A DNA stretch of 62,368 nt, from assembly GCF_000685315.1 (NCBI RefSeq), contig NZ_ARYM01000021.1, positions 1 through 62,368 on the forward strand, in the 5' to 3' direction. This document shows positions 1-62,368 of this stretch, piece after piece; position 1 is the stretch's first letter; every line of letters starts with the position of its first letter. Under the pieces are notes generated by a model. It searched no databases. It was given only the letters and a program-made list of their open reading frames with translations, and was not told the origin of the DNA. The translations under genes were made by a program, and so were the position numbers. The stretch is from Hyphomonas polymorpha PS728 (GTDB taxonomy: Bacteria; Pseudomonadota; Alphaproteobacteria; Caulobacterales; Hyphomonadaceae).

Positions 1-210
1 CACCTATGTCTCAGGTCGCTCACAATGCCTTACCGGAAGCACCACATTTCCACAGAAGTACGTGGAAGCACGGTGGAAGCACGAACTTAGAAGCCAGATT
101 TCTACGGCTCCTTTGCTTTTCCGGTCGGCCGCCCCGAAACTTCCCCCCCTTTCGACGAGTTGGCATGCCTGCCAGTGTTCGCAGCGAAGTCGGTGAATTT
201 AAACGCAGCC
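1..210. repeat. Left copy of a ~210-bp direct repeat
   Basis: This stretch matches 36773-36985 almost base for base and in the same orientation. It begins cacctatgtctcaggtcgct in both copies and ends in gaatttaaacgcagcc. The few differences are small indels and substitutions. The window starts on the first base of the match, so the repeat may continue to the left. The right copy lies directly beside an integrase remnant, so the pair may mark the borders of a 36.8-kb mobile segment. I cannot tell whether they are attachment sites or just duplicated IS-flank sequence. Confidence 0.8.
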
Positions 211-304
211 GCCGGGTTAGCAAATCTGGTGGACCACTGCTGAGGGGCAGGCCATGCTGAGCCCGTGCATGCCGCTCTCGGCGGCACCGTTAAGACAGAC
301 TTTC

Positions 305-420
305 CATTCAATGCGGGACCGGTTGGGCCTCGGGTTACGGAACATCTCGATGCAGTCAAACACGTCATGGCGTGCTTCTTCGCGGGTCTTGCAGCATCTT
401 CTCACCGGGTTACTCGCCAC
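305..420 (-). pseudogene. IS3-family transposase (OrfB) C-terminal fragment
   Basis: On the minus strand the frame reads KTREEARHDVFDCIEMF. This is the conserved segment near the C-terminus of IS3-family OrfB transposases, which usually read TREEARxDxFxYIExFYN. After RNP the resemblance is lost, and no DDE catalytic core is present, so this is a decayed fragment. It sits between the left direct repeat and the transporter gene, which fits a history of insertions at this border. Confidence 0.6.
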
Positions 421-464
421 AGGAAGGCTCGATCAAACCGCGCTCCCGGGAAACGCTGTCCAGT

Positions 465-2231
465 TCATGCAACAGGCTGCGCGTCCAGCAGCTTCCTGTC
501 CTTCAGCCACAATGTACGCTCATGAAATTTCGCGACAGTCTGCCTGTGCGCCACGGATATGACGGTGGCGTCCGGCAGGCTTAACTTTATTGCCGCGTAG
601 GCGGCCTCTTCAAACTCCGTATCCAGCTGACTTGTTGCTTCATCGAGGACAATCACCCGCGGCCTGTGCAGCAGGATGCGCGCAAAGGACAGGCGCTGCA
701 CCTCTCCTCCGGAAAGTATCTGGAGCCAGTCCGTTTCCTTGCTGGACGCCGAGAGAAGATCTGTCAGCCCCGTCAGTTCAAGGACTTTTTCAATTTCGGC
801 TTCAGTTACCTCCAGGCTGAAATCTGGATAGACCAGCGCATCCCTCAGGCATCCCACCGGAACATAGGGCTTCTGCGGCACGAACATGACCGCATTCGAC
901 GCTAGGGAGACCCTTCCCTGCGCATGTGGCCACAGGGTGGCAATGGTTTTCAGAAGCATGGTCTTGCCTGAGCCAGAACGGCCGCTCACCAAAACCCATT
1001 CCCCCTCATTGACAACAAGATCTGCCTTGTCGAGGAGGACCTCGCCATCCGGACGAAAGATGCTGAGCGCTTCACATCTTATGGCGACCGGGGATTCTTC
1101 TGCCATACGCGTAACACCGCGGGGATACTTCCCGACAGACGCAACGGAGCGTTCAAATCCCGACAGGCGGTCGACCGTTGCCGCAAACGCAGCAAGCACG
1201 ACGTAATTGTCCACGATCCAGGACAGGTTCTCCACCACCTTGTTCAACGCATTTGCTGTCTGAAAAACTCCTCCCAGCGGTATGGCACCGGAAAAATAGG
1301 CCGGGGCAGCTATTATCAGTGGAAAGATCAGATTGGCCTGGGCCAGGCCGGTGACGGAAAAAGTCACCCGCTTGGTCACATTGATCATCTCAGCAAAATT
1401 CCCGGCGACGCGTCGGAACGTCGAGCCAAGACGCCGGTTTTCGCGGGCCTCCCCTCCGTGGAAGGCAATACCTTCTGCAAACTCCCGTACTCTGATCAGG
1501 GCGAACCGGAAATCCGCTTCAAGACGCTGCTGGTCAAAGCTGAGCCGTATGAGCCGCTGTCCCAGGAAATGCGTCAGCGCCGTGCCGGCTGTCGCATAGA
1601 GGATAGCGATCCAGACAAGGGAACCAGGAACCGGAGCTCCGAAGATGCTGACGTCTTCGGACAGTCCCCACAAAAGAACAATGAAGGAGAGCATCGAGAC
1701 CACATTGCGAAAGAGGCCGAACCCGAGTTCGAGCATTTTTGCAGTGTAGAGATTGATGTCTTCGCTGATACGCTGGTCGGGATTATCAAGCCCTTCGTCC
1801 CTCAATTCCAGAAGATAATATGTGTTTCCCGCCAGATAAGCATCTGTCAGCCGTTTCGTCATCCATATCCGCCAGCGAAGCTGCAGGCGCTGCTGAAGGT
1901 AAAGCGCATATACGGTGGCGAGGACATGGATGATCAGCAGCGGGGCGAAGCCTATTGTCAGCCCGCCTCCGGCATCGGAAGACCATGTCAGCAACAAGGA
2001 CAGGAATGTCGTCCAGTCCTTCTGCTCGAGCGCATTGAACAATCCACGCTGCCAGTAGGTGAAGAGAACGGCGACTCCGACCAGGATCAGGGTCAGCAGC
2101 AGAACGGAGACCAGCAGGGTCCACGCGGCGATACGCTCCTCGCTTTTGAAGTATGGCCGGGCCATTTCCAACCCCGCGCCAATCGACGCGATCGTCCCCC
2201 CTTCCTTCCTGGCCACGTCGCGTTCCCCCAT
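465..2231 (-). CDS. SbmA/BacA-like ABC transporter with fused ATPase (putative peptide exporter)
   Basis: This 588-residue protein joins an SbmA/BacA-type membrane domain (hydrophobic segments at about 35-60, 95-112, 175-190, 205-222 and 295-318) to an ABC ATPase. It shows Walker A GRSGSGKT (417-424), signature LSGGE (506-510) and Walker B VIVLDE (526-531). The layout is that of YddA-like and ABCD-type half transporters, which move peptides or lipidic substrates across the inner membrane as dimers. The start is supported by GGGGGAG a few bases upstream. It lies 33 bp behind the sulfotransferase on the same strand, so the two are probably one transcript. They diverge from the precursor gene, so export of the modified peptide is the natural inferred role. 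Uptake, or self-protection of the producer, is also possible. Confidence 0.85.
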   Translation of the reverse strand: MGERDVARKEGGTIASIGAGLEMARPYFKSEERIAAWTLLVSVLLLTLILVGVAVLFTYWQRGLFNALEQKDWTTFLSLLLTWSSDAGGGLTIGFAPLLIIHVLATVYALYLQQRLQLRWRIWMTKRLTDAYLAGNTYYLLELRDEGLDNPDQRISEDINLYTAKMLELGFGLFRNVVSMLSFIVLLWGLSEDVSIFGAPVPGSLVWIAILYATAGTALTHFLGQRLIRLSFDQQRLEADFRFALIRVREFAEGIAFHGGEARENRRLGSTFRRVAGNFAEMINVTKRVTFSVTGLAQANLIFPLIIAAPAYFSGAIPLGGVFQTANALNKVVENLSWIVDNYVVLAAFAATVDRLSGFERSVASVGKYPRGVTRMAEESPVAIRCEALSIFRPDGEVLLDKADLVVNEGEWVLVSGRSGSGKTMLLKTIATLWPHAQGRVSLASNAVMFVPQKPYVPVGCLRDALVYPDFSLEVTEAEIEKVLELTGLTDLLSASSKETDWLQILSGGEVQRLSFARILLHRPRVIVLDEATSQLDTEFEEAAYAAIKLSLPDATVISVAHRQTVAKFHERTLWLKDRKLLDAQPVA

Positions 2232-2264
2232 ATGCTCCCCCGCCCATACCCTTCGAGCAACGCT

Positions 2265-3335
2265 CTAGATCCGGCAGTATCCGAACCGGTTCTGAAATCC
2301 CCTGAACCTTTGCTGAATATCATCAGCAACGCGCTCGGGAAGTTCGCCCTGCCACGTGCCGCTTTGTCCCACCCTTGCATGCCCTGCGCTCAGACGTGCA
2401 GCAACAATGCTGTTGGCATCCTTCAGGGAGTCCCCGATCCTGGATATGGACATCCTGTCAATGCTCTGAAGGAGCGTCGCAGGATCGACACGGATCCTCC
2501 AGAAATTCAGAAGACGCATAAGGCATGCTGCTGGATCCGCCAGCATCTCCTCGTATCGCAGAATAGGGACTGCGCGGGCTGCCAGGTAGTTCACCCACCG
2601 CTCGAGATCTCCATGGTGGTACAGCGGGTTACCTTCGATCCGGCCAAGGAAATACTCGAAATAGAAAGTTGAGATGTCCGGGTAGCGCGCCGCCTCATAA
2701 CCGTTCTGCTCGTCGCTTCGGGTGGCCTCATGATACCAAGATACCACGACATCCCTCAAATCCCTGACGAGGGCCACACTCCCCGAACGACCGCAAGCGT
2801 GATAGGCGATCTCGATATCCGCGCAATGAACCTGATAGAGCTGCTGGTCCGTTGACAGGCCGAGAACATCGCCAAGCAGGGCCATGAGCCAGATGGACCC
2901 TGATTTGGGAAATCCGTTCACTATGAAACGTTCGGATGCCAGAATCTGCCCGGGTGATCGTACTGGCCGGGCATAATGGCCGTGGGATTCCTCAACCGGT
3001 CCGTACTTCAGAAGAGACAGCGGATAAAGCTCTCCGCCACGCCGCCTCGATGAAATCTCCCGCAAAAAGCGCTCACCATCGAGGACAAATATCCCGGATG
3101 CCGCATCAATGCAGGGCGCCGCCTCACCAGCGAAAACCAGAATGGCGTCACCAGGAAGAGGTGCTTGCTGCACGGCGGAGCCGGACAAATCCGGACTGTT
3201 GCCTGCTGTATGCGGAGGAAGCGTCACGGGCCCGGATGACATCCGGCCGATAGCGCCCTCATAGGCCAGTATAGAACGTATCTCCGCCAATGCCTCCGGC
3301 AGGACCTGGTCAGGCGCGACAACAAATAATCTCAT
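2265..3335 (-). CDS. PAPS-dependent sulfotransferase family protein
   Basis: This 356-residue protein has the two PAPS-binding signatures of cytosolic-type sulfotransferases. The 5'-phosphosulfate loop is FPKSGSIWL (142-150) and the 3'-phosphate motif is RDLRDVVVSWYH (191-202). Such enzymes move a sulfuryl group from PAPS to a hydroxyl or amine. The first 130 residues do not look like the standard fold and could be a substrate- or leader-binding extension. The start ATG is preceded by GGGGATGA. The gene is upstream of the SbmA-like transporter and divergent from the precursor-radical SAM genes. Sulfation of the peptide, perhaps on a hydroxyl made by the nearby oxygenase, is inference. Its acceptor could also be a carbohydrate or lipid. 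Confidence 0.85.
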   Translation of the reverse strand: MRLFVVAPDQVLPEALAEIRSILAYEGAIGRMSSGPVTLPPHTAGNSPDLSGSAVQQAPLPGDAILVFAGEAAPCIDAASGIFVLDGERFLREISSRRRGGELYPLSLLKYGPVEESHGHYARPVRSPGQILASERFIVNGFPKSGSIWLMALLGDVLGLSTDQQLYQVHCADIEIAYHACGRSGSVALVRDLRDVVVSWYHEATRSDEQNGYEAARYPDISTFYFEYFLGRIEGNPLYHHGDLERWVNYLAARAVPILRYEEMLADPAACLMRLLNFWRIRVDPATLLQSIDRMSISRIGDSLKDANSIVAARLSAGHARVGQSGTWQGELPERVADDIQQRFRGFQNRFGYCRI

Positions 3336-3508
3336 TCATCCCCATTCCGGTCAAACCGTCCAGTTTCCCTTCGAACAAGCACAAAGTCAGCCGCAGGAAA
3401 GATTCTGGCGGCCAAGTCAGCTTTCGATGTTGCAACCTCCCGTTTTTTTTGCAAGCTTTTCATCGGGGGAGACGGTTCCTCCGGAACGAATGTACTGAAG
3501 GGAAGACA
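3336..3508. promoter_or_regulatory. Divergent control region of the RiPP-like cluster
   Basis: This 173-bp gap separates the left-reading sulfotransferase-transporter pair from the right-reading precursor gene and must hold promoters for both. It contains a run of eight T at about 3443-3450 and a small hairpin GTTCC-tcc-GGAAC (3475-3487) just before the precursor ribosome site. A start-stop triplet pair (ATG TAC TGA, 3490-3498) lies just upstream of the precursor start. I cannot assign -35/-10 boxes with confidence. Confidence 0.4.
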
Positions 3509-3664
3509 ATGACAAAGTCCAATACCATGACATCCCGTCTGGAGCAGGCGCGCGCTGCTTTCGCAAAGGGCCAGCTTGAGGCCTACAAGCCTCTCGAAAC
3601 AACTGGTACTGATCATGTCCGCGCAACGGCAGCCGCCTCCTGGGGACCAGCGATGCGTCGCTAG
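3509..3664 (+). CDS. Putative RiPP precursor peptide, 51 residues
   Basis: A short frame begins with ATG at 3509 behind GAAGGGAAG and ends at TAG 3662-3664. It would be missed or fused to a spurious upstream frame by automatic callers. Residues 8-27 look like an amphipathic helical leader (TSRLEQARAAFAKGQLEAYK). The C-terminal part runs TTGTDHVR then ATAAASWGPAMRR. It has no cysteine and one Trp (W45). Other aromatic or His residues are F18, Y26 and H36, and the arginines include R38, R50 and R51. It is the first gene of a run leading to a radical SAM/SPASM enzyme and an arginase-like protein, so H36-V37-R38, W45 and the terminal Arg pair are the obvious candidate modification sites. I recognise no named precursor family. 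The call rests on size, position and composition. Confidence 0.7.
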   Translation: MTKSNTMTSRLEQARAAFAKGQLEAYKPLETTGTDHVRATAAASWGPAMRR

Positions 3665-3677
3665 TGGGTAAGGTGTC

Positions 3678-3710
3678 AGCGGGCCTAAACCGTGAGGGCG
3701 CCGGCCCGTT
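3678..3710 (+). terminator. Weak hairpin between precursor and radical SAM genes
   Basis: CGGGCC (3680-3685) pairs with GGCCCG (3703-3708) across a 17-base loop, with an extra A-T and a G-T pair outside. No T-run follows, so it is not a classical terminator. Its position after a precursor gene suggests partial attenuation or mRNA stabilisation, giving more precursor than enzyme. This is inference. Confidence 0.3.
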
Positions 3711-3772
3711 GATGTCTTCTCCGGATGAACCTCTTCAGCTGAAAGTGTCCCTTGGCGGAAGGCTTCATAGCA

Positions 3773-4990
3773 ATGGTAAATGACAAGGCCCTTGTTTCCG
3801 GGTTCGGTCCCATCGAGATGGTGGTTCTTCAGGGAACGTCCTACTGCAACCTCAACTGCTCTTACTGTTATCTGTCCGAAGAAAGCCGCCGGCACTCGGC
3901 GACCATGACGCTTGAGACGATACAAAGAGCCTTCGAGGAAGTTACATCGAGCCCCTTCACCGGAAGCAGGCTGAGAGTCAGCTGGCATTCGGGGGAACCT
4001 CTGGTCCTGAAACCGGATTATTACCGCGCAGCCATAGAGACAGTCCTGAACGTCAGAGACGGGTCCCCGAGGCCTGATCTGGTCATCGATTTTGACTTCC
4101 AGACGAATGCGACTCTGATCAATGCCGCGTGGATTGAATTCTTCAAGGAATATGAGGGTTTGGTGACACTCGGGGTGAGTTGTGACGGACCAGCTGAGCT
4201 TCATGACCGCCATCGGAAAAACTGGTCGGGCCGGTCGAGCCATGCCGCCACCGAGCGCGGCATGCAGGCACTCAGCGAAGCCGGTATACCGTTTGATGTC
4301 ACCGCCGTCATTTCTCCAGACGGGCTTGATGAGCCGGAACTCTTTCTGGCGTACTTCGAGCCCTTCGTTCCGTTTATCCGGGAGTTTCACTTCAATCTTC
4401 ATGACGAGCTCTTCATCGACACCCGGGACAGAGCAGGCGCATCTTCCTATGTGATGCGCTACAAGGCATTCCTCAGCCGCTTGCTGGATCTGATCGCTTC
4501 GGGAAACTACAAGACACCGAAAATACGCAACTTCGCCTCGTTCTATAATCGCCTCTTCGTTCCGGCGGCCGAGCGGCCGTCCTATGACGCGCGAAGCATG
4601 AGCGCTCCTTTTAAAACCGTAAGCATAGAGATGAATGGGGACCTCACGACCTTCTACGCCGGGCTCACGCTGGACGAATGTGGCGATCAGAAAAACCTCT
4701 ATGGGGATGGACGGGGTCTCGTGATCGGGAACATCCTCGAAAGTTCACTTTCAGAAATGGCCGGTTCGGAAAAGCTGAAGCTCATGATGCATGATTTTGA
4801 AACCAGTCACTCGGCCTGCGAGTCATCCTGCGACTATTTCGATGTCTGCTCAGGCGGTTACAATCTCATCAAGCTCAGACGTCACGGAACTTTCGGCGCC
4901 ACAGAAACTCCGGAATGCCTCGTACACGTCAAGGCTTTTGCCGACGCTGTGCTTGAACATATGTCCGGGTCCCTGCAAGCGGCCGGCTGA
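3773..4990 (+). CDS. Radical SAM/SPASM peptide-modifying enzyme
   Basis: This 405-residue protein has the radical SAM cluster motif C25-x3-C29-x2-C32 (CNLNCSYC). Its Cys-rich C-terminal SPASM region includes ACESSCDYFDVCSGGYN and HGTFGATETPEC. The CSGG...HGTF..TET..C pattern resembles the GrrM/XyeB/FxsB group, whose studied members make three-residue cyclophanes (aromatic side chain to a C-beta two residues on). It may therefore crosslink H36-V37-R38 or W45-G46-P47 of the upstream peptide, but the pairing is a guess. The chosen ATG has GGAAGG 10 bases upstream. A TTG at 3752 is the alternative. It follows the precursor by 108 bp and precedes the arginase-like gene by 51 bp, probably in one operon. 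Confidence 0.9.
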   Translation: MVNDKALVSGFGPIEMVVLQGTSYCNLNCSYCYLSEESRRHSATMTLETIQRAFEEVTSSPFTGSRLRVSWHSGEPLVLKPDYYRAAIETVLNVRDGSPRPDLVIDFDFQTNATLINAAWIEFFKEYEGLVTLGVSCDGPAELHDRHRKNWSGRSSHAATERGMQALSEAGIPFDVTAVISPDGLDEPELFLAYFEPFVPFIREFHFNLHDELFIDTRDRAGASSYVMRYKAFLSRLLDLIASGNYKTPKIRNFASFYNRLFVPAAERPSYDARSMSAPFKTVSIEMNGDLTTFYAGLTLDECGDQKNLYGDGRGLVIGNILESSLSEMAGSEKLKLMMHDFETSHSACESSCDYFDVCSGGYNLIKLRRHGTFGATETPECLVHVKAFADAVLEHMSGSLQAAG

Positions 4991-5041
4991 CCTATCGCGA
5001 CATGTAACAACACGGCGGAGCAAACCCTGACCGGACCCACG

Positions 5042-6052
5042 ATGTTCCCGCGCCCATACCTTGCGCTTGACAGATTGTCTGTCGACGGACTGACAGAAGA
5101 TGACGTACGGGAAAGTCTTCTCCCGCTGATCCGATCCAATCATTATACGGTCGACCAGGAGCGGGGTATCGTGAGGGTGGAGGGTCCGGACACAAGTTAT
5201 CATGAAATAGATCCTTTCCTTGATCAGGGACTTTCCTATTGCAGGATTGACAGGTCCAAGCAGGATCCGGCGGGCTTCCACATATCGACCCCCCTGTTCG
5301 ACGTTTGTCTCGAGGACAGCTGGTGCGGCTTTTTTCTCGCAGGCCGGATCGCGCATCTTCCTCCGGAGATGCCTCTAATCATTATCCACCTTGATGATCA
5401 TACCGACATGATGTCGACCCTGCTTCTCGCCGGGGAGCACCTGACCGACCCCTTCACGGGGGAACAGTTCTTCGCGGACAATCCACAATGCTGGCCCGGA
5501 GCGATCGCTTCAGGCGCTGTTGGTATCGGCAGCTTCCTGACACCGTTCTTTTCTCTGGCCCGGCGTCTTCACATCGCCCATCTGAGCGATGGGCCCGGAC
5601 ACGCAGGCCTATACAATGTAGAACCTTCAGTCATACGCCACCCCCTTCTGGAAAGCACAGGCTTTTTCGATATCAATCTTGATCCGAATGATGACAGATT
5701 CGTCAGTCTGAGGACGTACTCGAAGTCCGACGATCCGGTAAGACTGATTGAGGGGGCCAGCGCTGATCGTAGCACATATGTCGTGGTTCACATTGATCTG
5801 GACTACTTCATAAATGATTTCAACGGGAATCCGGCTCCGGATTCGTATCAGCCCAGCCCTGAACTCCAAACAGCAGCACTCGATAAAATGGATGCGTTCT
5901 TCGATGCCCTGAAGGGGCGGCGTGTAAATGTGGACCGATGGATGATCGCCACATCCCCTGGTTTCTGTTCCGGGTATCACTGGGAATTCCTGATTGAGGC
6001 CTTGAGCACTCGGATCCGTTCCTGCGCTCGCCCCCGATCAGGCCGGCGCTGA
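5042..6052 (+). CDS. UPF0489/arginase-fold protein, putative peptide arginase
   Basis: In this 336-residue protein, HLDDHTDM (116-123) supplies D118-x-H120-x-D122 and HIDLDYF (250-256) supplies D252-x-D254. These are the two metal-ligand motifs of the arginase/ureohydrolase fold. Overall it looks like the UPF0489 family, to which, as I recall, the peptide arginases of the OspR type belong. Those convert arginine residues in RiPP precursors to ornithine. Here it follows a radical SAM gene and a precursor with Arg at 38, 50 and 51, so the same reaction is inferred. No strong ribosome site precedes the ATG. Its 3' end overlaps the convergent 2OG oxygenase gene by 15 bp. A free-arginine enzyme is less likely given the context. 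Confidence 0.8.
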   Translation: MFPRPYLALDRLSVDGLTEDDVRESLLPLIRSNHYTVDQERGIVRVEGPDTSYHEIDPFLDQGLSYCRIDRSKQDPAGFHISTPLFDVCLEDSWCGFFLAGRIAHLPPEMPLIIIHLDDHTDMMSTLLLAGEHLTDPFTGEQFFADNPQCWPGAIASGAVGIGSFLTPFFSLARRLHIAHLSDGPGHAGLYNVEPSVIRHPLLESTGFFDINLDPNDDRFVSLRTYSKSDDPVRLIEGASADRSTYVVVHIDLDYFINDFNGNPAPDSYQPSPELQTAALDKMDAFFDALKGRRVNVDRWMIATSPGFCSGYHWEFLIEALSTRIRSCARPRSGRR

Positions 6053-6652
6053 GGTGAAACAAGCCGTCAGCATGAATATGTGTTCTCCTTCCGCGAGGCG
6101 GCGGCGGCCATGCAGGACCCGTGAACCAAAGCCCAGCATGATACCTCCCGCCGTCGTTGCAATCGTCTTCCTGGGAACCACTACTCCGCCCTCGTCTTGC
6201 CTGTACAGTGTGAGATGCAAACCCGATTCCCCGGGATCATTGCCAGGCGTTGTCGCATCCAGATAGAAAAGCAAGGTTACCTCGCAGTTTTCGACACCAT
6301 CCAGATGTGCTGCCAGAAAATCACCGGCTTCATAATAGGTGTAGCAACTTGCATTCCATGAGCAGGAAAACTTCCGCCCGAACAGGGGCTCAAGGATCTC
6401 CGATGACGCCGCGTTTTCAAGCAGCTCACGCCCTTTCATGCCGAGTGGTGCGAGGGACGAGCGATACTGAAGTTCCCCCTGCCCTTCGGCCCTGAGCGCG
6501 GAGTTTCGGGCATCAAGGCATTCATCCTTCAGTTCTCGGAGGAGCGACAAAGGTATTGAATCTGGAATGAACACGAAGCCGTCATTCTCCAGCAAAGAGA
6601 GCAGCGCGGCCGACCGTGTACGTTCGAAAAGCGTTGGATCAACTGTTGACAT
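6038..6652 (-). CDS. 2OG-Fe(II) dioxygenase family protein
   Basis: The 204-residue form starts at ATG 6652 behind GGGGGA; a longer in-frame start at 6754 would overlap the divergent GMC gene and lacks this signal. The jelly-roll core shows H116-x-D118 (AAHLDGVEN) and a distal candidate ligand H181 (SRVLHGRRRL), with VTLLFYLD typical of prolyl-hydroxylase-like members. Such enzymes hydroxylate or otherwise oxidise C-H bonds using 2-oxoglutarate and oxygen. It sits antisense inside the RiPP-like cluster, convergent with the arginase-like gene and divergent from the GMC gene. It could hydroxylate the peptide and so create a site for the sulfotransferase. That order is inference. Confidence 0.8.
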   Translation of the reverse strand: MSTVDPTLFERTRSAALLSLLENDGFVFIPDSIPLSLLRELKDECLDARNSALRAEGQGELQYRSSLAPLGMKGRELLENAASSEILEPLFGRKFSCSWNASCYTYYEAGDFLAAHLDGVENCEVTLLFYLDATTPGNDPGESGLHLTLYRQDEGGVVVPRKTIATTAGGIMLGFGSRVLHGRRRLAEGEHIFMLTACFTSAPA

Positions 6653-6742
6653 GTATACTCTCCCCCTGAACGCCTTGCGATACCTGCACGTCTCTTCTAC
6701 CAATATTAGAACAATACATCCTGCAGTGAGGCAAATGAAAAA

Positions 6743-8146
6743 ATGACCGCTCAAGGCGAGGCGTCTCCACGTGTTCAGGACCGGTACTGCGAGGTAGCGA
6801 TTGTCGGCGGTGGGCTGGCAGGTTCCGTTCTTGCCCGAGAAATCGCTGAAACCAAAGACGTGATTCTAATCGAGCGCGGCGGGCGCGAACAAGGCCCCGT
6901 CGACACGGCATGTGAAGAAGGCCAGGTCAGCGGCCTCGACTACCCGCTGGGACTTACACGAGACTTTCGGCTGGGAGGAGCCACTTCGATCTGGGCGGGA
7001 TACTGCGCCGAGTTTGACGCAGGCGATTTTGAGGAACGCCCCGGAATACCGCTCAGCGGCTGGCCCTTCGCAGCTGGGACACTTGCCCCCTTCAGGCAGC
7101 AAGCCGCAAGGATCATGAACCTTTCCGGCGTCAGTTTTGATCCGTCTGTTCTGCTGATGGACGCGAGGAACCCCTTACCATTCTGCCCCAAAGGTCTGGT
7201 TGCGACCAGCTGGCGTTTCGGCAAGCCGGTTCTCCGCCTTCTGGAACACTGGAACTGGGATCAGATTGAAGCGGGCGGGGCGCAACTGATGACTTCCACG
7301 CGTGTCCTGGAGGTCATCCCTGCTGCAGACAAGTCCGGAGTGGATCATCTGATATGCCTCGACGGGCATGGCCACCGGTTCAGGGTTTTCGCAGATACAT
7401 ATGTGCTTGCCGCGGGCGGGCTTGAAACCGCCCGCCTGTTATTGTCGTCAGACGCTCCAAATGGGGTAAGCAACAGCTCGGGGATGGTCGGGCGAGCTTT
7501 TTGCGAACATCCGCATTTCACCGCCGAAGAATTTGTCCTTGAACCTGACCACCCGATTGCCGCCTGGGCTGAACGGGGAACCGACCGGGCAGGTCATGAC
7601 TTCGCATTCTGCATGGGAGTACCGGACGAGCGTCGCGCAGAGTTGGGAATCCTCAATGCGCGGGCCCATGTGTTCCGTACACCGAAGATGGATATGAGTG
7701 AAACTCCGCGGCTGGGACTCTTCCTCGAGCAGGCGCCCGACAGGCAGAGCCGAGTCTCGCTTTCAAGCAAAAGGGATGCTGACGGCGTCCCGCTCCTGAA
7801 CCTTGAATGGTGCCTGTCGGAGCTTGATAAGCGCACAATTCACGAAACTTACGACTATGTTTCAGAGATGCTGGAGGCGGCGGGCGCCGGGCGGAGGGTC
7901 GGGCCGCTGAAGAAAGAAGATATAACTGCAGATCGTATCATGCATTCAAACCATCAGCTGGGGACAACGCGAATGAGCCGTGACCCCGCGTCGGGCGTAG
8001 TGGATGAAAACTGCCGCTCACACGAGCTTGACAATCTTTACATCATTGGAGGCAGCGTCTTTCCGACAGTCAGCTGGGCCAATCCAAGCTATACGCTTCT
8101 TCAGCTGACCCTGCGCCTAGCAGAACATCTGAAGCTGCAGCATTAA
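6743..8146 (+). CDS. GMC-family FAD-dependent oxidoreductase
   Basis: In this 467-residue protein an N-terminal Rossmann segment VAIVGGGLAGSVLA (about 18-31) followed by LIERGG binds FAD. The C-terminal GMC_oxred_C block contains HQLGTTRMS, LYIIGGSVFPT and ANPSYTLLQLTLRLA. The family oxidises alcohols to aldehydes or ketones. In this cluster a hydroxyl introduced by the 2OG enzyme, or a Ser or Thr of the peptide, is a possible target. It begins 90 bp from the divergent oxygenase and is followed after 23 bp by the VOC gene, so the two are likely cotranscribed. Its link with the peptide is by position only. Confidence 0.88.
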   Translation: MTAQGEASPRVQDRYCEVAIVGGGLAGSVLAREIAETKDVILIERGGREQGPVDTACEEGQVSGLDYPLGLTRDFRLGGATSIWAGYCAEFDAGDFEERPGIPLSGWPFAAGTLAPFRQQAARIMNLSGVSFDPSVLLMDARNPLPFCPKGLVATSWRFGKPVLRLLEHWNWDQIEAGGAQLMTSTRVLEVIPAADKSGVDHLICLDGHGHRFRVFADTYVLAAGGLETARLLLSSDAPNGVSNSSGMVGRAFCEHPHFTAEEFVLEPDHPIAAWAERGTDRAGHDFAFCMGVPDERRAELGILNARAHVFRTPKMDMSETPRLGLFLEQAPDRQSRVSLSSKRDADGVPLLNLEWCLSELDKRTIHETYDYVSEMLEAAGAGRRVGPLKKEDITADRIMHSNHQLGTTRMSRDPASGVVDENCRSHELDNLYIIGGSVFPTVSWANPSYTLLQLTLRLAEHLKLQH

Positions 8147-8169
8147 CCAGGAAATTCGGAGCGAGCCAC

Positions 8170-8649
8170 ATGACACAGGGTTATTCACACATCGGGATGT
8201 CAACACACGACATGGACGCAACGATAGCATTCTACACACGTGTGCTGGGTTTTGTTCGCGTGGCAGACCAGGTCACGTCAATCCGAGAAGGTGGGCAGAT
8301 CAGGCAGGTGTATTTTGATCTTGGCCGGGACGAATACCTCGTCTTCATGGAAGCCCGCGACATCGCAAGCATCCCGCAGGATTACCCGACCGGCATCAAC
8401 TCGGCCCTTGGGACGCCTGCGGGCATGTACCACCTGGCCTTCAAGGTCGACACGCTGGAAGCCCTGCAGGCAAAGCGCTCGGAGTTGCTCGGGGCCGGAG
8501 TGGATGTATCCGACTGCATCGACCTGGGGCACGCGCAGTCAATCTTTCTGGCGGACCCCAACGATCTCCAGATCGAGTTCTGCTGGCACAGCCGACCATT
8601 TCGACCGGAGGATCTCGACAGGAAAGACATCGCCAGTATCGCGGCATGA
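8170..8649 (+). CDS. VOC-superfamily (glyoxalase/dioxygenase-like) protein
   Basis: This 159-residue protein has paired beta-alpha-beta-beta-beta modules of the vicinal oxygen chelate fold. Likely metal ligands are H7 (YSHIGM), a His in GMYHLAF and the Glu of LQIEFCWH. VOC proteins include ring-cleaving dioxygenases, lyases, thiol transferases for antibiotic resistance and isomerases, so the reaction cannot be read from sequence. A GGAG lies about 10 bases before the ATG. It closes the right-reading arm of the cluster and could be a tailoring or self-resistance enzyme. Nothing in the sequence decides between them. Confidence 0.85.
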   Translation: MTQGYSHIGMSTHDMDATIAFYTRVLGFVRVADQVTSIREGGQIRQVYFDLGRDEYLVFMEARDIASIPQDYPTGINSALGTPAGMYHLAFKVDTLEALQAKRSELLGAGVDVSDCIDLGHAQSIFLADPNDLQIEFCWHSRPFRPEDLDRKDIASIAA

Positions 8650-8761
8650 ACCTGCGGAAGAAACGGGGAGTGTAACCGAGGCAGTTTACCCCTCGCGACT
8701 TGTTGCGTTCCTGCCCTGAACGAGTTTCGCCCATTCTCTATGGAAAACTGGCATTCATTCT

Positions 8762-11248
8762 TCATTCGAGCCGCCGCTGCAATGTTCCGGAAAAGGTGAT
8801 GATGGCGAGAGAGACAAGTATCCAGCCGGCTATGGAATAAGCTGCCTTGAAGTACTTCAGGGCGGCGACCTGGACATCGACACTCACGACCCCGAACACT
8901 TGAGGGAATGTCGCGAGGCGGGTTGCACCGTTTGCAGCTCCGACCCGGCATTGGGACTCCTGCCGAAAGTCAATCAGAGGCACAAATACGTCTATCGCAT
9001 AAATAATGGGGTCTATGTTGCGTCCGCACCAGATATTATCGACAATGTCAGTGGACGCCAGCGCTCCGATGCGTGTCTCGGAAACACTGGCTGCAACGGG
9101 CTGCTGATCAACCACGAGCAGTTTCTGGGTGTTCGCATACCAGAAGACCCCGGCTCCGAGGACAGCAGCGAAGAACAACGTCATCAATGCATTCACCGGC
9201 TTCAGTCCGTCTCCGAACAACCAGTGAAACAGTTGGGAGCATAGCAATATCGTTAGCCTCGGCAAACGGAGGCTGATCGCCCCGCGCTGTATCTCCGCGA
9301 ACTTTTGCCGACGGTCCCTGTTCTGCTTCTCGATGAACACATCTCTTGCCTCATCCACGCGGCCGTCGCGTGCGAGCATCCGGCTCAGCCACATATAGGG
9401 CTGGGGATCGTGCGCAGGCATCCGCGAAAGCCATTTAAGGCGGGCGCTAACGCAGGCAGCGGAATCCCCATTTAAAGGATTCATGCTAGGGTGCAGGAGA
9501 GCTTCATATCTGAAGCCGCTCAGATCAATGACTTCGCCGTCCCGGGCGTAACCGGTGGATGTATCACACAAGACCCTGACTTCCGCATGGGCGAGCCGGA
9601 TCGCTCCAGCGATATCATTTGCCTCTAAAACGAGGTTACCTTTCACGCTGGCCCATCCGAGGTCGAGGATAAACTCCCTGAGCGACGATTCTGAGGCAGG
9701 GTCGTCAGAACGCCTGCTCGCCTTGAACCTGTAGAGGCCCAAATCACCGTCGATACGTGCTCGCAGGAGGTTGACGTCCCCGCGAGTGAAAGCGCCTCGT
9801 CCGAACAGGAAGCTCTGACCGACATGCAGGTCCATCGCGTCGAGAGCGAGTGTCCTGTTCTCGCCGTCAGCACGTCTTCCAACGAACATGGCCGAATTCG
9901 CATCAAGATCACCGCGGATTCTGGCACCAGACAGCTTCACGGTACCGACGCAGCCAGCCGAATGGAGTTCCAGATTGCCTCCGACCGTCGCTTCTTCCAA
10001 ATCGACGGCAAGCTGCTTCTGTCCCAAAATCCGTGCGCCCCGCAGTAACAGATCGCCCCCTACATCGACCCTGCGCAGATGCAGGCCTCCGCGGGTGCGG
10101 CAGTTATCCGAAAGAATAAAATCATCCTCAATGCGGCACGCCTCTGCTGACAACGCACGCGCGTGTCCCTGAATTTTTGTTGGCTGGTTTGCATCAGATT
10201 CCAGAAGGGCGTTGCTGAGAATGACACTCCCGCGGACCCGGGCCAGATCGAGATTGAATTCGCCCTTGCAGGCGAACGAAGGAAAGCGTGCGTAAACCCC
10301 TCCGACATCGCACGACATCGCATCGAAAGCGCCCCCTTCTCCGGCGCGCAGCCGCGCACCACCGAGCCAGACCTCGCCCTTTACCACTGCCAGGTGCAGA
10401 TTTATCCCGCCATCGAACACGCTACCATCATTTGCCCTGACAGAGCCCATAATGATGGCACCCGCCAGTTTCAGAGCATAACGTGTATCGTGCGGCGGGA
10501 ATGTTCCCGGGGCCCTGAGAACGGGTGATCGAAGGACTGAATTGCGGGCAATCAGATCTCCTCCGATGCGAGCGTCCTTCATGTTGATCCAAAAATGAGT
10601 TTCCGGGTCATCATCCTGTCCGGCCGCATCATTGCATCTGGCACAGATCGTCTGTATAGGCACTATCTCTTCGGTATAGAGAGCTTCATCGGCCAGGAGA
10701 CGATCAAACTCTGCCTCGCCGTCGACTTTGTTGCCCGCCACGCCCCAATCGTGATCGCCATTGCTGGACATTGGCCCGGATCTGCTGACGTCCAAGGATC
10801 GAGCGATATCGGCGGCAATCGCCCGAAGCTCGGAGAGCCGGCAATTCACGAGGCTCACAGCCCTTATGCAGCAGTCCGAAACATCGACATCTGCATCGCA
10901 CGGATCGAGTCCTTCGCGGAGAAACTCACAATTCTCAAGCAGCAGGGGCGGGAGGCTGCGCCCCCCGTCACCTTGACACCCACTGAGGTCTATTCCCCCG
11001 ACGATCCTGCCATTGCGTATCCGGATACCCGATGACGCCTGAGAAGAAAGACAAGCGGCATCGTCGCCCGTACTGGGTTTATCCGGGGCCTGAATGTTCA
11101 GGAGCGCCTCGCGAATCAGGTTGCCGCTAAGCACGCCACATCCGGGGGGCTCGCTGGCCAGGTCCAGCCATTCTCCACGAGCCATGAACTCCCTTAGCCT
11201 GGCAAGCTGGCCCTGATGCGTTGGTTCATCGCTTGATCCGGCATTCAT
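8762..11248 (-). CDS. Beta-helix-like membrane protein with repeated L-x-x-A-x-I-x-G-x-L units
   Basis: About 828 residues. Residues roughly 60-600 are made of degenerate repeats such as LSGARIRGDLDA, LRRVDVGGDLLL and LARVRGSVILS, reminiscent of pentapeptide-repeat or right-handed beta-helix proteins. After a short helical stretch (MPAHDPQPYMWLSRMLARDGRVDEARDVF) come two membrane segments, ALMTLFFAAVLGAGVFWY and AGWILVSLAIITF, with DPIIYAIDVFVPLIDFRQES between them. Similar proteins are widely annotated only as membrane-associated or pentapeptide-repeat proteins of unknown function. It converges on the VOC gene across a 112-bp gap. A role as immunity factor, target or unrelated cargo cannot be decided. 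Confidence 0.75.
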   Translation of the reverse strand: MNAGSSDEPTHQGQLARLREFMARGEWLDLASEPPGCGVLSGNLIREALLNIQAPDKPSTGDDAACLSSQASSGIRIRNGRIVGGIDLSGCQGDGGRSLPPLLLENCEFLREGLDPCDADVDVSDCCIRAVSLVNCRLSELRAIAADIARSLDVSRSGPMSSNGDHDWGVAGNKVDGEAEFDRLLADEALYTEEIVPIQTICARCNDAAGQDDDPETHFWINMKDARIGGDLIARNSVLRSPVLRAPGTFPPHDTRYALKLAGAIIMGSVRANDGSVFDGGINLHLAVVKGEVWLGGARLRAGEGGAFDAMSCDVGGVYARFPSFACKGEFNLDLARVRGSVILSNALLESDANQPTKIQGHARALSAEACRIEDDFILSDNCRTRGGLHLRRVDVGGDLLLRGARILGQKQLAVDLEEATVGGNLELHSAGCVGTVKLSGARIRGDLDANSAMFVGRRADGENRTLALDAMDLHVGQSFLFGRGAFTRGDVNLLRARIDGDLGLYRFKASRRSDDPASESSLREFILDLGWASVKGNLVLEANDIAGAIRLAHAEVRVLCDTSTGYARDGEVIDLSGFRYEALLHPSMNPLNGDSAACVSARLKWLSRMPAHDPQPYMWLSRMLARDGRVDEARDVFIEKQNRDRRQKFAEIQRGAISLRLPRLTILLCSQLFHWLFGDGLKPVNALMTLFFAAVLGAGVFWYANTQKLLVVDQQPVAASVSETRIGALASTDIVDNIWCGRNIDPIIYAIDVFVPLIDFRQESQCRVGAANGATRLATFPQVFGVVSVDVQVAALKYFKAAYSIAGWILVSLAIITFSGTLQRRLE

Positions 11249-11553
11249 GGTGTGTCCCTTGGGTGTGGAAGGAGTATATTAGAAGGTCATCTGACGGGAC
11301 CCCGCAAGCCCCCGAAGCGTTTCTTTCGCGAGTTTCCGTTTCAGCAATTCATAGGGTCTGCTTCTTTCAAGTTTGCTGCAGGCAAAGGCTCAGGCTCCGA
11401 GTTCTGCATCTGTCCTTGCGACCGGCGCAGCGCGGCATTCCTGCTTTTGTATCTGGGAGGCAATTTCACAAACTTACTCAGCCCCCAGAGAACTGGATCG
11501 TTTCGGTTTAGAGTTTCCGGTATTCTGGAGCCAAGCTGGGAGGAGACAGAAGT

Positions 11554-11685
11554 ATGCGAGCATCGAAGTTCACGGACGCGCAGAAGGCGTTAATTATCAA
11601 GCAGGGTGACTCGGGGATTCCGGTGGCGGAGATCTGCCGCAAGGCAGGGATCAGCCAGGCAACACCGCGACGCAACAATCACTAG
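11554..11685 (+). pseudogene. IS3-family transposase OrfA, truncated
   Basis: ATG at 11554, behind GGAGG, opens MRASKFTDAQKALIIKQGDS, followed by VAEICRKAGISQAT, the helix-turn-helix of IS3-family OrfA. The frame breaks after 43 residues (PRRNNH then stop), where an intact OrfA would continue into its leucine zipper and OrfB. No OrfB follows, so this is the 5' stub of a deleted insertion sequence. Confidence 0.75.
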
Positions 11686-12357
11686 GCCGCGAAGGTTACA
11701 ACGCGCTGTACGGCTATTTTTCCGGTCACTACGGCTATGGCACAGTGCTCAAGAACTCGGCGCAAGACAAATGCCTCGCGGGGACCATGAGCCGCGCTTT
11801 GTTTGCAAAGTCTCTAAAAGACCTGCGCTGATAGTTAAGCCGGAACTCGAGTCACCGTCAAAGGATCGTGGGCGGCCCGAAAGGCCATGTCAGAATGGTC
11901 TCATCCTCCAGTGCAATCGGCAGCGCATCAAATTGCATCGGTCAAGATCGACGCCGCCCTATCGCGTACTTTAATATCCGTTGCGCCTGACCAAGCCCCG
12001 ATAATGCCTCCAGTCGATGCAAGGATCCGGCCTTCAAGAGAGGGGGCCGGATTCCATACCGATGACGCACCCGTAGCCGTTCGGTCCAGTCAATGCTTGG
12101 CGGCCAAATATTTGGCGAAAGCGAATGGCGCATTGGGGCCAAACCCAGTCCCACCGGCTATCCGATAATATCTGCCGATTGATGGTCCGCATCCGCTTCA
12201 TCGAGGCGCGGTGCTTCTTGTTGGCACTCCGCGCAGAGGCGAGTGTGCGTAGCGTACGGCAACCTGCTCAAGTGCCCACAACCCAAGGGTAATGACTTTC
12301 CCTCTATGATGGCACGCTTTCTGCATGGCCCTGCGCAGTCAGCAAAGGGAGCACGCC
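11686..12357. other. Gap without a recognisable gene
   Basis: This 670-bp stretch between the IS3 stub and the next gene holds only short, unconvincing frames on both strands. It probably represents several decayed mobile-element fragments. I could not assign any piece to a family. Confidence 0.4.
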
Positions 12358-13209
12358 ATGGCCGAGCCCGGTTCGCTTATGGATGCAAGCTGCATCCGCT
12401 TCGATGCCGCCAGCGAACTAATCGCGCAGCGCGATCCCGCAATCACGCGCCTTGCGGCCCTCGACCTGCTCGTCCGCGCCGTCTGGAATGGAGACTTCGA
12501 GCCGCCTCCGCTGTCATTGGACTGGCCTACCCCTGCACAGCACGAAGCCCGCGCTCATCCTGACGCCTGGATGTTCGTGCCGATCTCGGTACCCCGTGTC
12601 CTGCTGACCAAGGAACAGGCTGCGCTCTCGATCCGCCCCGTAGAGCTTTACAAGGCGGGACGCGATACAATCATCAATGTCATGCACTGCAACGGCCATC
12701 TGCCGGGCGACGCTGAAGGCTGGCACGCCTTGCTGGACTGGAAGGTCGAAGAGTCTGCGCGGCGACAGGCAGAAGCACTCTCAGCGCTCGCCCGGATTCC
12801 GGTGTCCGCCTATAGCGCAGAGGCCCGCGACTATCTTGCCAGTCTGATAATTCCCCGGGCAAAGCTGCAAGCCTGGCTCGATAGCTGCTCAGCGAACTTT
12901 CACGGCCTTTTTGTCCCTGCAGAGCGGGCAGCCCCTGCCCCGCCCGATGCTGCCAATGACACGGGCGAAGCGGCCACTAGCCATCGTCGCGGCCGCCCCG
13001 TGCTCGCGGCCTGGCCGAGGATCGAGGCGGCCGCCCACCAGATCAACCGGGAACATCCGGATCTGCCGCGCAAGGTCCTCGCGGGACAACTGCATGCGCT
13101 TGCCTTGAGCGAGTTTGACGAAGACGACGTCCCCAACGAGGCGACAATCCTGCGCCGGCTTGGAAGCATTCTGGGGGACGCAGGAGCTTCGTCCCAGAAC
13201 GAGGCCTGA
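12358..13209 (+). CDS. Hypothetical protein of a mobile-element module
   Basis: This 283-residue protein starts at ATG 12358, behind GGGAG. I recognise no family. It is soluble and acidic, with Ala-rich helices, VPRVLLTKEQAALSIRPVELY near residue 80, and a C-terminal basic-to-acidic segment RRGRPVLAAWPRIEAAAHQI that looks like a DNA-binding or linker tail. It precedes an AlpA-like regulator and mobilisation-type genes on the same strand, which suggests a control or accessory gene of an integrative element. Function unknown. Confidence 0.65.
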   Translation: MAEPGSLMDASCIRFDAASELIAQRDPAITRLAALDLLVRAVWNGDFEPPPLSLDWPTPAQHEARAHPDAWMFVPISVPRVLLTKEQAALSIRPVELYKAGRDTIINVMHCNGHLPGDAEGWHALLDWKVEESARRQAEALSALARIPVSAYSAEARDYLASLIIPRAKLQAWLDSCSANFHGLFVPAERAAPAPPDAANDTGEAATSHRRGRPVLAAWPRIEAAAHQINREHPDLPRKVLAGQLHALALSEFDEDDVPNEATILRRLGSILGDAGASSQNEA

Positions 13210-13364
13210 CAGGTCGCCGTCCTGCGCGCAGCGCAATTCTGCTGCAGCTCCGTCAGATCTGCGGGACCTTTCTGGGCTCTGCCGGAATAAGACGAAATCA
13301 TTCCTCTTTTTCGCCTACGGGCGCCGTGCTGGCCTTGGCTCACGCACACTGAGGAGGAAAGGCC

Positions 13365-13631
13365 TTGAGCAAGCACAATCACGATTTTCCGCCGCTCGAT
13401 GAGATCCTGAAGGACAATCCCGGCTGGCTCGATGAAGCGATCGACACCCCGGCCGTCTCCAGACTCACAGGTGTTCCGATCTGTACCCTTACGACCTGGC
13501 GCTGCCGTGGCGGCGGGCCGCGCTTCCTGAAATTCGGCAAGACGGTGCGCTACCGCCGCCGCGCCGTCCTCAGCTGGATGGCCGAGTGCGAAGCGCCGTA
13601 TACGGACCGCGATGGGGTGATCCATGGCTGA
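13365..13631 (+). CDS. AlpA/MerR-like helix-turn-helix protein (excisionase type)
   Basis: This 88-residue protein starts at TTG 13365, backed by GAGGAGGAAA. The core TPAVSRLTGVPICTLTTWRCRGGGPRFLKFGKTVRYRRRAVLSWM is the winged helix-turn-helix of AlpA/excisionase proteins. These regulate integrases or direct excision of genomic islands. It overlaps the next gene by 8 bp, which indicates translational coupling with the mobilisation-type genes. No integrase gene is adjacent. The nearest integrase remnants are at 31.8 and 36.5 kb. Confidence 0.85.
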   Translation: MSKHNHDFPPLDEILKDNPGWLDEAIDTPAVSRLTGVPICTLTTWRCRGGGPRFLKFGKTVRYRRRAVLSWMAECEAPYTDRDGVIHG

Positions 13632-13950
13632 ACCGACACAGCCCCTTTCGATCCGCCTCGCCACCAGCGACATCGACCACCTCACCGAACGCGCCCGGCG
13701 CATTTCCGGCACGCCGACCGGCGTTGCCCGCGAACTCATCCGCTCCGGCCTCTCCGACGGCGACCCGTTCGCACAGGCCGAGCGGCTGCTGAAAATCGAA
13801 CGAAAGCTCGCCTCTCTCGCGCAGGACATGCAGCTCGCCCTGAAGGCCTGTGATCAGACAACAGATAGTCTCGGCCGCCTCGAAACCATGTTCGACGCGC
13901 TGCTGCGCGCGCTCGGCGGCGAACCTCCGGAGGGAACGCCCCATGCCTAA
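13624..13950 (+). CDS. Small mobilisation-type (ribbon-helix-helix-like) protein
   Basis: The N-terminus of this 108-residue protein, PLSIRLATSDIDHLTERARRISGTPTGVARELIRSGL, has the strand-helix-helix pattern of CopG/MobC-type DNA-binding proteins. A heptad-like region follows (LLKIERKLASLAQDMQLAL). It overlaps both neighbours by 8 bp and is followed by a TraD-like ATPase, the order seen in mobilisation modules of alphaproteobacterial elements. A relaxosome accessory role is inferred from context. Confidence 0.65.
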   Translation: MAEPTQPLSIRLATSDIDHLTERARRISGTPTGVARELIRSGLSDGDPFAQAERLLKIERKLASLAQDMQLALKACDQTTDSLGRLETMFDALLRALGGEPPEGTPHA

Positions 13951-14707
13951 AGTCAAACACATCCTCGGCGCCCTGACTTTTGCATGCGCGGGCCTGACCT
14001 GGCTCTATCATTGGCAGGCTTTCGAGCGGTCACCGCCCGTCTACGTGGTCGAAGGCCAGCCCTACTATCTTCACCCGGGAAGTCTTGCGACCTGTACAAA
14101 AGCCGGAGCCTTTTCACTGCTCTGGGCCCCGGGCGCCCGCGAGGAATACCAAAGTTGCGAAGACTGGTTTCGGCAGAATGGCGTCTGGGACGACGTCCTT
14201 CAGCGCTGGCAGGTGCTCGGGGGCGGAGCGGCCCTGACCCTGATCCTGGCTGCCGGGTTTGCGCTGGCCATCAGGTTCGAACCGCCGCCGCCGAAGATCG
14301 TGCGCGGCCCGCGGCGTTTCACCGGCCAGAAGGCCCGCAGCGCCATCGGAAGGATCAGCCGACGCGAAGCGCGCCAGACTGGTGGGGGCATCACGTTCCC
14401 GCCGGGTATCGCGATGAGCCGCGACCGGGAATCCCGCCACATGCTGATCACCGGCGCGGTCGGGTCGGGCAAGACACAGACGATCCAGCATCTCATTCTC
14501 GAAGCGATGCAGTTCGGCGACAAGATGCTCGTGCTCGACACCAAGGGCGACATGACTGAGCGCCTGCCCGGCAAGATCACCCTCATCGCGCCGCAGGATG
14601 AGCAATTCAAACAGACGCCGATCGTGTTTCGTCTCGCGCGGCCAGGCAGGCCACATAGACACGCGGCCTCTCAGCCACAGGCAGTGCGCCATCCGGCGCG
14701 GTCGTGA
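13943..14707 (+). pseudogene. TraD/VirD4-like coupling ATPase, C-terminally truncated
   Basis: ATG 13943 starts a protein with two membrane segments (about 8-22 and 92-108) and a P-loop GAVGSGKT, followed by MLVLDTKGDMTERLPGKITLIAPQDE. This is the N-terminal part of type IV coupling proteins that feed DNA into conjugation channels. After that the sequence turns into low-complexity Arg, His and Pro, and the frame stops at about 254 residues. The Walker B and all-alpha domains are missing (the family is usually 500-700 residues). The gene was cut by a deletion or insertion near 14620. Confidence 0.75.
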
Positions 14708-15264
14708 TCGGGTCTGGCATTTTTCTCGCTCCTTCCCGCCCCGTTCCTCCGCGCATCAGGCGGGAGGGGGCGGCACAAGGCGCGCCGCCGGGGCGTACAA
14801 GGCGGGTGTGCACGGGGTCAGGTCGGACGATGCACAGGCTTCACACGGCTCTCCCCCGCCCCCCGTGCATACGCGCCGCGCCCCGGCAAAAGCGACGGGC
14901 CGTCTCCTCCCGCCGCACGCGGACACCCTCCGACGCTGCACACGCCCGGCGTCACCTCACGGCCGGACATACGCTGGCACGGCTCACCGACTGACGACGC
15001 CTCCCCACGCCCCTGCCAGACCGGATCGCACGGGCGACCCCCTTGGCCCTGCCAATGGGAAGCGTCCGTGCGGCGCCCCGCCGGCGAGCCCCCGCAGCGC
15101 GGCGGGCGCCGAACAGGCGCGCGCCACGACCGGAGACGAGCCGGGCCGAAGGGGCCGCCAACGGCGTCCCCATCGAACAGCCCCCTCGCCAGAGGGGCGG
15201 GGCGCAGAGGGATCTTAACTTGCGCGCAGCATACCTCTAAGTTGCCGGACTGATGGGGGCCCGA
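14708..15264. other. GC-rich gap without a gene beside the broken coupling gene
   Basis: About 550 bp of very GC-rich DNA with many short imperfect inverted repeats, for example around gtgtgcacgggg (about 14808) and ccccgtgcatac (about 14860). The open frames are Arg/Pro/Ala-rich and look like composition artefacts. A former transfer origin or relaxase region is possible by position, but I see no nick-site consensus. Confidence 0.35.
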
Positions 15265-15564
15265 ATGACACCGCAAGAATTCATCGATAAATGGCGCCGG
15301 GGGCAGCTGAAGGAGCGCACGGCGCCCCAGTCTCACTTCATAGATGTCTGCCGCCTGCTCGGGCTGGCAGACCCCGTGGCGGTCGACCCGGCGGGCGAAT
15401 GGTTCACGTTCGAAAGGGGCGCGTCCAAAGCGGCGGCGGCGAAGGCTGGGACCGACGTCTGGCGCAAAGACTGTTTTGCCTGGGAGTATAAGGGCAAGCG
15501 CAAGGACCTGGATCTTCTCCGCTTCGTCCCAGAAGCGACGTATCCGCTTGCCCGCCATCGATAG
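15265..15564 (+). pseudogene. N-terminal stub of an MmeI-like DNA methyltransferase/restriction enzyme
   Basis: ATG 15265 opens TPQEFIDKWRRGQLKERTA, then HFIDVCRLLG, GEWFTFERGASK and CFAWEYKGKRKDLD. This is the conserved N-terminal domain of the large MmeI-like or type IIG-related SAM-dependent DNA methyltransferases, normally 800-1000 residues. Here the frame ends after about 100 residues with no methylase motifs downstream. A deleted restriction-modification gene is the simplest reading. Confidence 0.65.
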
Positions 15565-15572
15565 ATCCGCCC

Positions 15573-15600
15573 TGGTGTCCACTGTCGATAGTGGGCACCA
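15573..15600. repeat. Imperfect inverted repeat near the end of the secretion operon
   Basis: TGGTG-t-CCACT, a six-base loop (gtcgat), then AGTGG-g-CACCA forms a 10-bp stem with one mismatch. It lies 139 bp past the 3' end of the HlyD-like gene and just after the restriction stub. It could be a terminator remnant, a mobile-element end or a protein site. No T-run supports termination. Confidence 0.4.
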
Positions 15601-15738
15601 TCACCCTCTATCGAACACACTAGCATGAATGGATCAGGAAGGGCCGCAAGGCCGGTCAGGCCGGACGCTTACCCTTTCGCCGAAGGTGGGCCTGTACCAG
15701 AGTGCAATCGCCCACGGCATAGACGGGCTGAAACGAAC

Positions 15739-17154
15739 TTAACGTTCCCGTCCGGCTTCTGAAGCTCTGCGGGCGAGTGGTGAAAGTAGGAACTCAATAA
15801 TCCGTCGCCGGCCCGTACGGATTTCCGCGGTCACCGCCATACCGGATGATAGATTACTCATCTGATCGCCCACCAGTATTTCAGTTGCGGCGAGTTCAAT
15901 CCGCGCCGGAAAAACCAATCCCAAATATTCGTCTTGGATCGCATCTCGGCTGATGAAAGCAACACGTCCATCGATCACACCGTAACGGGTGAAGGGAAAC
16001 GCCTCAAGTTTCACCCGAACGGGCTGCCCTTCTCGAACGAACCCTACGTCCCGATTGAGTACAAGCGCATCGACCTGCAACATCGCACCATGCGGGACGA
16101 CGACGAGCAATGGATCGGCAGGTCGTACAACGGCGCCAATAGTGTGAACCTGCAACTGTTGTATGATACCACTCGTTGGAGCTCGAATTGTTGTGCGCTG
16201 GTTGCGGTCAGTCGCAATCGTGAGTTCTTCTTTTCGTTGTAATGAGACAGCATGAGCTTCATTGAATGCATCAAGCGCCTCCCGCCGAAAGCCCATTTCG
16301 ATGAAAGATATTCTGTCAGTCGCGGCTTTTTCAGCAGATTTGGTGCGGCCTAATTCTTCCAGCCGGATCGCGAGATCTTGCCGTATTCCTATGGCGCGCT
16401 CCTCTACTTCCGCCACTCGAAGGCGCGGAGCGAGCCCTCTCTGTTCGAGCTTTTTGAAACTTTCCAGCTGCTGCTCGACAAGAGGGAGTTGTTGTTCAAG
16501 ACGGCTTACATCAGCTGCAACCTTAACCCGCTCACTTTGGCTTTGACTGCGCTCTTCAATGAGTGCGGCCCGCTCAGCTTCATACTCAGAGAATCTTGCA
16601 AAAATTGCGGATTCCTGAGCTTCGATTTGCGAAGACGTCATACCATCGGGCGGATCGAACACTGGACCCGACTTTGAGTGAGGAGTGACTGAGGGCGCCG
16701 CAGATAGTCTCAATAGCGCTTGAGATCTGGCTTTATCTATCTCGGCAATCAGCAAGGCAGTCCGTGCTCTGTCGACTTCGGCTGAAGAAACCGTTGAATC
16801 CAGCTCGATTACTGTCTCACCTTCTTCAACCGACTGCCCGTCTCTGACACGGATCGATAGCACTACGCCGTGATCGGGCGCCTGAACTGTCTTAATGCTG
16901 CCCTCCGGTACGATACGCCCCTGCGCGCTGGCAACGACGTCTATGTGTCCCAAGCACATCCAACCCAGCGCTATGGCGAGAAAGGACAGCAAAGCCCAGA
17001 GCACCCAGCGGCCAACGGGATTGGGCGGTGTTTCGAGCACTTCCAGGACAGCCGGAAGGAATTCTGTGTTGTCTTGCGTGCGGGCGTTCTTCTCGCCTTT
17101 GCGGATTGAGAGATAGGCTTCCCACAATGTTTCGAAATGTCGCCGCCAGTTCAC
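15739..17154 (-). CDS. HlyD-family type I secretion adaptor
   Basis: This 471-residue membrane fusion protein has a short cytosolic N-terminus, one membrane segment VGRWVLWALLSFLAIALGWM (about 47-66), then a biotinyl-lipoyl-like region (GRIVPEGSIKTVQAPDHG...VEEGETVIELD). A long alpha-helical coiled coil (about 150-300) and a beta-barrel/lipoyl return (TTIRAPTSGIIQQLQVHTIG) follow. It bridges the inner-membrane ABC transporter to TolC. The ATG overlaps the stop of the ATPase gene by 4 bp, so the two are coupled. It is the last gene of the left-reading RTX operon. No TolC homologue is encoded in this operon. Confidence 0.92.
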   Translation of the reverse strand: MNWRRHFETLWEAYLSIRKGEKNARTQDNTEFLPAVLEVLETPPNPVGRWVLWALLSFLAIALGWMCLGHIDVVASAQGRIVPEGSIKTVQAPDHGVVLSIRVRDGQSVEEGETVIELDSTVSSAEVDRARTALLIAEIDKARSQALLRLSAAPSVTPHSKSGPVFDPPDGMTSSQIEAQESAIFARFSEYEAERAALIEERSQSQSERVKVAADVSRLEQQLPLVEQQLESFKKLEQRGLAPRLRVAEVEERAIGIRQDLAIRLEELGRTKSAEKAATDRISFIEMGFRREALDAFNEAHAVSLQRKEELTIATDRNQRTTIRAPTSGIIQQLQVHTIGAVVRPADPLLVVVPHGAMLQVDALVLNRDVGFVREGQPVRVKLEAFPFTRYGVIDGRVAFISRDAIQDEYLGLVFPARIELAATEILVGDQMSNLSSGMAVTAEIRTGRRRIIEFLLSPLARRASEAGRER

Positions 17155-19340
17155 ACGCCTGCCTCCGCAACAGGTGCAAGGCCCATCTGTTTTGCGTAAA
17201 GCTGGGCGTAACGTCCGCCTCGCGCCAGTAGAGTCTCGTGATTGCCGATCTCGGTAATCCGGCCACGCTCCAGCGTGATGATCCGGTCTGCGGATCTCAC
17301 GGCCGAGAGCCGGTGGGCAATGATGATCAGTGTCCGGCCCGACGCGATAGCCTTGAGGTTGGCCTGAATGATCTCTTCGCTTTCCGCGTCAAGCGCGGAG
17401 GTTGCTTCATCAAGAATCACTACACTGGGATCAATGGCTAGCGCGCGGGCAATCGCAATGCGCTGACGCTGACCCCCAGAGAGATTGCCGCCCCGCTCAT
17501 CAAGCCGGGTGTCATAGGCCTCCGGTAACTCCAGAATAAAATCATGCGCGCCGGCAAGGCGGGCGGCCTTGATCACCCGGGTCATGCTCATAGCCGGATC
17601 AGCGAGCGCGATATTTTCCCGAACGGTTCGATTAAAGAGGATATTCTCTTGAAGAACGACCCCGATCTGGCGCCGGAGCCAGGCCGGGTCGGCGAGCGCC
17701 AAGTCTACACCGTCCATCAGTACACGGCCCCGTTCAGGAGTATGCAGGCGTTGAATGAGTTTTGTCAGCGTGGATTTTCCCGAACCGGAAGGCCCGACCA
17801 CGCCCAGTACTTCCCCGGGCGCAACTTCGAGGCTGATATCGGCGAGTACCTCTGGTCCATCAGATCGATAACGGAAAGTAACATGCTCAATCTCTATGTG
17901 TCCGGTGAGCGTGGGCAGACTCGCGCGCGACGCGGACAGGGCCGGCTCAGGTGGGGCGTTGAGAATGTCACCGAGGCGATCAACCGCAATGCGGGCTTGT
18001 TGAAAATCCTGGACAAGCTGGGCGAGCCGTAGAATTGGCGCGGCCGCCTGCCCTGCGAGCATATTGAACGCAACGAGTTCGCCGACGGTCAATGTACCCT
18101 CAATTACCAGTTTGGCGCCGAAAAACAGCAAACCGACTGTGCCTAGCTTCTGCGTCAGCTCGATCGCCTGCCGCCCCCAATTGGCAACCATCGCCGCCTG
18201 AAAGCCGGATTTTACATAGGCGGCCAGCTGACCCTCCCAGCGCTGCTGCATCTGAGGCTCAACCGCCATAGCTTTAATGGTTTCGATGCCAGTGACGCTT
18301 TCCACCAGGAACGCCTGGTTCTCGGCACCCCGCGCGAACTTTTCGTCGAGCCGTCGGCGCAACACAGGCGCCGTCAGCGTAAGAACCACCGCATAAATTG
18401 GCAACGTGATCAGTACAATGATGAACAAAGTCGGGCTATAAAGCCACATCACGATGAGGAAAATGATCGCAAAGAAGAGGTCGAGAACAACAGTGAGCGC
18501 TGAGGAGGTAAGAAAATCACGGATTGTATCGAGTTCCCGCACCCGCGCGACAGAGTCGCCTACGCGGCGTGCCTGGAAATAGGCCATAGGAAGCCGAGTC
18601 AGATGCGAGAAGAGCCGCGAGCCCAGTTCAGCGTCCACGCGACTTGTCGTGTGAGTAAAGAGGTAAGTCCGCAGCCCCGCGAGTACCACATCAAACACGC
18701 TGACGACAAGAAAGCCGATGGCCAGAACTTCGAGCGTGGTCAACCCATTATGCACCAGAACCTTGTCAATCACGATCTGGAAGAAGAGCGGCGTCACCAG
18801 CGCCAGAAGCTGAATGAAAAAACTCGCGATAAGGACATCGCGCAGCAGGTGGCGATACTTGACGAGTGAAGGAATGAACCAGGTAATGTCGAACGCACGC
18901 TGCACGCCGGCCATCCGCTCCCGTGTGGTCATCAGGAGAAGTGCCCCCTCAAACCTTGCAGCGAACACCTCTTTCGAAATGGTCTCGGGATGCTCCTCAC
19001 GCGGGTCGAACACAAGGACATCGTCCGATGTCGCTTGTAGCACAAGAAAATAGCCCTCCTTACCGCGCGCGATCGCGGGCAATGGCTGATGCATTAAGCG
19101 TTCCGGAGGAAGTGTCACGAGGCGGGCCCTGACCTCGATGCTCTTTGCCAGGCGAAGCAGATCTGCCTCCTCAAGCTGAGCGCCACCTCTGCCCGCCGCA
19201 TGCCTCAACTGGTCTGCTGAGGCAGGCTTCTGCAAAAGACCGAGCATGAGCACAAAGCAAGCGAGCGCGGTGTCACCGCGCGCCGCTTCCGATTCCGAAG
19301 CCGCCTCGTGCACTCCGAAGTCCCCTGCCGTCATCCCCAC
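17151..19340 (-). CDS. HlyB-family type I secretion ABC ATPase with C39-like domain
   Basis: This 729-residue protein has an N-terminal C39-like domain (about 20-140) whose catalytic Cys position is not preserved (DTALACFVLML lacks the usual DCG context), as in RTX transporters that do not cleave their cargo. A six-segment membrane domain (about 165-440) follows, then an ATPase with GPSGSGKST, LSGGQRQRIAIARAL and VVILDEATSALD. It powers one-step export of the RTX protein. It begins 58 bp after the acyltransferase gene and overlaps the adaptor gene. Confidence 0.94.
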   Translation of the reverse strand: MGMTAGDFGVHEAASESEAARGDTALACFVLMLGLLQKPASADQLRHAAGRGGAQLEEADLLRLAKSIEVRARLVTLPPERLMHQPLPAIARGKEGYFLVLQATSDDVLVFDPREEHPETISKEVFAARFEGALLLMTTRERMAGVQRAFDITWFIPSLVKYRHLLRDVLIASFFIQLLALVTPLFFQIVIDKVLVHNGLTTLEVLAIGFLVVSVFDVVLAGLRTYLFTHTTSRVDAELGSRLFSHLTRLPMAYFQARRVGDSVARVRELDTIRDFLTSSALTVVLDLFFAIIFLIVMWLYSPTLFIIVLITLPIYAVVLTLTAPVLRRRLDEKFARGAENQAFLVESVTGIETIKAMAVEPQMQQRWEGQLAAYVKSGFQAAMVANWGRQAIELTQKLGTVGLLFFGAKLVIEGTLTVGELVAFNMLAGQAAAPILRLAQLVQDFQQARIAVDRLGDILNAPPEPALSASRASLPTLTGHIEIEHVTFRYRSDGPEVLADISLEVAPGEVLGVVGPSGSGKSTLTKLIQRLHTPERGRVLMDGVDLALADPAWLRRQIGVVLQENILFNRTVRENIALADPAMSMTRVIKAARLAGAHDFILELPEAYDTRLDERGGNLSGGQRQRIAIARALAIDPSVVILDEATSALDAESEEIIQANLKAIASGRTLIIIAHRLSAVRSADRIITLERGRITEIGNHETLLARGGRYAQLYAKQMGLAPVAEAGV

Positions 19341-19398
19341 ACCTGTCTATCAGAGTCTCTGAGGCCTGCCGGTTCACCCGTTCCGCCTGTCCGTGCCT

Positions 19399-19914
19399 TC
19401 ACAAATGGTTCGAGATAACTGTCCGCTCCCGCCGGCCTGTCGCAACATCCGTTCGAAACACCGAAAAAGGCGTGGCCTTGAAGGGGCTGTTCGCTAGGTC
19501 CAGCAGCATCGCTTCGGCAAGTTTGTTTTCTGCATTGGCGTAGGGAGCGACCATTTCGATTACACAGATCTCGTCACCCGATTGCCATTCTGAGGGGGCG
19601 ATCATTTCTCCGCGCTCCACCTTCTGCAAAGCCTCGGGCGAGAGGCGCGCCCAGACAGCGACGCCAAGGGGCATTTTTTCCAACGACTCCCGGCTGAGAC
19701 CAAGGTTTTCCAAGGAAGCCATATCGGGCGTCTGCGGCAGCGCGCCAAACCGAAACAGCCGAAATTGCTCGGCGAGGATCGCGGGCATGAAGACTGTTTC
19801 AAGCACGCGAATCTTAAGCTCCCGGTGCAAGGGAGATTGCGTCAGCAGCCAGGCGATCTGGCCGAGCGCATCAGCCATTGTAAATGAAGCAGGTCGTGAT
19901 GTGGGGTCGGGCAA
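19399..19914 (-). CDS. HlyC-like toxin-activating lysine acyltransferase
   Basis: DALGQIAWLLTQSPLHRELK carries the conserved catalytic His of HlyC (SPLHR). PLGVAVWARLS, EWQSGDEICVIEMVAPY and the length (about 170) match the family, which moves an acyl chain from acyl-ACP to internal lysines of RTX toxins in the cytosol. I chose TTG 19914 because AAGAGG lies just upstream and it falls 22 bp after the RTX stop. ATG 19878 is an alternative, and a longer TTG start at 20028 would overlap the toxin gene by 92 bp. The gene lies downstream of the RTX gene, unlike hlyCABD. It implies that the cargo is acylated and probably acts on membranes. Confidence 0.82.
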   Translation of the reverse strand: MPDPTSRPASFTMADALGQIAWLLTQSPLHRELKIRVLETVFMPAILAEQFRLFRFGALPQTPDMASLENLGLSRESLEKMPLGVAVWARLSPEALQKVERGEMIAPSEWQSGDEICVIEMVAPYANAENKLAEAMLLDLANSPFKATPFSVFRTDVATGRRERTVISNHL

Positions 19915-19936
19915 TGGGGCCTCTTGAAATTCTGTC

Positions 19937-22900
19937 TCAGCGGCGTGCTGATACTGCCAGCATGCTATAGCGGTCCCGGCTGCTGTACCAACCCTGTTCC
20001 AGTCCATCAGCAGCTGGTTGAACGTCAAACCGCGACATCGCGTCGACCAATCTCAACACTTGGCTGTTGACCTTTGCCTGCCTTGCAAGTTGAGCATCTG
20101 CCGCGGGCAACGAGACACGCTCTTTATGCTGCTTAAAACCTGACGGATCCCAATCTTCCTTCAAAACAGCGCGGCGCTCCGGATATCGCAGAAGGCCAAG
20201 TTCATTGTTGGCAAGGGGCGCGCGACGGTGGACGATTTTGCCATCGCCTGCCTCCGAAGCGCTCCAGTCGCTTCCTTCACGCTGTTCGCGTCGCGGCAGC
20301 TCAGCGCCTGTCTCATAGACCAGAGCCGCATCAGCGAAGGTTCCCACCGCTCCGTCCGTGGTTGTAAACACGCCTGTGTTGACGATGATGTTTTCTCGGT
20401 CAGCCCAGGATTGCTCCATCGCGTCTGCATTCAGATTGATGCTGAGGACGCCTTGCTGTTCCAGAGTCCGCCATTCGCCCTGATCAACCAGTGCATCACC
20501 GTTGGCGTCCTGCCATACATAGAACTGGCTCCACCGAGCATCGGAGGCATCCAGGACGCCATCAGCATTTGAATCGAACGCGCGCAGACCTTCAAGATCG
20601 CTGCGTGCGCCTGGCGCGTCGTCTACGAAGGTGAGTTCGTGGGCTCCTGAAAAGAGGCCATCGCCATTTCGATCAAGGGCCAGAATGCCGTCGCTCGCTC
20701 CGAACCAGCCCGTACGGTCTTTGACACCATCACCGTTCCAGTCGAACAGAATATTGCGTTTGTCCCAGCGCGTCAGCGTAACCCCATCTCCGTTGAGGTC
20801 GAGGATGATCGGCATCGAAAGATTGACCGTCTGATCACGGAATTCCGCCTGCTCGATAGAAATCAGCGTATCGGTGCCGTCGTCGCCATGAGTGGTCGGC
20901 GCATTGTCGACAATCTGGATTGAGCCGCCAGTGGTGGTGATTGAATAGGTCGAATAATTCCCTGAGAATACTGCGCGGTCCGTTCCATCACCGCCGTCCA
21001 GCGTATCGTTGCCTGCGCCACCGACAAGCCGGTCATTGCCATCTGCGCCGGACAGTTCATTTGCCTGCGCGTTTCCGGTCAGCGTGTTCGCACCGGCATT
21101 TCCGGTGGCGTTGATGGCGCTATTGCCCATGAGGGTGATGTGTTCGACATCGGTCAGAGCGGCAATCGAGAAAGTGATGGAGGATTCGACCGTATCTGTA
21201 CCACCTCCGGATAGCTCCACGATGGCGTCGCCGACATTGTCCACTACATAGACGTCATTACCGGCCCCTCCGATCATTGTGTCGGCGCCGGCCCCGCCAT
21301 CGAGACGATCCGCTCCACCGCCGCCGTCGAGGATATTGTCTCCGCTGTTTCCGATCAGAATGTTGGCGTTGTTGTTGCCCGTTGCATCGATATTGGCGGT
21401 ACCCGTGAGGGTAATATTTTCCACATAGGTGAGGCTCGCGATGGAGAAGGAGATGGAAGACTCCACCCTGTCGGTCCCTCCCCCCGATACCTCTACGACG
21501 GAGTCTCCGATATCGTCGACCACATAGACATCATTTCCCGTACCCCCGATCATCGTGTCGGCACCGGCACCGCCATCAAGGCGGTCGGCTCCGCCACCAC
21601 CCGTCAATGTATTTGCGGCGTTGTTGCCGATGAGAATGTTGGCGCTGTTATTGCCCGTCGCATTAATGGCCGCACCCCCAAGAAGGGTGATGTTCTCAAC
21701 GTTCGCAAGGCTGGCAATTGTGAAAGTAATGGAGGATTCGACGGTATCGTTACCTGCGTTCGACCCCTCGACGACCGTGTCGCCAATATCATCAACCACA
21801 TAGGTATCGTTGCCCGCACCTCCGATTATCGTATCCGCGCCCGCGCCACCGTCCAGACGGTCTGCGCCGTTGCCTCCGGTCAGCGTGTTCGTAGCGCCGT
21901 TTCCGATCAGGATGTTGTCACCGGCATTGCCAGTTGCATCGATGGAGTCGGTCCCCATGAGAGTGATGTTCTCAACATTCGCGAGGCTGGCGATCGAATA
22001 CGTAATCCAGGCTTCGATGGTGTCGTTACCTTCACCAGACGATTCGTTGACGATGTCGCCTGCGTCGTCGACGACATAAATGTCGTCGCCCGCGCCGCCG
22101 CTCATCGTGTCTGCTCCGGCCCCACCGTCCAGGCGATTGGCCCCGGCGTTGCCGACGAGGGTGTTCGCACCCGAATTCCCAGTCGCAGTCAGGTCCGCTG
22201 ACCCGAGCAGAATGATAATCTCAAGATTGGGGTCAGCCGCGAGCGAATAGGAGATCGTCGCTTCGACCGTATCAATCCCTTCACCAGAAGCTTCAACAAT
22301 GACGTCTCCGGCGCTGTCGACCACATAGCTATCGTCTCCGAGGCCGCCTATCATAGTGTCGGCTCCAGCGCCGCCATCGAGACGGTTTGAGCCGGCGTTA
22401 CCAACAAGAACGTTGTCCAACTCATTGCCCGTCGCGCTCAGAGATCTTGAGCCAAGCAGCGTTATATTCTCGACATTGGCGACACCTGCGATGGACACGT
22501 TGACGGTCGCACTCTCGACCCCGTCGACGCCTTGGTCTTCTTCTTCAATGATCACGTCATTGAGGGAGTCGACGACATAGGTATCGTCACCTTCACCTCC
22601 GATCATGGTATCGTCGCCCGCACCGCCATCGAGGCGGTCGTTACCGCCGTGGCCTTCAAGGACATCGTCGCCAGCCTGACCGTCGATTAGGTTCGCACTC
22701 TCATCGCCGATCAGCGTGTCATTGCGCTGTCCGCCTATGACGTTTTCAATAGAGGTCAGGCTTTCGCTGACTTCGATCGTCTCTGCCGTACCGGCGCCCA
22801 GGTCCACCGTCCACCGGGCAAAGGAGTCTGAGAAATCGACCGTGTCATTGCCGGCGCCGCCATCATAAGTATCGATGCCCGCGCCGCCGATCAGAACGTC

Positions 22901-25900
22901 ATCGCCGTCGCCGCCCAGCAGGGTGTCATCGCCGTCATCGCCATAAAGTGTATCATTGCCAGTCCCGCCTTGCAGAACATCGTCACCTGCCTCGCCATAG
23001 ATCGTATCGTCGCCATCTCCTCCGTTGACTGTATTGTCCGCGTCATCGCCATAGAGCACGTCGGCGCCGGATGTCGCGCCCTGGCTCATATAGGCCAGAT
23101 GAAGATCTTCACGGTTCCAGACAGGCCCGCCATCGAATTCAAGCAACTCAATTCCGTCACCATTCAATCCCTGGCGGAAGGAGACAGAGCCGCCGCCGAC
23201 AATCGCAAGGGTCCAGAGGGTGCGGTCGGTTGCCGAACGCACAATTGTGATATCAGCTGGCGCGATACCAGGACCAAGGCGCAACGTGTCAATATCGGAA
23301 GACGCCCCCTGATCGATGATTGTGTCGGCCCCATCGCCGATGGCGTAGTAGTAGATGTCACTGCCACCCCCGCCGCGAAGCAGGTCGTTGCCTGCGCCGC
23401 CGGCGATGTACTCACCAAAACTGCCGCCTACAATTTCATCGTCACCTGTAGACGTCTGCGCTGTTATCACGCCCTGATTAAGGTCTGCTCGGGTCCAGCT
23501 CCCACCGCCGTTAAACTCAACTCGCTCGATACCGCGGCGCGCCTGTCCCTGGTCTTCCAATCGAATTGATCCGCCCTGCGCCAGAGTCAGAAGCAGATCG
23601 CCATCGCTCCAGGTGGCCGTAATGTCTGAAGCGCTGATCCCAGCGCTCAAGCGCAGAATATCGAGGTCGCCATCGCCACCGATGTCGGCGATTATGTCGT
23701 GCCCGTCACCCACAGCATACTCATAGATGTCAGCGCCTTCCCCTCCTTCGAGGCGGTCATTACCCGCGCCACCGCTGAGTGAATCTGCCCCGACCGTCCC
23801 GACAATGAAATCATCGCCAGACGTCGTTTGCGAACTCAACAGTGTCGGGACGATATCAGTCCGCCCCCAAACGGGTCCGCCCGAGAAAGCAATTTCCTCA
23901 ACGCCGTGGCCATCATACTGACCGTCTAGATAAATCTGATCCTCTGTCCCCTTTATGATCAGAATGGCGTCATTGGTGTCAGAAGGAGAAACCAGGACAA
24001 GAATATCCTCCGGCGCGATGCCTGCGCCCAGGACAAGACGATCAATATCGCCCGAAGGGCCGCTGTCGTGGATCCGGATTTGTCCTTCACCGCGATTGAA
24101 TCTGTAAGTGTCGGAACCTGCCCCGCCATCCAGCAGGTCGTCACCCCCGCGACCCCAAAGTTCATCCGTGCCGGTCGTGCCGAATAAGACATCCCGGGTG
24201 GAGAATCCGTAGATACGCTCCCCACCCGCTACAGTTCTCTGAGCCAGGGCATAAAGTTGGTCAGGATACAAACGAGTACCGTCATCAAGCTCGACTGCAA
24301 TCGTATCCCAGGCCGCAAATGTGCTTCCACCAATATCGTCAATCAGAATGGAATCGGGAGAACCATCAAACTCGATAAGCAATCTCGAACTTGGCAGAAT
24401 TGTCGCCTTCAGTTCCTCGAGGGCATAGCCTTCGATCTTCACAAGGGCAAACGCGTTTATGTGCGATATCAGACTATAGTGGTCTCGACCATCACCTCGT
24501 TTGAATACGATGGTATGGGCACTGCCGGTATTCATAATTGTGTCGACCCGGTCATCTCCCCCGCCAGGGCGAACCGTCAAATTGTGCTCACTGCCAAGAT
24601 AAATTAAGTCATTACCCGGCGTTGCCACTTGATCCAGATAATTCTGCCAGATCGCTCGCCTATTCCAGACAGTACCGTCTTCAAACACAAACTGTTCGAA
24701 TCCGTAATAGACCCCGTTCTGGTTCGTAAGGCGGATAGAATCGTTTGTCCCCTCAATGTGAACGGTCAAAGTGCCATTTGACAAAACTGACAGCCGCAAG
24801 TCCGAAGGGGCAATACCTTCACCAAATACAACTCGATCCGTGTTACCGTAGTTCGATCCTTCAACATACACATCATGGCCATCACCACGGTTGAATATGT
24901 ATGTATCGGAGCCACTGGAACTGCCGATGACTGCGTCATCTCCTGGTCCCAATTCATAAGTCTGAGCCCCCGTAGCTCCGCTCACAATATCGTCGCCGGG
25001 CAGCCCTACATTGGCATCTGCAAATGCAATAAGTTGAGCCCTTGTCCAAATCGCACCGCCATCGAAATTAACGAAATCTATTCCCTGTGCGGAGGTTGAA
25101 GTTGGATATGAAAGATAGATTTGATCCGCCGTCCCAGCAATTGTCAGAATGAGGGAGTTGCTTCCATCCGGATTATGGCGAACCTTTACATCCGTTGGAT
25201 TTATACCTGCGCCAAATTGCAGAACATCGTTATTTTCCGTGCTGGATCCCGATCCACTATCCGATATCTGTGTGAAACCGTCACCCAGGTTGAAGATATA
25301 GGTATCTGCGCCTGCCAATCCATTTATCCAGTCCCAACCACGGCCACTTGCGAGTATATCCGCTCCGCTGGAACCTAGAATGTAGTCATCACCGGAGGTG
25401 CCCGCCTGAGCAGCCGCCAAAAGCGGAAGGTCGCTACGAGCCCAGACCGTACTGTCGGCGAATTCAATGAATTCAACACCTGAATTCCCCGACCCGAGAT
25501 AATTCGTCAGAATAATAACATCGCCATTCCAACCAATGGAAAGCTCTAGATCATTTGATGAGATCAGGCTGACCCTTGCCCGGACGTCAGTAGGCTGTAT
25601 TCCTACTCCAAAAACCAGTCGATCACCTGTCGACCCTGAATCTGTTATGCGTACGAGACCGTCGCCAGTGTTAAACCGGTAAGTATCACTGCCCCCCGCG
25701 CCATTGAGGACGTCATATCCCTTTCCGCCTGACAGGTCGTCATTGCCGTTACCACCCGAAATTGCGTCATCAGACCCAAATCCAACGACAATATCGTCAC
25801 CTGTTGTCACCGCCTGCGAGAGGTAAGCGCGATCAAGATCCCGACGCGTCCAAATCAGGCCGTCTGAGAAACGCAGCTGTTCAATACCGCTCTGCGGGCC

Positions 25901-28900
25901 GGCCCAGTGCCCGGTCACAATAATCGAGTCCGAACTGCCAATAAAGGTGAGCAAAAGGTCGTTCGGGTTGTTAGTCGATCGCGCCACACGCACATCCGAC
26001 GCGGCGATGCCAGTCCCAAACATGATGACATCGATATCGGAATCGAAGCCCGTATCAATGATGACGTCCGAGCCATCCCCTGCGCTGAATATGTAGGTGT
26101 CCGATCCGCCTCCCCCCCGCAGCGTATCTGCTCCGCCAGCGCCTTCCAGCACGTCATCACCCGCATCGCCGTTGAGTGCATCAGCTCCTGACGTTCCGAG
26201 TACGGTCAAGCCCGTCTCGTTAGCGGCCAACGACAACATATCGGACCGTTCCCAGATCACTCCGTTTGAAAATACAATACGCTCGAGACCACCCGAGCGG
26301 CGCACCGCCTGACCCGAGAGACGTATTTCATCGCCCTCGCCCGGCCCGATCACCAAGGTAAGCGCGTCGGAAGATGAGTCGAATCTGACCGAGACGTCAG
26401 TCGGCAGAATGCCGTTGCCAAACCTCAATTCATCGGTCGTATCCGAACCATCAGAGTCGATGATGCTATCAATGCCATCTCCTCGATTATAGAGGTAGAC
26501 ATCGCTTCCACCGAAATCCCGGATATCGTCGTCACCTTCGCCGCCCCGATGAATATCATTTCCGCCGCGGTCAATGATCAGATCGTTGCCGGACCCTCCA
26601 TCGGAAACACCCGATCCAAAGCCCATCCAGACACGATCATCCCCATCGCCGCCAGACGCATAATCACCATCGCCATTGCCGGTATAAATCGTGTCGTTCC
26701 CCTCGCCTCCCAAGATCCAATCATCCAAATCGCCCCCAAAGATTAGGTCGTCGCCTGCGCCCCCTTCAAAATCATTGCCCTGGTCCCCTCCCCGGAGCCT
26801 GTCTGAAAAGCCTGACCCGACAATGTGCATCGCGACACCGAGGCCGACATCACCTGTAAAAGCCTCGCCATTGACAAGAAGAGTGCCTGATCCAGCTAAG
26901 CGCACGCCGAGGCTGGTGACAGCTGTATCTGCATAAACCTGAACCGGCGTACCAGTCGCTTCGACACGGGTTTTCTGGGTCGGGTCGACCGTGTCCCACC
27001 AGACGAACACATTTGGATCAGCACCCGCCCTGCTGATCCGCCGTTCGCCATCTTGAAACGAGAATACAGCATCTTCAGGTGCGAGCGCATTTTGCTGGTT
27101 GAAAACTGACCACCCACCCAGCCAATCATTAGCATGGCGACGATCAACGCCAAGCTGCGCAGCGCTAAGCAGCGTTGATATCCAAGTTAGCGAAAAGGCT
27201 GTATCTGGTTGATCACTGATCAATGCGTTGATGAATACCTTGTTGTTTCGGTAGCTGTCGAAGCTCGCGCCTACGAGCACAGCGCCCATGAGGGCGCTTG
27301 TGGCGCCGTCCAGGATTTCGGTGGGACTTGTGCGCAAGAAGGGCGCCGTCGCGGCCAGCGCCCGTTTGATATAGGCATCTCCGCCTTCGAAGGTCATACG
27401 GTTGAAGATTTCCAATACGCCATCGGCAAGTACGTCTTCGGGCTCACTCCACGTCCGCACAGGCCCAAGGGCACTCGCGCGGAATTTCAGCTGATCCCCG
27501 ATATAACCTATCTCGACGCCTTCGAGTTCGAGGCCAATGTTCAAAGCCCCGATTGCTCCGATCAGGCCGTTTAGCTGATCCACAACTGCACTTGCCAATT
27601 GACGCGCGACGTCTTTGGAACCGCCATCGCTGGACCGCGCGACACCCACTTCGAACAACTGGTGCTCGCGATTATACTCGATCGCTGCCCAAGCCTCGGG
27701 CGGATCTCCAAACAGGTCGCCTAACAGGCCGCCGATTATCTGGCCGAAGAAACCTCCAAGCAGACTTCCCATAAAATATCCGACCGGACCGAAGACCGAC
27801 CCGGCTGCACTCAGAACCATTTTTGCAATGGTCGTCCCCACTGCGGCGCCAACCTGCGCCCCAATTGCCCCGATATTGGTTTCGGTTTCGACGACCTCAC
27901 TTGCGAGCTTGCTGCCAAAGAACGACCCGACGGCAAAAACCGCGTTACCTGCAATGTTGTTGAGTGCTTCAGGAATTTGTCCAGTGGCGATGCCGCTAAC
28001 GATAGTGCCGATAGCGCTTCCCGCTGTCGTTGCCAGCACTTCACCCGCAAGGCCGTCTACGCCCAGAGTTTCCACCAATTCCGCCGTCAAGAATGCTGAC
28101 AAAGCCCCTGCGGAAGCGTGCACAAAGTTTTCAGCCAACTCCGGAAACGCGTCCCCGAGAGAGTCGGCAACTACAGCCCCGAGGCTTGGAATGTCCGTGT
28201 TACCAAGTACGGATAGTGTTAGTCCGTGCGCAATTGATCCGACATTTTGCCCGATTGTACTGAGAGCGGTGCTCTCAATTATGTTGACCCAAGGGTCATC
28301 CGATCCAATCGCATTCGCCAGGCTGGCGCCGAATACATGTCCGATAGTCTCACCAGGACGCATATCGAATTCAGCGCGCGCGTCTATTTCCTCGAATATC
28401 TCAGGACGCTTGCCGATCTCGGCCAAAAGCTTCATTTCCGCGCGCTGCGCATTCGCTTCTATGTCCGTGAGAGCCGCCGTCTCAGAGTCGAATAACCCCG
28501 CCATCAAATGGCCAAGGCCAAGAACCGCCGGCATGACACCGCCGAAGAGAGCGATCGACAAAAGTCGATACACCTGACTCCATAGCGTACTGATAGGATC
28601 AAGCCCGGTTGGGACAGGTGCCGCAACTAGTTCACGCACCAGCTGCATATCAGCCTGGAACTTAAGTAGCCGGTACTCCGAGTCTGAAATCCATGACCCT
28701 GGCGGGGTTTCGCCGAGAACTACGTGACGCCGCAGATACGCAATACGATAATTCCGGTCATGGTTGTAATAGGCCTGATCCATTGCATCCAAGTTCGAGA
28801 ATGCGGGGAGAGTTCTATTCACTTCTCGCGTTATGCCGGTGCTTGTATCGACGAGTTCAACGATAAAATCCCCGCCGGGATGCGCCAGATAGCGCTGAAA

Positions 28901-29104
28901 AGTGTCGAATGTGACGATCTCAGTAGCGTTCTCTAATGTATTAAATGTGATCCCTGGGCCACCGAAGTTGCCGTACTGAGGAATGATCACCTCGCCGGGT
29001 TCACGCAGGATCGCAATTCCAGCGTCCGGCGCTTGCGAGTAACTCTGCAAGATCGCTTGTCGTGCAATGGCAATCAGATCGCGGATATCTTGCTCAGTTG
29101 CCAT
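19937..29104 (-). CDS. Giant RTX protein with phospholipase-A2-like N-terminal motif
   Basis: This 3055-residue protein has no N-terminal signal and is secreted by the adjacent type I system. Residues about 40-125 hold YGNFGGPG (44-51) and DQAYYNHDRNY (109-119), matching the calcium loop and His-Asp helix of secreted/parvoviral-type PLA2. Residues about 170-500 are Gly/Ala-rich and hydrophobic (ending GYFMGSLLGGFFGQIIGGLLGDLFG), like pore-forming regions. From about 745 come nonapeptide GGxGxD calcium repeats interleaved with nine modules ending in xFxxGxxWxRxDL (one degenerate). Six tandem ~85-92-residue repeats (YVVDxxGDxVxE ... GADTMIGG) follow, then an EF-hand-like block (ILDLNGDGV, LALDRNGDGLF) as in FrpA/FrpC. 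Its ATG is 13 bp from the lipoprotein gene. Confidence 0.92.
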   Translation of the reverse strand: MATEQDIRDLIAIARQAILQSYSQAPDAGIAILREPGEVIIPQYGNFGGPGITFNTLENATEIVTFDTFQRYLAHPGGDFIVELVDTSTGITREVNRTLPAFSNLDAMDQAYYNHDRNYRIAYLRRHVVLGETPPGSWISDSEYRLLKFQADMQLVRELVAAPVPTGLDPISTLWSQVYRLLSIALFGGVMPAVLGLGHLMAGLFDSETAALTDIEANAQRAEMKLLAEIGKRPEIFEEIDARAEFDMRPGETIGHVFGASLANAIGSDDPWVNIIESTALSTIGQNVGSIAHGLTLSVLGNTDIPSLGAVVADSLGDAFPELAENFVHASAGALSAFLTAELVETLGVDGLAGEVLATTAGSAIGTIVSGIATGQIPEALNNIAGNAVFAVGSFFGSKLASEVVETETNIGAIGAQVGAAVGTTIAKMVLSAAGSVFGPVGYFMGSLLGGFFGQIIGGLLGDLFGDPPEAWAAIEYNREHQLFEVGVARSSDGGSKDVARQLASAVVDQLNGLIGAIGALNIGLELEGVEIGYIGDQLKFRASALGPVRTWSEPEDVLADGVLEIFNRMTFEGGDAYIKRALAATAPFLRTSPTEILDGATSALMGAVLVGASFDSYRNNKVFINALISDQPDTAFSLTWISTLLSAAQLGVDRRHANDWLGGWSVFNQQNALAPEDAVFSFQDGERRISRAGADPNVFVWWDTVDPTQKTRVEATGTPVQVYADTAVTSLGVRLAGSGTLLVNGEAFTGDVGLGVAMHIVGSGFSDRLRGGDQGNDFEGGAGDDLIFGGDLDDWILGGEGNDTIYTGNGDGDYASGGDGDDRVWMGFGSGVSDGGSGNDLIIDRGGNDIHRGGEGDDDIRDFGGSDVYLYNRGDGIDSIIDSDGSDTTDELRFGNGILPTDVSVRFDSSSDALTLVIGPGEGDEIRLSGQAVRRSGGLERIVFSNGVIWERSDMLSLAANETGLTVLGTSGADALNGDAGDDVLEGAGGADTLRGGGGSDTYIFSAGDGSDVIIDTGFDSDIDVIMFGTGIAASDVRVARSTNNPNDLLLTFIGSSDSIIVTGHWAGPQSGIEQLRFSDGLIWTRRDLDRAYLSQAVTTGDDIVVGFGSDDAISGGNGNDDLSGGKGYDVLNGAGGSDTYRFNTGDGLVRITDSGSTGDRLVFGVGIQPTDVRARVSLISSNDLELSIGWNGDVIILTNYLGSGNSGVEFIEFADSTVWARSDLPLLAAAQAGTSGDDYILGSSGADILASGRGWDWINGLAGADTYIFNLGDGFTQISDSGSGSSTENNDVLQFGAGINPTDVKVRHNPDGSNSLILTIAGTADQIYLSYPTSTSAQGIDFVNFDGGAIWTRAQLIAFADANVGLPGDDIVSGATGAQTYELGPGDDAVIGSSSGSDTYIFNRGDGHDVYVEGSNYGNTDRVVFGEGIAPSDLRLSVLSNGTLTVHIEGTNDSIRLTNQNGVYYGFEQFVFEDGTVWNRRAIWQNYLDQVATPGNDLIYLGSEHNLTVRPGGGDDRVDTIMNTGSAHTIVFKRGDGRDHYSLISHINAFALVKIEGYALEELKATILPSSRLLIEFDGSPDSILIDDIGGSTFAAWDTIAVELDDGTRLYPDQLYALAQRTVAGGERIYGFSTRDVLFGTTGTDELWGRGGDDLLDGGAGSDTYRFNRGEGQIRIHDSGPSGDIDRLVLGAGIAPEDILVLVSPSDTNDAILIIKGTEDQIYLDGQYDGHGVEEIAFSGGPVWGRTDIVPTLLSSQTTSGDDFIVGTVGADSLSGGAGNDRLEGGEGADIYEYAVGDGHDIIADIGGDGDLDILRLSAGISASDITATWSDGDLLLTLAQGGSIRLEDQGQARRGIERVEFNGGGSWTRADLNQGVITAQTSTGDDEIVGGSFGEYIAGGAGNDLLRGGGGSDIYYYAIGDGADTIIDQGASSDIDTLRLGPGIAPADITIVRSATDRTLWTLAIVGGGSVSFRQGLNGDGIELLEFDGGPVWNREDLHLAYMSQGATSGADVLYGDDADNTVNGGDGDDTIYGEAGDDVLQGGTGNDTLYGDDGDDTLLGGDGDDVLIGGAGIDTYDGGAGNDTVDFSDSFARWTVDLGAGTAETIEVSESLTSIENVIGGQRNDTLIGDESANLIDGQAGDDVLEGHGGNDRLDGGAGDDTMIGGEGDDTYVVDSLNDVIIEEEDQGVDGVESATVNVSIAGVANVENITLLGSRSLSATGNELDNVLVGNAGSNRLDGGAGADTMIGGLGDDSYVVDSAGDVIVEASGEGIDTVEATISYSLAADPNLEIIILLGSADLTATGNSGANTLVGNAGANRLDGGAGADTMSGGAGDDIYVVDDAGDIVNESSGEGNDTIEAWITYSIASLANVENITLMGTDSIDATGNAGDNILIGNGATNTLTGGNGADRLDGGAGADTIIGGAGNDTYVVDDIGDTVVEGSNAGNDTVESSITFTIASLANVENITLLGGAAINATGNNSANILIGNNAANTLTGGGGADRLDGGAGADTMIGGTGNDVYVVDDIGDSVVEVSGGGTDRVESSISFSIASLTYVENITLTGTANIDATGNNNANILIGNSGDNILDGGGGADRLDGGAGADTMIGGAGNDVYVVDNVGDAIVELSGGGTDTVESSITFSIAALTDVEHITLMGNSAINATGNAGANTLTGNAQANELSGADGNDRLVGGAGNDTLDGGDGTDRAVFSGNYSTYSITTTGGSIQIVDNAPTTHGDDGTDTLISIEQAEFRDQTVNLSMPIILDLNGDGVTLTRWDKRNILFDWNGDGVKDRTGWFGASDGILALDRNGDGLFSGAHELTFVDDAPGARSDLEGLRAFDSNADGVLDASDARWSQFYVWQDANGDALVDQGEWRTLEQQGVLSINLNADAMEQSWADRENIIVNTGVFTTTDGAVGTFADAALVYETGAELPRREQREGSDWSASEAGDGKIVHRRAPLANNELGLLRYPERRAVLKEDWDPSGFKQHKERVSLPAADAQLARQAKVNSQVLRLVDAMSRFDVQPAADGLEQGWYSSRDRYSMLAVSARR
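20900..22690 (-). repeat. Six tandem ~260-bp coding repeats in the RTX gene
   Basis: In the C-terminal third of the RTX gene, six units encode the same pattern: YVVD..GD.V.E, then VES/VEA, then NVENITLxG, then ATGN, then NRLDGGAGADTMIGG. The last four are most alike at DNA level (catagacgtcattacc, gttgatcttgc-type blocks recur). Such near-identity suggests recent duplication or ongoing recombination and may vary between strains. Boundaries are approximate. Confidence 0.75.
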
Positions 29105-29117
29105 TCCCGCCTCCAGC

Positions 29118-30323
29118 TTACTCGGAGATGTCCAGATCCTGTGGTCTCGAAACGATTTCGTCGAGAAGGACCAGTTCGTTGCTGTTTTCAGTGATAATTC
29201 GAAAGGCTGTTTTTAGGACGTCAGGCTCCGATCGGACGACGGTGCGCCAAGCGAAGACCTTCCCGTTTGCGGAGACACACGGATAAGTGCTGGTCTCTCC
29301 CGGGACGGATTGAATCAGGTCGACATGCTCTCCGGAGATCCGATAGAACTCCAGAGCTGTTGGCGTTGCGGATCGCGTGGGAGGCGCTGTCTGAACAAAC
29401 AGAGCGCCCTCTCGATCCACACCGGTAAGAATATCCAGCGATCGTCCTGCAAAATCGATCGGAACTTCTGCTCGGGTTAAATCCTGCGCCTTTGCGCCCC
29501 GCGGGACCCGCCAAACACCAGGAAGCACGACGCGCCCGAAGGCTGCTTCGGCATCGTTTGCGGACATAGGCGGAGCCGCGTTGAAGAGCACGCTTTGCCC
29601 ATCCGGGGCATACCAGAACCGTTCCGCAGAGGCGAACTCCACCGGCGCGAATGCCTCGACCGAGTCGTCGTTCAGATTGAATTCGACAAAATGATTATGA
29701 GGAGCACGTACTGTTTCGACGTGTCCGCCCTGGACCGGATTGCGCGAGCGCATCGCACATACCGCGTCTCCCGCAGGCGAAAACACCGGATAGGCGTGTA
29801 AGAAACGGCGATCACCGAATCGGCGCGCCGATCCCCCTGCCAGTTCGAAAACGGCGATATCAGCATACTGAAAGAGAGAGGGACGGATCTCCCGCAACAT
29901 ACCAGGATTGGGAGATGCACGCCGCACCGCTACAGCGAGACGACTTCCGTCCTGACTAAACGATGGCGTCACTAAAATGTTCAGTGCGTCTGGAGTTCCA
30001 GACGCGACAGGCATTCTGTAGCGCGTGCACATTCGCGTAGCCCGATTGTACACAAACAACTCATGAGGGCTCTGGCCGTTGATGATTTTTCCGTCGAATG
30101 CGAGAAGATCGCCATCAGCAGAGAGGCTGAGGTTTCTTGCAACGGCGCCAACAGTCTCACCGTTACCGGCCGATGGGCGTGACAAGAACAAGGGTTCGTG
30201 AGTTGGCTCGGAAGCACAGCCAGTCAACGCCTGATTAGCCATGACCAAAGTCCCGCTCAACAGCAGCTTTCGTCTCGAAAAAGCGAGGTCCAGATTGGAA
30301 TCTGCGCGCCCCTCCACGATCAT
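29118..30323 (-). CDS. Tat-type lipoprotein with TolB/WD40-like beta-propeller
   Basis: ATG 30323 with AAGGGG upstream gives about 401 residues; the longer frame starts in non-coding-like sequence. The N-terminus SRRKLLLSGTLVMANQALTGC has a twin arginine and a lipobox (LTGC), so a folded, exported, lipid-anchored protein is expected. The rest shows repeated blades (LSLSADGDLLAF, PSFSQDGSRLAV, PVFSPAGDAVCA, FWYAPDGQSVLF) typical of TolB/WD40-like propellers. It is the first gene of the RTX operon, 13 bp before the toxin gene. A role in protecting the producer or assisting surface release is possible but not shown. Confidence 0.8.
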   Translation of the reverse strand: MIVEGRADSNLDLAFSRRKLLLSGTLVMANQALTGCASEPTHEPLFLSRPSAGNGETVGAVARNLSLSADGDLLAFDGKIINGQSPHELFVYNRATRMCTRYRMPVASGTPDALNILVTPSFSQDGSRLAVAVRRASPNPGMLREIRPSLFQYADIAVFELAGGSARRFGDRRFLHAYPVFSPAGDAVCAMRSRNPVQGGHVETVRAPHNHFVEFNLNDDSVEAFAPVEFASAERFWYAPDGQSVLFNAAPPMSANDAEAAFGRVVLPGVWRVPRGAKAQDLTRAEVPIDFAGRSLDILTGVDREGALFVQTAPPTRSATPTALEFYRISGEHVDLIQSVPGETSTYPCVSANGKVFAWRTVVRSEPDVLKTAFRIITENSNELVLLDEIVSRPQDLDISE

Positions 30324-30598
30324 ACCGCCCCTTTTTGCCGAAAGGCAGCGAGCGCGGCTTGTCCCGACCCTCACAACCTCGGGTTCAATATGAACGGTTA
30401 ATAATTTCGCGCAAGAGGGGAAGTTGCCGTTGGCACAAAGTTTCACGAAAGTGGCAAATCGCCCTTAGTCTCAGACATTGTAGAGCAACAGCTCCGAATT
30501 ACGCTGGGAATTCCATCGTAGCGAGCGGCCGCTATCTGTTTTGATTTTTTCGGGAACACAAATAGAATCTTAAACCTAATGTGGGAAGCTGATCATGC

Positions 30599-31198
30599 AT
30601 GAAATCGAGATTTAGCATGTATCGTTCATACATCATGGCAGCGGTTGCTTCATTTTTCCTGAGCGCTTGTGCCTCGCAGGTTCGAGAAACTTATGCGTTT
30701 AACGCAACCAGTGCCAACGCGCTCGTGATGATCGGCGTCAAAAGCGAGGTTGGTCCTTACGGCATCACCTTCAACAAAATGGACTCCGCAACATGTGAGG
30801 TTCACCCGCTTGGCCTCGGGCGTTCATTTGATCACAACGCTCCATTCAGCCCCACAGCATATCGCGCCTCGGGCCCACACTATATTCTCGCAAGTTTCGA
30901 ACCTGGCGACTGGGTCATCGCCAGCATGAGCTATCAGGCTGGCGTGACGCGGGCCGTTCGCTTCGATGAGCGTGGCTTTGCTTTCAATGCCAAGCCTGGA
31001 GAATTTATCTACGTCGGCGATATCGTCCTGACGCGGAATGACATTCAGTTTGAAGGACGCAACCGCGCGCACGCCCTTTCTTATCTTCAGGATTATCCGG
31101 ACATCGCGGTTGCGCCGACCGACGCGCCACACTGGTTGACCCCGTTCCGGCGCGGCGCCCCCGAACCGAATTGCCGCACATCGAGCATCGCGCAATAG
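30599..31198 (+). CDS. Hypothetical lipoprotein divergent from the RTX operon
   Basis: This 199-residue protein starts at ATG 30599, which has GGGAAG about 10 bases upstream. The signal peptide ends in the lipobox LSAC (SYIMAAVASFFLSACAS). The mature part, with GPYGITFNKMDSATCEVHPLG, GDWVIASMSYQAG and GEFIYVGDIVLTRNDIQFEGR, looks like a compact beta-rich domain. I recognise no family. A 275-bp divergent promoter region separates it from the lipoprotein that heads the RTX operon, so both may respond to the same signal. Confidence 0.75.
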   Translation: MKSRFSMYRSYIMAAVASFFLSACASQVRETYAFNATSANALVMIGVKSEVGPYGITFNKMDSATCEVHPLGLGRSFDHNAPFSPTAYRASGPHYILASFEPGDWVIASMSYQAGVTRAVRFDERGFAFNAKPGEFIYVGDIVLTRNDIQFEGRNRAHALSYLQDYPDIAVAPTDAPHWLTPFRRGAPEPNCRTSSIAQ

Positions 31199-31205
31199 CG
31201 GGCCG

Positions 31206-31484
31206 CTATCTCTCGATTGCTTCCGTCACCAGCAAACGAAGCTGCCGGTCGAATGTGTAGATGTCGACAATCGACTCGAACGGCGTATCCGGCGCAAACG
31301 TCTTGCTGCGCGTCTGCCCTACCGGCGGCGGCAGCTCATAGGGCAGCCAGTAGGCGCTCAGACGATAGTATCCAACCGTGACCAGCCATCGCCGGACAAG
31401 CGCCTCATCGGCGCAAACGAGCCCCCGCCCTTTCAGGAGGGAAATCTGCTCGTCTCCAGAGGTCGGTGGCTTGTCGTACAACAT
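31206..31484 (-). pseudogene. Abi_2 (AbiD/F-like) abortive-infection gene, truncated
   Basis: MLYDKPPTSGDEQISLLKGR, then GYYRLSAYWLPYE and IVDIYTFDRQLRLLVTEAIER, is the N-terminal third of Abi_2 proteins, phage-defence factors of about 300 residues. The frame stops after 92 residues exactly where the neighbouring lipoprotein gene ends, so the remainder was lost when the RTX locus or its flank arrived. No function is expected. Confidence 0.8.
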
Positions 31485-31744
31485 CAAAGAGGCCCTCCCG
31501 ACGCATTCGAAAGGGCCTCAAAGAAGTAACCCCTCGGTATTGGGCAAGCTCGCGCTCTAGGCCTGAGGGGTGTTGTTGGCTTTGCCCTATGCACGCATTG
31601 CCCAACCGTCAACCAACCTTCAGCCTGAAACGGGCCTCGAGGCCGCCATTCCTTGCTGGGTACGAGGCCCACAGCTGTTGCATTCACTACACAAGTCGGA
31701 AAAACACGCCGAACCGGGCGCTCATTCCCGCCGCCCGCTACCCT

Positions 31745-31872
31745 ATCTGCACGTCCATCCCCATCGCGCTGGCGACCATGCATGCCACTTCGTTGGCCGC
31801 CCGGCCGCGACAAAGCTGTGCCGCAGGTCATGGATGCGCACGTCCTCAATGCCCGCTTCCTGCCGGATCGCG
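31745..31872 (-). pseudogene. Tyrosine recombinase (integrase) remnant with HxLRH box
   Basis: On the minus strand, RQEAGIEDVRIHDLRHSFVA contains the box-II H-x-L-R-H of tyrosine recombinases. The reading then shifts into a tail, MVASAMGMDVQIG, in another frame. The same tail is found at about 36.4 kb, so two copies of the same integrase type decayed here by internal deletion. The catalytic Tyr region is missing. Confidence 0.65.
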
Positions 31873-32011
31873 CCAGTCTTTCTGGAACTCCTCCCAGCCA
31901 GGTTCCAGGATACCGGAAACTCTAAGTCGGAATGATCCGGTTTGTCGGGGGCAGAGCACCTTCAGAGCGAGCCCTTTTTTCCGGCTGGTTCTTCAGCGCC
32001 GCGCACGATAC

Positions 32012-32036
32012 ATAATCTCACACTACAAGAATTACA
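32012..32036. promoter_or_regulatory. Inverted-repeat operator candidate before AbiEi
   Basis: ACACT and AGTGT arms flank an AT-rich centre (acactacaagaattacagtgt), about 20-40 bases before the AbiEi start. AbiEi-type antitoxins repress their own promoter by binding inverted repeats, so this is a reasonable operator. It resembles the ACACTAAC...GTTAGTGT pair before the related gene at 34.2 kb. Confidence 0.45.
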
Positions 32037-32055
32037 GTGTAAGGTTTTATATCAT

Positions 32056-32673
32056 ATGCCCGGCCTCAGATCCCAGCGCGAGAGAGCCCGCGACCTCCTC
32101 GCGGCAGGCGGGATCCTGCGCCTGTCAGAATTCCGGGAGGCGGGCATCACCGCCGCCACCCTGAGCCGCATGGAAAAGGACGGAGAGGTTGTCCGCCTCG
32201 CCCGCGGCCTCTACCAGCGCCCTGACGCAGACCTCGACGCGCATCACACGCTGGCAGAAGTAGCCAAGCGCTTCCCGAAAGCCGTGATCTGCCTTGTCTC
32301 TGCGCTCGCCTTTCACGGCCTGACCGATCAGCTTCCCGCAAAGGTCTGGATGGCCATCGGCCGGAAAGACTGGACGCCCAGGCCCGGAGATATCCCGGTC
32401 CGCACACTGCGTTTCGCCGACGACCTGCTTGCCGACAGTGTCGAGACTCATGTTATCGAAGGCGTGCCGGTGAAGGTCTTCGGCGTGGCAAAGACCATTG
32501 CGGACTGTTTCCGGCATCGTGGCCGGATCGGACTTCCTGTCGCGCTCGAAGGTCTGCAGGAGGCTCTGCGTCAGCGCAAAGCCACGCCGGCCGAAATTGC
32601 CAGGGCTGCGGAGGCAGGCGGGGTCGCCACGGTCATCCGCCCCTATCTGGAGGCGCTGACCGCCAATGGCTAA
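32056..32673 (+). CDS. AbiEi-family antitoxin/transcriptional regulator
   Basis: This 205-residue protein starts at ATG 32056. The N-terminal winged helix-turn-helix (ARDLLAAGGILRLSEFREAGITAATLSRMEKDGEVVRLARGLYQRP) and C-terminal domain (AVICLVSALAFHGLTDQLPAKVWMAI, GVPVKVFGVAKTIADCFRHRG) are those of AbiEi, the antitoxin of type IV AbiE abortive-infection systems. AbiEi also represses its own operon. The partner toxin gene overlaps the stop by 8 bp but is truncated, so this antitoxin is probably orphaned. The annotated longer frame to 31942 crosses the promoter and is unlikely. Confidence 0.88.
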   Translation: MPGLRSQRERARDLLAAGGILRLSEFREAGITAATLSRMEKDGEVVRLARGLYQRPDADLDAHHTLAEVAKRFPKAVICLVSALAFHGLTDQLPAKVWMAIGRKDWTPRPGDIPVRTLRFADDLLADSVETHVIEGVPVKVFGVAKTIADCFRHRGRIGLPVALEGLQEALRQRKATPAEIARAAEAGGVATVIRPYLEALTANG

Positions 32674-32833
32674 GGAGATCCGGAATACAGGCGCCTCGGT
32701 GCGCGCCCGCCTGCTGAACCTGTCCAAGGCCAGCGGGCAGAGCTTTGACCTCGTCCTCACGCGTTTTGCGCTCGAACGCCTGTCCTCCTGTCCCGGCAGC
32801 CCACCTGGAACACCTTCATGGAAAAGGCGTTGA
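32666..32833 (+). pseudogene. AbiEii nucleotidyltransferase toxin, 5' stub
   Basis: ATGGCTAA is shared with the AbiEi stop. The first 39 codons (EIRNTGASVRARLLNLSKAS, then FDLVLTRFALERL) match the start of AbiEii toxins. The frame then runs into unrelated residues (SSCPGSPPGTPSWKRR) and stops at 55 codons, before the GS nucleotidyltransferase motif. The toxin is lost. Confidence 0.8.
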
Positions 32834-32834
32834 A

Positions 32835-32860
32835 AGTATGCTATACTGCACCAAAAGTAT
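32835..32860. promoter_or_regulatory. Palindromic operator candidate for the ParDE pair
   Basis: AGTAT-gct-ATACT (32835-32847) is followed by a further half-site AGTAT (32856-32860), all within 50 bases of the antitoxin start and close to AT-rich promoter-like sequence. ParD-type ribbon-helix-helix dimers bind such short palindromes for autoregulation. Confidence 0.5.
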
Positions 32861-32884
32861 GATTATTGACGGAAGGAGTATGGA

Positions 32885-33133
32885 ATGACGACCGTTCGAA
32901 AAACCATCACGCTCACCGACAAGCAGGACGAGTGGATCAAGTCTCAGATCTCCAGGGGAGCCTACACGAATGACAGCGAGGTGATGCGCGATCTCATCCG
33001 GCGGGCCCAGGCCGAATCTGACAGGCTCGAAGCAATCCGCGCCGCGCTGATGGAGGGCGAGCGCAGCGGCCTCAGTGACATGACGCCGGAAGCCATCCGC
33101 GCGGCTGTCAGGAAACGCAAATCGCTGAAGTGA
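32885..33133 (+). CDS. ParD-like ribbon-helix-helix antitoxin
   Basis: This 82-residue protein begins RKTITLTDKQDEWIKSQISRG and continues YTNDSEVMRDLIRRAQ, the strand-helix-helix of the ParD/CC2985 group. Its flexible C-terminal tail (LSDMTPEAIRAAVRKRKSLK) would wrap the toxin. GGAAGGAG lies 5-10 bases before the ATG. The stop overlaps the toxin GTG by 4 bp. It represses its own promoter and neutralises ParE. Confidence 0.9.
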   Translation: MTTVRKTITLTDKQDEWIKSQISRGAYTNDSEVMRDLIRRAQAESDRLEAIRAALMEGERSGLSDMTPEAIRAAVRKRKSLK

Positions 33134-33435
33134 GCCCGCCCGCCTACAGGCTCACCAAAGCTGCCGAGGACGATCTTGCGCGGCTCTATGAATGGGGCAT
33201 CGATCATTTCGGGGCGGAGGCGGCGGACATCTACTATGACAGGATGATCACCCGGCTTGAGTCCATCGCCGAGGAGCCGATGCTCTGGCAGAGTGTGGAC
33301 CACATCCGTCCCGGCTATCGCCGGAGCGTACTGAAAGCACATTCAATCTACTATCAGATCGCAGCCGAACACGTTCTGATCGTGCGCATACTGAGCCGCG
33401 AGAACCCTGCCACCAGTCTTCCGGATGCTGATTAA
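33130..33435 (+). CDS. ParE-like toxin (RelE/ParE superfamily)
   Basis: This 101-residue protein starts at GTG inside the antitoxin stop. YRLTKAAEDDLARLYEWGIDHFG and YRRSVLKAHSIYYQIAAEHVLIVRILSR match ParE toxins, which inhibit DNA gyrase or related targets. It is full length with no break. It is the only toxin-antitoxin pair inside the repeat-bounded region that appears complete. Confidence 0.9.
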   Translation: MSPPAYRLTKAAEDDLARLYEWGIDHFGAEAADIYYDRMITRLESIAEEPMLWQSVDHIRPGYRRSVLKAHSIYYQIAAEHVLIVRILSRENPATSLPDAD

Positions 33436-33577
33436 GGTCAGACTCCGCCCGGTCACGCCGAGACCCTTGAAGACATAGCTGCGTTTCTGATGCCTCACGC
33501 GGAACTCGCAGCGAAGCGGCAGTGATAGGTTGGCTCCGCAGATTACTGCCGGGCGGGCCAGGCTGATGGACCCAATG

Positions 33578-33649
33578 TAACCGATCGTTCCCTTCGACAG
33601 ATGCGCACGATCGTGCACTTTTCGGTGAGAGCCTACTGGCTTTAGCACC
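33578..33649 (+). repeat. First copy of a 70-bp element around a GCACGATCGTGC palindrome
   Basis: The 12-bp palindrome GCACGATCGTGC (33605-33616) sits in a block that recurs at 39764-39833 in the same orientation. Shared landmarks are taaccga-cgttc, gagagat-like, the palindrome, cacttttcgg and a trailing tagc. It lies in the gap between ParE and the next gene. Confidence 0.7.
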
Positions 33650-33678
33650 GACTGAATTTTTTCAGTGGCGTTTCGCTC

Positions 33679-34146
33679 ATGGCGAGAATGCAGGCTGTCT
33701 TATACAGCACAAGGAACGACTCTGCGGAGTCGGCGAGCTTCGGAATCGATTCAATTCCCCGCTTGAAGCCTGCTCATATCGGCCGCGCGTCGATCGAGAG
33801 TGGCGCGCTGCGGAAAGCCCGGGAATCGGATACAAAGCTGGGGGACCAGCGCCGTGAAAATCAAACTCGGGAGGCAATCGTGCTTTTTATCCTGCAACTG
33901 ACAATACTTCTCTCTGGCTTCACGGCAGCAGCGCTTTGGTGGTGGGCCTCAACACTGAAGAGCAGAACAGTTCCCAGCATGGATGGGGTCATTCTTCGAG
34001 ACGGAGATCTCGCCTTGAGGTACGAGGCCGACAAGGTTCTGGTCTGGAGAGTGTCGCTTCAGAACAAGCTGAATGCCGGGGCAGCGGTGTCTGCCGCGGT
34101 GTCAGTGGCCCTTCAGGCCGCGGCCCCCTTCATCAGCGCAGCCTGA
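33679..34146 (+). CDS. Hypothetical single-pass membrane protein
   Basis: About 155 residues. A polar N-terminus is followed by one clear membrane segment (IVLFILQLTILLSGFTAAALWWWA) and an Ala/Val-rich amphipathic C-terminus (AGAAVSAAVSVALQAAAPFI). I recognise no family and saw no strong ribosome site. The true start may be at an internal codon nearer the membrane segment. The 70-bp palindrome element lies just upstream. Confidence 0.4.
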   Translation: MARMQAVLYSTRNDSAESASFGIDSIPRLKPAHIGRASIESGALRKARESDTKLGDQRRENQTREAIVLFILQLTILLSGFTAAALWWWASTLKSRTVPSMDGVILRDGDLALRYEADKVLVWRVSLQNKLNAGAAVSAAVSVALQAAAPFISAA

Positions 34147-34192
34147 TCAACCGATCAGGGAGATCTGATCCGATATTGTGTTATTATACAAT

Positions 34193-34236
34193 ACACTAAC
34201 GTTTTTATTGAATGGTAACACTATCAATGTTAGTGT
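34193..34236. promoter_or_regulatory. Perfect 8-bp inverted repeats over the promoter of the AbiE-like pair
   Basis: ACACTAAC (34193-34200) and GTTAGTGT (34229-34236) are exact inverted repeats 28 bp apart, around AT-rich promoter-like DNA (ttgtgttattatacaat lies just before). The second arm ends only a few bases before the start codon. This fits autorepression by the downstream regulator. Confidence 0.6.
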
Positions 34237-34245
34237 ACGTTTGTG

Positions 34246-35256
34246 ATGTTAGAGTTTGAGCGCAATCCTCCTGACCCTCAGCCGCTAGCGGGCAAGATCG
34301 CCCGCTATGCCAGCCAGGTCATGCACGCGCCGATGAGCGTGGTTCAGGAAGCTCCCCTGCCCGGCCTGCCCATCTTTCTGGCCCGCGCTTACAGCTTTTA
34401 CGAAGTAGACATCGCAGGACGGACCTGCCTGCTGATGACGCCAACCGATGACAACGACAACACAGGCGATGTGATCAAACATGTCCGCCTGGTTGAAGGG
34501 CAGACACAGTTCACAGTCATTCTTGGACTGCCCGCTCTGAGCGCGCGGGATCGCGCCCGCCTGATCGGACATCGCATGTCATTCATCGTGCCAGGCAACC
34601 AGTTCTATGTGCCCGATCTGGGCGTGGATCTGCGCGAGTATTTCCGGACATACAAAGCAAGTTCGACCGATGCCTTGTCTCCCGCCGCGCAGGCGGTGCT
34701 GTTCCATCACCTGCTTCGCCGCAATGAACGGGCGACCACCCCCTCCGAGATTGCAGCAGACCTGCGCTATTCGCCAATGTCCGTTGGCCGCGCGTTTGAC
34801 GATCTGGTCGCAGCCGAACTCGCTGTTTCGGAAAAGCACGGCAGAGAACGTCATCTGCAGTTCAGGGACGACCGTCGCGACTTACTTGACCGCGCCCTTC
34901 CCCTGCTCCGCAGCCCTGTGAGAAGCCGCAAGATGGTATGGGGAGGGCAGAGAAGGCCGCGCCTGCTACTTGGCGGTGAGACCGCTCTGGCAGAGATGAC
35001 TGATCTCTCACCGCCCAGGCTCGTGACCTATGCCCTTGCTGCCACAGAGTGGCGGAGCTTTTCCGCGCGTCATAATTATCGCGAAGGGGATGCTCAGGAG
35101 CCCGAGTTCGCAGTGGAAACCTGGAGCTATGATCCGGCTGGTTTGTCCGACGAAGAGATCGTCGACCCTCTGTCCCTGTACGCGCAATTCCATGACCACG
35201 AAGATGCACGGGTGCGAATGGCCGCAGAACAATTGAGGGAACGCGCAGTATGGTAG
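34246..35256 (+). CDS. Winged-helix regulator, probable antitoxin of an AbiE-like pair
   Basis: About 336 residues. The central segment, ATTPSEIAADLRYSPMSVGRAFDDLVAAELAVSEKHGRERHLQF, is a MarR-like winged helix-turn-helix. The C-terminal half ends in DPLSLYAQFHDHEDARVRMAAEQL, consistent with AbiEi-like regulators that pair with nucleotidyltransferases. ATG 34246 (or GTG 34243) has no ribosome site, so leaderless translation is possible. The stop overlaps the following toxin gene by 7 bp, and the upstream inverted repeats suggest autorepression. Confidence 0.7.
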   Translation: MLEFERNPPDPQPLAGKIARYASQVMHAPMSVVQEAPLPGLPIFLARAYSFYEVDIAGRTCLLMTPTDDNDNTGDVIKHVRLVEGQTQFTVILGLPALSARDRARLIGHRMSFIVPGNQFYVPDLGVDLREYFRTYKASSTDALSPAAQAVLFHHLLRRNERATTPSEIAADLRYSPMSVGRAFDDLVAAELAVSEKHGRERHLQFRDDRRDLLDRALPLLRSPVRSRKMVWGGQRRPRLLLGGETALAEMTDLSPPRLVTYALAATEWRSFSARHNYREGDAQEPEFAVETWSYDPAGLSDEEIVDPLSLYAQFHDHEDARVRMAAEQLRERAVW

Positions 35257-36036
35257 CGGGGATCGACAAGTTCAGAGAGTTCTTCAAGGACTATCCCGAT
35301 CACTACGCGATCATCGGCGGCGCAGCCCTGCGACATCCTTTTCGACGCGGCCGGCCTTCCCTTTCGCGCCACGAAAGATATCGACATGGTACTGTGTATC
35401 GAAGTGGTCGATAAGGCTTTCGGCGAAATGTTCCGGGACTTCCTCAATGCGGGCGGCTACGAAGCGCGGGAGCAAAGCAGCGGTCACAGGGAATTCTATC
35501 GCTTCCACAAACCGAAAGACAAAAACTTCCCCTTCATGGTGGAGCTGTTCTCGAAAGAGCCTGATAAGATTTCGCTACCGGACGACACCGGAATCGTCCG
35601 GCTGGAAGTGGAAGCCGATATCGTCAGCCTGTCGGCAATCCTGCTCGACCCGCAATATTTTGAAGCGCTCCAGAACGGCAAGCGTGTCGAGAACGGTGTG
35701 ACCATCCTCGATCAATCTATCCTTATACCGTTCAAGGCGCGGGCGTTCCTTGATCTGACAGGCAGACGCGACAAAGGCGACAAGATAGTCAAAGGTGATG
35801 ACATCAAAAAGCATCGCGCCGATGTCTTCCGCCTTTCGCAATTGCTGCCCGGAAATGCCGTAGTGCAGGTCAGCGATCCGCTGCGTGAAGATGTGCGCTC
35901 ATTTCTTGCGGCCATCGAAGCGGAAGGCACGCTTGATCCCAAGGCTCTCAACATCCCCATGACACGCGAAGAAGCGATCAGCTTTCTTCGCAAAGCCTAT
36001 GGGATCGCAGAAGATCAGACGGACGACGCTCTATAA
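35250..36036 (+). pseudogene. AbiEii-like nucleotidyltransferase toxin, frameshifted
   Basis: ATG 35250 reads VAGIDKFREFFKDYPDHYAIIGGAA in one frame. The continuation (CDILFDAAGLPFRATKDIDMVLCIEVVDKAF ...) lies in the next frame. An extra C in gcagccctgcg (about 35326-35328) explains the break, and removing it restores about 260 residues. The GG...DIDMVL motif and FKARAFLDLTGRRDKGD are typical of nucleotidyltransferase toxins. Inactivation would leave the regulator alone. A sequencing error in the C run is the alternative. Confidence 0.75.
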
Positions 36037-36340
36037 GCTTGCTGCGCTGTGACCCAGCCCCCTGAATTCCGGCCATGAGTTTGCAGACTCTCTCGATGAG
36101 TGACCGTCTTCTGAAACGCAGCCGTTCGAAGCTTCGCGGACCGACGGAGAACCGCTGATCCAGCTCGCGCAGTAGAACCACGCCCAACTATCCCCTCGAT
36201 ACCGGGCGATCATTGGCTGAAGCAGATCTGCATCGCTGACCTGCCAGGCGTTTAAGTATCAGAAGCAGGTAATCTGTTTGCGGGAGGACAGACGCTGTCC
36301 TGTGAGCGCGCGGGAGAGGTCTGAAACAAGCGCACGCGTC

Positions 36341-36735
36341 GAAAAGCACGCCGAACAGGGCGCTCACTCGCGCGCCACCTGCTTCCCCATCTACACATCC
36401 ATCCCCATCGCGCTGGCGACCATAAGGAACCGCTCGCACTTGTTGCTAGGCTGAACCTTCACGCCCCGGCATGGATTGCGCGAGATCAGCTCATGATCCT
36501 CGGCGTGCGCGAAGACACTGGAGAGGACCCGGATCGCCCTTGCAGCGGTGCCAGCGCCACCTGGCGCATTGCGCACGCCGCGCGCCTTGGTTTTCTTCTT
36601 CGAAGCCGTCCGGCCGGACGCGATCGTGTCGCGAAGTATTTCAATGTCGGCCTTGGTCACTTTCGAGAGCCGTTTCGTGCCGAGCACCGGCCGGACATGG
36701 ATTTCGAGCCGGTCGACATCCCAACCTCCCGCCAA
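36341..36735 (-). pseudogene. Integrase remnant: core-binding domain fused to C-terminal tail
   Basis: VDRLEIHVRPVLGTKRLSKVTKADIEILRDTIASGRTA, then AARAIRVLSSVFAHAEDHELISRNPCRGVK, is the SAM-like core-binding domain of phage-type tyrosine recombinases. It runs straight from NKCERFL into MVASAMGMDV, the tail also present at 31.75 kb. About 180 catalytic residues are therefore deleted, and the N-terminal domain is missing as well. It sits 40 bp from the right direct repeat, where an island integrase would be expected. Confidence 0.75.
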
Positions 36736-36772
36736 AGCGAAAAGTGTTACCCATGTGTCCGGTACAATCTGT

Positions 36773-36985
36773 CACCTATGTCTCAGGTCGCTCAATCAAT
36801 GCCTTACCGGAAGCACCACATTTCCAAAAAAGTACGTGGAAGCACAGTGGAAGCACGAACTTAGAAGCCAGATTTCTACGGCTCCTTTTCTTTTCTGGTC
36901 GGCCGCCCCGAAACTTCCCCCCCCTTTTGACGAGCTGGCATCCCTGCCAGTGTTCGCAGCGAAGTCTGTGAATTTAAACGCAGCC
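36773..36985. repeat. Right copy of the ~210-bp direct repeat
   Basis: Near-identical to 1-210 and in the same orientation. It begins immediately after a related motif (gttacccatgtgtccggt, 36746-36763, then gtcacctatgtctcaggt), giving two tandem copies of a tgt-cc-ggt type sequence often found at IS ends. Beyond 36985 the sequences diverge, which marks the junction with flanking DNA. Confidence 0.8.
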
Positions 36986-37328
36986 CTAGATGAACCCCTT
37001 ATGTCGATCGGTATTCAATCGACGTGGCAAAGTGACGGCAATATGGTCGGGGGCAGACAGAGCGTTCATCTGCAATCGGGCAAACCCGGACATAGTGAAA
37101 CTGCGGTGATCCGTAAGTAGTTGGCTAAAGCGGCCAGTCGTCACGTTCACCGATAGGTGAGTACGCGTCGATACATGAACAAGCAGCCGCTACACGAAAT
37201 GAAACTTCAACCCCATGGAGCCGCCGTCGCATAATCGAAAGTGCGAAAGATTCTGGACACAACCTGCAAGCAGGTGACGCCAGCGCGATTGATATGTAAC
37301 GTCGCTGTCAGTGAGGGAGGGATGAACA

Positions 37329-37868
37329 GTGAACCGATTTCTGAGAGCATCAATTTTGGCGCCGATACTGCTTCTGACAGTTCTGCCAATGCCAGCCGCT
37401 GCTCAAATCTCAAGAATTGATGCGCTATGCCTATATGTTTCAAGCCGATCTAAAACTAAAGACCCCCATACCGCTTTCGAATATAACTACCAAGTAATTG
37501 TCTACGGAGCGGCAGGCATCTCATCTGAAGGCTATGAGATACTCACAGATGAAGAGTTATCCCATAAAGTTCAGGACGTGTGGGACCGCTATATTATACA
37601 TCAGAGGTGCGGCCCAATGGGAGTGCCCAGCACGGGTGACCCTCTGAAATTCGCGATCCATACTTCATTCGACGATTTCATTAGAGAGGCGATTTCGTTA
37701 TGGAAAATTGATCTGAACCGGATTGACGAGCACGGAACATATCTTGATTTCCTAGAAGAAAGGATCGCCAGGGCCAGCGGATCTATGAGAAGCAATCTTG
37801 AAAGGTACAGACGCAGCTTCATCGAAATGGGGGCTGTTCGATCACAAGATCTTCCGAAGCCTGAATGA
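37329..37868 (+). CDS. Hypothetical exported protein
   Basis: This 179-residue protein, from GTG 37329 with GGAGGG upstream, has a clean signal peptide (FLRASILAPILLLTVLPMPAAAQ) and a mature helical domain with Cys residues (ALCLYVSSRS, IIHQRCGPMG). AEP-like repeats are absent and I recognise no family. The AT content is higher than in neighbouring chromosomal genes, which fits acquisition. It lies outside the right repeat and has no operon partners. Confidence 0.65.
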   Translation: MNRFLRASILAPILLLTVLPMPAAAQISRIDALCLYVSSRSKTKDPHTAFEYNYQVIVYGAAGISSEGYEILTDEELSHKVQDVWDRYIIHQRCGPMGVPSTGDPLKFAIHTSFDDFIREAISLWKIDLNRIDEHGTYLDFLEERIARASGSMRSNLERYRRSFIEMGAVRSQDLPKPE

Positions 37869-38075
37869 TTACCAGTGACCCGGCCCCCTGATCCGGACCC
37901 TCGCAAGGCGCTGGAAAATATCAAGATCAACCGCTCGCTTCGATTAATACCAGCCGATCTCCAGCTTCGACCCGCTTACCGCACGAGCGAGGAGTACGAA
38001 CTCAGCAATATTTTCTCGGACTTTTTGCCAGCTCATCCCCCACCCCCAGAAACCTCAGTACCCGTCCGATGTCGC

Positions 38076-38990
38076 CTACGCGCCAGCAACCCAAGGCCCA
38101 CCCGGCTGCCACGTCATCCCCACCATGGTGGTGCCCACATTGGTCGTCATCAGGGGCGAGACGAATTCCGCAATGAACGCGATCAGTTCAGGGAGGGGTT
38201 CGGGCGCCACGGCGATTGTGGTTCGCTTCAGAAACGCTCGCCACTGAGACTGCTTCCCGGCGTCGCCTGAGAAGGTCCTGGTCAGCGCAACAGGCGCGCC
38301 CTGTGGAAGCGCGGTGCCTCGGCGCTCGAACGTTGCGGCGACGGCAGCCGCCAGCGTGGGACCGTCAAACGCGAATGTCTTCGCGATGACCCAGAGGTCA
38401 AAGAAGTCTTTCATCCGGCTGTTGCGCATATCGAGCGAGACAAGCGCTTCGAGCTTTTCCGCGACAACAGTTTCTGACGGATAGGCACGCAGAGACGGGG
38501 ACGGAAAGCCAAGAAGCGACGGGTAGTCGACGTTTGAGGCGCCGGGCGTCACGGCGTCGCCAAATCCGATATCGATCTGGATCGACAGGCGGGCACCCGC
38601 AAGCGTAGCCCTCAGCGTGACACGAACACCGCGATAGTCTTCGTCGTCGCGGACACTCTCCGCGCCTACGCTCGCAGCGTCGTAGACAACACCGTCATCC
38701 TCGACGGCGGCGGAGCAGATCGCTGAGAATATCGCCGCCATGCGTTCCGGCGCAGGATCGCCGTGACCAAGCAGATCAAGGTCACCGGTGCTGCGATAAG
38801 GAACGGGCGCCCAAAGGGAAAACAGCATGGCTCCCTTGAGGACGAATTGATCACGGTAGCCGCTCCGGGCGAGCCGATAGAGGAGACGCTCGATCGCGTA
38901 GCGGAGAAAGACACGGTCGACCGCGTCGCCTTGTTGCTTGGCGAGAGCGGTCAGGCGCGCGCGAACGGAAGCAGCAATATTGGCGGCCAT
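38076..38990 (-). CDS. AbiEii-type nucleotidyltransferase toxin
   Basis: This 304-residue, full-length protein reads ASVRARLTALAKQQ, YAIERLLYRLARSG, FVLKGAMLFSLW and then RSTGDLDLLGHGD, the GS-x10-DxD nucleotidyltransferase motif of AbiEii. A later AEKLEALVSLDMRNSRMKDFFDLW block is the second conserved motif. AbiEii is the toxin of type IV AbiE phage-defence systems and is thought to modify an essential nucleotide-containing target. It lies 13 bp downstream of its antitoxin on the same strand and is intact. Confidence 0.92.
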   Translation of the reverse strand: MAANIAASVRARLTALAKQQGDAVDRVFLRYAIERLLYRLARSGYRDQFVLKGAMLFSLWAPVPYRSTGDLDLLGHGDPAPERMAAIFSAICSAAVEDDGVVYDAASVGAESVRDDEDYRGVRVTLRATLAGARLSIQIDIGFGDAVTPGASNVDYPSLLGFPSPSLRAYPSETVVAEKLEALVSLDMRNSRMKDFFDLWVIAKTFAFDGPTLAAAVAATFERRGTALPQGAPVALTRTFSGDAGKQSQWRAFLKRTTIAVAPEPLPELIAFIAEFVSPLMTTNVGTTMVGMTWQPGGPWVAGA

Positions 38991-39003
38991 GGTCCCGTTC
39001 CTC

Positions 39004-39651
39004 CTAACCCATCGCTTCGAGATAGGGCCGCATATATGTCAGTGCGCGGCGGCGTTCAGCAATACGCCAGACTTCATTCAGGTCGACTTTCCGCTGCCGC
39101 CGGGCATCGCGAAGGGCTTCAATCGCCACGTCGAGACCGACTTCGCTGCGTCGTTTAAAACAGTCAACAATCGTCCGTGCCGTGTTGGTGATCTTGACCG
39201 GCACGCCGTCGATAACGTGCTCGTCGATCCCGAGTGTCAGCCCGTCCCCGTCCACGCGGAACACTCTGAGCTTGACGGGCGCACGCGCCGGAACACGCGC
39301 CTTGCGGCCGATATAGACCCATACTTCATGAGGTACCTGGGTCGTCAGGCCATGGAAGCGAAGCGCCGACAGGAGCGCGACCACGGCATGCGGTGTCCGG
39401 CGCGCCACCTCGGCAATCGAGGCTTCCGCCGCCATTTCACCGCCGACGCGGCGATAGAGTCCACGACCGGGTTGCTCGAGTTCACCGCTCTGCACGAGAC
39501 GGCGCAGCGTTTCACGTGCAATGCCGGCATCGACAAGATCGCGCGCCCGCAGGAGCGGTGTCTTGTCGAGGAGCGCAAGTGCGCGCTCCGCTTGCGTGAG
39601 CGCGCGCCCCTTTTTGTTAGATGAACGGAGTTTGCGAGGCGCCTGTGACAT
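39004..39651 (-). CDS. AbiEi-type antitoxin
   Basis: The winged helix of this 215-residue protein (ALLDKTPLLRARDLVDAGIARETLRRLVQSGELEQPGRGLYRR) is followed by the AbiEi C-terminal domain (HAVVALLSALRFHGLTTQVPHEVWVYIGRKA, GVPVKITNTARTIVDCFKRR). It should bind the promoter and offset AbiEii. A GTCAC...GTGAC inverted repeat at 39687-39704 is a candidate operator. It is a distant paralogue of the 32-kb copy, with different operator arms. Confidence 0.92.
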   Translation of the reverse strand: MSQAPRKLRSSNKKGRALTQAERALALLDKTPLLRARDLVDAGIARETLRRLVQSGELEQPGRGLYRRVGGEMAAEASIAEVARRTPHAVVALLSALRFHGLTTQVPHEVWVYIGRKARVPARAPVKLRVFRVDGDGLTLGIDEHVIDGVPVKITNTARTIVDCFKRRSEVGLDVAIEALRDARRQRKVDLNEVWRIAERRRALTYMRPYLEAMG

Positions 39652-39763
39652 AATGTCGGCTTTAATAGCACAAACGCCGACGATTCGTCACCAACGAAAG
39701 TGACACTGGACAGTAGGCACAGACTTTCGCGTCAGATATCCGGTCAGCTTCCATGCAGCGCGC

Positions 39764-39833
39764 GGTAACCGAACGTTCTCTTTGAGAGATGTGCACGATC
39801 GTGCACTTTTCGGCGGGAACATACCTGCTGTAG
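39764..39833 (+). repeat. Second copy of the palindrome-centred element
   Basis: A perfect 16-bp palindrome, GTGCACGATCGTGCAC (39791-39806), lies inside a block matching 33578-33649. It is about 110 bp upstream of the AbiEi start and next to a DUF3883 fragment. Both copies lie in gene gaps close to toxin-antitoxin genes. Confidence 0.7.
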
Positions 39834-39865
39834 CGCCCGCGCTTGCCATGCGCGCCGGTTGGTGA

Positions 39866-40012
39866 CAGCGGCGAGATTTCATCTGGTCCGATGGGGATAC
39901 ACGCGACCGAGAACTCGGCAAACTCGGCGAGGAACGCGTCGTCCTGTCAGACCTGACGCGACTTCGCAGCAAGGGCCTAGACGGTGATGGCGCCGGATAC
40001 GACACAACTTAG
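39866..40012 (+). pseudogene. DUF3883-like domain remnant
   Basis: One frame reads DFIWSDGDTRDRELGKLGEERVV, then GLDGDGAGYDTT and stop. LGxxGEExVV...GDGxGYDI is the core of DUF3883 domains found in phage-defence and restriction proteins. The middle is shortened and the end is lost, so this is a fragment of a deleted defence gene. Confidence 0.5.
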
Positions 40013-40288
40013 CCTCATGCCTGCAGCCAACTGACTATGGCCTTGCCGCGAGTACCGATGAACCTCAAGGATGATGGCAGGCACGATCATCGTCGTGCCT
40101 GCGCCAGCAGGCCTTAGACGACAGCATTCTCAAGACCCGGCGGATAGCCATATTGCTGCAAGATCCGCCTCAGCATGCCCCGAACGCGCCCATTCGATGG
40201 ATCAGGCTCAGGAGATGTCAAAGCGCACTTGATTTGTAATGTTATAGTGTTACGCGCTGTTTCCGGACACAAATAGGGGGCTCCTGAA

Positions 40289-42421
40289 ATGGCGACCAAG
40301 ACGAGATTTCTGGTATCTGCAGCGTTTACTACGGTTGCAGCCTTTACAGCAGGCTCGGCCAGCGCCGAGACAGCAACTGAAACGCGGGACGTTTCTGAGG
40401 AAAGCCCACTCATTGCCGATAAGGTCATCGTCACCGGCCAGCGGGCCACCTACGCGCCGCCGACCGCAAGCACAGGCAGCCGTGAACCGGTCTCCATTCT
40501 GGAAATCCCCCATTCGATAAGCGTGATCACGCGCCAGCGGATCGAAGACCAGAACATGGCCGCCATTGAAGATGCGCTCAGCCAGGTGATCGGCGTAACC
40601 GTTTCGCCCTGGGACACGACCACGTCGCAGTACCGCGCCCGCGGCGCCATTCTGGATCTCTCCTATGATGGCATTGCCGCCTTCAGCACGGGCGGCCAGC
40701 CGCAGTTTGATCTTGCGATGTATGACCGGGTGGAAGTGCTTCGGGGCCCGGCTGCCCTGTTCCGCGGCAGCGGCAATCCCTCCGGCTCGGCGGACCTCAT
40801 CCGCAAGCGGGGACGCGAGACGGCCGGCATCTCTGCCGCCGTGCAGGCGGGCTCCTGGGACAATTACCGGGGCGAGCTGGATTTTGGCGGCCCCCTTTTG
40901 GAAAGCGGACAGCTACGCAGCCGTGTGGTGCTGGCCGGTCAGGACCGAAGCTATTTTCATGACCGCACCGGCATGAACAAATGGCTGGGCTATGGCGCGC
41001 TCGATTTCGACCTGACGGAAAACACCGTTCTCTCGGTCTCCGCAGCCTATCAGGACAACGCCACCGACTCACCCAGCATGGGCCTGCCCGCCTATACCGA
41101 CGGACGGTTCCTGGATGTCAGCCGCAGCACGCATGTCTATCCTGACTGGAACCGCTATGCGTACGAAACAGACGAATACACTGTCGACCTGACGCATGAG
41201 ACATCCGGTGGCTGGATGTTTCGGGCACGGGCAATGACCGGCGCGCAGGACTACGCCTATCAAGACGCTTACCCCTCGACGGGGGTCAATCCGAACACCA
41301 TGACAACCACTTATATGCGCCGAGCCTGGGATGTGTGGGTCGGACGCGAAGCGCTGGATGCTTATGTTTCCGGCCCGGTCTCACTCTTCGGACAGACACA
41401 TCACCTGACCTTCGGGTGGGGCACGCAGCTCTACGAATGGAACCAGACAGGCATCGCGACAACGCAGTTTCCCAATGTCTCGATCTTCAATCCCAATGTC
41501 ATTCCCCAGCCCGCCCTCAACTATACAAGCGGATCTGCCGGGGAAACCAAACAGACCGGCGCCTATGCGCAGGCCCGGATTTCGGTAACCCAAGCCCTGA
41601 AACTGATCCTGGGCGGACGTGTCAGCGACTTTGAAAACCGCTCCCGCACAATCCCGCCGGGCACGGCCACAGATTGGCGCACAACGACAAAAGAGACCGG
41701 TGAATTTTCACCCTATGCCGGCGTCGTCTATTATCTGCGGCCCAACATTTCGGCCTATGCGAGCTATACGGACATTTTCATCCCCCAATCGGCGCAACAG
41801 GTGACTGGCGAGACGCTGGACCCGCGTGTGGGCCTGCAATATGAGGCCGGGCTGAAAGGGCGCTTCTTCAATGACGGCCTGACCGCCGCGATCGCCCTGT
41901 TCGAGCTGCGTGAGGAAAACCGCTCCCTCGCCGACACCGCCAATCCGGGCTTTTTCCTGCCCGCAGGCGAAATCGAGGTGCGTGGCTGGGAGTTCGAGAT
42001 TGTCGGAAATCCGGCCGCCAATATTGATCTGTCCCTTGGTTATTCAAATCTGGAAACTGAATATACCGTACACCCCACACTCGTGGGTCAGGTGACATCC
42101 CCCTTTGAGCCTGAGCACACTGTAAAGCTTTATGCGCGCTATCAGTTCACCTCCCCGGGGCTCGAGCGTTTCTTCGCCGCGGGCGGCGCGCAATATAGCA
42201 GCGGCATCATCGGAACCGGCGTGGAAGGCCTGCGCGAACAGGGAGCCTTCACGGTCGTCAACCTTCAGGGCGGCCTGCAGATCAACAAAAACACCTCGCT
42301 GTCCCTTTCCGTGAACAATGTTCTGGATGAAACCTATTGGGCACGGGTGGGCGGTCTCAACAGCTACAACACCTATGGCGATCCGCGCAGTGTGATGCTG
42401 GCCCTCCGGGCGGCCTTCTGA
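40289..42421 (+). CDS. TonB-dependent siderophore-type receptor
   Basis: This 710-residue outer-membrane receptor has a signal peptide (ending SASA), a TonB-box-like IADKVIVTGQ and a plug domain (IPHSISVITRQRIEDQNMAAIEDALSQVIGV, YDRVEVLRGPAALFRGSGNPSG). A 22-strand barrel ends in the aromatic C-terminus (MLALRAAF). The plug pattern is that of FhuE/FpvA-type ferric-siderophore receptors. GGGGG lies about 8 bases before the ATG. The next gene, an SDR, is 127 bp downstream and may be separately transcribed. The ligand cannot be read from sequence. No Fur box was identified with confidence. Confidence 0.93.
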   Translation: MATKTRFLVSAAFTTVAAFTAGSASAETATETRDVSEESPLIADKVIVTGQRATYAPPTASTGSREPVSILEIPHSISVITRQRIEDQNMAAIEDALSQVIGVTVSPWDTTTSQYRARGAILDLSYDGIAAFSTGGQPQFDLAMYDRVEVLRGPAALFRGSGNPSGSADLIRKRGRETAGISAAVQAGSWDNYRGELDFGGPLLESGQLRSRVVLAGQDRSYFHDRTGMNKWLGYGALDFDLTENTVLSVSAAYQDNATDSPSMGLPAYTDGRFLDVSRSTHVYPDWNRYAYETDEYTVDLTHETSGGWMFRARAMTGAQDYAYQDAYPSTGVNPNTMTTTYMRRAWDVWVGREALDAYVSGPVSLFGQTHHLTFGWGTQLYEWNQTGIATTQFPNVSIFNPNVIPQPALNYTSGSAGETKQTGAYAQARISVTQALKLILGGRVSDFENRSRTIPPGTATDWRTTTKETGEFSPYAGVVYYLRPNISAYASYTDIFIPQSAQQVTGETLDPRVGLQYEAGLKGRFFNDGLTAAIALFELREENRSLADTANPGFFLPAGEIEVRGWEFEIVGNPAANIDLSLGYSNLETEYTVHPTLVGQVTSPFEPEHTVKLYARYQFTSPGLERFFAAGGAQYSSGIIGTGVEGLREQGAFTVVNLQGGLQINKNTSLSLSVNNVLDETYWARVGGLNSYNTYGDPRSVMLALRAAF

Positions 42422-42548
42422 GCGGACCCAATCAGGTCAGGGGCATGTCTCTGGCGCCAGCTTACCGCTCCTGCAAATCCGCGCCGCCCATTGGCCGCGC
42501 AACATTTCCCTCCTACAGTCTCCCGCGATAATAAGGGAAGGAAACATC

Positions 42549-43319
42549 ATGGATCTCGGGCTCAAGGGAAAGAATGCCATCATTCTGGGGGGCACGCGCG
42601 GCATTGGCCGGGCGATTGCCGACACGCTGGCCAAGGAAGGCGCCAATGTTGCCGTCTGCGCGCGCAATGCCGATCAGGTCTCCGCTGCCGTGGCCGAGCT
42701 CAAAGCCCTTGGGGTCAATGCAACCGGCGCCTCAGTGGATGTGACGGACGGGGACGCTCTCAAAGCCTGGATCGCAGAGGCAGCCGGCGCGATGGGCGGG
42801 CTCGACATCCTCATCTCGAACGCTGGCGCCATGGCGCAGGGCAATGATGTCGCCGCCTGGGAATCGAACTTCAAGCTTGACGTGCTCGCCGCTGTAAATG
42901 CCTTCGACGCCGCCCAGCCTCATCTGGCCAAAGCAGCCGCCGCTTCAGGCGACGCGGCCGTCGTCATCATCTCTTCCATCTCCGCCGCGCAGGCGGACCG
43001 GGCAGACTCCTACGGCCCGGTAAAGGCGGCGCTGATCCACATGGCCAAGGGGCTTGCCCGGCAATACGCCAAGATCGGCCTGCGCGTGAATGTTGTCTCG
43101 CCCGGCATGGTCTTCTTCGAGGGCGGCGTCTGGCACACGGTGAAAACCAACGCGCCGGATTTCTTCGCCCAGGCGAACGCCCGCAACCCCACCGGCCGCT
43201 GCGCGACCCCTCAGGAAATCGCCAACGCAGCCGTCTTCCTCGCCAGCCCCGCCTCCTCCTACACGACCGGCGCCAATCTGATCGTGGACGGAGCGGTGTC
43301 CAGCCGGGTCAATTTCTAG
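42549..43319 (+). CDS. SDR-family oxidoreductase
   Basis: This 256-residue Rossmann protein has GGTRGIG (NAD(P) binding), NAG, the Ser (IISSISAAQ) and YGPVK (Tyr-x-x-x-Lys) catalytic residues, and LIVDGAVSSR at the C-terminus, as in classical FabG-like short-chain dehydrogenases. The substrate is unknown. AAGGAAA precedes the ATG. It lies between a TonB receptor and a pirin gene on the same strand. Confidence 0.9.
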   Translation: MDLGLKGKNAIILGGTRGIGRAIADTLAKEGANVAVCARNADQVSAAVAELKALGVNATGASVDVTDGDALKAWIAEAAGAMGGLDILISNAGAMAQGNDVAAWESNFKLDVLAAVNAFDAAQPHLAKAAAASGDAAVVIISSISAAQADRADSYGPVKAALIHMAKGLARQYAKIGLRVNVVSPGMVFFEGGVWHTVKTNAPDFFAQANARNPTGRCATPQEIANAAVFLASPASSYTTGANLIVDGAVSSRVNF

Positions 43320-43488
43320 ACTGGCCCCAGCAGAAGGGGCAAGTTCAGAGAAGTGTTATGCAGGAACCGCATTATTCTGCGGGCCTGTCAGCCCTTTCAT
43401 GAAGCGCCGGCATACCTATTTGCAGAACAACATGCTGCGCAGGCCGGTCTGACCCTTCAGGCTGGCCGAACAAAAAGGAGGCCAGCTC

Positions 43489-44358
43489 ATGAGCAAGACA
43501 GTTCTCGGCCGCTTCGGCACCAACCAGGGCCACTGGGTCGGCGACGGTTTTCCCGTCCGCTCGCTCTTTTCGTATCACTCGCTCGGCGAGCATGCGAGCC
43601 CCTTCCTCCTCTTGGACTATGGCGGCCCCCATGTGTTCGCGCCCACAATGCAGCGTCGCGGCGTGGGCCAACACCCCCACCGCGGCTTTGAAACCGTCAC
43701 CATCGTGTATGATGGCGAGGTGGAGCACCGTGATTCCGCCGGCAATGGCGGCGTCATCGGGCCCGGGGATGTCCAGTGGATGACTGCCGCAGGCGGTATC
43801 ATCCATGAAGAGTATCACTCGGCAGGCTTTGCCAAGGCGGGCGGACCTTTCAAGATGGTTCAGCTCTGGGTCAATCTTCCGGCCAAGGACAAGATGGCGC
43901 CCGCTGGCTATCAGGGCATCGTCTCGGCTGACATTCCGGTGGTTGACCTTCCCGGTCACACCGGAAAGGCCAGGATCATCGCCGGAGAGCTTTACGGCGC
44001 CAGGGGCCCAGCCAGAACCTTCACGCCCGTGAATGTCTGGGATGTGCGTCTTGATCCGGATGCGGAGTTTTCTCTGTCTCTGCCCGAAGGCCACACCACC
44101 ATGCTGGTGGTGCTCAGCGGCCACATGACGGTGAATGGCACTCAGCCGGTTGGCGAGGCAGAGGTTCTTCTGCTGAGCCGGGAAGGCAAGGACGTCAAAC
44201 TCCATGCCGACGGCGAGACCACATTCCTCGTTCTGACGGGCGAGCCACTGGGCGAACCCATTGTCGGCCATGGCCCCTTCGTCATGAACACGGAAGCCGA
44301 AATCCATCAGGCCATTGATGACTTCAACAAGGGCCGGTTCGAACGCCTTCCTGCCTGA
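43489..44358 (+). CDS. Pirin-family protein
   Basis: This 289-residue, two-cupin protein carries the pirin metal-site pattern HPHRGFETVTIVYDGEVEHRDS and later GIIHEEYHS, then a Pirin_C domain (FTPVNVWDVRLDPDAEFSLSLPEGH). Bacterial pirins are iron-binding. Some have quercetinase activity and others modulate central metabolism. AGGAGG lies 9 bases upstream of the ATG. A strong bidirectional terminator follows. Confidence 0.93.
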   Translation: MSKTVLGRFGTNQGHWVGDGFPVRSLFSYHSLGEHASPFLLLDYGGPHVFAPTMQRRGVGQHPHRGFETVTIVYDGEVEHRDSAGNGGVIGPGDVQWMTAAGGIIHEEYHSAGFAKAGGPFKMVQLWVNLPAKDKMAPAGYQGIVSADIPVVDLPGHTGKARIIAGELYGARGPARTFTPVNVWDVRLDPDAEFSLSLPEGHTTMLVVLSGHMTVNGTQPVGEAEVLLLSREGKDVKLHADGETTFLVLTGEPLGEPIVGHGPFVMNTEAEIHQAIDDFNKGRFERLPA

Positions 44359-44363
44359 AAAGG

Positions 44364-44394
44364 ATCGGCCCCCGGAACACATCCGGGGGCCGAT
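44364..44394. terminator. Bidirectional terminator between pirin and TonB receptor genes
   Basis: ATCGGCCCCCGGA (44364-44376), loop ACACA, TCCGGGGGCCGAT (44382-44394) is a perfect 13-bp stem followed by TATTCT. It sits 6 bp past the pirin stop and 18 bp before the end of the convergent receptor gene, so it serves both. Confidence 0.9.
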
Positions 44395-44411
44395 TATTCT
44401 ATACCGGCAAT

Positions 44412-47267
44412 CTAGAAGTTTGCCTTGAAGCCGAATTTCGCAGTCCAGCCATATTCTTCATACTGAAGCAGGCGTTCGCGGTCCGGGCCCTTCTGATAAG
44501 CTGTGTAGGTCGCGTCATTCAGGTTCACGAGCTCGGCAAAGAGCTGGAAGTTCTGGCTGAAGCGGTACTTCGCCGAAGCATCCACCTGGAAGTGCGGCTT
44601 CACATACCGGTCGGTGCCTTCATCGCTGCCCAGCTCATCCAGATAGGACGAACGGCCGGCGCCGGAGAGACGCAGGCTGACAGGGCCTTTGTCATAGCCG
44701 ATGACGATGTTGTAGGTGTGCTCCGAAGACGTCGGCAGCGGGATCGTCCGGCCCAGGACTTCCCCTTCTGCATCGGTGTAGGTGTAGTTGACGTTCGCAA
44801 TCAGGCCATCAAACGGCGCCGGCAGCATCGTGAAGGCCTGGCCGTATGAGAATTCGAAGCCCCGGACCTCAGCAGACTCGCCATTGATCGGAATGATTGC
44901 CTCGTCATAGGCGATCCCGTTGAATACGCCGCTCTCGAACTCGGCATCGACGATGAAGTCGTCAATCTTCTTGTAGAACACGCCGCCCTGGATCACCGCT
45001 TCCGGCAGGAAGTAATATTCCAGCGTGGCATCGAAGTTCGTGGCGCGATACGGATCAAGGTCTGGGTTACCGAACGTGCCTGTGCGTTCATTGTCGTCAT
45101 TCTCTTCGATGATGAAACGCGGGGCAAACTTGCCGAAGCTCGGACGGATAATCGACTGGAACGCGCCGGCGCGTGCCACGATCTTGTCGGTAACATCATA
45201 GCGGATGTTGAGGCTGGGAAGAACGTCCGTGTAGTCCTTGCTGACCGAAACCGGCGTGATGAACAGAGTGTCCTCGTCCAGTTCCACGCCGCCCACGACG
45301 GCGCCTTCCTCAACCAGTTCGGCGCGGCTGCCATTGGCGTCCACATCCGTCTGCTCGATACGCACCCCGCCGATGACCCGCAGCGGACCGCGCTGATACT
45401 TGGCCATCGCATAGCCTGCCAGGATCTGCTCCTCGGCGTCATAGCTTTCGATCGTCGATGCGAAGGCCGAGTCGAGGTCATTGCGCTCGAAGGCGCCCAG
45501 ACCATTCACCGCAATGAACGCGCGCACCTCCCCCAGATCCGGCAACGCACCCATGTCAGCGAGGCCATACGTCTGTGAACCAAGCACATCGGCCAGCGTC
45601 AGATCGCCGTCAAAACCATCATAGATGTCGTAGACAAAGTTCAGCGACTTGTCGCGCTGGCGCAGCTTGGCGCCCGACTTCACTTCAAGCGTGCCATTGG
45701 TCAGCGCAAACTCGCGCGCGACATCGAATTTGAAGGAGGCTTCCTTGTCCTTTGCGCGCTCCTGCGTGGTGCGCTCGAGAACAGAGAAACCGTATCTGGA
45801 CGGATCGTTGAAGTTCGCGGCGCCAAAGTCGAGGGCGTAGCCCGGCTTTTCCATGTCCGAATAGTCGAAGGTCACGCCCAGTGCGCCCGGCGTCTGGAAA
45901 CGGGCCTGGAAGCGGAACGGGTCGAGCGAACCGTCTTCGGTCTGGTCAGCTTCGGAATAGGCCGCATCATAAGTCAGCGTCCAGGGTCCGGTCTGCGTCT
46001 TGCCGCCCGCAGAGATTGTCCGGATGGTCTGGATCTCGCGGCGGTCTTTCAGATCGCGGCGGACCTGGATCCGTCCGTCTGCAGAGTCAAAGCTGGCTGT
46101 ATCGCCGGTTCCGCTGGCGGGCGCCTCGCTCATGCCGAAGACAAGACGGCGGCGAAGCTCGGTGTCGTCAAATTTGGAATAAAGGCCGCGCACATAGAGA
46201 TCGGTATTCTCGGTGGCCCGGAAATCGATCCCTGCGGTAAAGCCATAGCGCTCGCGGCGCACGTCATAGTCGCGATACTCGACATCTTCGGCATAGACGA
46301 CGCCATCATCGCTCGTCTCCCAGCCATCCATCTCGATATTATCGGTCGAGAACTCGCGGTCATAATAGCTGAAGCCGCCCGACAGGCCGATCCGGTCACC
46401 GATCAGTTTGATGAAATCGATCGAGCCCTTGGGCGAAGTCTTGCCGTTGAGGTCGTTGTAGGAGCCTTCATAGGAAAGCGAGAACAGATCCTTCTTGCGG
46501 TCGAAGGCACTGGTCGTGTTGATCTCGACCGATCCGCCGATCGTGTCGGCGTCCATGTCCGGGGTCAGCGATTTCTTGATCTCGATGGATTCGATCAGCT
46601 CCGACGGGATCACGTCCAGGGCAACTGCGCGCTCGTCGCCGCCCGTTGCCAGAACGCGGTTCCCGTTGATCGAGGCGGAGTTGAGGTTGGGGTCGAGGCC
46701 GCGCACGGAAACAAAGCGGCCTTCGCCCTGGTCGTTGAGCACGTTGATGCCCGGCGCGCGGCGGAGGGCTTCAGCCACGTTTTGATCCGGGAACTGACCG
46801 ATTGCGTCGCGCGTCAGAACCGTATCCACCGTATCGGAGGCACGCTGGCGGGCCAGCGAGCTCAGAAGGTTGGCCTGCTGGCCGATGACCAGAACCGTGT
46901 CCATCACCGCCGTCTCACCGCCGGCGCCACGGGCAGCCAGGGCAAAGGATTCAACCGTGGTGCTGGTTTCGGTTACCGTGATCACGCGGGTCTGTTCTTC
47001 CGCGCCGGGATAACGCACGCGCAGTGTATACGTGCCGGCGGGCACGTTGATGAAGCGGAACGAGCCGTCCTGACCGACTTCAGCGCTCTGGCTGAGTTCG
47101 ATCAGCGAAACTTCAGCGCCCCGCAGGGTGCGCGTGCCCGTAGCATCGGCGACCTCGCCGGAGATCGTTCCGGCATGCGCGGCGGAAACACCCGCCACAG
47201 TGGCAAGCATACTCGACGCAAGGAGGCGCGCCGTCAGGCTGCGGCCGAAGAATGAGGCGTGGAACAT
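44412..47267 (-). CDS. Large TonB-dependent receptor with carboxypeptidase-regulatory-like N-domain
   Basis: 951 residues. The signal peptide ends SAAHA, then comes a beta-sandwich of the CarboxypepD_reg type (GTISGEVADATGTRTLRGAEVSL ... GSFRFINVPAGTYTLRVRYPG). The plug (TVDTVLTRDAIGQFPDQNVAEALRRAPGI, VRGLDPNLNSASINGNRV) and a long barrel ending GFKANF follow. The pattern is that of the Caulobacter/Xanthomonas-type receptors for plant-derived glycans or other large substrates. It is transcribed alone from an AT-rich upstream region (47390-47440). Confidence 0.93.
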   Translation of the reverse strand: MFHASFFGRSLTARLLASSMLATVAGVSAAHAGTISGEVADATGTRTLRGAEVSLIELSQSAEVGQDGSFRFINVPAGTYTLRVRYPGAEEQTRVITVTETSTTVESFALAARGAGGETAVMDTVLVIGQQANLLSSLARQRASDTVDTVLTRDAIGQFPDQNVAEALRRAPGINVLNDQGEGRFVSVRGLDPNLNSASINGNRVLATGGDERAVALDVIPSELIESIEIKKSLTPDMDADTIGGSVEINTTSAFDRKKDLFSLSYEGSYNDLNGKTSPKGSIDFIKLIGDRIGLSGGFSYYDREFSTDNIEMDGWETSDDGVVYAEDVEYRDYDVRRERYGFTAGIDFRATENTDLYVRGLYSKFDDTELRRRLVFGMSEAPASGTGDTASFDSADGRIQVRRDLKDRREIQTIRTISAGGKTQTGPWTLTYDAAYSEADQTEDGSLDPFRFQARFQTPGALGVTFDYSDMEKPGYALDFGAANFNDPSRYGFSVLERTTQERAKDKEASFKFDVAREFALTNGTLEVKSGAKLRQRDKSLNFVYDIYDGFDGDLTLADVLGSQTYGLADMGALPDLGEVRAFIAVNGLGAFERNDLDSAFASTIESYDAEEQILAGYAMAKYQRGPLRVIGGVRIEQTDVDANGSRAELVEEGAVVGGVELDEDTLFITPVSVSKDYTDVLPSLNIRYDVTDKIVARAGAFQSIIRPSFGKFAPRFIIEENDDNERTGTFGNPDLDPYRATNFDATLEYYFLPEAVIQGGVFYKKIDDFIVDAEFESGVFNGIAYDEAIIPINGESAEVRGFEFSYGQAFTMLPAPFDGLIANVNYTYTDAEGEVLGRTIPLPTSSEHTYNIVIGYDKGPVSLRLSGAGRSSYLDELGSDEGTDRYVKPHFQVDASAKYRFSQNFQLFAELVNLNDATYTAYQKGPDRERLLQYEEYGWTAKFGFKANF

Positions 47268-47485
47268 TGGGAAACCCTTCCGCTGGAATTTGAAGCGGCG
47301 GGTATCAGCGGAGTATTTCAGACTTGCGACGGTTTTGCGTACTTATTGTTGCAACGATTTTGTAGGCTGAAAACCGTGGCGCCACGGCCACGAAGATACA
47401 TTTTCATGTATATATTTTATGCCTTCTGTATTCGTACGTGTACAGATTGTGACACTTGCGTGACGCTCTAAAAACCAGCCCGGGA

Positions 47486-49330
47486 TCAGGAAGGATCGCC
47501 GACATCCTTCGCCGGTGAAATTTCGGACGCAGTAGCGGTTGCGGCCTTGGGCCGGCGGACAACGCCTGCGAGCCGTGTCCCGGCCCGACGCGCCAGATCG
47601 GCAGCCAGCGCGCCCACGCCGGGGTCTTCCTCGTCGATCACAATTCCGACCGTACCGACCCCGCCGGCATCGTCGAGCGCGCAGACCACAATATCCACGT
47701 CTCCGATAGACACCCGGTCTCCAACAACCGGGCTGCCACTGAAGGATCGCTCCAGGAACTGTCCCGCCGTCACACCCTCGCTGGCATCAATGTCTTCCAG
47801 CCCGTACTGGCGCACAAGGTCTGCCATCTTTGTGGACCCCTTTACGCGAAACTGTATGTCGGACTCCGTCGCCATTTCATCCCAGGGGCTGGCATAGATC
47901 TGGTCCAGCAGGCGGATGCGGCGGGCAGAGGCAAAGAGGTAGACCTGGTCATTGGCCTGAAGCGGCCCGATCGTGTGGACCGAATAGGAAAGCCCGTCGC
48001 GGATCACCATCACCGGCCTTGCCCAGCGGGGTACGCGTTCGCCCTTGGCGATGGCGCTGTCGGGGTGGATCTTGTAACCGACCAGCTCCATCTCGGTCGC
48101 CCCGCGCAGCTCCAGCTCCACCCGGTCCACCAGTCCCTGCTCCGAGGGCAGGCTCATCTTCAGAAGCTTCGCCACCGGCTGAAGGGTCCACCCCTGCACC
48201 AGCAGGGAGACCAGAACCATCACGAACACGACGTTGAAATAGAAACTGCCATTCTCGATCCCCGCCAGCCCCGGCAGGATCGCCAGCAGGATGGAGACCG
48301 CCCCCCGCAGGCCCACCCAGCTGGTGAAGGCAGTCTCACGGGACTTGAACTCAAACGGCAGCAGGCAGAGCCATACGGCGACCGGCCGGGCGACGAAGAT
48401 CAGGACGGCCGACAGAACGAGGGCCGGGATCAGGATCTGCGGAAATTCTGAGGGAGTCGCCAGGAGGCCGAGCGCCAGGAACATCCCGATCTGCGCCAGC
48501 CAGGTCATGCCGACCTGAAACCGCCGCAGCCTCTGGGCAAACCGCACCTTGCGGTTTCCGGCCACGACGCCCGCCACATAGGCGGCCAGAAAGCCGCTGC
48601 CGCCAAACAGGGCGCACACGGCGAACACAACCAGCGCCGCAGCCAGCCCGGAAATCGGGTAGAGGCCAGGATCAAGGTTCACCAGCTTGTTGAGTAGCCA
48701 TGCGATGCCAAAGCCGCCAACAATGCCGAACAGAATGCCCAGGCCCATCTGCTGGATGAAGGTCATCAACACTTCAAAACCGAACAGCGCGTCGGTGCCG
48801 GCATTGGCCGCGATCAGTTCGATCAGCAGGATGGTAAGGAAGATGGCCATCGGATCGTTGGCCCCCGATTCGATTTCGAGGGTGGAGCCGACCTTCTCGC
48901 GCAGGCGGATGCCCCCTGCCCTGAGCAGAAAGAACACCGCGGCCGCATCCGTGGACGCCACGATCGATCCCAGCAGAAAGGCTTCCAGCCAGCCGACCCC
49001 GAACAGGAAATGCGCCGCCACCCCCGTCGCCCCGGCGGTCAGCAGCACGCCAAACGTCGCCAGGCTCAGCGCCGGCGCCGCCGCCACGCGGTAGCTGCGC
49101 ATCGGCGTCTCGAAACCGCTGTCGAAGAGAATGATCGCCAGCGCCAATGACCCAATGAAATAGGCCGCCGATCCGCTGTCGAACTGGATGCCCAGAAGCC
49201 CGTCTTCGCCCGCAAGCAGGCCGATCCCGAGGAAAACGAGCAGCAAGGGCGCGCCGAAGCGCTGCGACACCAGACTCGTCAGAGCGGCCAGCGACACAAG
49301 GGCTGCGCCGATCAGGATGGCAATGTTCAC
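47486..49330 (-). CDS. CPA1-family K+/H+ antiporter (NhaP2/CvrA-like)
   Basis: 614 residues. Twelve or so membrane segments fill residues 1-390, with the ion-site region GSIVASTDAAAVFFLL and ESGANDPMAIF typical of CPA1 exchangers. A TrkA_C/RCK_C domain follows (about 400-480), then a CorC/HlyC-like C-terminal domain (about 500-585), the layout of NhaP2/CvrA potassium-proton antiporters that protect against high K+ or low osmolarity. It is transcribed alone on the minus strand. Confidence 0.93.
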   Translation of the reverse strand: MNIAILIGAALVSLAALTSLVSQRFGAPLLLVFLGIGLLAGEDGLLGIQFDSGSAAYFIGSLALAIILFDSGFETPMRSYRVAAAPALSLATFGVLLTAGATGVAAHFLFGVGWLEAFLLGSIVASTDAAAVFFLLRAGGIRLREKVGSTLEIESGANDPMAIFLTILLIELIAANAGTDALFGFEVLMTFIQQMGLGILFGIVGGFGIAWLLNKLVNLDPGLYPISGLAAALVVFAVCALFGGSGFLAAYVAGVVAGNRKVRFAQRLRRFQVGMTWLAQIGMFLALGLLATPSEFPQILIPALVLSAVLIFVARPVAVWLCLLPFEFKSRETAFTSWVGLRGAVSILLAILPGLAGIENGSFYFNVVFVMVLVSLLVQGWTLQPVAKLLKMSLPSEQGLVDRVELELRGATEMELVGYKIHPDSAIAKGERVPRWARPVMVIRDGLSYSVHTIGPLQANDQVYLFASARRIRLLDQIYASPWDEMATESDIQFRVKGSTKMADLVRQYGLEDIDASEGVTAGQFLERSFSGSPVVGDRVSIGDVDIVVCALDDAGGVGTVGIVIDEEDPGVGALAADLARRAGTRLAGVVRRPKAATATASEISPAKDVGDPS

Positions 49331-49622
49331 AGACTCAAACAGCGTCCGGACCTCCTCTTCTTTGTCACGGCGGGCAAAATGTCATTGTAGACGGGCAGTC
49401 TCGTAGCTAAGCTTTGGGCAGCTAATGCGCTAGAGGCGAAGCGGATTTTCCTCTCCCCAGCGTGCATTTCGCGGCTCGCCCGTGCAAAAACATCACGAAA
49501 ACGTGAGAGCTGCTTAGACGGAATCTTTCGCTTCTTTCGTTTAAGGAAGCGCGCGGCGGGTTAACTGCAAACTGCAGACCGTTGGCTTGATTGGTAATGT
49601 TCTTCGTCTAGTTCGGAAAAAT
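49331..49622. promoter_or_regulatory. Divergent promoter region of antiporter and efflux operon
   Basis: A 292-bp gap between the left-reading antiporter and right-reading efflux operon. It includes the short palindrome CTGCAaacTGCAG and ttgattggtaatg-like sequence at about 49585-49600 that could hold the efflux promoter. No regulator gene of the TetR or MarR type is linked. Confidence 0.35.
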
Positions 49623-51068
49623 ATGACTGAAAGAATGGTTCCCCGGTACGCGCGCCTGTCTGGCGCGGCGGCGCTCGCGCTCATTATGGCGGGCTGCGCC
49701 TCTGTGCCGGAACGGCCGGTTGCCGAAGCACCCCCGGCGGCCGGAGACGCTTTCCGGGCCGGCGCCAGCGCCGAAGCGGTCAGCGCCGATTGGTGGACAG
49801 GCTTTAACGATCCGGTTCTGGCAGGTCTGGTTGATGCCTCCCTGGAGGCTTCTCCGGCCCTGCGCGCGGCTGATTTCTCGGTCGCCGAGGCGGAAGCTGC
49901 CCTGCGGCTTGCCCTGCTCGGCGCCAGCCCGACCGCCTCGAGCCGCGCCGGCATCACTGCCGCCCGCCCCACCGGCAGCACCGCTGACCGGATCAATGTC
50001 AGCGCAACGGGCACCCTGGCCGCCAGCTGGGAGTTTGACGCGTTTGGCCGCATCGCTGCGCTGGTGGAAGCAGCCCGCTTCGACACCGCCGCCTCCCGCG
50101 AGCTGCGCCGCGACATCGCCGTCACCCTCGCCTCGGAAACAGCGCTCGCCTACATCAATCTGCGCGGCGCCGAAGCCCGGCTGGAAGTTGGCCGCCGCAA
50201 CGCCGAGACCCAGATGGAAGGTCTCGAGCTTGTCCGCACCCTTGTCGACAATGGCCGCGCTACCCAGCTGGACCTTGAACAGGCCGAAACCCAATATCGC
50301 ACCACGCTGGCATCCCTGCCGGTCTATGAAGCAGACCGCGAAGCGGCCATCAGCCGCCTCGCCGCGCTGACAGCCGCGCCTGCCAGCGCCGCCGATCCGC
50401 TGGTTCAGCAACTCGCCGCCACCCCTGGCTTGATCCCGTCTCTCAGCGCGCCGCTCAGCGCCGGCACGCCGGAAGAGCTGCTCCGCCGCCGCCCGGACAT
50501 TCGCATCGCCGAGGCACAGATCGGAGCAGCCCTGGCGCTTGGCGACGCTGCCCGCGCCGACCTCTTCCCGCGCATCACGCTGAATGCAAACCTTCTGGGC
50601 CTCGTGCGCAATACCGGCGTCGCGCTCAGTGATGAGAGCATCGGCTTCGATTTTGGTCCTGCCATCAGCTGGGCCGGGCCAGACCTGCGCGGCGTCTATG
50701 CCGGGATCGATGTTGCCGACGCCCGCACGGGCCGCGTGATCGCGAATTACCAGTCCACTGTACTTGATGCCCTTGCAGATGCGGAAACCGCGCTCACCAA
50801 TCTCGCATCTGAAACCCGCCGCACCACCGATCTTGAGGCAGCCCTTGCCTCGGCCCGCCGGGCCCATGATCTTGCCCGCCTGAGATATCAGGAAGGGCTC
50901 GACAGCTACCTGAATGTCCTCGACGCGCAGCGCTCGCTGCTCGACGCGGAAGACCGCCTTGCGGTCAACCGGGCAGAAACCGCCCGGCGCGCCGTCCGGG
51001 CTTACAGAAGCCTCGGCGGTATCTGGACCGACGAAGAACTCGCCGCCTTCCGGGCGGGATTAGGATAA
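49623..51068 (+). CDS. NodT-family outer-membrane efflux lipoprotein
   Basis: About 481 residues from ATG 49623. The signal peptide ends in the lipobox MAGC. Two OEP repeats (ADFSVAEAEAALRLALLGASPTASSRAG; RRRPDIRIAEAQIGAALALGDAARADLFPRITL) make the TolC-like helical barrel. It is the outer-membrane channel of the RND pump encoded next, with 4 bp to the adaptor gene. It could also serve the RTX type I system, which lacks its own TolC, but that is only a possibility. Confidence 0.92.
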   Translation: MTERMVPRYARLSGAAALALIMAGCASVPERPVAEAPPAAGDAFRAGASAEAVSADWWTGFNDPVLAGLVDASLEASPALRAADFSVAEAEAALRLALLGASPTASSRAGITAARPTGSTADRINVSATGTLAASWEFDAFGRIAALVEAARFDTAASRELRRDIAVTLASETALAYINLRGAEARLEVGRRNAETQMEGLELVRTLVDNGRATQLDLEQAETQYRTTLASLPVYEADREAAISRLAALTAAPASAADPLVQQLAATPGLIPSLSAPLSAGTPEELLRRRPDIRIAEAQIGAALALGDAARADLFPRITLNANLLGLVRNTGVALSDESIGFDFGPAISWAGPDLRGVYAGIDVADARTGRVIANYQSTVLDALADAETALTNLASETRRTTDLEAALASARRAHDLARLRYQEGLDSYLNVLDAQRSLLDAEDRLAVNRAETARRAVRAYRSLGGIWTDEELAAFRAGLG

Positions 51069-51072
51069 GCCA

Positions 51073-52218
51073 ATGCTGAAACTCGTCCGCAAGAACCCGC
51101 TCAAGACCGCAGGCGCTGCCCTGGCGGCCGTGCTGCTGATTGCGACCCCTGCCCTCACCCAGCAGCGCGGCGGCGGCCCCGGCGGTCAGGCCGGCGCCCC
51201 CCCGCCGAGCAGCGTTTTCGCTGAGCCGGCCCGCGAACAGGTATTCACCAATCGTGTGGAAGCCATCGGCACGCTTGAACCCAATGAGCGGGTAGACCTC
51301 ACCCTCACCGCGTCCGACCGCGTGACCGCGCTCTACTTTGAAGACGGCGACCGCGTGAAGAAGGGCGCCACCCTCCTCTCGCTCGCCCAGCGCGAACAGG
51401 TCGCCCTCGTGGAGTCCGCTGAGGCAGACCTTGCCCAGGCTCGTCAGGACCTTGCCCGCATCGAGCCGCTGGCCGAACGGGGCGCTGTCTCTTCGTCCGA
51501 GCTGGACATGGCCCGCCGCAATGTCAGCACCGCCGCCGCTCAGCTGCGCGCGGTTCAGTCGCGCCAGAATGACCGCGTTCTGGTGGCACCTTTTGAGGGC
51601 GTGCTCGGCTTCCGCCGTGTCAGTGTCGGCTCCCTCATCCGCCCCGGCGATGTTGTTGCCACGCTGATCGATGACAGCGTCATGCGCCTGGAGTTTGCCG
51701 TGCCGTCCGCCTTCATCCGCGTCCTGCGTCCCGGCCTCGAGATTGAAGCCTCGACTGGCGATCTGCCCGGCCAGGTCTTCGCCGGCACCGTCGATTCCAT
51801 CGACAATGCCATCGACCCCATTACGCGCTCCGTCCGTGTACGCGCCAAGGTGCCCAACCCGTCGGGCATCCTGAAGTCGGGCATGTACATGTCGGTCGGC
51901 CTGCAGACCGAGCCGCGCCGCGCCATGTCCGTTCCCGAAGTCGCCCTTCAGCCGCGCGGTCCCGATACTTTTGTCTGGGTCGCTGACTCCAGTGGCGCCC
52001 AAACTGTTGCCCGCCGCGTAAAGATCGAGCCGGGCCTGCGCCATAATGGCCGGGTCGAAGTGGTGTCGGGCCTGACCGCCGGTCAGATGGTCATCACCGA
52101 AGGCGCGCTCCGCGTCCGGGAAGGCGCCCCGGTGGTCATCCTCGATGAGAAAATCCTTCAGCCCTCTCCCGCCGCCCGCAGCGGCGCCGTGGGCGGCCCC
52201 GCCGTGAACCTGGACTAG
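51073..52218 (+). CDS. RND efflux periplasmic adaptor
   Basis: This 381-residue membrane fusion protein has a signal or anchor segment (AAALAAVLLIATPALTQ), split lipoyl domain (VEAIGTLEPNERVDL ... APFEGVLGFRRVSVGSLIRPGDV), helical hairpin and beta-barrel, ending VVILDEKILQP. It joins the inner-membrane pump to the NodT-type channel. Stop-to-start spacing is 4 bp on each side, so this is one operon. Confidence 0.94.
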   Translation: MLKLVRKNPLKTAGAALAAVLLIATPALTQQRGGGPGGQAGAPPPSSVFAEPAREQVFTNRVEAIGTLEPNERVDLTLTASDRVTALYFEDGDRVKKGATLLSLAQREQVALVESAEADLAQARQDLARIEPLAERGAVSSSELDMARRNVSTAAAQLRAVQSRQNDRVLVAPFEGVLGFRRVSVGSLIRPGDVVATLIDDSVMRLEFAVPSAFIRVLRPGLEIEASTGDLPGQVFAGTVDSIDNAIDPITRSVRVRAKVPNPSGILKSGMYMSVGLQTEPRRAMSVPEVALQPRGPDTFVWVADSSGAQTVARRVKIEPGLRHNGRVEVVSGLTAGQMVITEGALRVREGAPVVILDEKILQPSPAARSGAVGGPAVNLD

Positions 52219-52222
52219 GGCA

Positions 52223-55200
52223 ATGATTCTTTCGGACACTTCGGTAAAACGGCCGGTCTTCGCTTCTGTCCTGTCGATCCTCCTGATCGTCTTCGGCCTG
52301 GTGGCATTCTCACGTCTGCCCCTGCGCGAGTTTCCGGACATCGACCCGCCGGTCGTTTCAATCAGTGTCAACTATCCCGGCGCCTCGGCGTCGGTTGTGG
52401 AAACCCGGATCACCCAGGTGATCGAGGAACGCATCGCCGGTATCGGCGGCGTGCGCTTCATCAATTCGCGCTCGCGCGATGGCCGCGCCAACATCTCGAT
52501 CGAGTTCGACGTCAACCGCGATATTGATGCGGCCGCCAATGATGTCCGCGACAGGGTGTCCAGCGTGGCAGACCGCCTGCCCCCGGAAGCCGACGCGCCC
52601 GAAGTCGAGAAAGCCGACGCAGACGATGACGTCATCCTCTGGCTGAACTTCGCCAGCCAGCAAATGACCACCCCGGAACTCACCGACTACGCCAACCGCT
52701 TTCTGGTGGACCGCTTCTCCGCAATTGACGGGGTTGCCCGTATCCAGATCGGCGGCTCGCGCGATTATGCCATGCGGGTCTGGCTCGACCGCCGGGCGCT
52801 TGCCGCCCGCGGCCTGACCGCCGGAGACGTGGAACGCGCCCTGCGGGCAGAGAACGTCGAGGCCCCCGCCGGAACGCTGGAGTCCGGCGCGGTCAGCTAC
52901 ACCCTGCGGATTGATCGCCCCTTCCGCACCGCCGAAGATTTTGCCGGCCTGGTCCTTGCTCAGGGCGAAGGCTATCTTGTCCGCCTCGGAGATGTCGCCC
53001 GCGTAGAGCGCGGCACGGTGGACGACCGCACGATGTTCCGCGGCAATGGCGAGCCAATGGTCGGCCTCGGCATCGTCAAACAGTCGACTGCCAATACGGT
53101 CGAAGTCGCCAACGGCGCCAAGGCGCTGATGAACGAACTCAATGCGACGCTGCCCGAAGGCATGCAGCTTTACCTCTCCTTCGACAGCTCGGTCTTCATT
53201 GAAGCCTCCATCCGCGAAGTCTGGACCACGCTCGGCATCGCGGTGGTGCTGGTGACGCTCGTGATCTTCCTCTTCCTCGGCAGCTTCCGCACCACCATCA
53301 TCCCGGCGGTTACGGTTCCGGTTTCGGTGATTGCCACCTTCATCGTGCTCTACAGTCTCGGCTTCACGCTGAACCTCCTCACCCTGCTCGCGCTCGTGCT
53401 CGCCATCGGCCTGCTCGTGGATGATGCCATCGTCGTGCTCGAAAACATTCACCGGCGGATGCAGGAGGAAAACGAATCCCCCCTGGTCGCGGCCTTTAAC
53501 GGCGCCCGCCAGGTCGGCTTCGCGGTGATCGCCACCACCATGGTCCTGATGGCCGTGTTCATTCCCATCACGCTGATGGAAGGCAATACAGGCCGTCTGT
53601 TCACGGAATTTGCCGTTACCATTGCCGCCGCTGTTGCCTTCTCGAGTCTTGTGGCGCTCACCATGTCGCCCATGCTGGCGTCCAAGATCCTGAAACCGCA
53701 TGCCGAATCCCGTTCCGGCCCGCTGTCCAGCTTCATCCAGCGCATCGACCGTTTTGTGGACAAGGTTCGCGGTGTCTACTCCCGCATCTTCGACTTTCTC
53801 GTCCGCCGGCCGCTTGCCATTGCGCTGGCCACGCTCGCCATCATGATCGGCAGCTGGTTCATCTTCCAGGATCTCGAAAGCGAATACGCCCCGCGCGAGG
53901 ATCGCGGCGGCTTCTTCATGTCGATCCGCGGCCCGGAAGGGGCGTCCTTCGAATATATGGAGCGCTATCTCGACGAGATCGAGCGCCGCCTTCTGCCCTA
54001 CACCGAATCCGGCGAGATCAGCCGCCTCCTTGTCCGCGCGCCCGGCTGGGGCGGCGGTTACAACCAGGGCAACGTCGTGGCCGTTCTGGCAGACTGGGAC
54101 GAGCGCCGCCCGGCTGACGAGATCATCAACGAGATCAACGGAAAACTCTCCGACCTTCCCGGCATCCGTGGCTTTGCCATGATGCGCCAGGGCCTCGCCG
54201 GAGGCGGCGGCAAGCCCGTCCAGTTCGTCATCGGCGGCCCCTCCTATGAGGACCTCGTCGTCTGGCGCGACCTCTTCCTTGCCGCCATCGAAGCGGATAA
54301 TCCCGGCATCGTCGACATCGACTGGGATTACAAGGAAACCCAGCCGCAATACCGTATCCAGATCAATTACGAGCGCGCCGCAGACCTTGGCGTCACCGTT
54401 GCGGAAATCGGCACGACGCTGGAAACCATGCTCGGCTCGCGCCGCGTGACCACCTATCTCGACAATGGCGAGGAATATGATGTCATCGTCGAAGGCATCC
54501 GGTCGGAGCAGAACACGCCCACCGATGTGCAGAACATCTATGTCCGCTCTGCCCGCTCCGGTGAGCTGATCCCCCTCTCCAGCGTTGTCACGCTTCAGCC
54601 TTTCGCAGACAGCCCGACGCTCAACCGCTACAACCGCGTGCGCGCCATCACCATCGATGCCGATCTTGCCCCCGGCGTCACCCTTGGCACCGCGCTCGAC
54701 GGCATGGAACGCATCGCCCGTGAGGTGCTGCCCACTGAAGCGACGATCGACTTCAAGGGCCAGTCGCTGGAGTTCCGCTCCGCCGGCGCCTCCATTGCCT
54801 TCGTCTTCGTCATCGGTCTGCTGATCGTGTTCCTGGTGCTGGCAGCCCAGTTCGAAAGCTGGATACACCCGCTGGTGATCATGCTGTCGGTGCCTGCCAC
54901 CCTCGCCGGCGGCCTCCTCGGCCTCTGGCTCACAGGGCAGACCCTCAACATCTACACCCAGATCGGCCTCATCATGCTGATCGGCATCGCGGCCAAGAAC
55001 GGCATCCTGATCGTCGAGTTTGCCAACCAGTTGCGCGACGAAGGCAAGGATTTCGACGCCGCCCTCAAGGAAGCCGCCCTCGCCCGCCTGCGCCCCATCC
55101 TGATGACGGGCCTCACCACGGCGGCCGGCGCCGTACCGCTGATCATTACCAGCGGCGCGGGCGCCGAAACGCGCATCGCCATCGGCATCGTGATCCTCTT

Positions 55201-55351
55201 CGGCTCGCTCGCCGCCGTGACGGTGGCCCTGATCGTTGTGCCAACCGCGTACACGCTGCTCGCCCGCCGTACAGGCTCGCCGGGGGACGTGACCCGCAAG
55301 CTCGAGGAAGAACTCGCCGCGCCCGCGCCAGCGCCGCATCCGGCAGAGTAA
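52223..55351 (+). CDS. RND multidrug efflux permease
   Basis: 1042 residues, AcrB/MexB-type layout. TM1 is VFASVLSILLIVFGLVAFSRLP, followed by a large periplasmic loop. TM4 carries the proton-relay pair in GLLVDDAIVVLENIHRR, the second loop and TM7-12 follow, with IGIAAKNGILIVEFANQLRDEG. It exports amphiphilic compounds using the proton gradient. It is the last gene of the NodT-MFP-RND operon. Substrate range is unknown. Confidence 0.95.
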   Translation: MILSDTSVKRPVFASVLSILLIVFGLVAFSRLPLREFPDIDPPVVSISVNYPGASASVVETRITQVIEERIAGIGGVRFINSRSRDGRANISIEFDVNRDIDAAANDVRDRVSSVADRLPPEADAPEVEKADADDDVILWLNFASQQMTTPELTDYANRFLVDRFSAIDGVARIQIGGSRDYAMRVWLDRRALAARGLTAGDVERALRAENVEAPAGTLESGAVSYTLRIDRPFRTAEDFAGLVLAQGEGYLVRLGDVARVERGTVDDRTMFRGNGEPMVGLGIVKQSTANTVEVANGAKALMNELNATLPEGMQLYLSFDSSVFIEASIREVWTTLGIAVVLVTLVIFLFLGSFRTTIIPAVTVPVSVIATFIVLYSLGFTLNLLTLLALVLAIGLLVDDAIVVLENIHRRMQEENESPLVAAFNGARQVGFAVIATTMVLMAVFIPITLMEGNTGRLFTEFAVTIAAAVAFSSLVALTMSPMLASKILKPHAESRSGPLSSFIQRIDRFVDKVRGVYSRIFDFLVRRPLAIALATLAIMIGSWFIFQDLESEYAPREDRGGFFMSIRGPEGASFEYMERYLDEIERRLLPYTESGEISRLLVRAPGWGGGYNQGNVVAVLADWDERRPADEIINEINGKLSDLPGIRGFAMMRQGLAGGGGKPVQFVIGGPSYEDLVVWRDLFLAAIEADNPGIVDIDWDYKETQPQYRIQINYERAADLGVTVAEIGTTLETMLGSRRVTTYLDNGEEYDVIVEGIRSEQNTPTDVQNIYVRSARSGELIPLSSVVTLQPFADSPTLNRYNRVRAITIDADLAPGVTLGTALDGMERIAREVLPTEATIDFKGQSLEFRSAGASIAFVFVIGLLIVFLVLAAQFESWIHPLVIMLSVPATLAGGLLGLWLTGQTLNIYTQIGLIMLIGIAAKNGILIVEFANQLRDEGKDFDAALKEAALARLRPILMTGLTTAAGAVPLIITSGAGAETRIAIGIVILFGSLAAVTVALIVVPTAYTLLARRTGSPGDVTRKLEEELAAPAPAPHPAE

Positions 55352-55477
55352 ACAACAAACCGGCCGGCCCTGCTGCGCTGCGCCTTGCCTTTCCGGCACG
55401 GGCTTCGCATAGACATGCCCGCCCCTCGCGCGTCGTTAGGGGCTTGTGAACATCGTCTTGCGTAGAGTTCTGCGGTC

Positions 55478-56005
55478 ATGAACCTCTTTTTCCGGTTCCT
55501 TCGGATTTTCCTGCCGGCTTTCTTCAGCCGCGCCCACACGCACCTGATGGACCTGCACATCATCCGCTCCGCCGTCTGGCTGGGCGATCAGGACCCGATG
55601 GGCCACATGACCAATTCGCGCTACTCTTCCTTCACTGACCTGGCGATCATGAACTATATGGGCCGCACCGGCGCGCTGAAGGCCTTCCGCAAGCGCGGCT
55701 GGCTGCCTGTCATCCAGTACGAATCCTTCGCCTATCTGCGCATGTTGCGCTTCCCCCAGAAGTTCGAGGTTCAAACCCGCCTTGTCGGCTGGGAGGGCAC
55801 CCGCCTCGTCTTCCAGCACAGCTTCATCGCCGCCGATGGCCGCGTCCATGCCGAAAGCACGATGATTGCCCGCCTCACCGGCCGCAAGAAACTCCGCGTC
55901 ACCGCCGACATGGCGATGGAAGCCCTCGGCGTCAGCCTCGAAAGCCCGCCCCTCTCCCCCCAGGTTCAGTCCATCCTGGAAGACCTGAAAGCCCGCGCCT
56001 CGTGA
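55478..56005 (+). CDS. Hotdog-fold thioesterase (THEM6/4HBT-like)
   Basis: This 175-residue protein reads DQDPMGHMTNSRYSSFTDLAIMNYM, the conserved segment of THEM6-like hotdog proteins related to 4-hydroxybenzoyl-CoA thioesterases. A hydrophobic N-terminal stretch (FFRFLRIFLPAFF) may tether it to the membrane. Its TGA overlaps the GTG start of the nucleoside hydrolase gene, so the three genes to 57773 are coupled. The acyl substrate is unknown. Confidence 0.82.
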   Translation: MNLFFRFLRIFLPAFFSRAHTHLMDLHIIRSAVWLGDQDPMGHMTNSRYSSFTDLAIMNYMGRTGALKAFRKRGWLPVIQYESFAYLRMLRFPQKFEVQTRLVGWEGTRLVFQHSFIAADGRVHAESTMIARLTGRKKLRVTADMAMEALGVSLESPPLSPQVQSILEDLKARAS

Positions 56006-56934
56006 CCAGCCCCCGCCCCCTCATCATCGACTGTGATCCCGGCATCGACGACGCTGTCATGCTGATAATGGCGCTCGGCTCGCCCAGCCTCGATGTGCGC
56101 GCCATCACCACCGTCGCTGGCAACGTGCCCCTGCGCCTCACCAGCCGCAATGCCCGCCTTGTCTGCGAGCGGCTCGGCCGTCCGGACATTCCCGTCTTCG
56201 CCGGCTGCCCCCGCCCCTTGCTGCGCGCGCCTGTCACTGCCGAAGACTTTCACGGCGAAAGCGGCATCTACGGCATCGAGATTACCGAGCCGGACGTTCC
56301 CCTGAGGCCAACCCACGCCGTTGACGAAATCATCCGTCAGCTGAAAGTCATGCCGGACGCCAGCGTCACGCTCGTCGTCACCGGCCCGATGACCAACATC
56401 GCCTGCGCCCTTGTCATGGCACCGGAAATCGCCCGCGCCATCGCCGAAATCATCATCATGGGCGGGGCCGATACCGAAGGCGGCAACATCACGCCTTTTG
56501 CCGAATTCAATGTCTTCGCCGATCCCCATGCCGCCGCCATTGTGCTGGACACCGGCATCCCCGCCACCATCCTCAGCCTCGACGCCACCCATCAGGTCCG
56601 CGCCACAGAGGCCCGCATCGCGCGCCTCGCCGCCATCCCCGGCGAGCGCGCCGCCATGATGGTCTCCCTGCTGAACGCCGCCAACAATCTGGAGGCCCGC
56701 GCGCGCCCCGGCACCAAGGTGCCGATGCATGATCCCTCCACCATCGCCTGGCTGATCGCGCCGGAACTGTTCGAGACCCAGCCTTCGCGCGTCAGCGTCA
56801 ATGTGAAGCCCGGCAAGGAGTTTGGCCGCACGCGCGTCAAGCCGTCGAAGAAAGGCCCCCATCGCTGGGTCACGAAGGTGGACGCCGATGCCTTATTCGC
56901 ACGGATCGAAGACATTCTTAAGGGCAGCCCATGA
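56002..56934 (+). CDS. Nucleoside hydrolase (inosine/uridine-preferring type)
   Basis: 310 residues, starting at GTG. IIDCDPGIDDAVML gives the DxDxGxDD calcium site of the family. TGPMTNIACAL and AEFNVFADPHAAAIVL are further conserved parts of the active site. It cleaves the N-glycosidic bond of nucleosides, releasing base and ribose. The ribokinase encoded in the next, overlapping gene (ATGA) would phosphorylate that ribose, a coherent salvage pair. Confidence 0.94.
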   Translation: MTSPRPLIIDCDPGIDDAVMLIMALGSPSLDVRAITTVAGNVPLRLTSRNARLVCERLGRPDIPVFAGCPRPLLRAPVTAEDFHGESGIYGIEITEPDVPLRPTHAVDEIIRQLKVMPDASVTLVVTGPMTNIACALVMAPEIARAIAEIIIMGGADTEGGNITPFAEFNVFADPHAAAIVLDTGIPATILSLDATHQVRATEARIARLAAIPGERAAMMVSLLNAANNLEARARPGTKVPMHDPSTIAWLIAPELFETQPSRVSVNVKPGKEFGRTRVKPSKKGPHRWVTKVDADALFARIEDILKGSP

Positions 56935-57773
56935 TCACCGTTGTCGGCTCGGTCAATCTGGATTTTGTCGCCAGCGGCCGCCCCCTGCCCAGGGCCGGCG
57001 AAACCGTCACCGGCGCCCGCCTTGCGCGCCATCCCGGCGGCAAGGGCGCCAACCAGGCCCTCGCCGCAAGACGTCTGGGGGCGGATGTTCGCCTCGTCGC
57101 CGCCGTCGGCAATGACGATATGGCCGAAGAGGCTCTGAAACTCCTCCGCGCCGCCGGCGTCGATCTCTCCGCCACCCAATATATCAATGGCGAAACCACC
57201 GGCGTCGCCCTCATCGCCGTCTCGCAGGAAGGCGAAAACCAGATCATCGTCTGCCCCGGCGCCAATGAGGCGCTTGATCCCGGCGATGTCGAAGGGGCCA
57301 CCCTCGAGCATATGATGGGCGTGCTCGAAGTGCCCGCCGCCACCCTGCTCGCCGCCGCCGAACGCGCCACCGGCTTTGTCGCGCTGAACCTTGCCCCCGC
57401 CATGCCGGTGCCGCCGGAACTCATCGCCCGCGCAGACCTCCTGATCGTCAACGAAACCGAAGCCGCCTTCTATGGCGATGCGCTCCACGCCCCCGGCCGC
57501 TATGTCGCCATCTCCCTTGGCGCGGCCGGCGCAGAGCTCTGGAAAGACGGCCAGAAAATCGCCTCGGCCACCCCGCCGCCCGTCAAGGTGGTGGACACGA
57601 CCGGCGCCGGCGACACCTTCAGCGCCGCCCTCACGGTCAGCCTCATCAAGGGCAAATCCCCCGAAGACGCCCTCACCTACGCCGTCGCCGCCGGCGCCCT
57701 CGCCTGCACCCGCCCCGGCGCCCAACCCAGCCTGCCCCGACGCGCCGAGGTCGAGGCGCTGCTGAAGGGGTAA
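56931..57773 (+). CDS. rbsK: Ribokinase (PfkB family)
   Basis: 280 residues. GSVNLDFVASGRPLPRAGETV and GGKGANQALAARRLGADV are the PfkB N-terminal signature, and VVDTTGAGDTFSAAL is the C-terminal anion hole with the catalytic Asp. It phosphorylates ribose at O5 using ATP. The ATG is inside the stop of the nucleoside hydrolase gene. Confidence 0.93.
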   Translation: MITVVGSVNLDFVASGRPLPRAGETVTGARLARHPGGKGANQALAARRLGADVRLVAAVGNDDMAEEALKLLRAAGVDLSATQYINGETTGVALIAVSQEGENQIIVCPGANEALDPGDVEGATLEHMMGVLEVPAATLLAAAERATGFVALNLAPAMPVPPELIARADLLIVNETEAAFYGDALHAPGRYVAISLGAAGAELWKDGQKIASATPPPVKVVDTTGAGDTFSAALTVSLIKGKSPEDALTYAVAAGALACTRPGAQPSLPRRAEVEALLKG

Positions 57774-58172
57774 CCGTCCGCACGGGGATCACTTTCCCTT
57801 ACCCCCGTCCACGGATACGGAGCATAAGCCCCTCACCTCCCACGCCCTGCGGGCGCGGGCCCCTCACCTCCCGGAGGAAGAGGGGTTTTCACCGCGCCAT
57901 CTCATGGTCCGGCAAGGCTGGACGTAACTCACCCCTCTCCCTCCGGGAGAGGCTGCGGAGGATCAGCGTTTGCCCTGCAAACGCCCGGAGCAGGCCATTG
58001 CGCAGCAATGGGAGGTGAGGGCCTGCAACGGAGGACAAGCGCGCGCCTATCCACCCCTTCCCGCGCCCCCCGCTCTCCCACGCAGCACAGAAATTTGACG
58101 CCCCCGTCAACTTTGTACCTTGACGCCCCTCGCGGAAAGGGGCCGCATGTCGCCAGCAAACGGGAGGAATAT
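57774..58172. repeat. Intergenic cluster of palindromes
   Basis: Three good hairpins sit in tandem: CCTCTCCCtccGGGAGAGG (57934-57952), GCGTTTGCcctGCAAACGC (57966-57984) and CATTGCgcaGCAATG (57996-58010). The flanking ctcacctcccg and gggaggtgagg are themselves inverted. This looks like a BIME/REP-type dispersed intergenic repeat rather than a single terminator. The SDR promoter must lie in its last 100 bases. Confidence 0.6.
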
Positions 58173-59057
58173 ATGGCAGATCTCAAGGGCAAGGTGGCGG
58201 TGATCACCGGCGCAGCAAGCGGCATCGGGCTGGCCGGGGTGGAAACCTTCATCGCCGCTGGCGCCAGGGTCATCGCCGGCGACATCCAGGATGAAAAAGG
58301 CAAGGCGCTGGAAACCCGGTTCGGGCCCGACAAGCTGCGCTTTGTCCATTGCGACGTGACCAACATGGATCAGCTCAAGGCCATCATGGACGCCGCCCCG
58401 TCTGCCTTCGGGTCGCTCGACATCGTGTGGAACAATGCCGGCCATGGCGGCACGTCCACCTCGGTGGAGGAGCTGGACCTTGACGGCTACGACCAGACGA
58501 TGAGCCTCCTGCTGAAGCAGGTGTTCGCCGGCACCAAATTCGCCATTCCCCACATGAAGGCCAAAGGCGGGGCGATCATCAACACCTCCTCGATCAGCGC
58601 AGTTTCGGCCGGCTATGCGCCGATCACCTATTCGGTGGCCAAGAAGGGCGTGGCGCATTTCTCAAAGCTCGCCGCCGCCGAGCTTGCGAAATACAGGATC
58701 CGCGTCAACGCCATCCTGCCCGGCTTCATCGCCACCTCGATCTTCGGCGCCTCACTCGGCCTGCCGCGTGAAGTGGCCGATCAGATGGCCGAAATGCTCT
58801 CCCAGGCAGGCGGCAAGATGCAGCCCATAGGGCGGGTCGGCAAAGGCACAGACATCGCCGAAATGGCGGCCTTCCTGGCGTCTGATGCAGCCGGGTTCAT
58901 CACCGGCGGGGAATTCCTCGTCGATGGCGGCATGACCGTGGGCCCGCGCCATAGCTGGGACGAAACCGCCGCCAGCCCTGTGATGGAATCCCTCGGCATC
59001 AGCCCGGAACAGGCCGAGCAGATGCGCCTTGCGCAGGCCGCCGCCGCTCAGTCCTGA
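58173..59057 (+). CDS. SDR-family oxidoreductase
   Basis: 294 residues from ATG 58173, preceded by GGGAGGAA; the longer open frame runs into the palindrome cluster and is discarded. It has TGAASGIG, NNAG, SSISAVSAGYAPITYSVAKKG (Ser, Tyr-x-x-x-Lys) and EFLVDGGMTVGPRHSW. It is a classical short-chain dehydrogenase with an added C-terminal tail. Substrate unknown. It is convergent with the small gene at 59048-59332, overlapping by 10 bp. Confidence 0.92.
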   Translation: MADLKGKVAVITGAASGIGLAGVETFIAAGARVIAGDIQDEKGKALETRFGPDKLRFVHCDVTNMDQLKAIMDAAPSAFGSLDIVWNNAGHGGTSTSVEELDLDGYDQTMSLLLKQVFAGTKFAIPHMKAKGGAIINTSSISAVSAGYAPITYSVAKKGVAHFSKLAAAELAKYRIRVNAILPGFIATSIFGASLGLPREVADQMAEMLSQAGGKMQPIGRVGKGTDIAEMAAFLASDAAGFITGGEFLVDGGMTVGPRHSWDETAASPVMESLGISPEQAEQMRLAQAAAAQS

Positions 59058-59332
59058 TCGGCCACGCGCAACCGGGGCACGGCTTCCACCGCCGCCAGCA
59101 GGTCTTCCAGGGTCGCTGCTTCCCGGAAGGGGCGGCCCTGATCGTCGCCCAGGGCATAGCCCGCTTTCGTGCGCGTCAGCGGAAAGCGCCGCCAATGGGC
59201 CCGCGACCGATAGATCCACACCGTCTCGGGGGGCTGGCCAACAGCGGCCCAACCGGTCCACATGTGGCCCGGTGGCAGGCTTCGCCAAAGCTGGTCAATC
59301 GCGTCGATATCTTCAGGTGAAAAGCGTAGCAT
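59048..59332 (-). CDS. Small hypothetical protein, start codon overlapping its divergent neighbour
   Basis: 94 residues from ATG 59332. LRFSPEDIDAIDQLWRSLPPGHMWTGW, then VWIYRSRAHWRRFPLTRTKAGYALGDDQGRPFREA, looks like a compact alpha/beta domain of a conserved hypothetical kind. I recognise no family. Its start shares the CATG at 59330-59333 with the transporter on the other strand. Its end overlaps the SDR gene by 10 bp, so the gene is squeezed between both neighbours. Confidence 0.65.
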   Translation of the reverse strand: MLRFSPEDIDAIDQLWRSLPPGHMWTGWAAVGQPPETVWIYRSRAHWRRFPLTRTKAGYALGDDQGRPFREAATLEDLLAAVEAVPRLRVADQD

Positions 59333-60293
59333 GAACGGCAAGGCACCTTCTGGCTCTGAGGGATCTGTAAGTCGCCCCGGCCTGTCGGGCAATCTTCAGG
59401 GCGCATTGTGGATGCTGGTCTCCGGCGCAGGCTATACGCTGCACATCGCCCTCGCCAAGGAAATCACCGCCGACGCGCACCCGATTTTCCTCGCCTTCTG
59501 GCGTAGCTTCCTCGCCTTCGCCATTGCCATGCCGTTCGTCTGGATCGGGGGCGTGAAGATCCACACCGCCCGCTTTGGCGCGCTGGTAACGCGCAGCCTG
59601 ATCGGGTCGGCGGGGTTTGTGTTCGGGCTGATTGCCATCTGGCCGATTTTCGGCCTGCCGCTGGCGGAGTTCAACGCGCTTTCCTTTACCCGGCCGCTGT
59701 TTGTGACGCTGCTGGCTATCGTGCTGCTGCATGAAAAGGTGGGGCTTCACCGCGGCGGGGCTGTGGTGATCGGCTTTGCCGGCGTGCTGATCATGACGCT
59801 GGTGCCCGCGCTTCTGGGCAGCGAGGGGGGCACGCATCTGAACCTGGGCGCGCTGTTCGCGCTCCTCTCCTCGCTCTGCTTTGCGTTCACCATCGTGCTG
59901 GTGAAATCACTGACCGGGGTGCATGCGCCGCTGGCCCTCTTGGTGTGGGCTAACATGCTGTCTTCCATCATCATTTTGCCCTTCGCGCTGTTCTTCTGGA
60001 GCAGCCCGGACCTCACCGGCTGGGCCCTCATCTTCGCCATGGCCTTTGCCGGCTTCGTGGCCCAGTTCTGCTTCATCAAGGGCATGTCGGTGGGGGACGC
60101 GTCGTTCCTTTCGCCGCTGGATTATGTGCGCCTGCCGATGGGCACGCTGGCGGACTGGATCATGATCCGCCTGCTGCCCGGCCCCTTCGTCTGGCTGGGC
60201 GCGGGCATCATCATCACCTCCACCCTCTACATCACCTGGCGGGAACACCGCCTCAACCGGAAGAAGCCGGCGCTGCCCCCCAAGCCCGTCTAA
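59331..60293 (+). CDS. EamA/DMT-family transporter
   Basis: 320 residues with ten membrane segments in two EamA repeats (GALWMLVSGAGYTLHIALAKEI ... FNALSFTRPLFVTLLAIVLLHEKV; GALFALLSSLCFAFTIVLVKSL ... DYVRLPMGTLADWIMI). DMT proteins export metabolites or amino acids. The cargo is unknown. ATG 59331 lies inside the same CATG as the opposite gene start, so each gene carries its upstream control region within the other. Confidence 0.9.
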   Translation: MNGKAPSGSEGSVSRPGLSGNLQGALWMLVSGAGYTLHIALAKEITADAHPIFLAFWRSFLAFAIAMPFVWIGGVKIHTARFGALVTRSLIGSAGFVFGLIAIWPIFGLPLAEFNALSFTRPLFVTLLAIVLLHEKVGLHRGGAVVIGFAGVLIMTLVPALLGSEGGTHLNLGALFALLSSLCFAFTIVLVKSLTGVHAPLALLVWANMLSSIIILPFALFFWSSPDLTGWALIFAMAFAGFVAQFCFIKGMSVGDASFLSPLDYVRLPMGTLADWIMIRLLPGPFVWLGAGIIITSTLYITWREHRLNRKKPALPPKPV

Positions 60294-60340
60294 TCCCCCG
60301 AAAAGCCCGCCAGGACGCCGTCAGGGCCGGTCATTTCCTG

Positions 60341-60390
60341 GACAAATCCGGACAATTCCGGACAGATCCGCGCAAGGCCGGGACAGATTT
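60341..60390. promoter_or_regulatory. Five phased 10-bp direct repeats before the epimerase gene
   Basis: GACAAATCCG, GACAATTCCG, GACAGATCCG, a degenerate CGCAAGGCCG and, one base on, GACAGATTTT follow one another at almost exactly one helical turn. Downstream come ttgtgaacag and tttattatt, a plausible promoter, then AGGGGAGG before the ATG at 60457. The phasing suggests cooperative binding of a regulator on one face of the helix. Confidence 0.55.
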
Positions 60391-60456
60391 TCCAGATTCC
60401 GTTTGTGAACAGATTACAGATCGTTTATTATTCACCCCATCTCAGGGGAGGCCAGC

Positions 60457-61479
60457 ATGGCGAAGGTTCTTGTCACGGGCGCAACCGGTTTCATCGCCGG
60501 GCATGTCATCCACCAGCTGATCGAGGCGGGCCATGAGGTGACCGGAACGGCCCGTTCCGCCTCCAGGGCCGGCCCGCTGAACCAGACGCTCAGCGCCTAT
60601 GCCGGGCGGCCTGTCTCCCTTCCCATCCGCGAGGCTGACCTTTCCTCAGACAAGGGCTGGGCGCAGGCATCCGAAGGGATGGATTACGTTCACCACATCG
60701 CCTCCCCCATTCCGGCGACCGTGCCGAAGAATGCAGACGAGCTGATCATCCCCGCCCGCGACGGGGCGCTGCGCGCGCTGAAAGCCGCCAAGGCCGCCGG
60801 CGTGAAGCGGGTGGTGATGACCTCCTCCATGGCCACCTGCGCCTATGGCTGGGGCGACCAGCGCCCGAACCCCATCACGGAGGAACACTGGTCTCAGGAC
60901 AATGGCGCGGCGGACATGACGCCCTATATCCGCTCCAAGCTCGCCGCCGAGCGCGCGGCCTGGGACTATGTGAACGGCGAAGGCCAGGGGCTGGAGCTGA
61001 CGACGATCAACCCCGCCCTGGTGCTCGGCCCGGTGATGAGCGGGGATTTTTCCGCCTCGGTTCAAATCCTCACGCAGCTGATGTCCGGCAAGCTGCCGGG
61101 CACGCCGAAGGTGGGCTTTGTGGTGGTGGATGTGCGCGATGTGGCCGCCGCCCATGTGGCCGCGATGACCAGTCCGGTCGCCGCCGGCGAACGCTTCCTC
61201 GTGGGCGACCGGTTCATGTGGTTTTCGGAGGTGGCCGCCACGCTCGCCCGCGAGTTCCCGGCCTATGCCTCAAAACTTCCGTCCAGGGACATTCCGGCCT
61301 GGATGGTCCACCTCATCGCCCTCATCAACCCACCCGCCAAACAGCTGATCCCGGAGCTGGGCCGTGAACGGCATATCTCCAGCGAGAAGGCCCGCCGCGT
61401 GCTGGGCTGGCAGCCTCGCACGAGCGAGGAAGCCGTGATCGCGGGCGCGCGGGGCTTGATTGAGGCCGGGGTGGTTTGA
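60457..61479 (+). CDS. NAD-dependent epimerase/dihydroflavonol-reductase-like protein
   Basis: 340 residues, extended-SDR fold: VTGATGFIAGHVIHQLIEAGHEVTGTAR (NAD(P) site), MTSSMATCAYG, YIRSKLAAE (Tyr-x-x-x-Lys), NPALVLGP and a C-terminal substrate domain (ISSEKARRVLGWQPRTSEEAV). The family reduces or epimerises sugars, aldehydes and flavonoid-like compounds. The substrate cannot be told. AGGGGAGG is a strong ribosome site. Confidence 0.92.
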   Translation: MAKVLVTGATGFIAGHVIHQLIEAGHEVTGTARSASRAGPLNQTLSAYAGRPVSLPIREADLSSDKGWAQASEGMDYVHHIASPIPATVPKNADELIIPARDGALRALKAAKAAGVKRVVMTSSMATCAYGWGDQRPNPITEEHWSQDNGAADMTPYIRSKLAAERAAWDYVNGEGQGLELTTINPALVLGPVMSGDFSASVQILTQLMSGKLPGTPKVGFVVVDVRDVAAAHVAAMTSPVAAGERFLVGDRFMWFSEVAATLAREFPAYASKLPSRDIPAWMVHLIALINPPAKQLIPELGRERHISSEKARRVLGWQPRTSEEAVIAGARGLIEAGVV

Positions 61480-61489
61480 GTAGCGACTA

Positions 61490-61636
61490 TTATGGCCCAG
61501 CCAACACAATCACCACAAGAATGATCGTTAAGCAAACCACTCCAAGGCCTGAAGCTTGCGCGCCCCCTATAGAAAGGCTGGAGCTTTGAATTAATTTGAA
61601 GAAAGATTTGATCACGGCAGTACCTTGAGCTGACAT
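61490..61636 (-). CDS. Possible small membrane protein
   Basis: 48 codons from ATG 61636 end in a single hydrophobic segment, GLGVVCLTIILVVIVLAGP, after a short polar part (MSAQGTAVIKSFFKLIQSSS). No ribosome site is evident. It is either a genuine small inner-membrane protein or a chance frame. I include it because the hydrophobic run is clean and the 200-bp gap otherwise holds nothing. Confidence 0.3.
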   Translation of the reverse strand: MSAQGTAVIKSFFKLIQSSSLSIGGAQASGLGVVCLTIILVVIVLAGP

Positions 61637-61692
61637 ACCGTGATTTATGCAAAGACGATGGTGTGTTGCGCAAATTCTTTCGACTGCAACAG

Positions 61693-62368
61693 CTAGTCGC
61701 ATGGGTCAGTCTTAGTGATCGAACCACTCCCAAAGGGATTGTTGAATGAACCGTCAGCATTGAAGAGTACCGAGAGTTTCGTACATTCCGCATTAAACTC
61801 TCCCGGCTCGAACCATCGACTTACGGTGCTCGGAGAAACAGCAAGAATTTTTGCGACTTCTCGGATGGAAGGCTTCCCTCCCTGAGCAAGAATTTGGGCT
61901 CCGATCCAAGTTGCTCTATCGCGTGCCTCTCGCGCCTTAATTTGCTGATGGTATACCGGTTCAGTTCCCACGAGCCGCGCGTTGATCAATACAATCAGAT
62001 CACGGTTCATTATCATTGAGTCTGTCCAGCTCAACGCTTCGAGCGCCAAAGCGATTATCCAATCGACAAATTTTAACGAGATGGCTTGCTCGCGGCGAAC
62101 AAGCTGTGTCTGCCCTTTCTTGGCGAGCTCTTCGTGCCTAACCAACTCCTCAAGCAAACGGAGGCTGATTTCGCTGATTGTCTCTTGATCAGCATCTAAG
62201 ATGCCCATCATCTCTTCGATTGAGAAGCCGTTAGCTTCAAATTCTGCCCGCATCGCCACAACAGCATCAAAGCCCCCCAAACTGGAAACTTCAATTTCCG
62301 CTTGGGGATCGCCACGTCTCAATCGCAAATAAGTTTGGATAGTCCGGTGAACCACGCCGGGTTTGCCG
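61693..62368 (-). CDS. Helix-turn-helix protein of unknown family, probably partial at its N-terminus
   Basis: A frame open to the window edge (a GTG at 62355 is possible) encodes about 220 residues. The C-terminal part, KPSIREVAKILAVSPSTVSRWFEPGEF, is a clear resolvase/Cro-like helix-turn-helix. The N-terminal two thirds are helical (EEMMGILDADQETISEISLRLLEELVRHEELAKKG; KFVDWIIALALEALSW) and match nothing I know. AT content is higher than in the chromosomal genes beside it, hinting at another accessory region to the right. Confidence 0.6.
   Translation of the reverse strand, partial: GKPGVVHRTIQTYLRLRRGDPQAEIEVSSLGGFDAVVAMRAEFEANGFSIEEMMGILDADQETISEISLRLLEELVRHEELAKKGQTQLVRREQAISLKFVDWIIALALEALSWTDSMIMNRDLIVLINARLVGTEPVYHQQIKAREARDRATWIGAQILAQGGKPSIREVAKILAVSPSTVSRWFEPGEFNAECTKLSVLFNADGSFNNPFGSGSITKTDPCD

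Follow-up and report, generated by a model that had tools for sequence, protein, structure and literature searches.

What does Hyphomonas polymorpha PS728 make with a tiny peptide and the enzymes grouped round it, among them a radical SAM/SPASM protein, an arginase-like protein, a sulfotransferase and a fused ABC transporter? We analysed 62,368 nucleotides of contig NZ_ARYM01000021.1 (the window), for which an initial annotation had proposed eight genes at its left end and, as their product, a RiPP with a SPASM-made crosslink, ornithine and possibly hydroxyl and sulfate groups. All eight genes are found where that annotation put them, and their enzyme types are borne out by Pfam or NCBIfam domains or by motifs; we adjust the likely start of the radical SAM gene to the ATG at 3773 and that of the 2OG gene to 6652, and add one gene at 8762-11248 on the reverse strand. 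A PHROGs search added nothing useful. The proposed product, its chemistry being a prediction, also fits what we found, as the peptide is conserved and the neighbouring genes co-occur with that of the radical SAM protein. Judging from the sequences, we think it likely that the cluster makes a cross-linked, ornithine-containing, probably hydroxylated and sulfated RiPP from a Trp-Gly-Pro-Ala-Met-Arg-Arg precursor, and that this product is exported.

The argument begins with the precursor, a 51-residue peptide (3509..3664, forward strand) recognised by its motif and its database relatives. It ends in S-W-G-P-A-M-R-R, with Ser44 encoded at 3638-3640 and the predicted core heptad, W45-G46-P47-A48-M49-R50-R51, at 3641..3661 (from sequence and conservation). 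The family comprises at least 11 loci including that of Hyphomonas, and the C-terminal seven residues are near-identical at every locus found. The initial annotation's short precursor-like frame has a counterpart at all 11 loci in a motif scan with the pattern WGPxM[RK], chosen once the first eight loci had revealed the motif; tblastn alone detects four. Since each locus has a short precursor, made up of a leader and a conserved core, next to genes for modifying enzymes, a chance open reading frame is rejected. Among database precursors W-G-P occurs in 56 of 56, an invariance that is partly due to selection, as these sequences were chosen by exact 5-mers in common with the query; the 11 loci, picked by their radical SAM protein, are free of this bias. 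The initial annotation had overlooked both the near-invariant heptad and the covariation of gene presence with core residues.

Identity across the heptad is 93%, as against 32% across the leader. Might the heptad then be a follower sequence that serves recognition, and the product lie in the variable N-terminal stretch? That cores usually vary more than recognition sequences speaks for this reading, yet we hold it to be very unlikely. None of the 12 locus-proven precursors has a Trp in its leader, and no Arg there is invariant, so the radical SAM enzyme, the arginase and the sulfotransferase would share no common substrate residue there; the residue adjacent to the Trp covaries with the sulfotransferase gene; and the cores of GrrM/OscB-type and mycofactocin-type precursors are C-terminal. 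We keep the heptad as the core.

What, then, would happen to the core? The first enzyme to act would be the radical SAM/SPASM maturase (3773..4990, forward strand; PF04055), which carries CNLNCSYC (CxxxCxxC) and a SPASM region, CESSCDYFDVC...C; in a 40-row alignment C349, C353 and C382 are invariant and C25, C29, C32 and C359 are kept in at least 90% of rows. Among the best 25 of 65 NCBIfam models, the top two are cyclophane formers, TIGR04261 (GrrM/OscB; 278.9 bits) and AmcB (196.6 bits). The GrrM-type label of the initial annotation stands as the nearest family, although the score lies under the curated cut-off of 310. Triceptide enzymes (OscB/GrrM, XncB, MscB) likewise act on a short leader with a C-terminal aromatic core, and in the available excerpts of PMC11002830 they join an aromatic ring to the C-beta at i+2. 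Because of this i to i+2 rule we propose a Trp-Pro bond: the GrrM-like enzyme would bind the variable leader and likely link the Trp ring to the beta-carbon two residues on, here that of Pro.

Several observations count against this best explanation. The enzyme is under the TIGR04261 cut-off, its next-best models and its nearest solved relatives include anaerobic sulfatase maturases, and the excerpts of PMC11002830 do not name Pro as a crosslinked residue, which sets W-G-P apart from the triceptides described there. Together with the placement of the family's radical SAM proteins in a supported clade of their own, these points speak for a heptad modified by another crosslink (e.g. Trp-Met or Trp-Arg) or by a different radical SAM reaction, a reading that we take seriously while judging it somewhat less than an even prospect. 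Against it are the two cyclophane formers at the head of those 25 best models and the Trp itself, the heptad's only aromatic residue, present in 56 of 56 precursors.

Maturation by way of the Trp-Pro bond would continue at Arg50, a conserved residue that the peptide-arginase-like ureohydrolase (5042..6052, forward strand) likely converts to ornithine. The initial annotation had called this protein a UPF0489-type peptide arginase; the fold agrees, with OspR as the best structural match, although the Hyphomonas protein has no Pfam match and misses the PF12640 gathering score. PF12640/UPF0489 matches weakly in 16 of 29 aligned arginase-like sequences, that of Hyphomonas not among them (best E 0.0019); a PF12640 search of the Hyphomonas genome, in which the controls gave no match either, was of no use, and PDB sequence searches with the single protein or a profile returned nothing useful. 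The arginase metal motifs (DXHXD, LDIDLDYF) are in place: D118-x-H120-x-D122 and D252-L-D254-Y255 are invariant in 29 of 29 sequences, the F after the Y varying, and H180 is a candidate for the sixth metal ligand. The peptide arginases OspR, FlmR, OhkR and PbsE (pfam12640) share DXHXD and IDLDY according to the available part of PMC12703449, and their EEH(N/H)EAF has no such stretch in our alignment by eye. Both the missing Pfam match and this missing motif in the Hyphomonas protein count against the preferred reading. WGPAMR(R/V) is not among the precursor types given in that part of the paper, namely NHLP, N11P, SCIFF, SCCRRSCN, DD(I/V)LF and MGXRRSSE.

Two systems with peptide arginases invite comparison. 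The biphenomycin-type pbs cluster, as excerpted in PMC12257519, shares a short conserved core motif, Arg-to-Orn conversion near aromatic residues, a hydroxylase and a C-C crosslink formed by a radical SAM enzyme; in pbs, ortho-tyrosines come from a multinuclear iron enzyme and the biaryl link from a B12-dependent radical SAM enzyme, whereas here the radical SAM enzyme is of the SPASM kind and is joined by a sulfotransferase, a GMC protein and a VOC protein. Membership in that type is rejected, no MNIO or B12-binding domain appearing among the Pfam matches of the nine cluster proteins. In the enteropeptins (kgr), too, the arginase acts on a peptide first modified otherwise; KgrD belongs to pfam00491 and the thiomorpholine derives from Cys (both from the excerpted PMC12703449), whereas the Hyphomonas core has no Cys.

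The core would likely next be hydroxylated by the 2OG-Fe(II)-type oxygenase (6038..6652, reverse strand). Its PF13640 match is weak and below cut-off (E 0.0036), but the HxD noted initially forms part of HxD...H.R (H116, D118, H181, R183), which does not vary across the 10 sequences aligned, that of Hyphomonas included. The sulfotransferase (2265..3335, reverse strand; PF00685, Sulfotransfer_1), rightly named PAPS-dependent, would likely sulfate Ser44, directly before the Trp; its motifs PKSG and RDxRD...SW are the same in all 8 sequences aligned. The residue adjoining the Trp covaries with the sulfotransferase gene (Fisher p 0.018, from two loci lacking the gene and rows that are not independent); that the link hangs on two loci counts against the best explanation. 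The WGPAMR precursors also include an A type (P0278, P0282, P0283, P0292, P0293), a Q type (P0280) and a K type (P0294).

The GMC flavin oxidoreductase (6743..8146, forward strand; PF05199 and PF00732, GMC_oxred N+C) and the VOC-superfamily protein (8170..8649, forward strand; PF00903, Glyoxalase/VOC) would, as a pair, oxidise or rearrange a hydroxylated position. GMC H404 and N447 and VOC H7, H88 and E136 are invariant in 7 of 7 aligned sequences each, and the two genes occur at the same 8 of 11 loci. The best NCBIfam match of the GMC protein is MftG, whose cut-off of 387.45 is far above the 70.7 bits reached. Mycofactocin (MftC/MftG) also combines a radical SAM/SPASM enzyme with a GMC enzyme, and it also has a near-invariant C-terminal core, as in the WGPAMRR family. 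Could the peptide give rise to a cofactor, a signal or a metal carrier that GMC and VOC do not build but use or recycle, as MftG does mycofactocin? The near-invariant core in distant hosts, the MftG match and the fact that this pair is most often absent among the main enzymes would fit, and we still regard it as rather unlikely: the GMC score is far under the cut-off and the nearest solved relatives are bacterial glucose/fructose dehydrogenases, an ABC exporter and sulfation better suit a secreted molecule, and the host range is sporadic. A known mycofactocin-type system is rejected on the same score, and no other mft model stands among the best 25 NCBIfam matches listed per cluster protein.

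In the preferred pathway, a protease would free the core, and the SbmA/BacA-like protein (465..2231, reverse strand) would export it; it counts against this pathway that no cluster protease is recognised within the window. As first described, this is a fused transporter, with permease (ABC_membrane_2/SbmA_BacA; PF06472, PF05992) and ATPase (ABC_tran; PF00005) in one protein; homologues at L001, L083 and L007 bring it to 4 of 11 loci, some of which stop at contig ends.

Do all these genes belong together? The neighbourhood comparison that the initial annotation had suggested places the 2OG gene at 11 of 11 loci, the sulfotransferase at 9 and the GMC gene at 8; relatives of the radical SAM protein thus keep the neighbours and the 51-residue frame rather than being paired with another precursor. 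One could still regard the GMC, VOC, sulfotransferase and 828-residue proteins (the last from the added gene) as bystanders of an ordinary two-enzyme radical SAM RiPP, as L003 holds precursor, radical SAM, TauD-family oxygenase and 2OG genes only, L007 lacks sulfotransferase, GMC and VOC, and the 828-residue gene occurs at 5 of 11 loci. Both of these loci, L003 and L007, come from metagenome-assembled genomes, so gene absences there are softer. We find this account highly improbable: homologues of these four, and of the arginase, occur at 0 of 72 other radical SAM control loci, some of them short contigs, against 8-9 of 11 family loci for sulfotransferase, GMC and VOC, and with gene orders and strands that differ between loci a chance neighbourhood is not expected. 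The arginase, sulfotransferase, GMC and VOC partners also separate the family from the triceptides. It does count against the best explanation that sulfotransferase, GMC and VOC are not universal, that the transporter is found at four loci, and that in L003 the conserved Arg persists although the locus has no arginase.

The gene set is rare and common to distantly related proteobacteria, scattered over alpha- and gammaproteobacteria. With a threshold of E 1e-90 in two of the searches and E 1e-80 in the rest, the radical SAM protein finds Hyphomonas alone among 385 genomes of the class and again among 398 of the phylum, and Hyphomonas and G1114 among 398 of the order. It matches 1 of 244 genomes from the Halomonas-locus order, 2 of 125 from the Paracoccus-locus genus, 2 of 249 from the Novosphingobium-locus family, 1 of 3 from the L003 family and 1 of 66 from the L007 family, and in these last five sets all matches but G1672 are known loci. 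Paracoccus maritimus YLB-12 and Halomonas sp. ML-15 are carriers that can be cultured. Such sporadic matches from phylum to genus reject a lineage-wide housekeeping set, and a plasmid-borne family is rejected as well, since by tblastn the radical SAM protein matched none of 72,556 plasmid records at E 1e-60. A core this constant points to a single conserved molecule that has one conserved target or use. More tentatively, and with considerable doubt, we propose a single Ser-Trp-Gly-Pro-Ala-Met-Arg molecule with a Trp-Pro beta-carbon cyclophane, ornithine in place of Arg (hydroxy-arginine in L003) and a serine sulfate, held constant for one function and not by an arms race. It would define a family of RiPPs in which a peptidyl serine is sulfated and Trp and Pro form a cyclophane.

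If we are right, five modifications meet on one heptapeptide, namely cyclophane formation, Arg-to-ornithine conversion, hydroxylation, flavin oxidation and sulfation; in open-licence literature we found no description of this combination. Natural gene swaps (Ser44 coming and going with the sulfotransferase, an amino-acid-hydroxylase-like enzyme replacing the arginase) make residue-level assignments testable before chemistry, a near-invariant core in distant hosts turns the molecule's role into a direct question, and for enzymology the cluster provides an OspR-like but divergent peptide arginase together with a candidate peptide sulfotransferase.

Beyond the VOC gene lies that of the 828-residue protein (8762..11248, reverse strand), one of the five loci that carry it being that of Hyphomonas; in L001, L005 and L096 it has cluster genes on both sides, and L083 has only a C-terminal piece. 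By eye, the protein shows repeats resembling a beta-helix and is hydrophobic towards its C-terminus, and two relatives match Pentapeptide_3 below its cut-off.

All eight genes that the initial annotation had claimed at the start of the window were found there as described. The genes for the 51-aa precursor, the radical SAM/SPASM maturase (rSAM), the arginase-like protein, and the GMC and VOC enzymes lie on the forward strand; those for the SbmA-like ABC transporter, the sulfotransferase and the 2OG-Fe(II)-type oxygenase (2OG) lie on the reverse strand, the last convergent with the arginase gene. A ninth gene (8762–11248, reverse strand) encodes an 828-aa protein with beta-helix-like repeats, seen by eye, and is placed between cluster genes at three related loci (L001, L005 and L096). 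The cluster enzymes look active, as judged from conserved motif residues that we take to be the catalytic ones. The CxxxCxxC and SPASM cysteines are kept in at least 90% of the 40 rows of an rSAM alignment, and HxDxHxD and HxDLDY of the arginase-like protein in 29/29 aligned sequences; in alignments made without L096, the same holds for sulfotransferase PKSG and RDxRD...SW (8/8), 2OG HxD, H and R (10/10, the start of the L083 sequence being trimmed), VOC H7, H88 and E136 (7/7), and GMC His404/Asn447 (7/7).

How widely is this gene set shared? An rSAM database search (E 1e-30) returned 278 relatives, 120 of them listed; the 40-row alignment was scanned against a genome collection, and 80 of 487 confirmed loci were kept. 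Eight of these are close rSAM relatives (L001–L008, 41–70% identity), and 72 with 38% identity or less, some of them short contigs, served as controls (L009–L080). Whole-genome searches added L083 (genome G1114, from the same family as the window's genome) and L096 (G1672), bringing the total, window included, to at least 11 family loci, since only 80 of the 487 were kept. These loci are partly non-independent, L005 and L096 being near copies and L006 and L008 from the same genus; in a tree, the 11 rSAMs and 18 database rows grouped with them form one supported side (96/93). The hosts include Henriciella, Halomonas, Roseospira, Novosphingobium, two Paracoccus, Oricola and one gammaproteobacterial metagenome-assembled genome, and six genome searches found one or two rSAM positives per 125–398 genomes, query genomes counted in; such scattered hosts and low rates suggest horizontal spread and loss.

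By tblastn (E 1e-8; 1e-40 for SbmA), the 2OG gene is present at 11/11 family loci, the arginase gene at ten (missing at L003), the sulfotransferase gene at nine (missing at L003 and L007), and GMC and VOC at the same eight (missing at L003, L004 and L007). Less frequent are an extra gene absent from the window, for protein X (six loci: L083, L004, L005, L096, L006 and L008), the 828-aa protein gene (five, window counted), the SbmA-like transporter gene (four), and beta-lactamase-like and M42 peptidase genes (two, L004 and L007); absences are soft where loci end at contig ends. Each of these genes was found at 0/72 control loci. Gene order and strand differ among family loci, and thus the cluster is not one block inherited unchanged.

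The end of the precursor is nearly invariant. A motif first taken from short ORFs upstream of the rSAM at L001–L008 was sought in an all-frame scan, and an ORF with C-terminal WGPxM[RK] lies immediately upstream of the rSAM, on the same strand, at 11/11 family loci (two such ORFs at L007) and at 0/72 control loci. Across 66 pairs of 12 locus precursors, mean identity is 93% over the last seven residues and 32% over the leaders, and codons vary synonymously between loci, including Ser TCN/AGC and Arg CGN/AGN. Ten locus precursors used as a database query returned 56 proteins; the database search preselects shared 5-mers, a bias from which only the locus-based set is free. W, G, P and M occur in 56/56, position −4 is A in 52 and M in four, position −2 is R in 55, and the final residue is R in 38, V in 14 and another in four. 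The sole Lys for the conserved Arg is in P0294 (SWGPMMKK; longest contig 128,106 bases). P0288 carries the SWGPAMR motif twice (SWGPAMRR...SWGPAMRI), which suggests a two-core variant.

Two natural swaps connect enzymes to core residues. The residue before Trp is Ser at 9/9 sulfotransferase-bearing loci and Ala or Gln at the two that lack the gene (Fisher p 0.018; 11 loci, related rows, two negatives only). A whole-genome search with the sulfotransferase alignment was negative for the L003 and L007 genomes and positive in both controls, the genomes of L004 and L006. The simplest reading is that the sulfotransferase sulfates the Ser preceding Trp. Arginase is absent from the 3.9-Mb assembly of L003, the one arginase-less locus, where a TauD-family oxygenase gene immediately follows the rSAM gene. 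The nearest models to this enzyme, all below cut-off, are clavaminate synthase, enduracididine hydroxylase and VioC arginine hydroxylase, and among its relatives of solved structure are clavaminate synthases as well as hydroxylases of Asn, Lys and Arg. Either the arginase or a predicted TauD-family hydroxylase may thus modify the conserved Arg. Both the L003 and L007 genomes are metagenome-assembled, so these absences are softer than in isolates.

What might the rSAM do? Its closest solved relatives are anaerobic sulfatase maturases, which carry out chemistry other than crosslinking. Trp is the sole aromatic residue of the heptad and is invariant in all precursor sets, and therefore a crosslink likely starts there; its end point is less sure. 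We propose that the rSAM would link Trp to Pro within W45-G46-P47. In triceptides, the beta-carbon of residue i+2 (Arg, Asn or Asp) is bonded to Trp C6 by XncB and to Trp C7 by OscB, and related enzymes link Phe, Tyr or His to Asn, Ser, Asp, Ala or Arg; Pro is not named in the parts of that account available to us (PMC11002830). A precedent for the enzyme combination is the pbs/biphenomycin pathway, described, in the portion available, as an arginase, a hydroxylase and an rSAM working together on a short conserved motif (PMC12257519). No protease was recognized within the window's cluster; the L004 and L007 clusters hold an M42 aminopeptidase and a PF00144 hydrolase, which could release the core there.

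That the core is nearly fixed in such distant hosts points to a partner that stays constant. This may be a conserved target, as for an antibiotic of the darobactin kind, or the product may have a cofactor, signal or metal-carrier role. The transporter favours export of the product, but such a gene lies nearby at only four of the 11 loci. We found no description of this cluster family among the titles and opening abstract lines that our searches of open-licence literature returned; a paywalled report could exist.

Protein X (about 300–330 aa; 12696–13685, forward strand, at L083) had no Pfam or NCBIfam match among the sequences tested, has HADEYYG, PHxSxD and RLxxLMR stretches invariant in the five sequences compared, and is perhaps a second iron oxygenase. 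L083 also holds, at 13750–15245, just a C-terminal piece of the 828-aa gene beside a transposase-like frame seen by eye. In the window, a 213-bp direct repeat (1–210 and 36773–36985, 94% identical) bounds a stretch of mostly lower GC (0.57–0.58, with 0.63 at 11250–15700; 0.62 to the right) that carries a type IV coupling-protein-like frame (13850–14707) and, by eye, a transposase-like frame near 11554; the stretch may be an old mobile island that contains the cluster. The region 15739–29104 (reverse strand) holds type I secretion genes, HlyD-like and ABC with a C39 domain, and beside them the gene for a protein of 3055 aa whose glycine/aspartate repeats look RTX-like by eye. A separate AbiEi-like gene lies at 31942–32673 (forward strand), and an AbiEii/AbiEi toxin–antitoxin pair at 38076–39651 (reverse strand).
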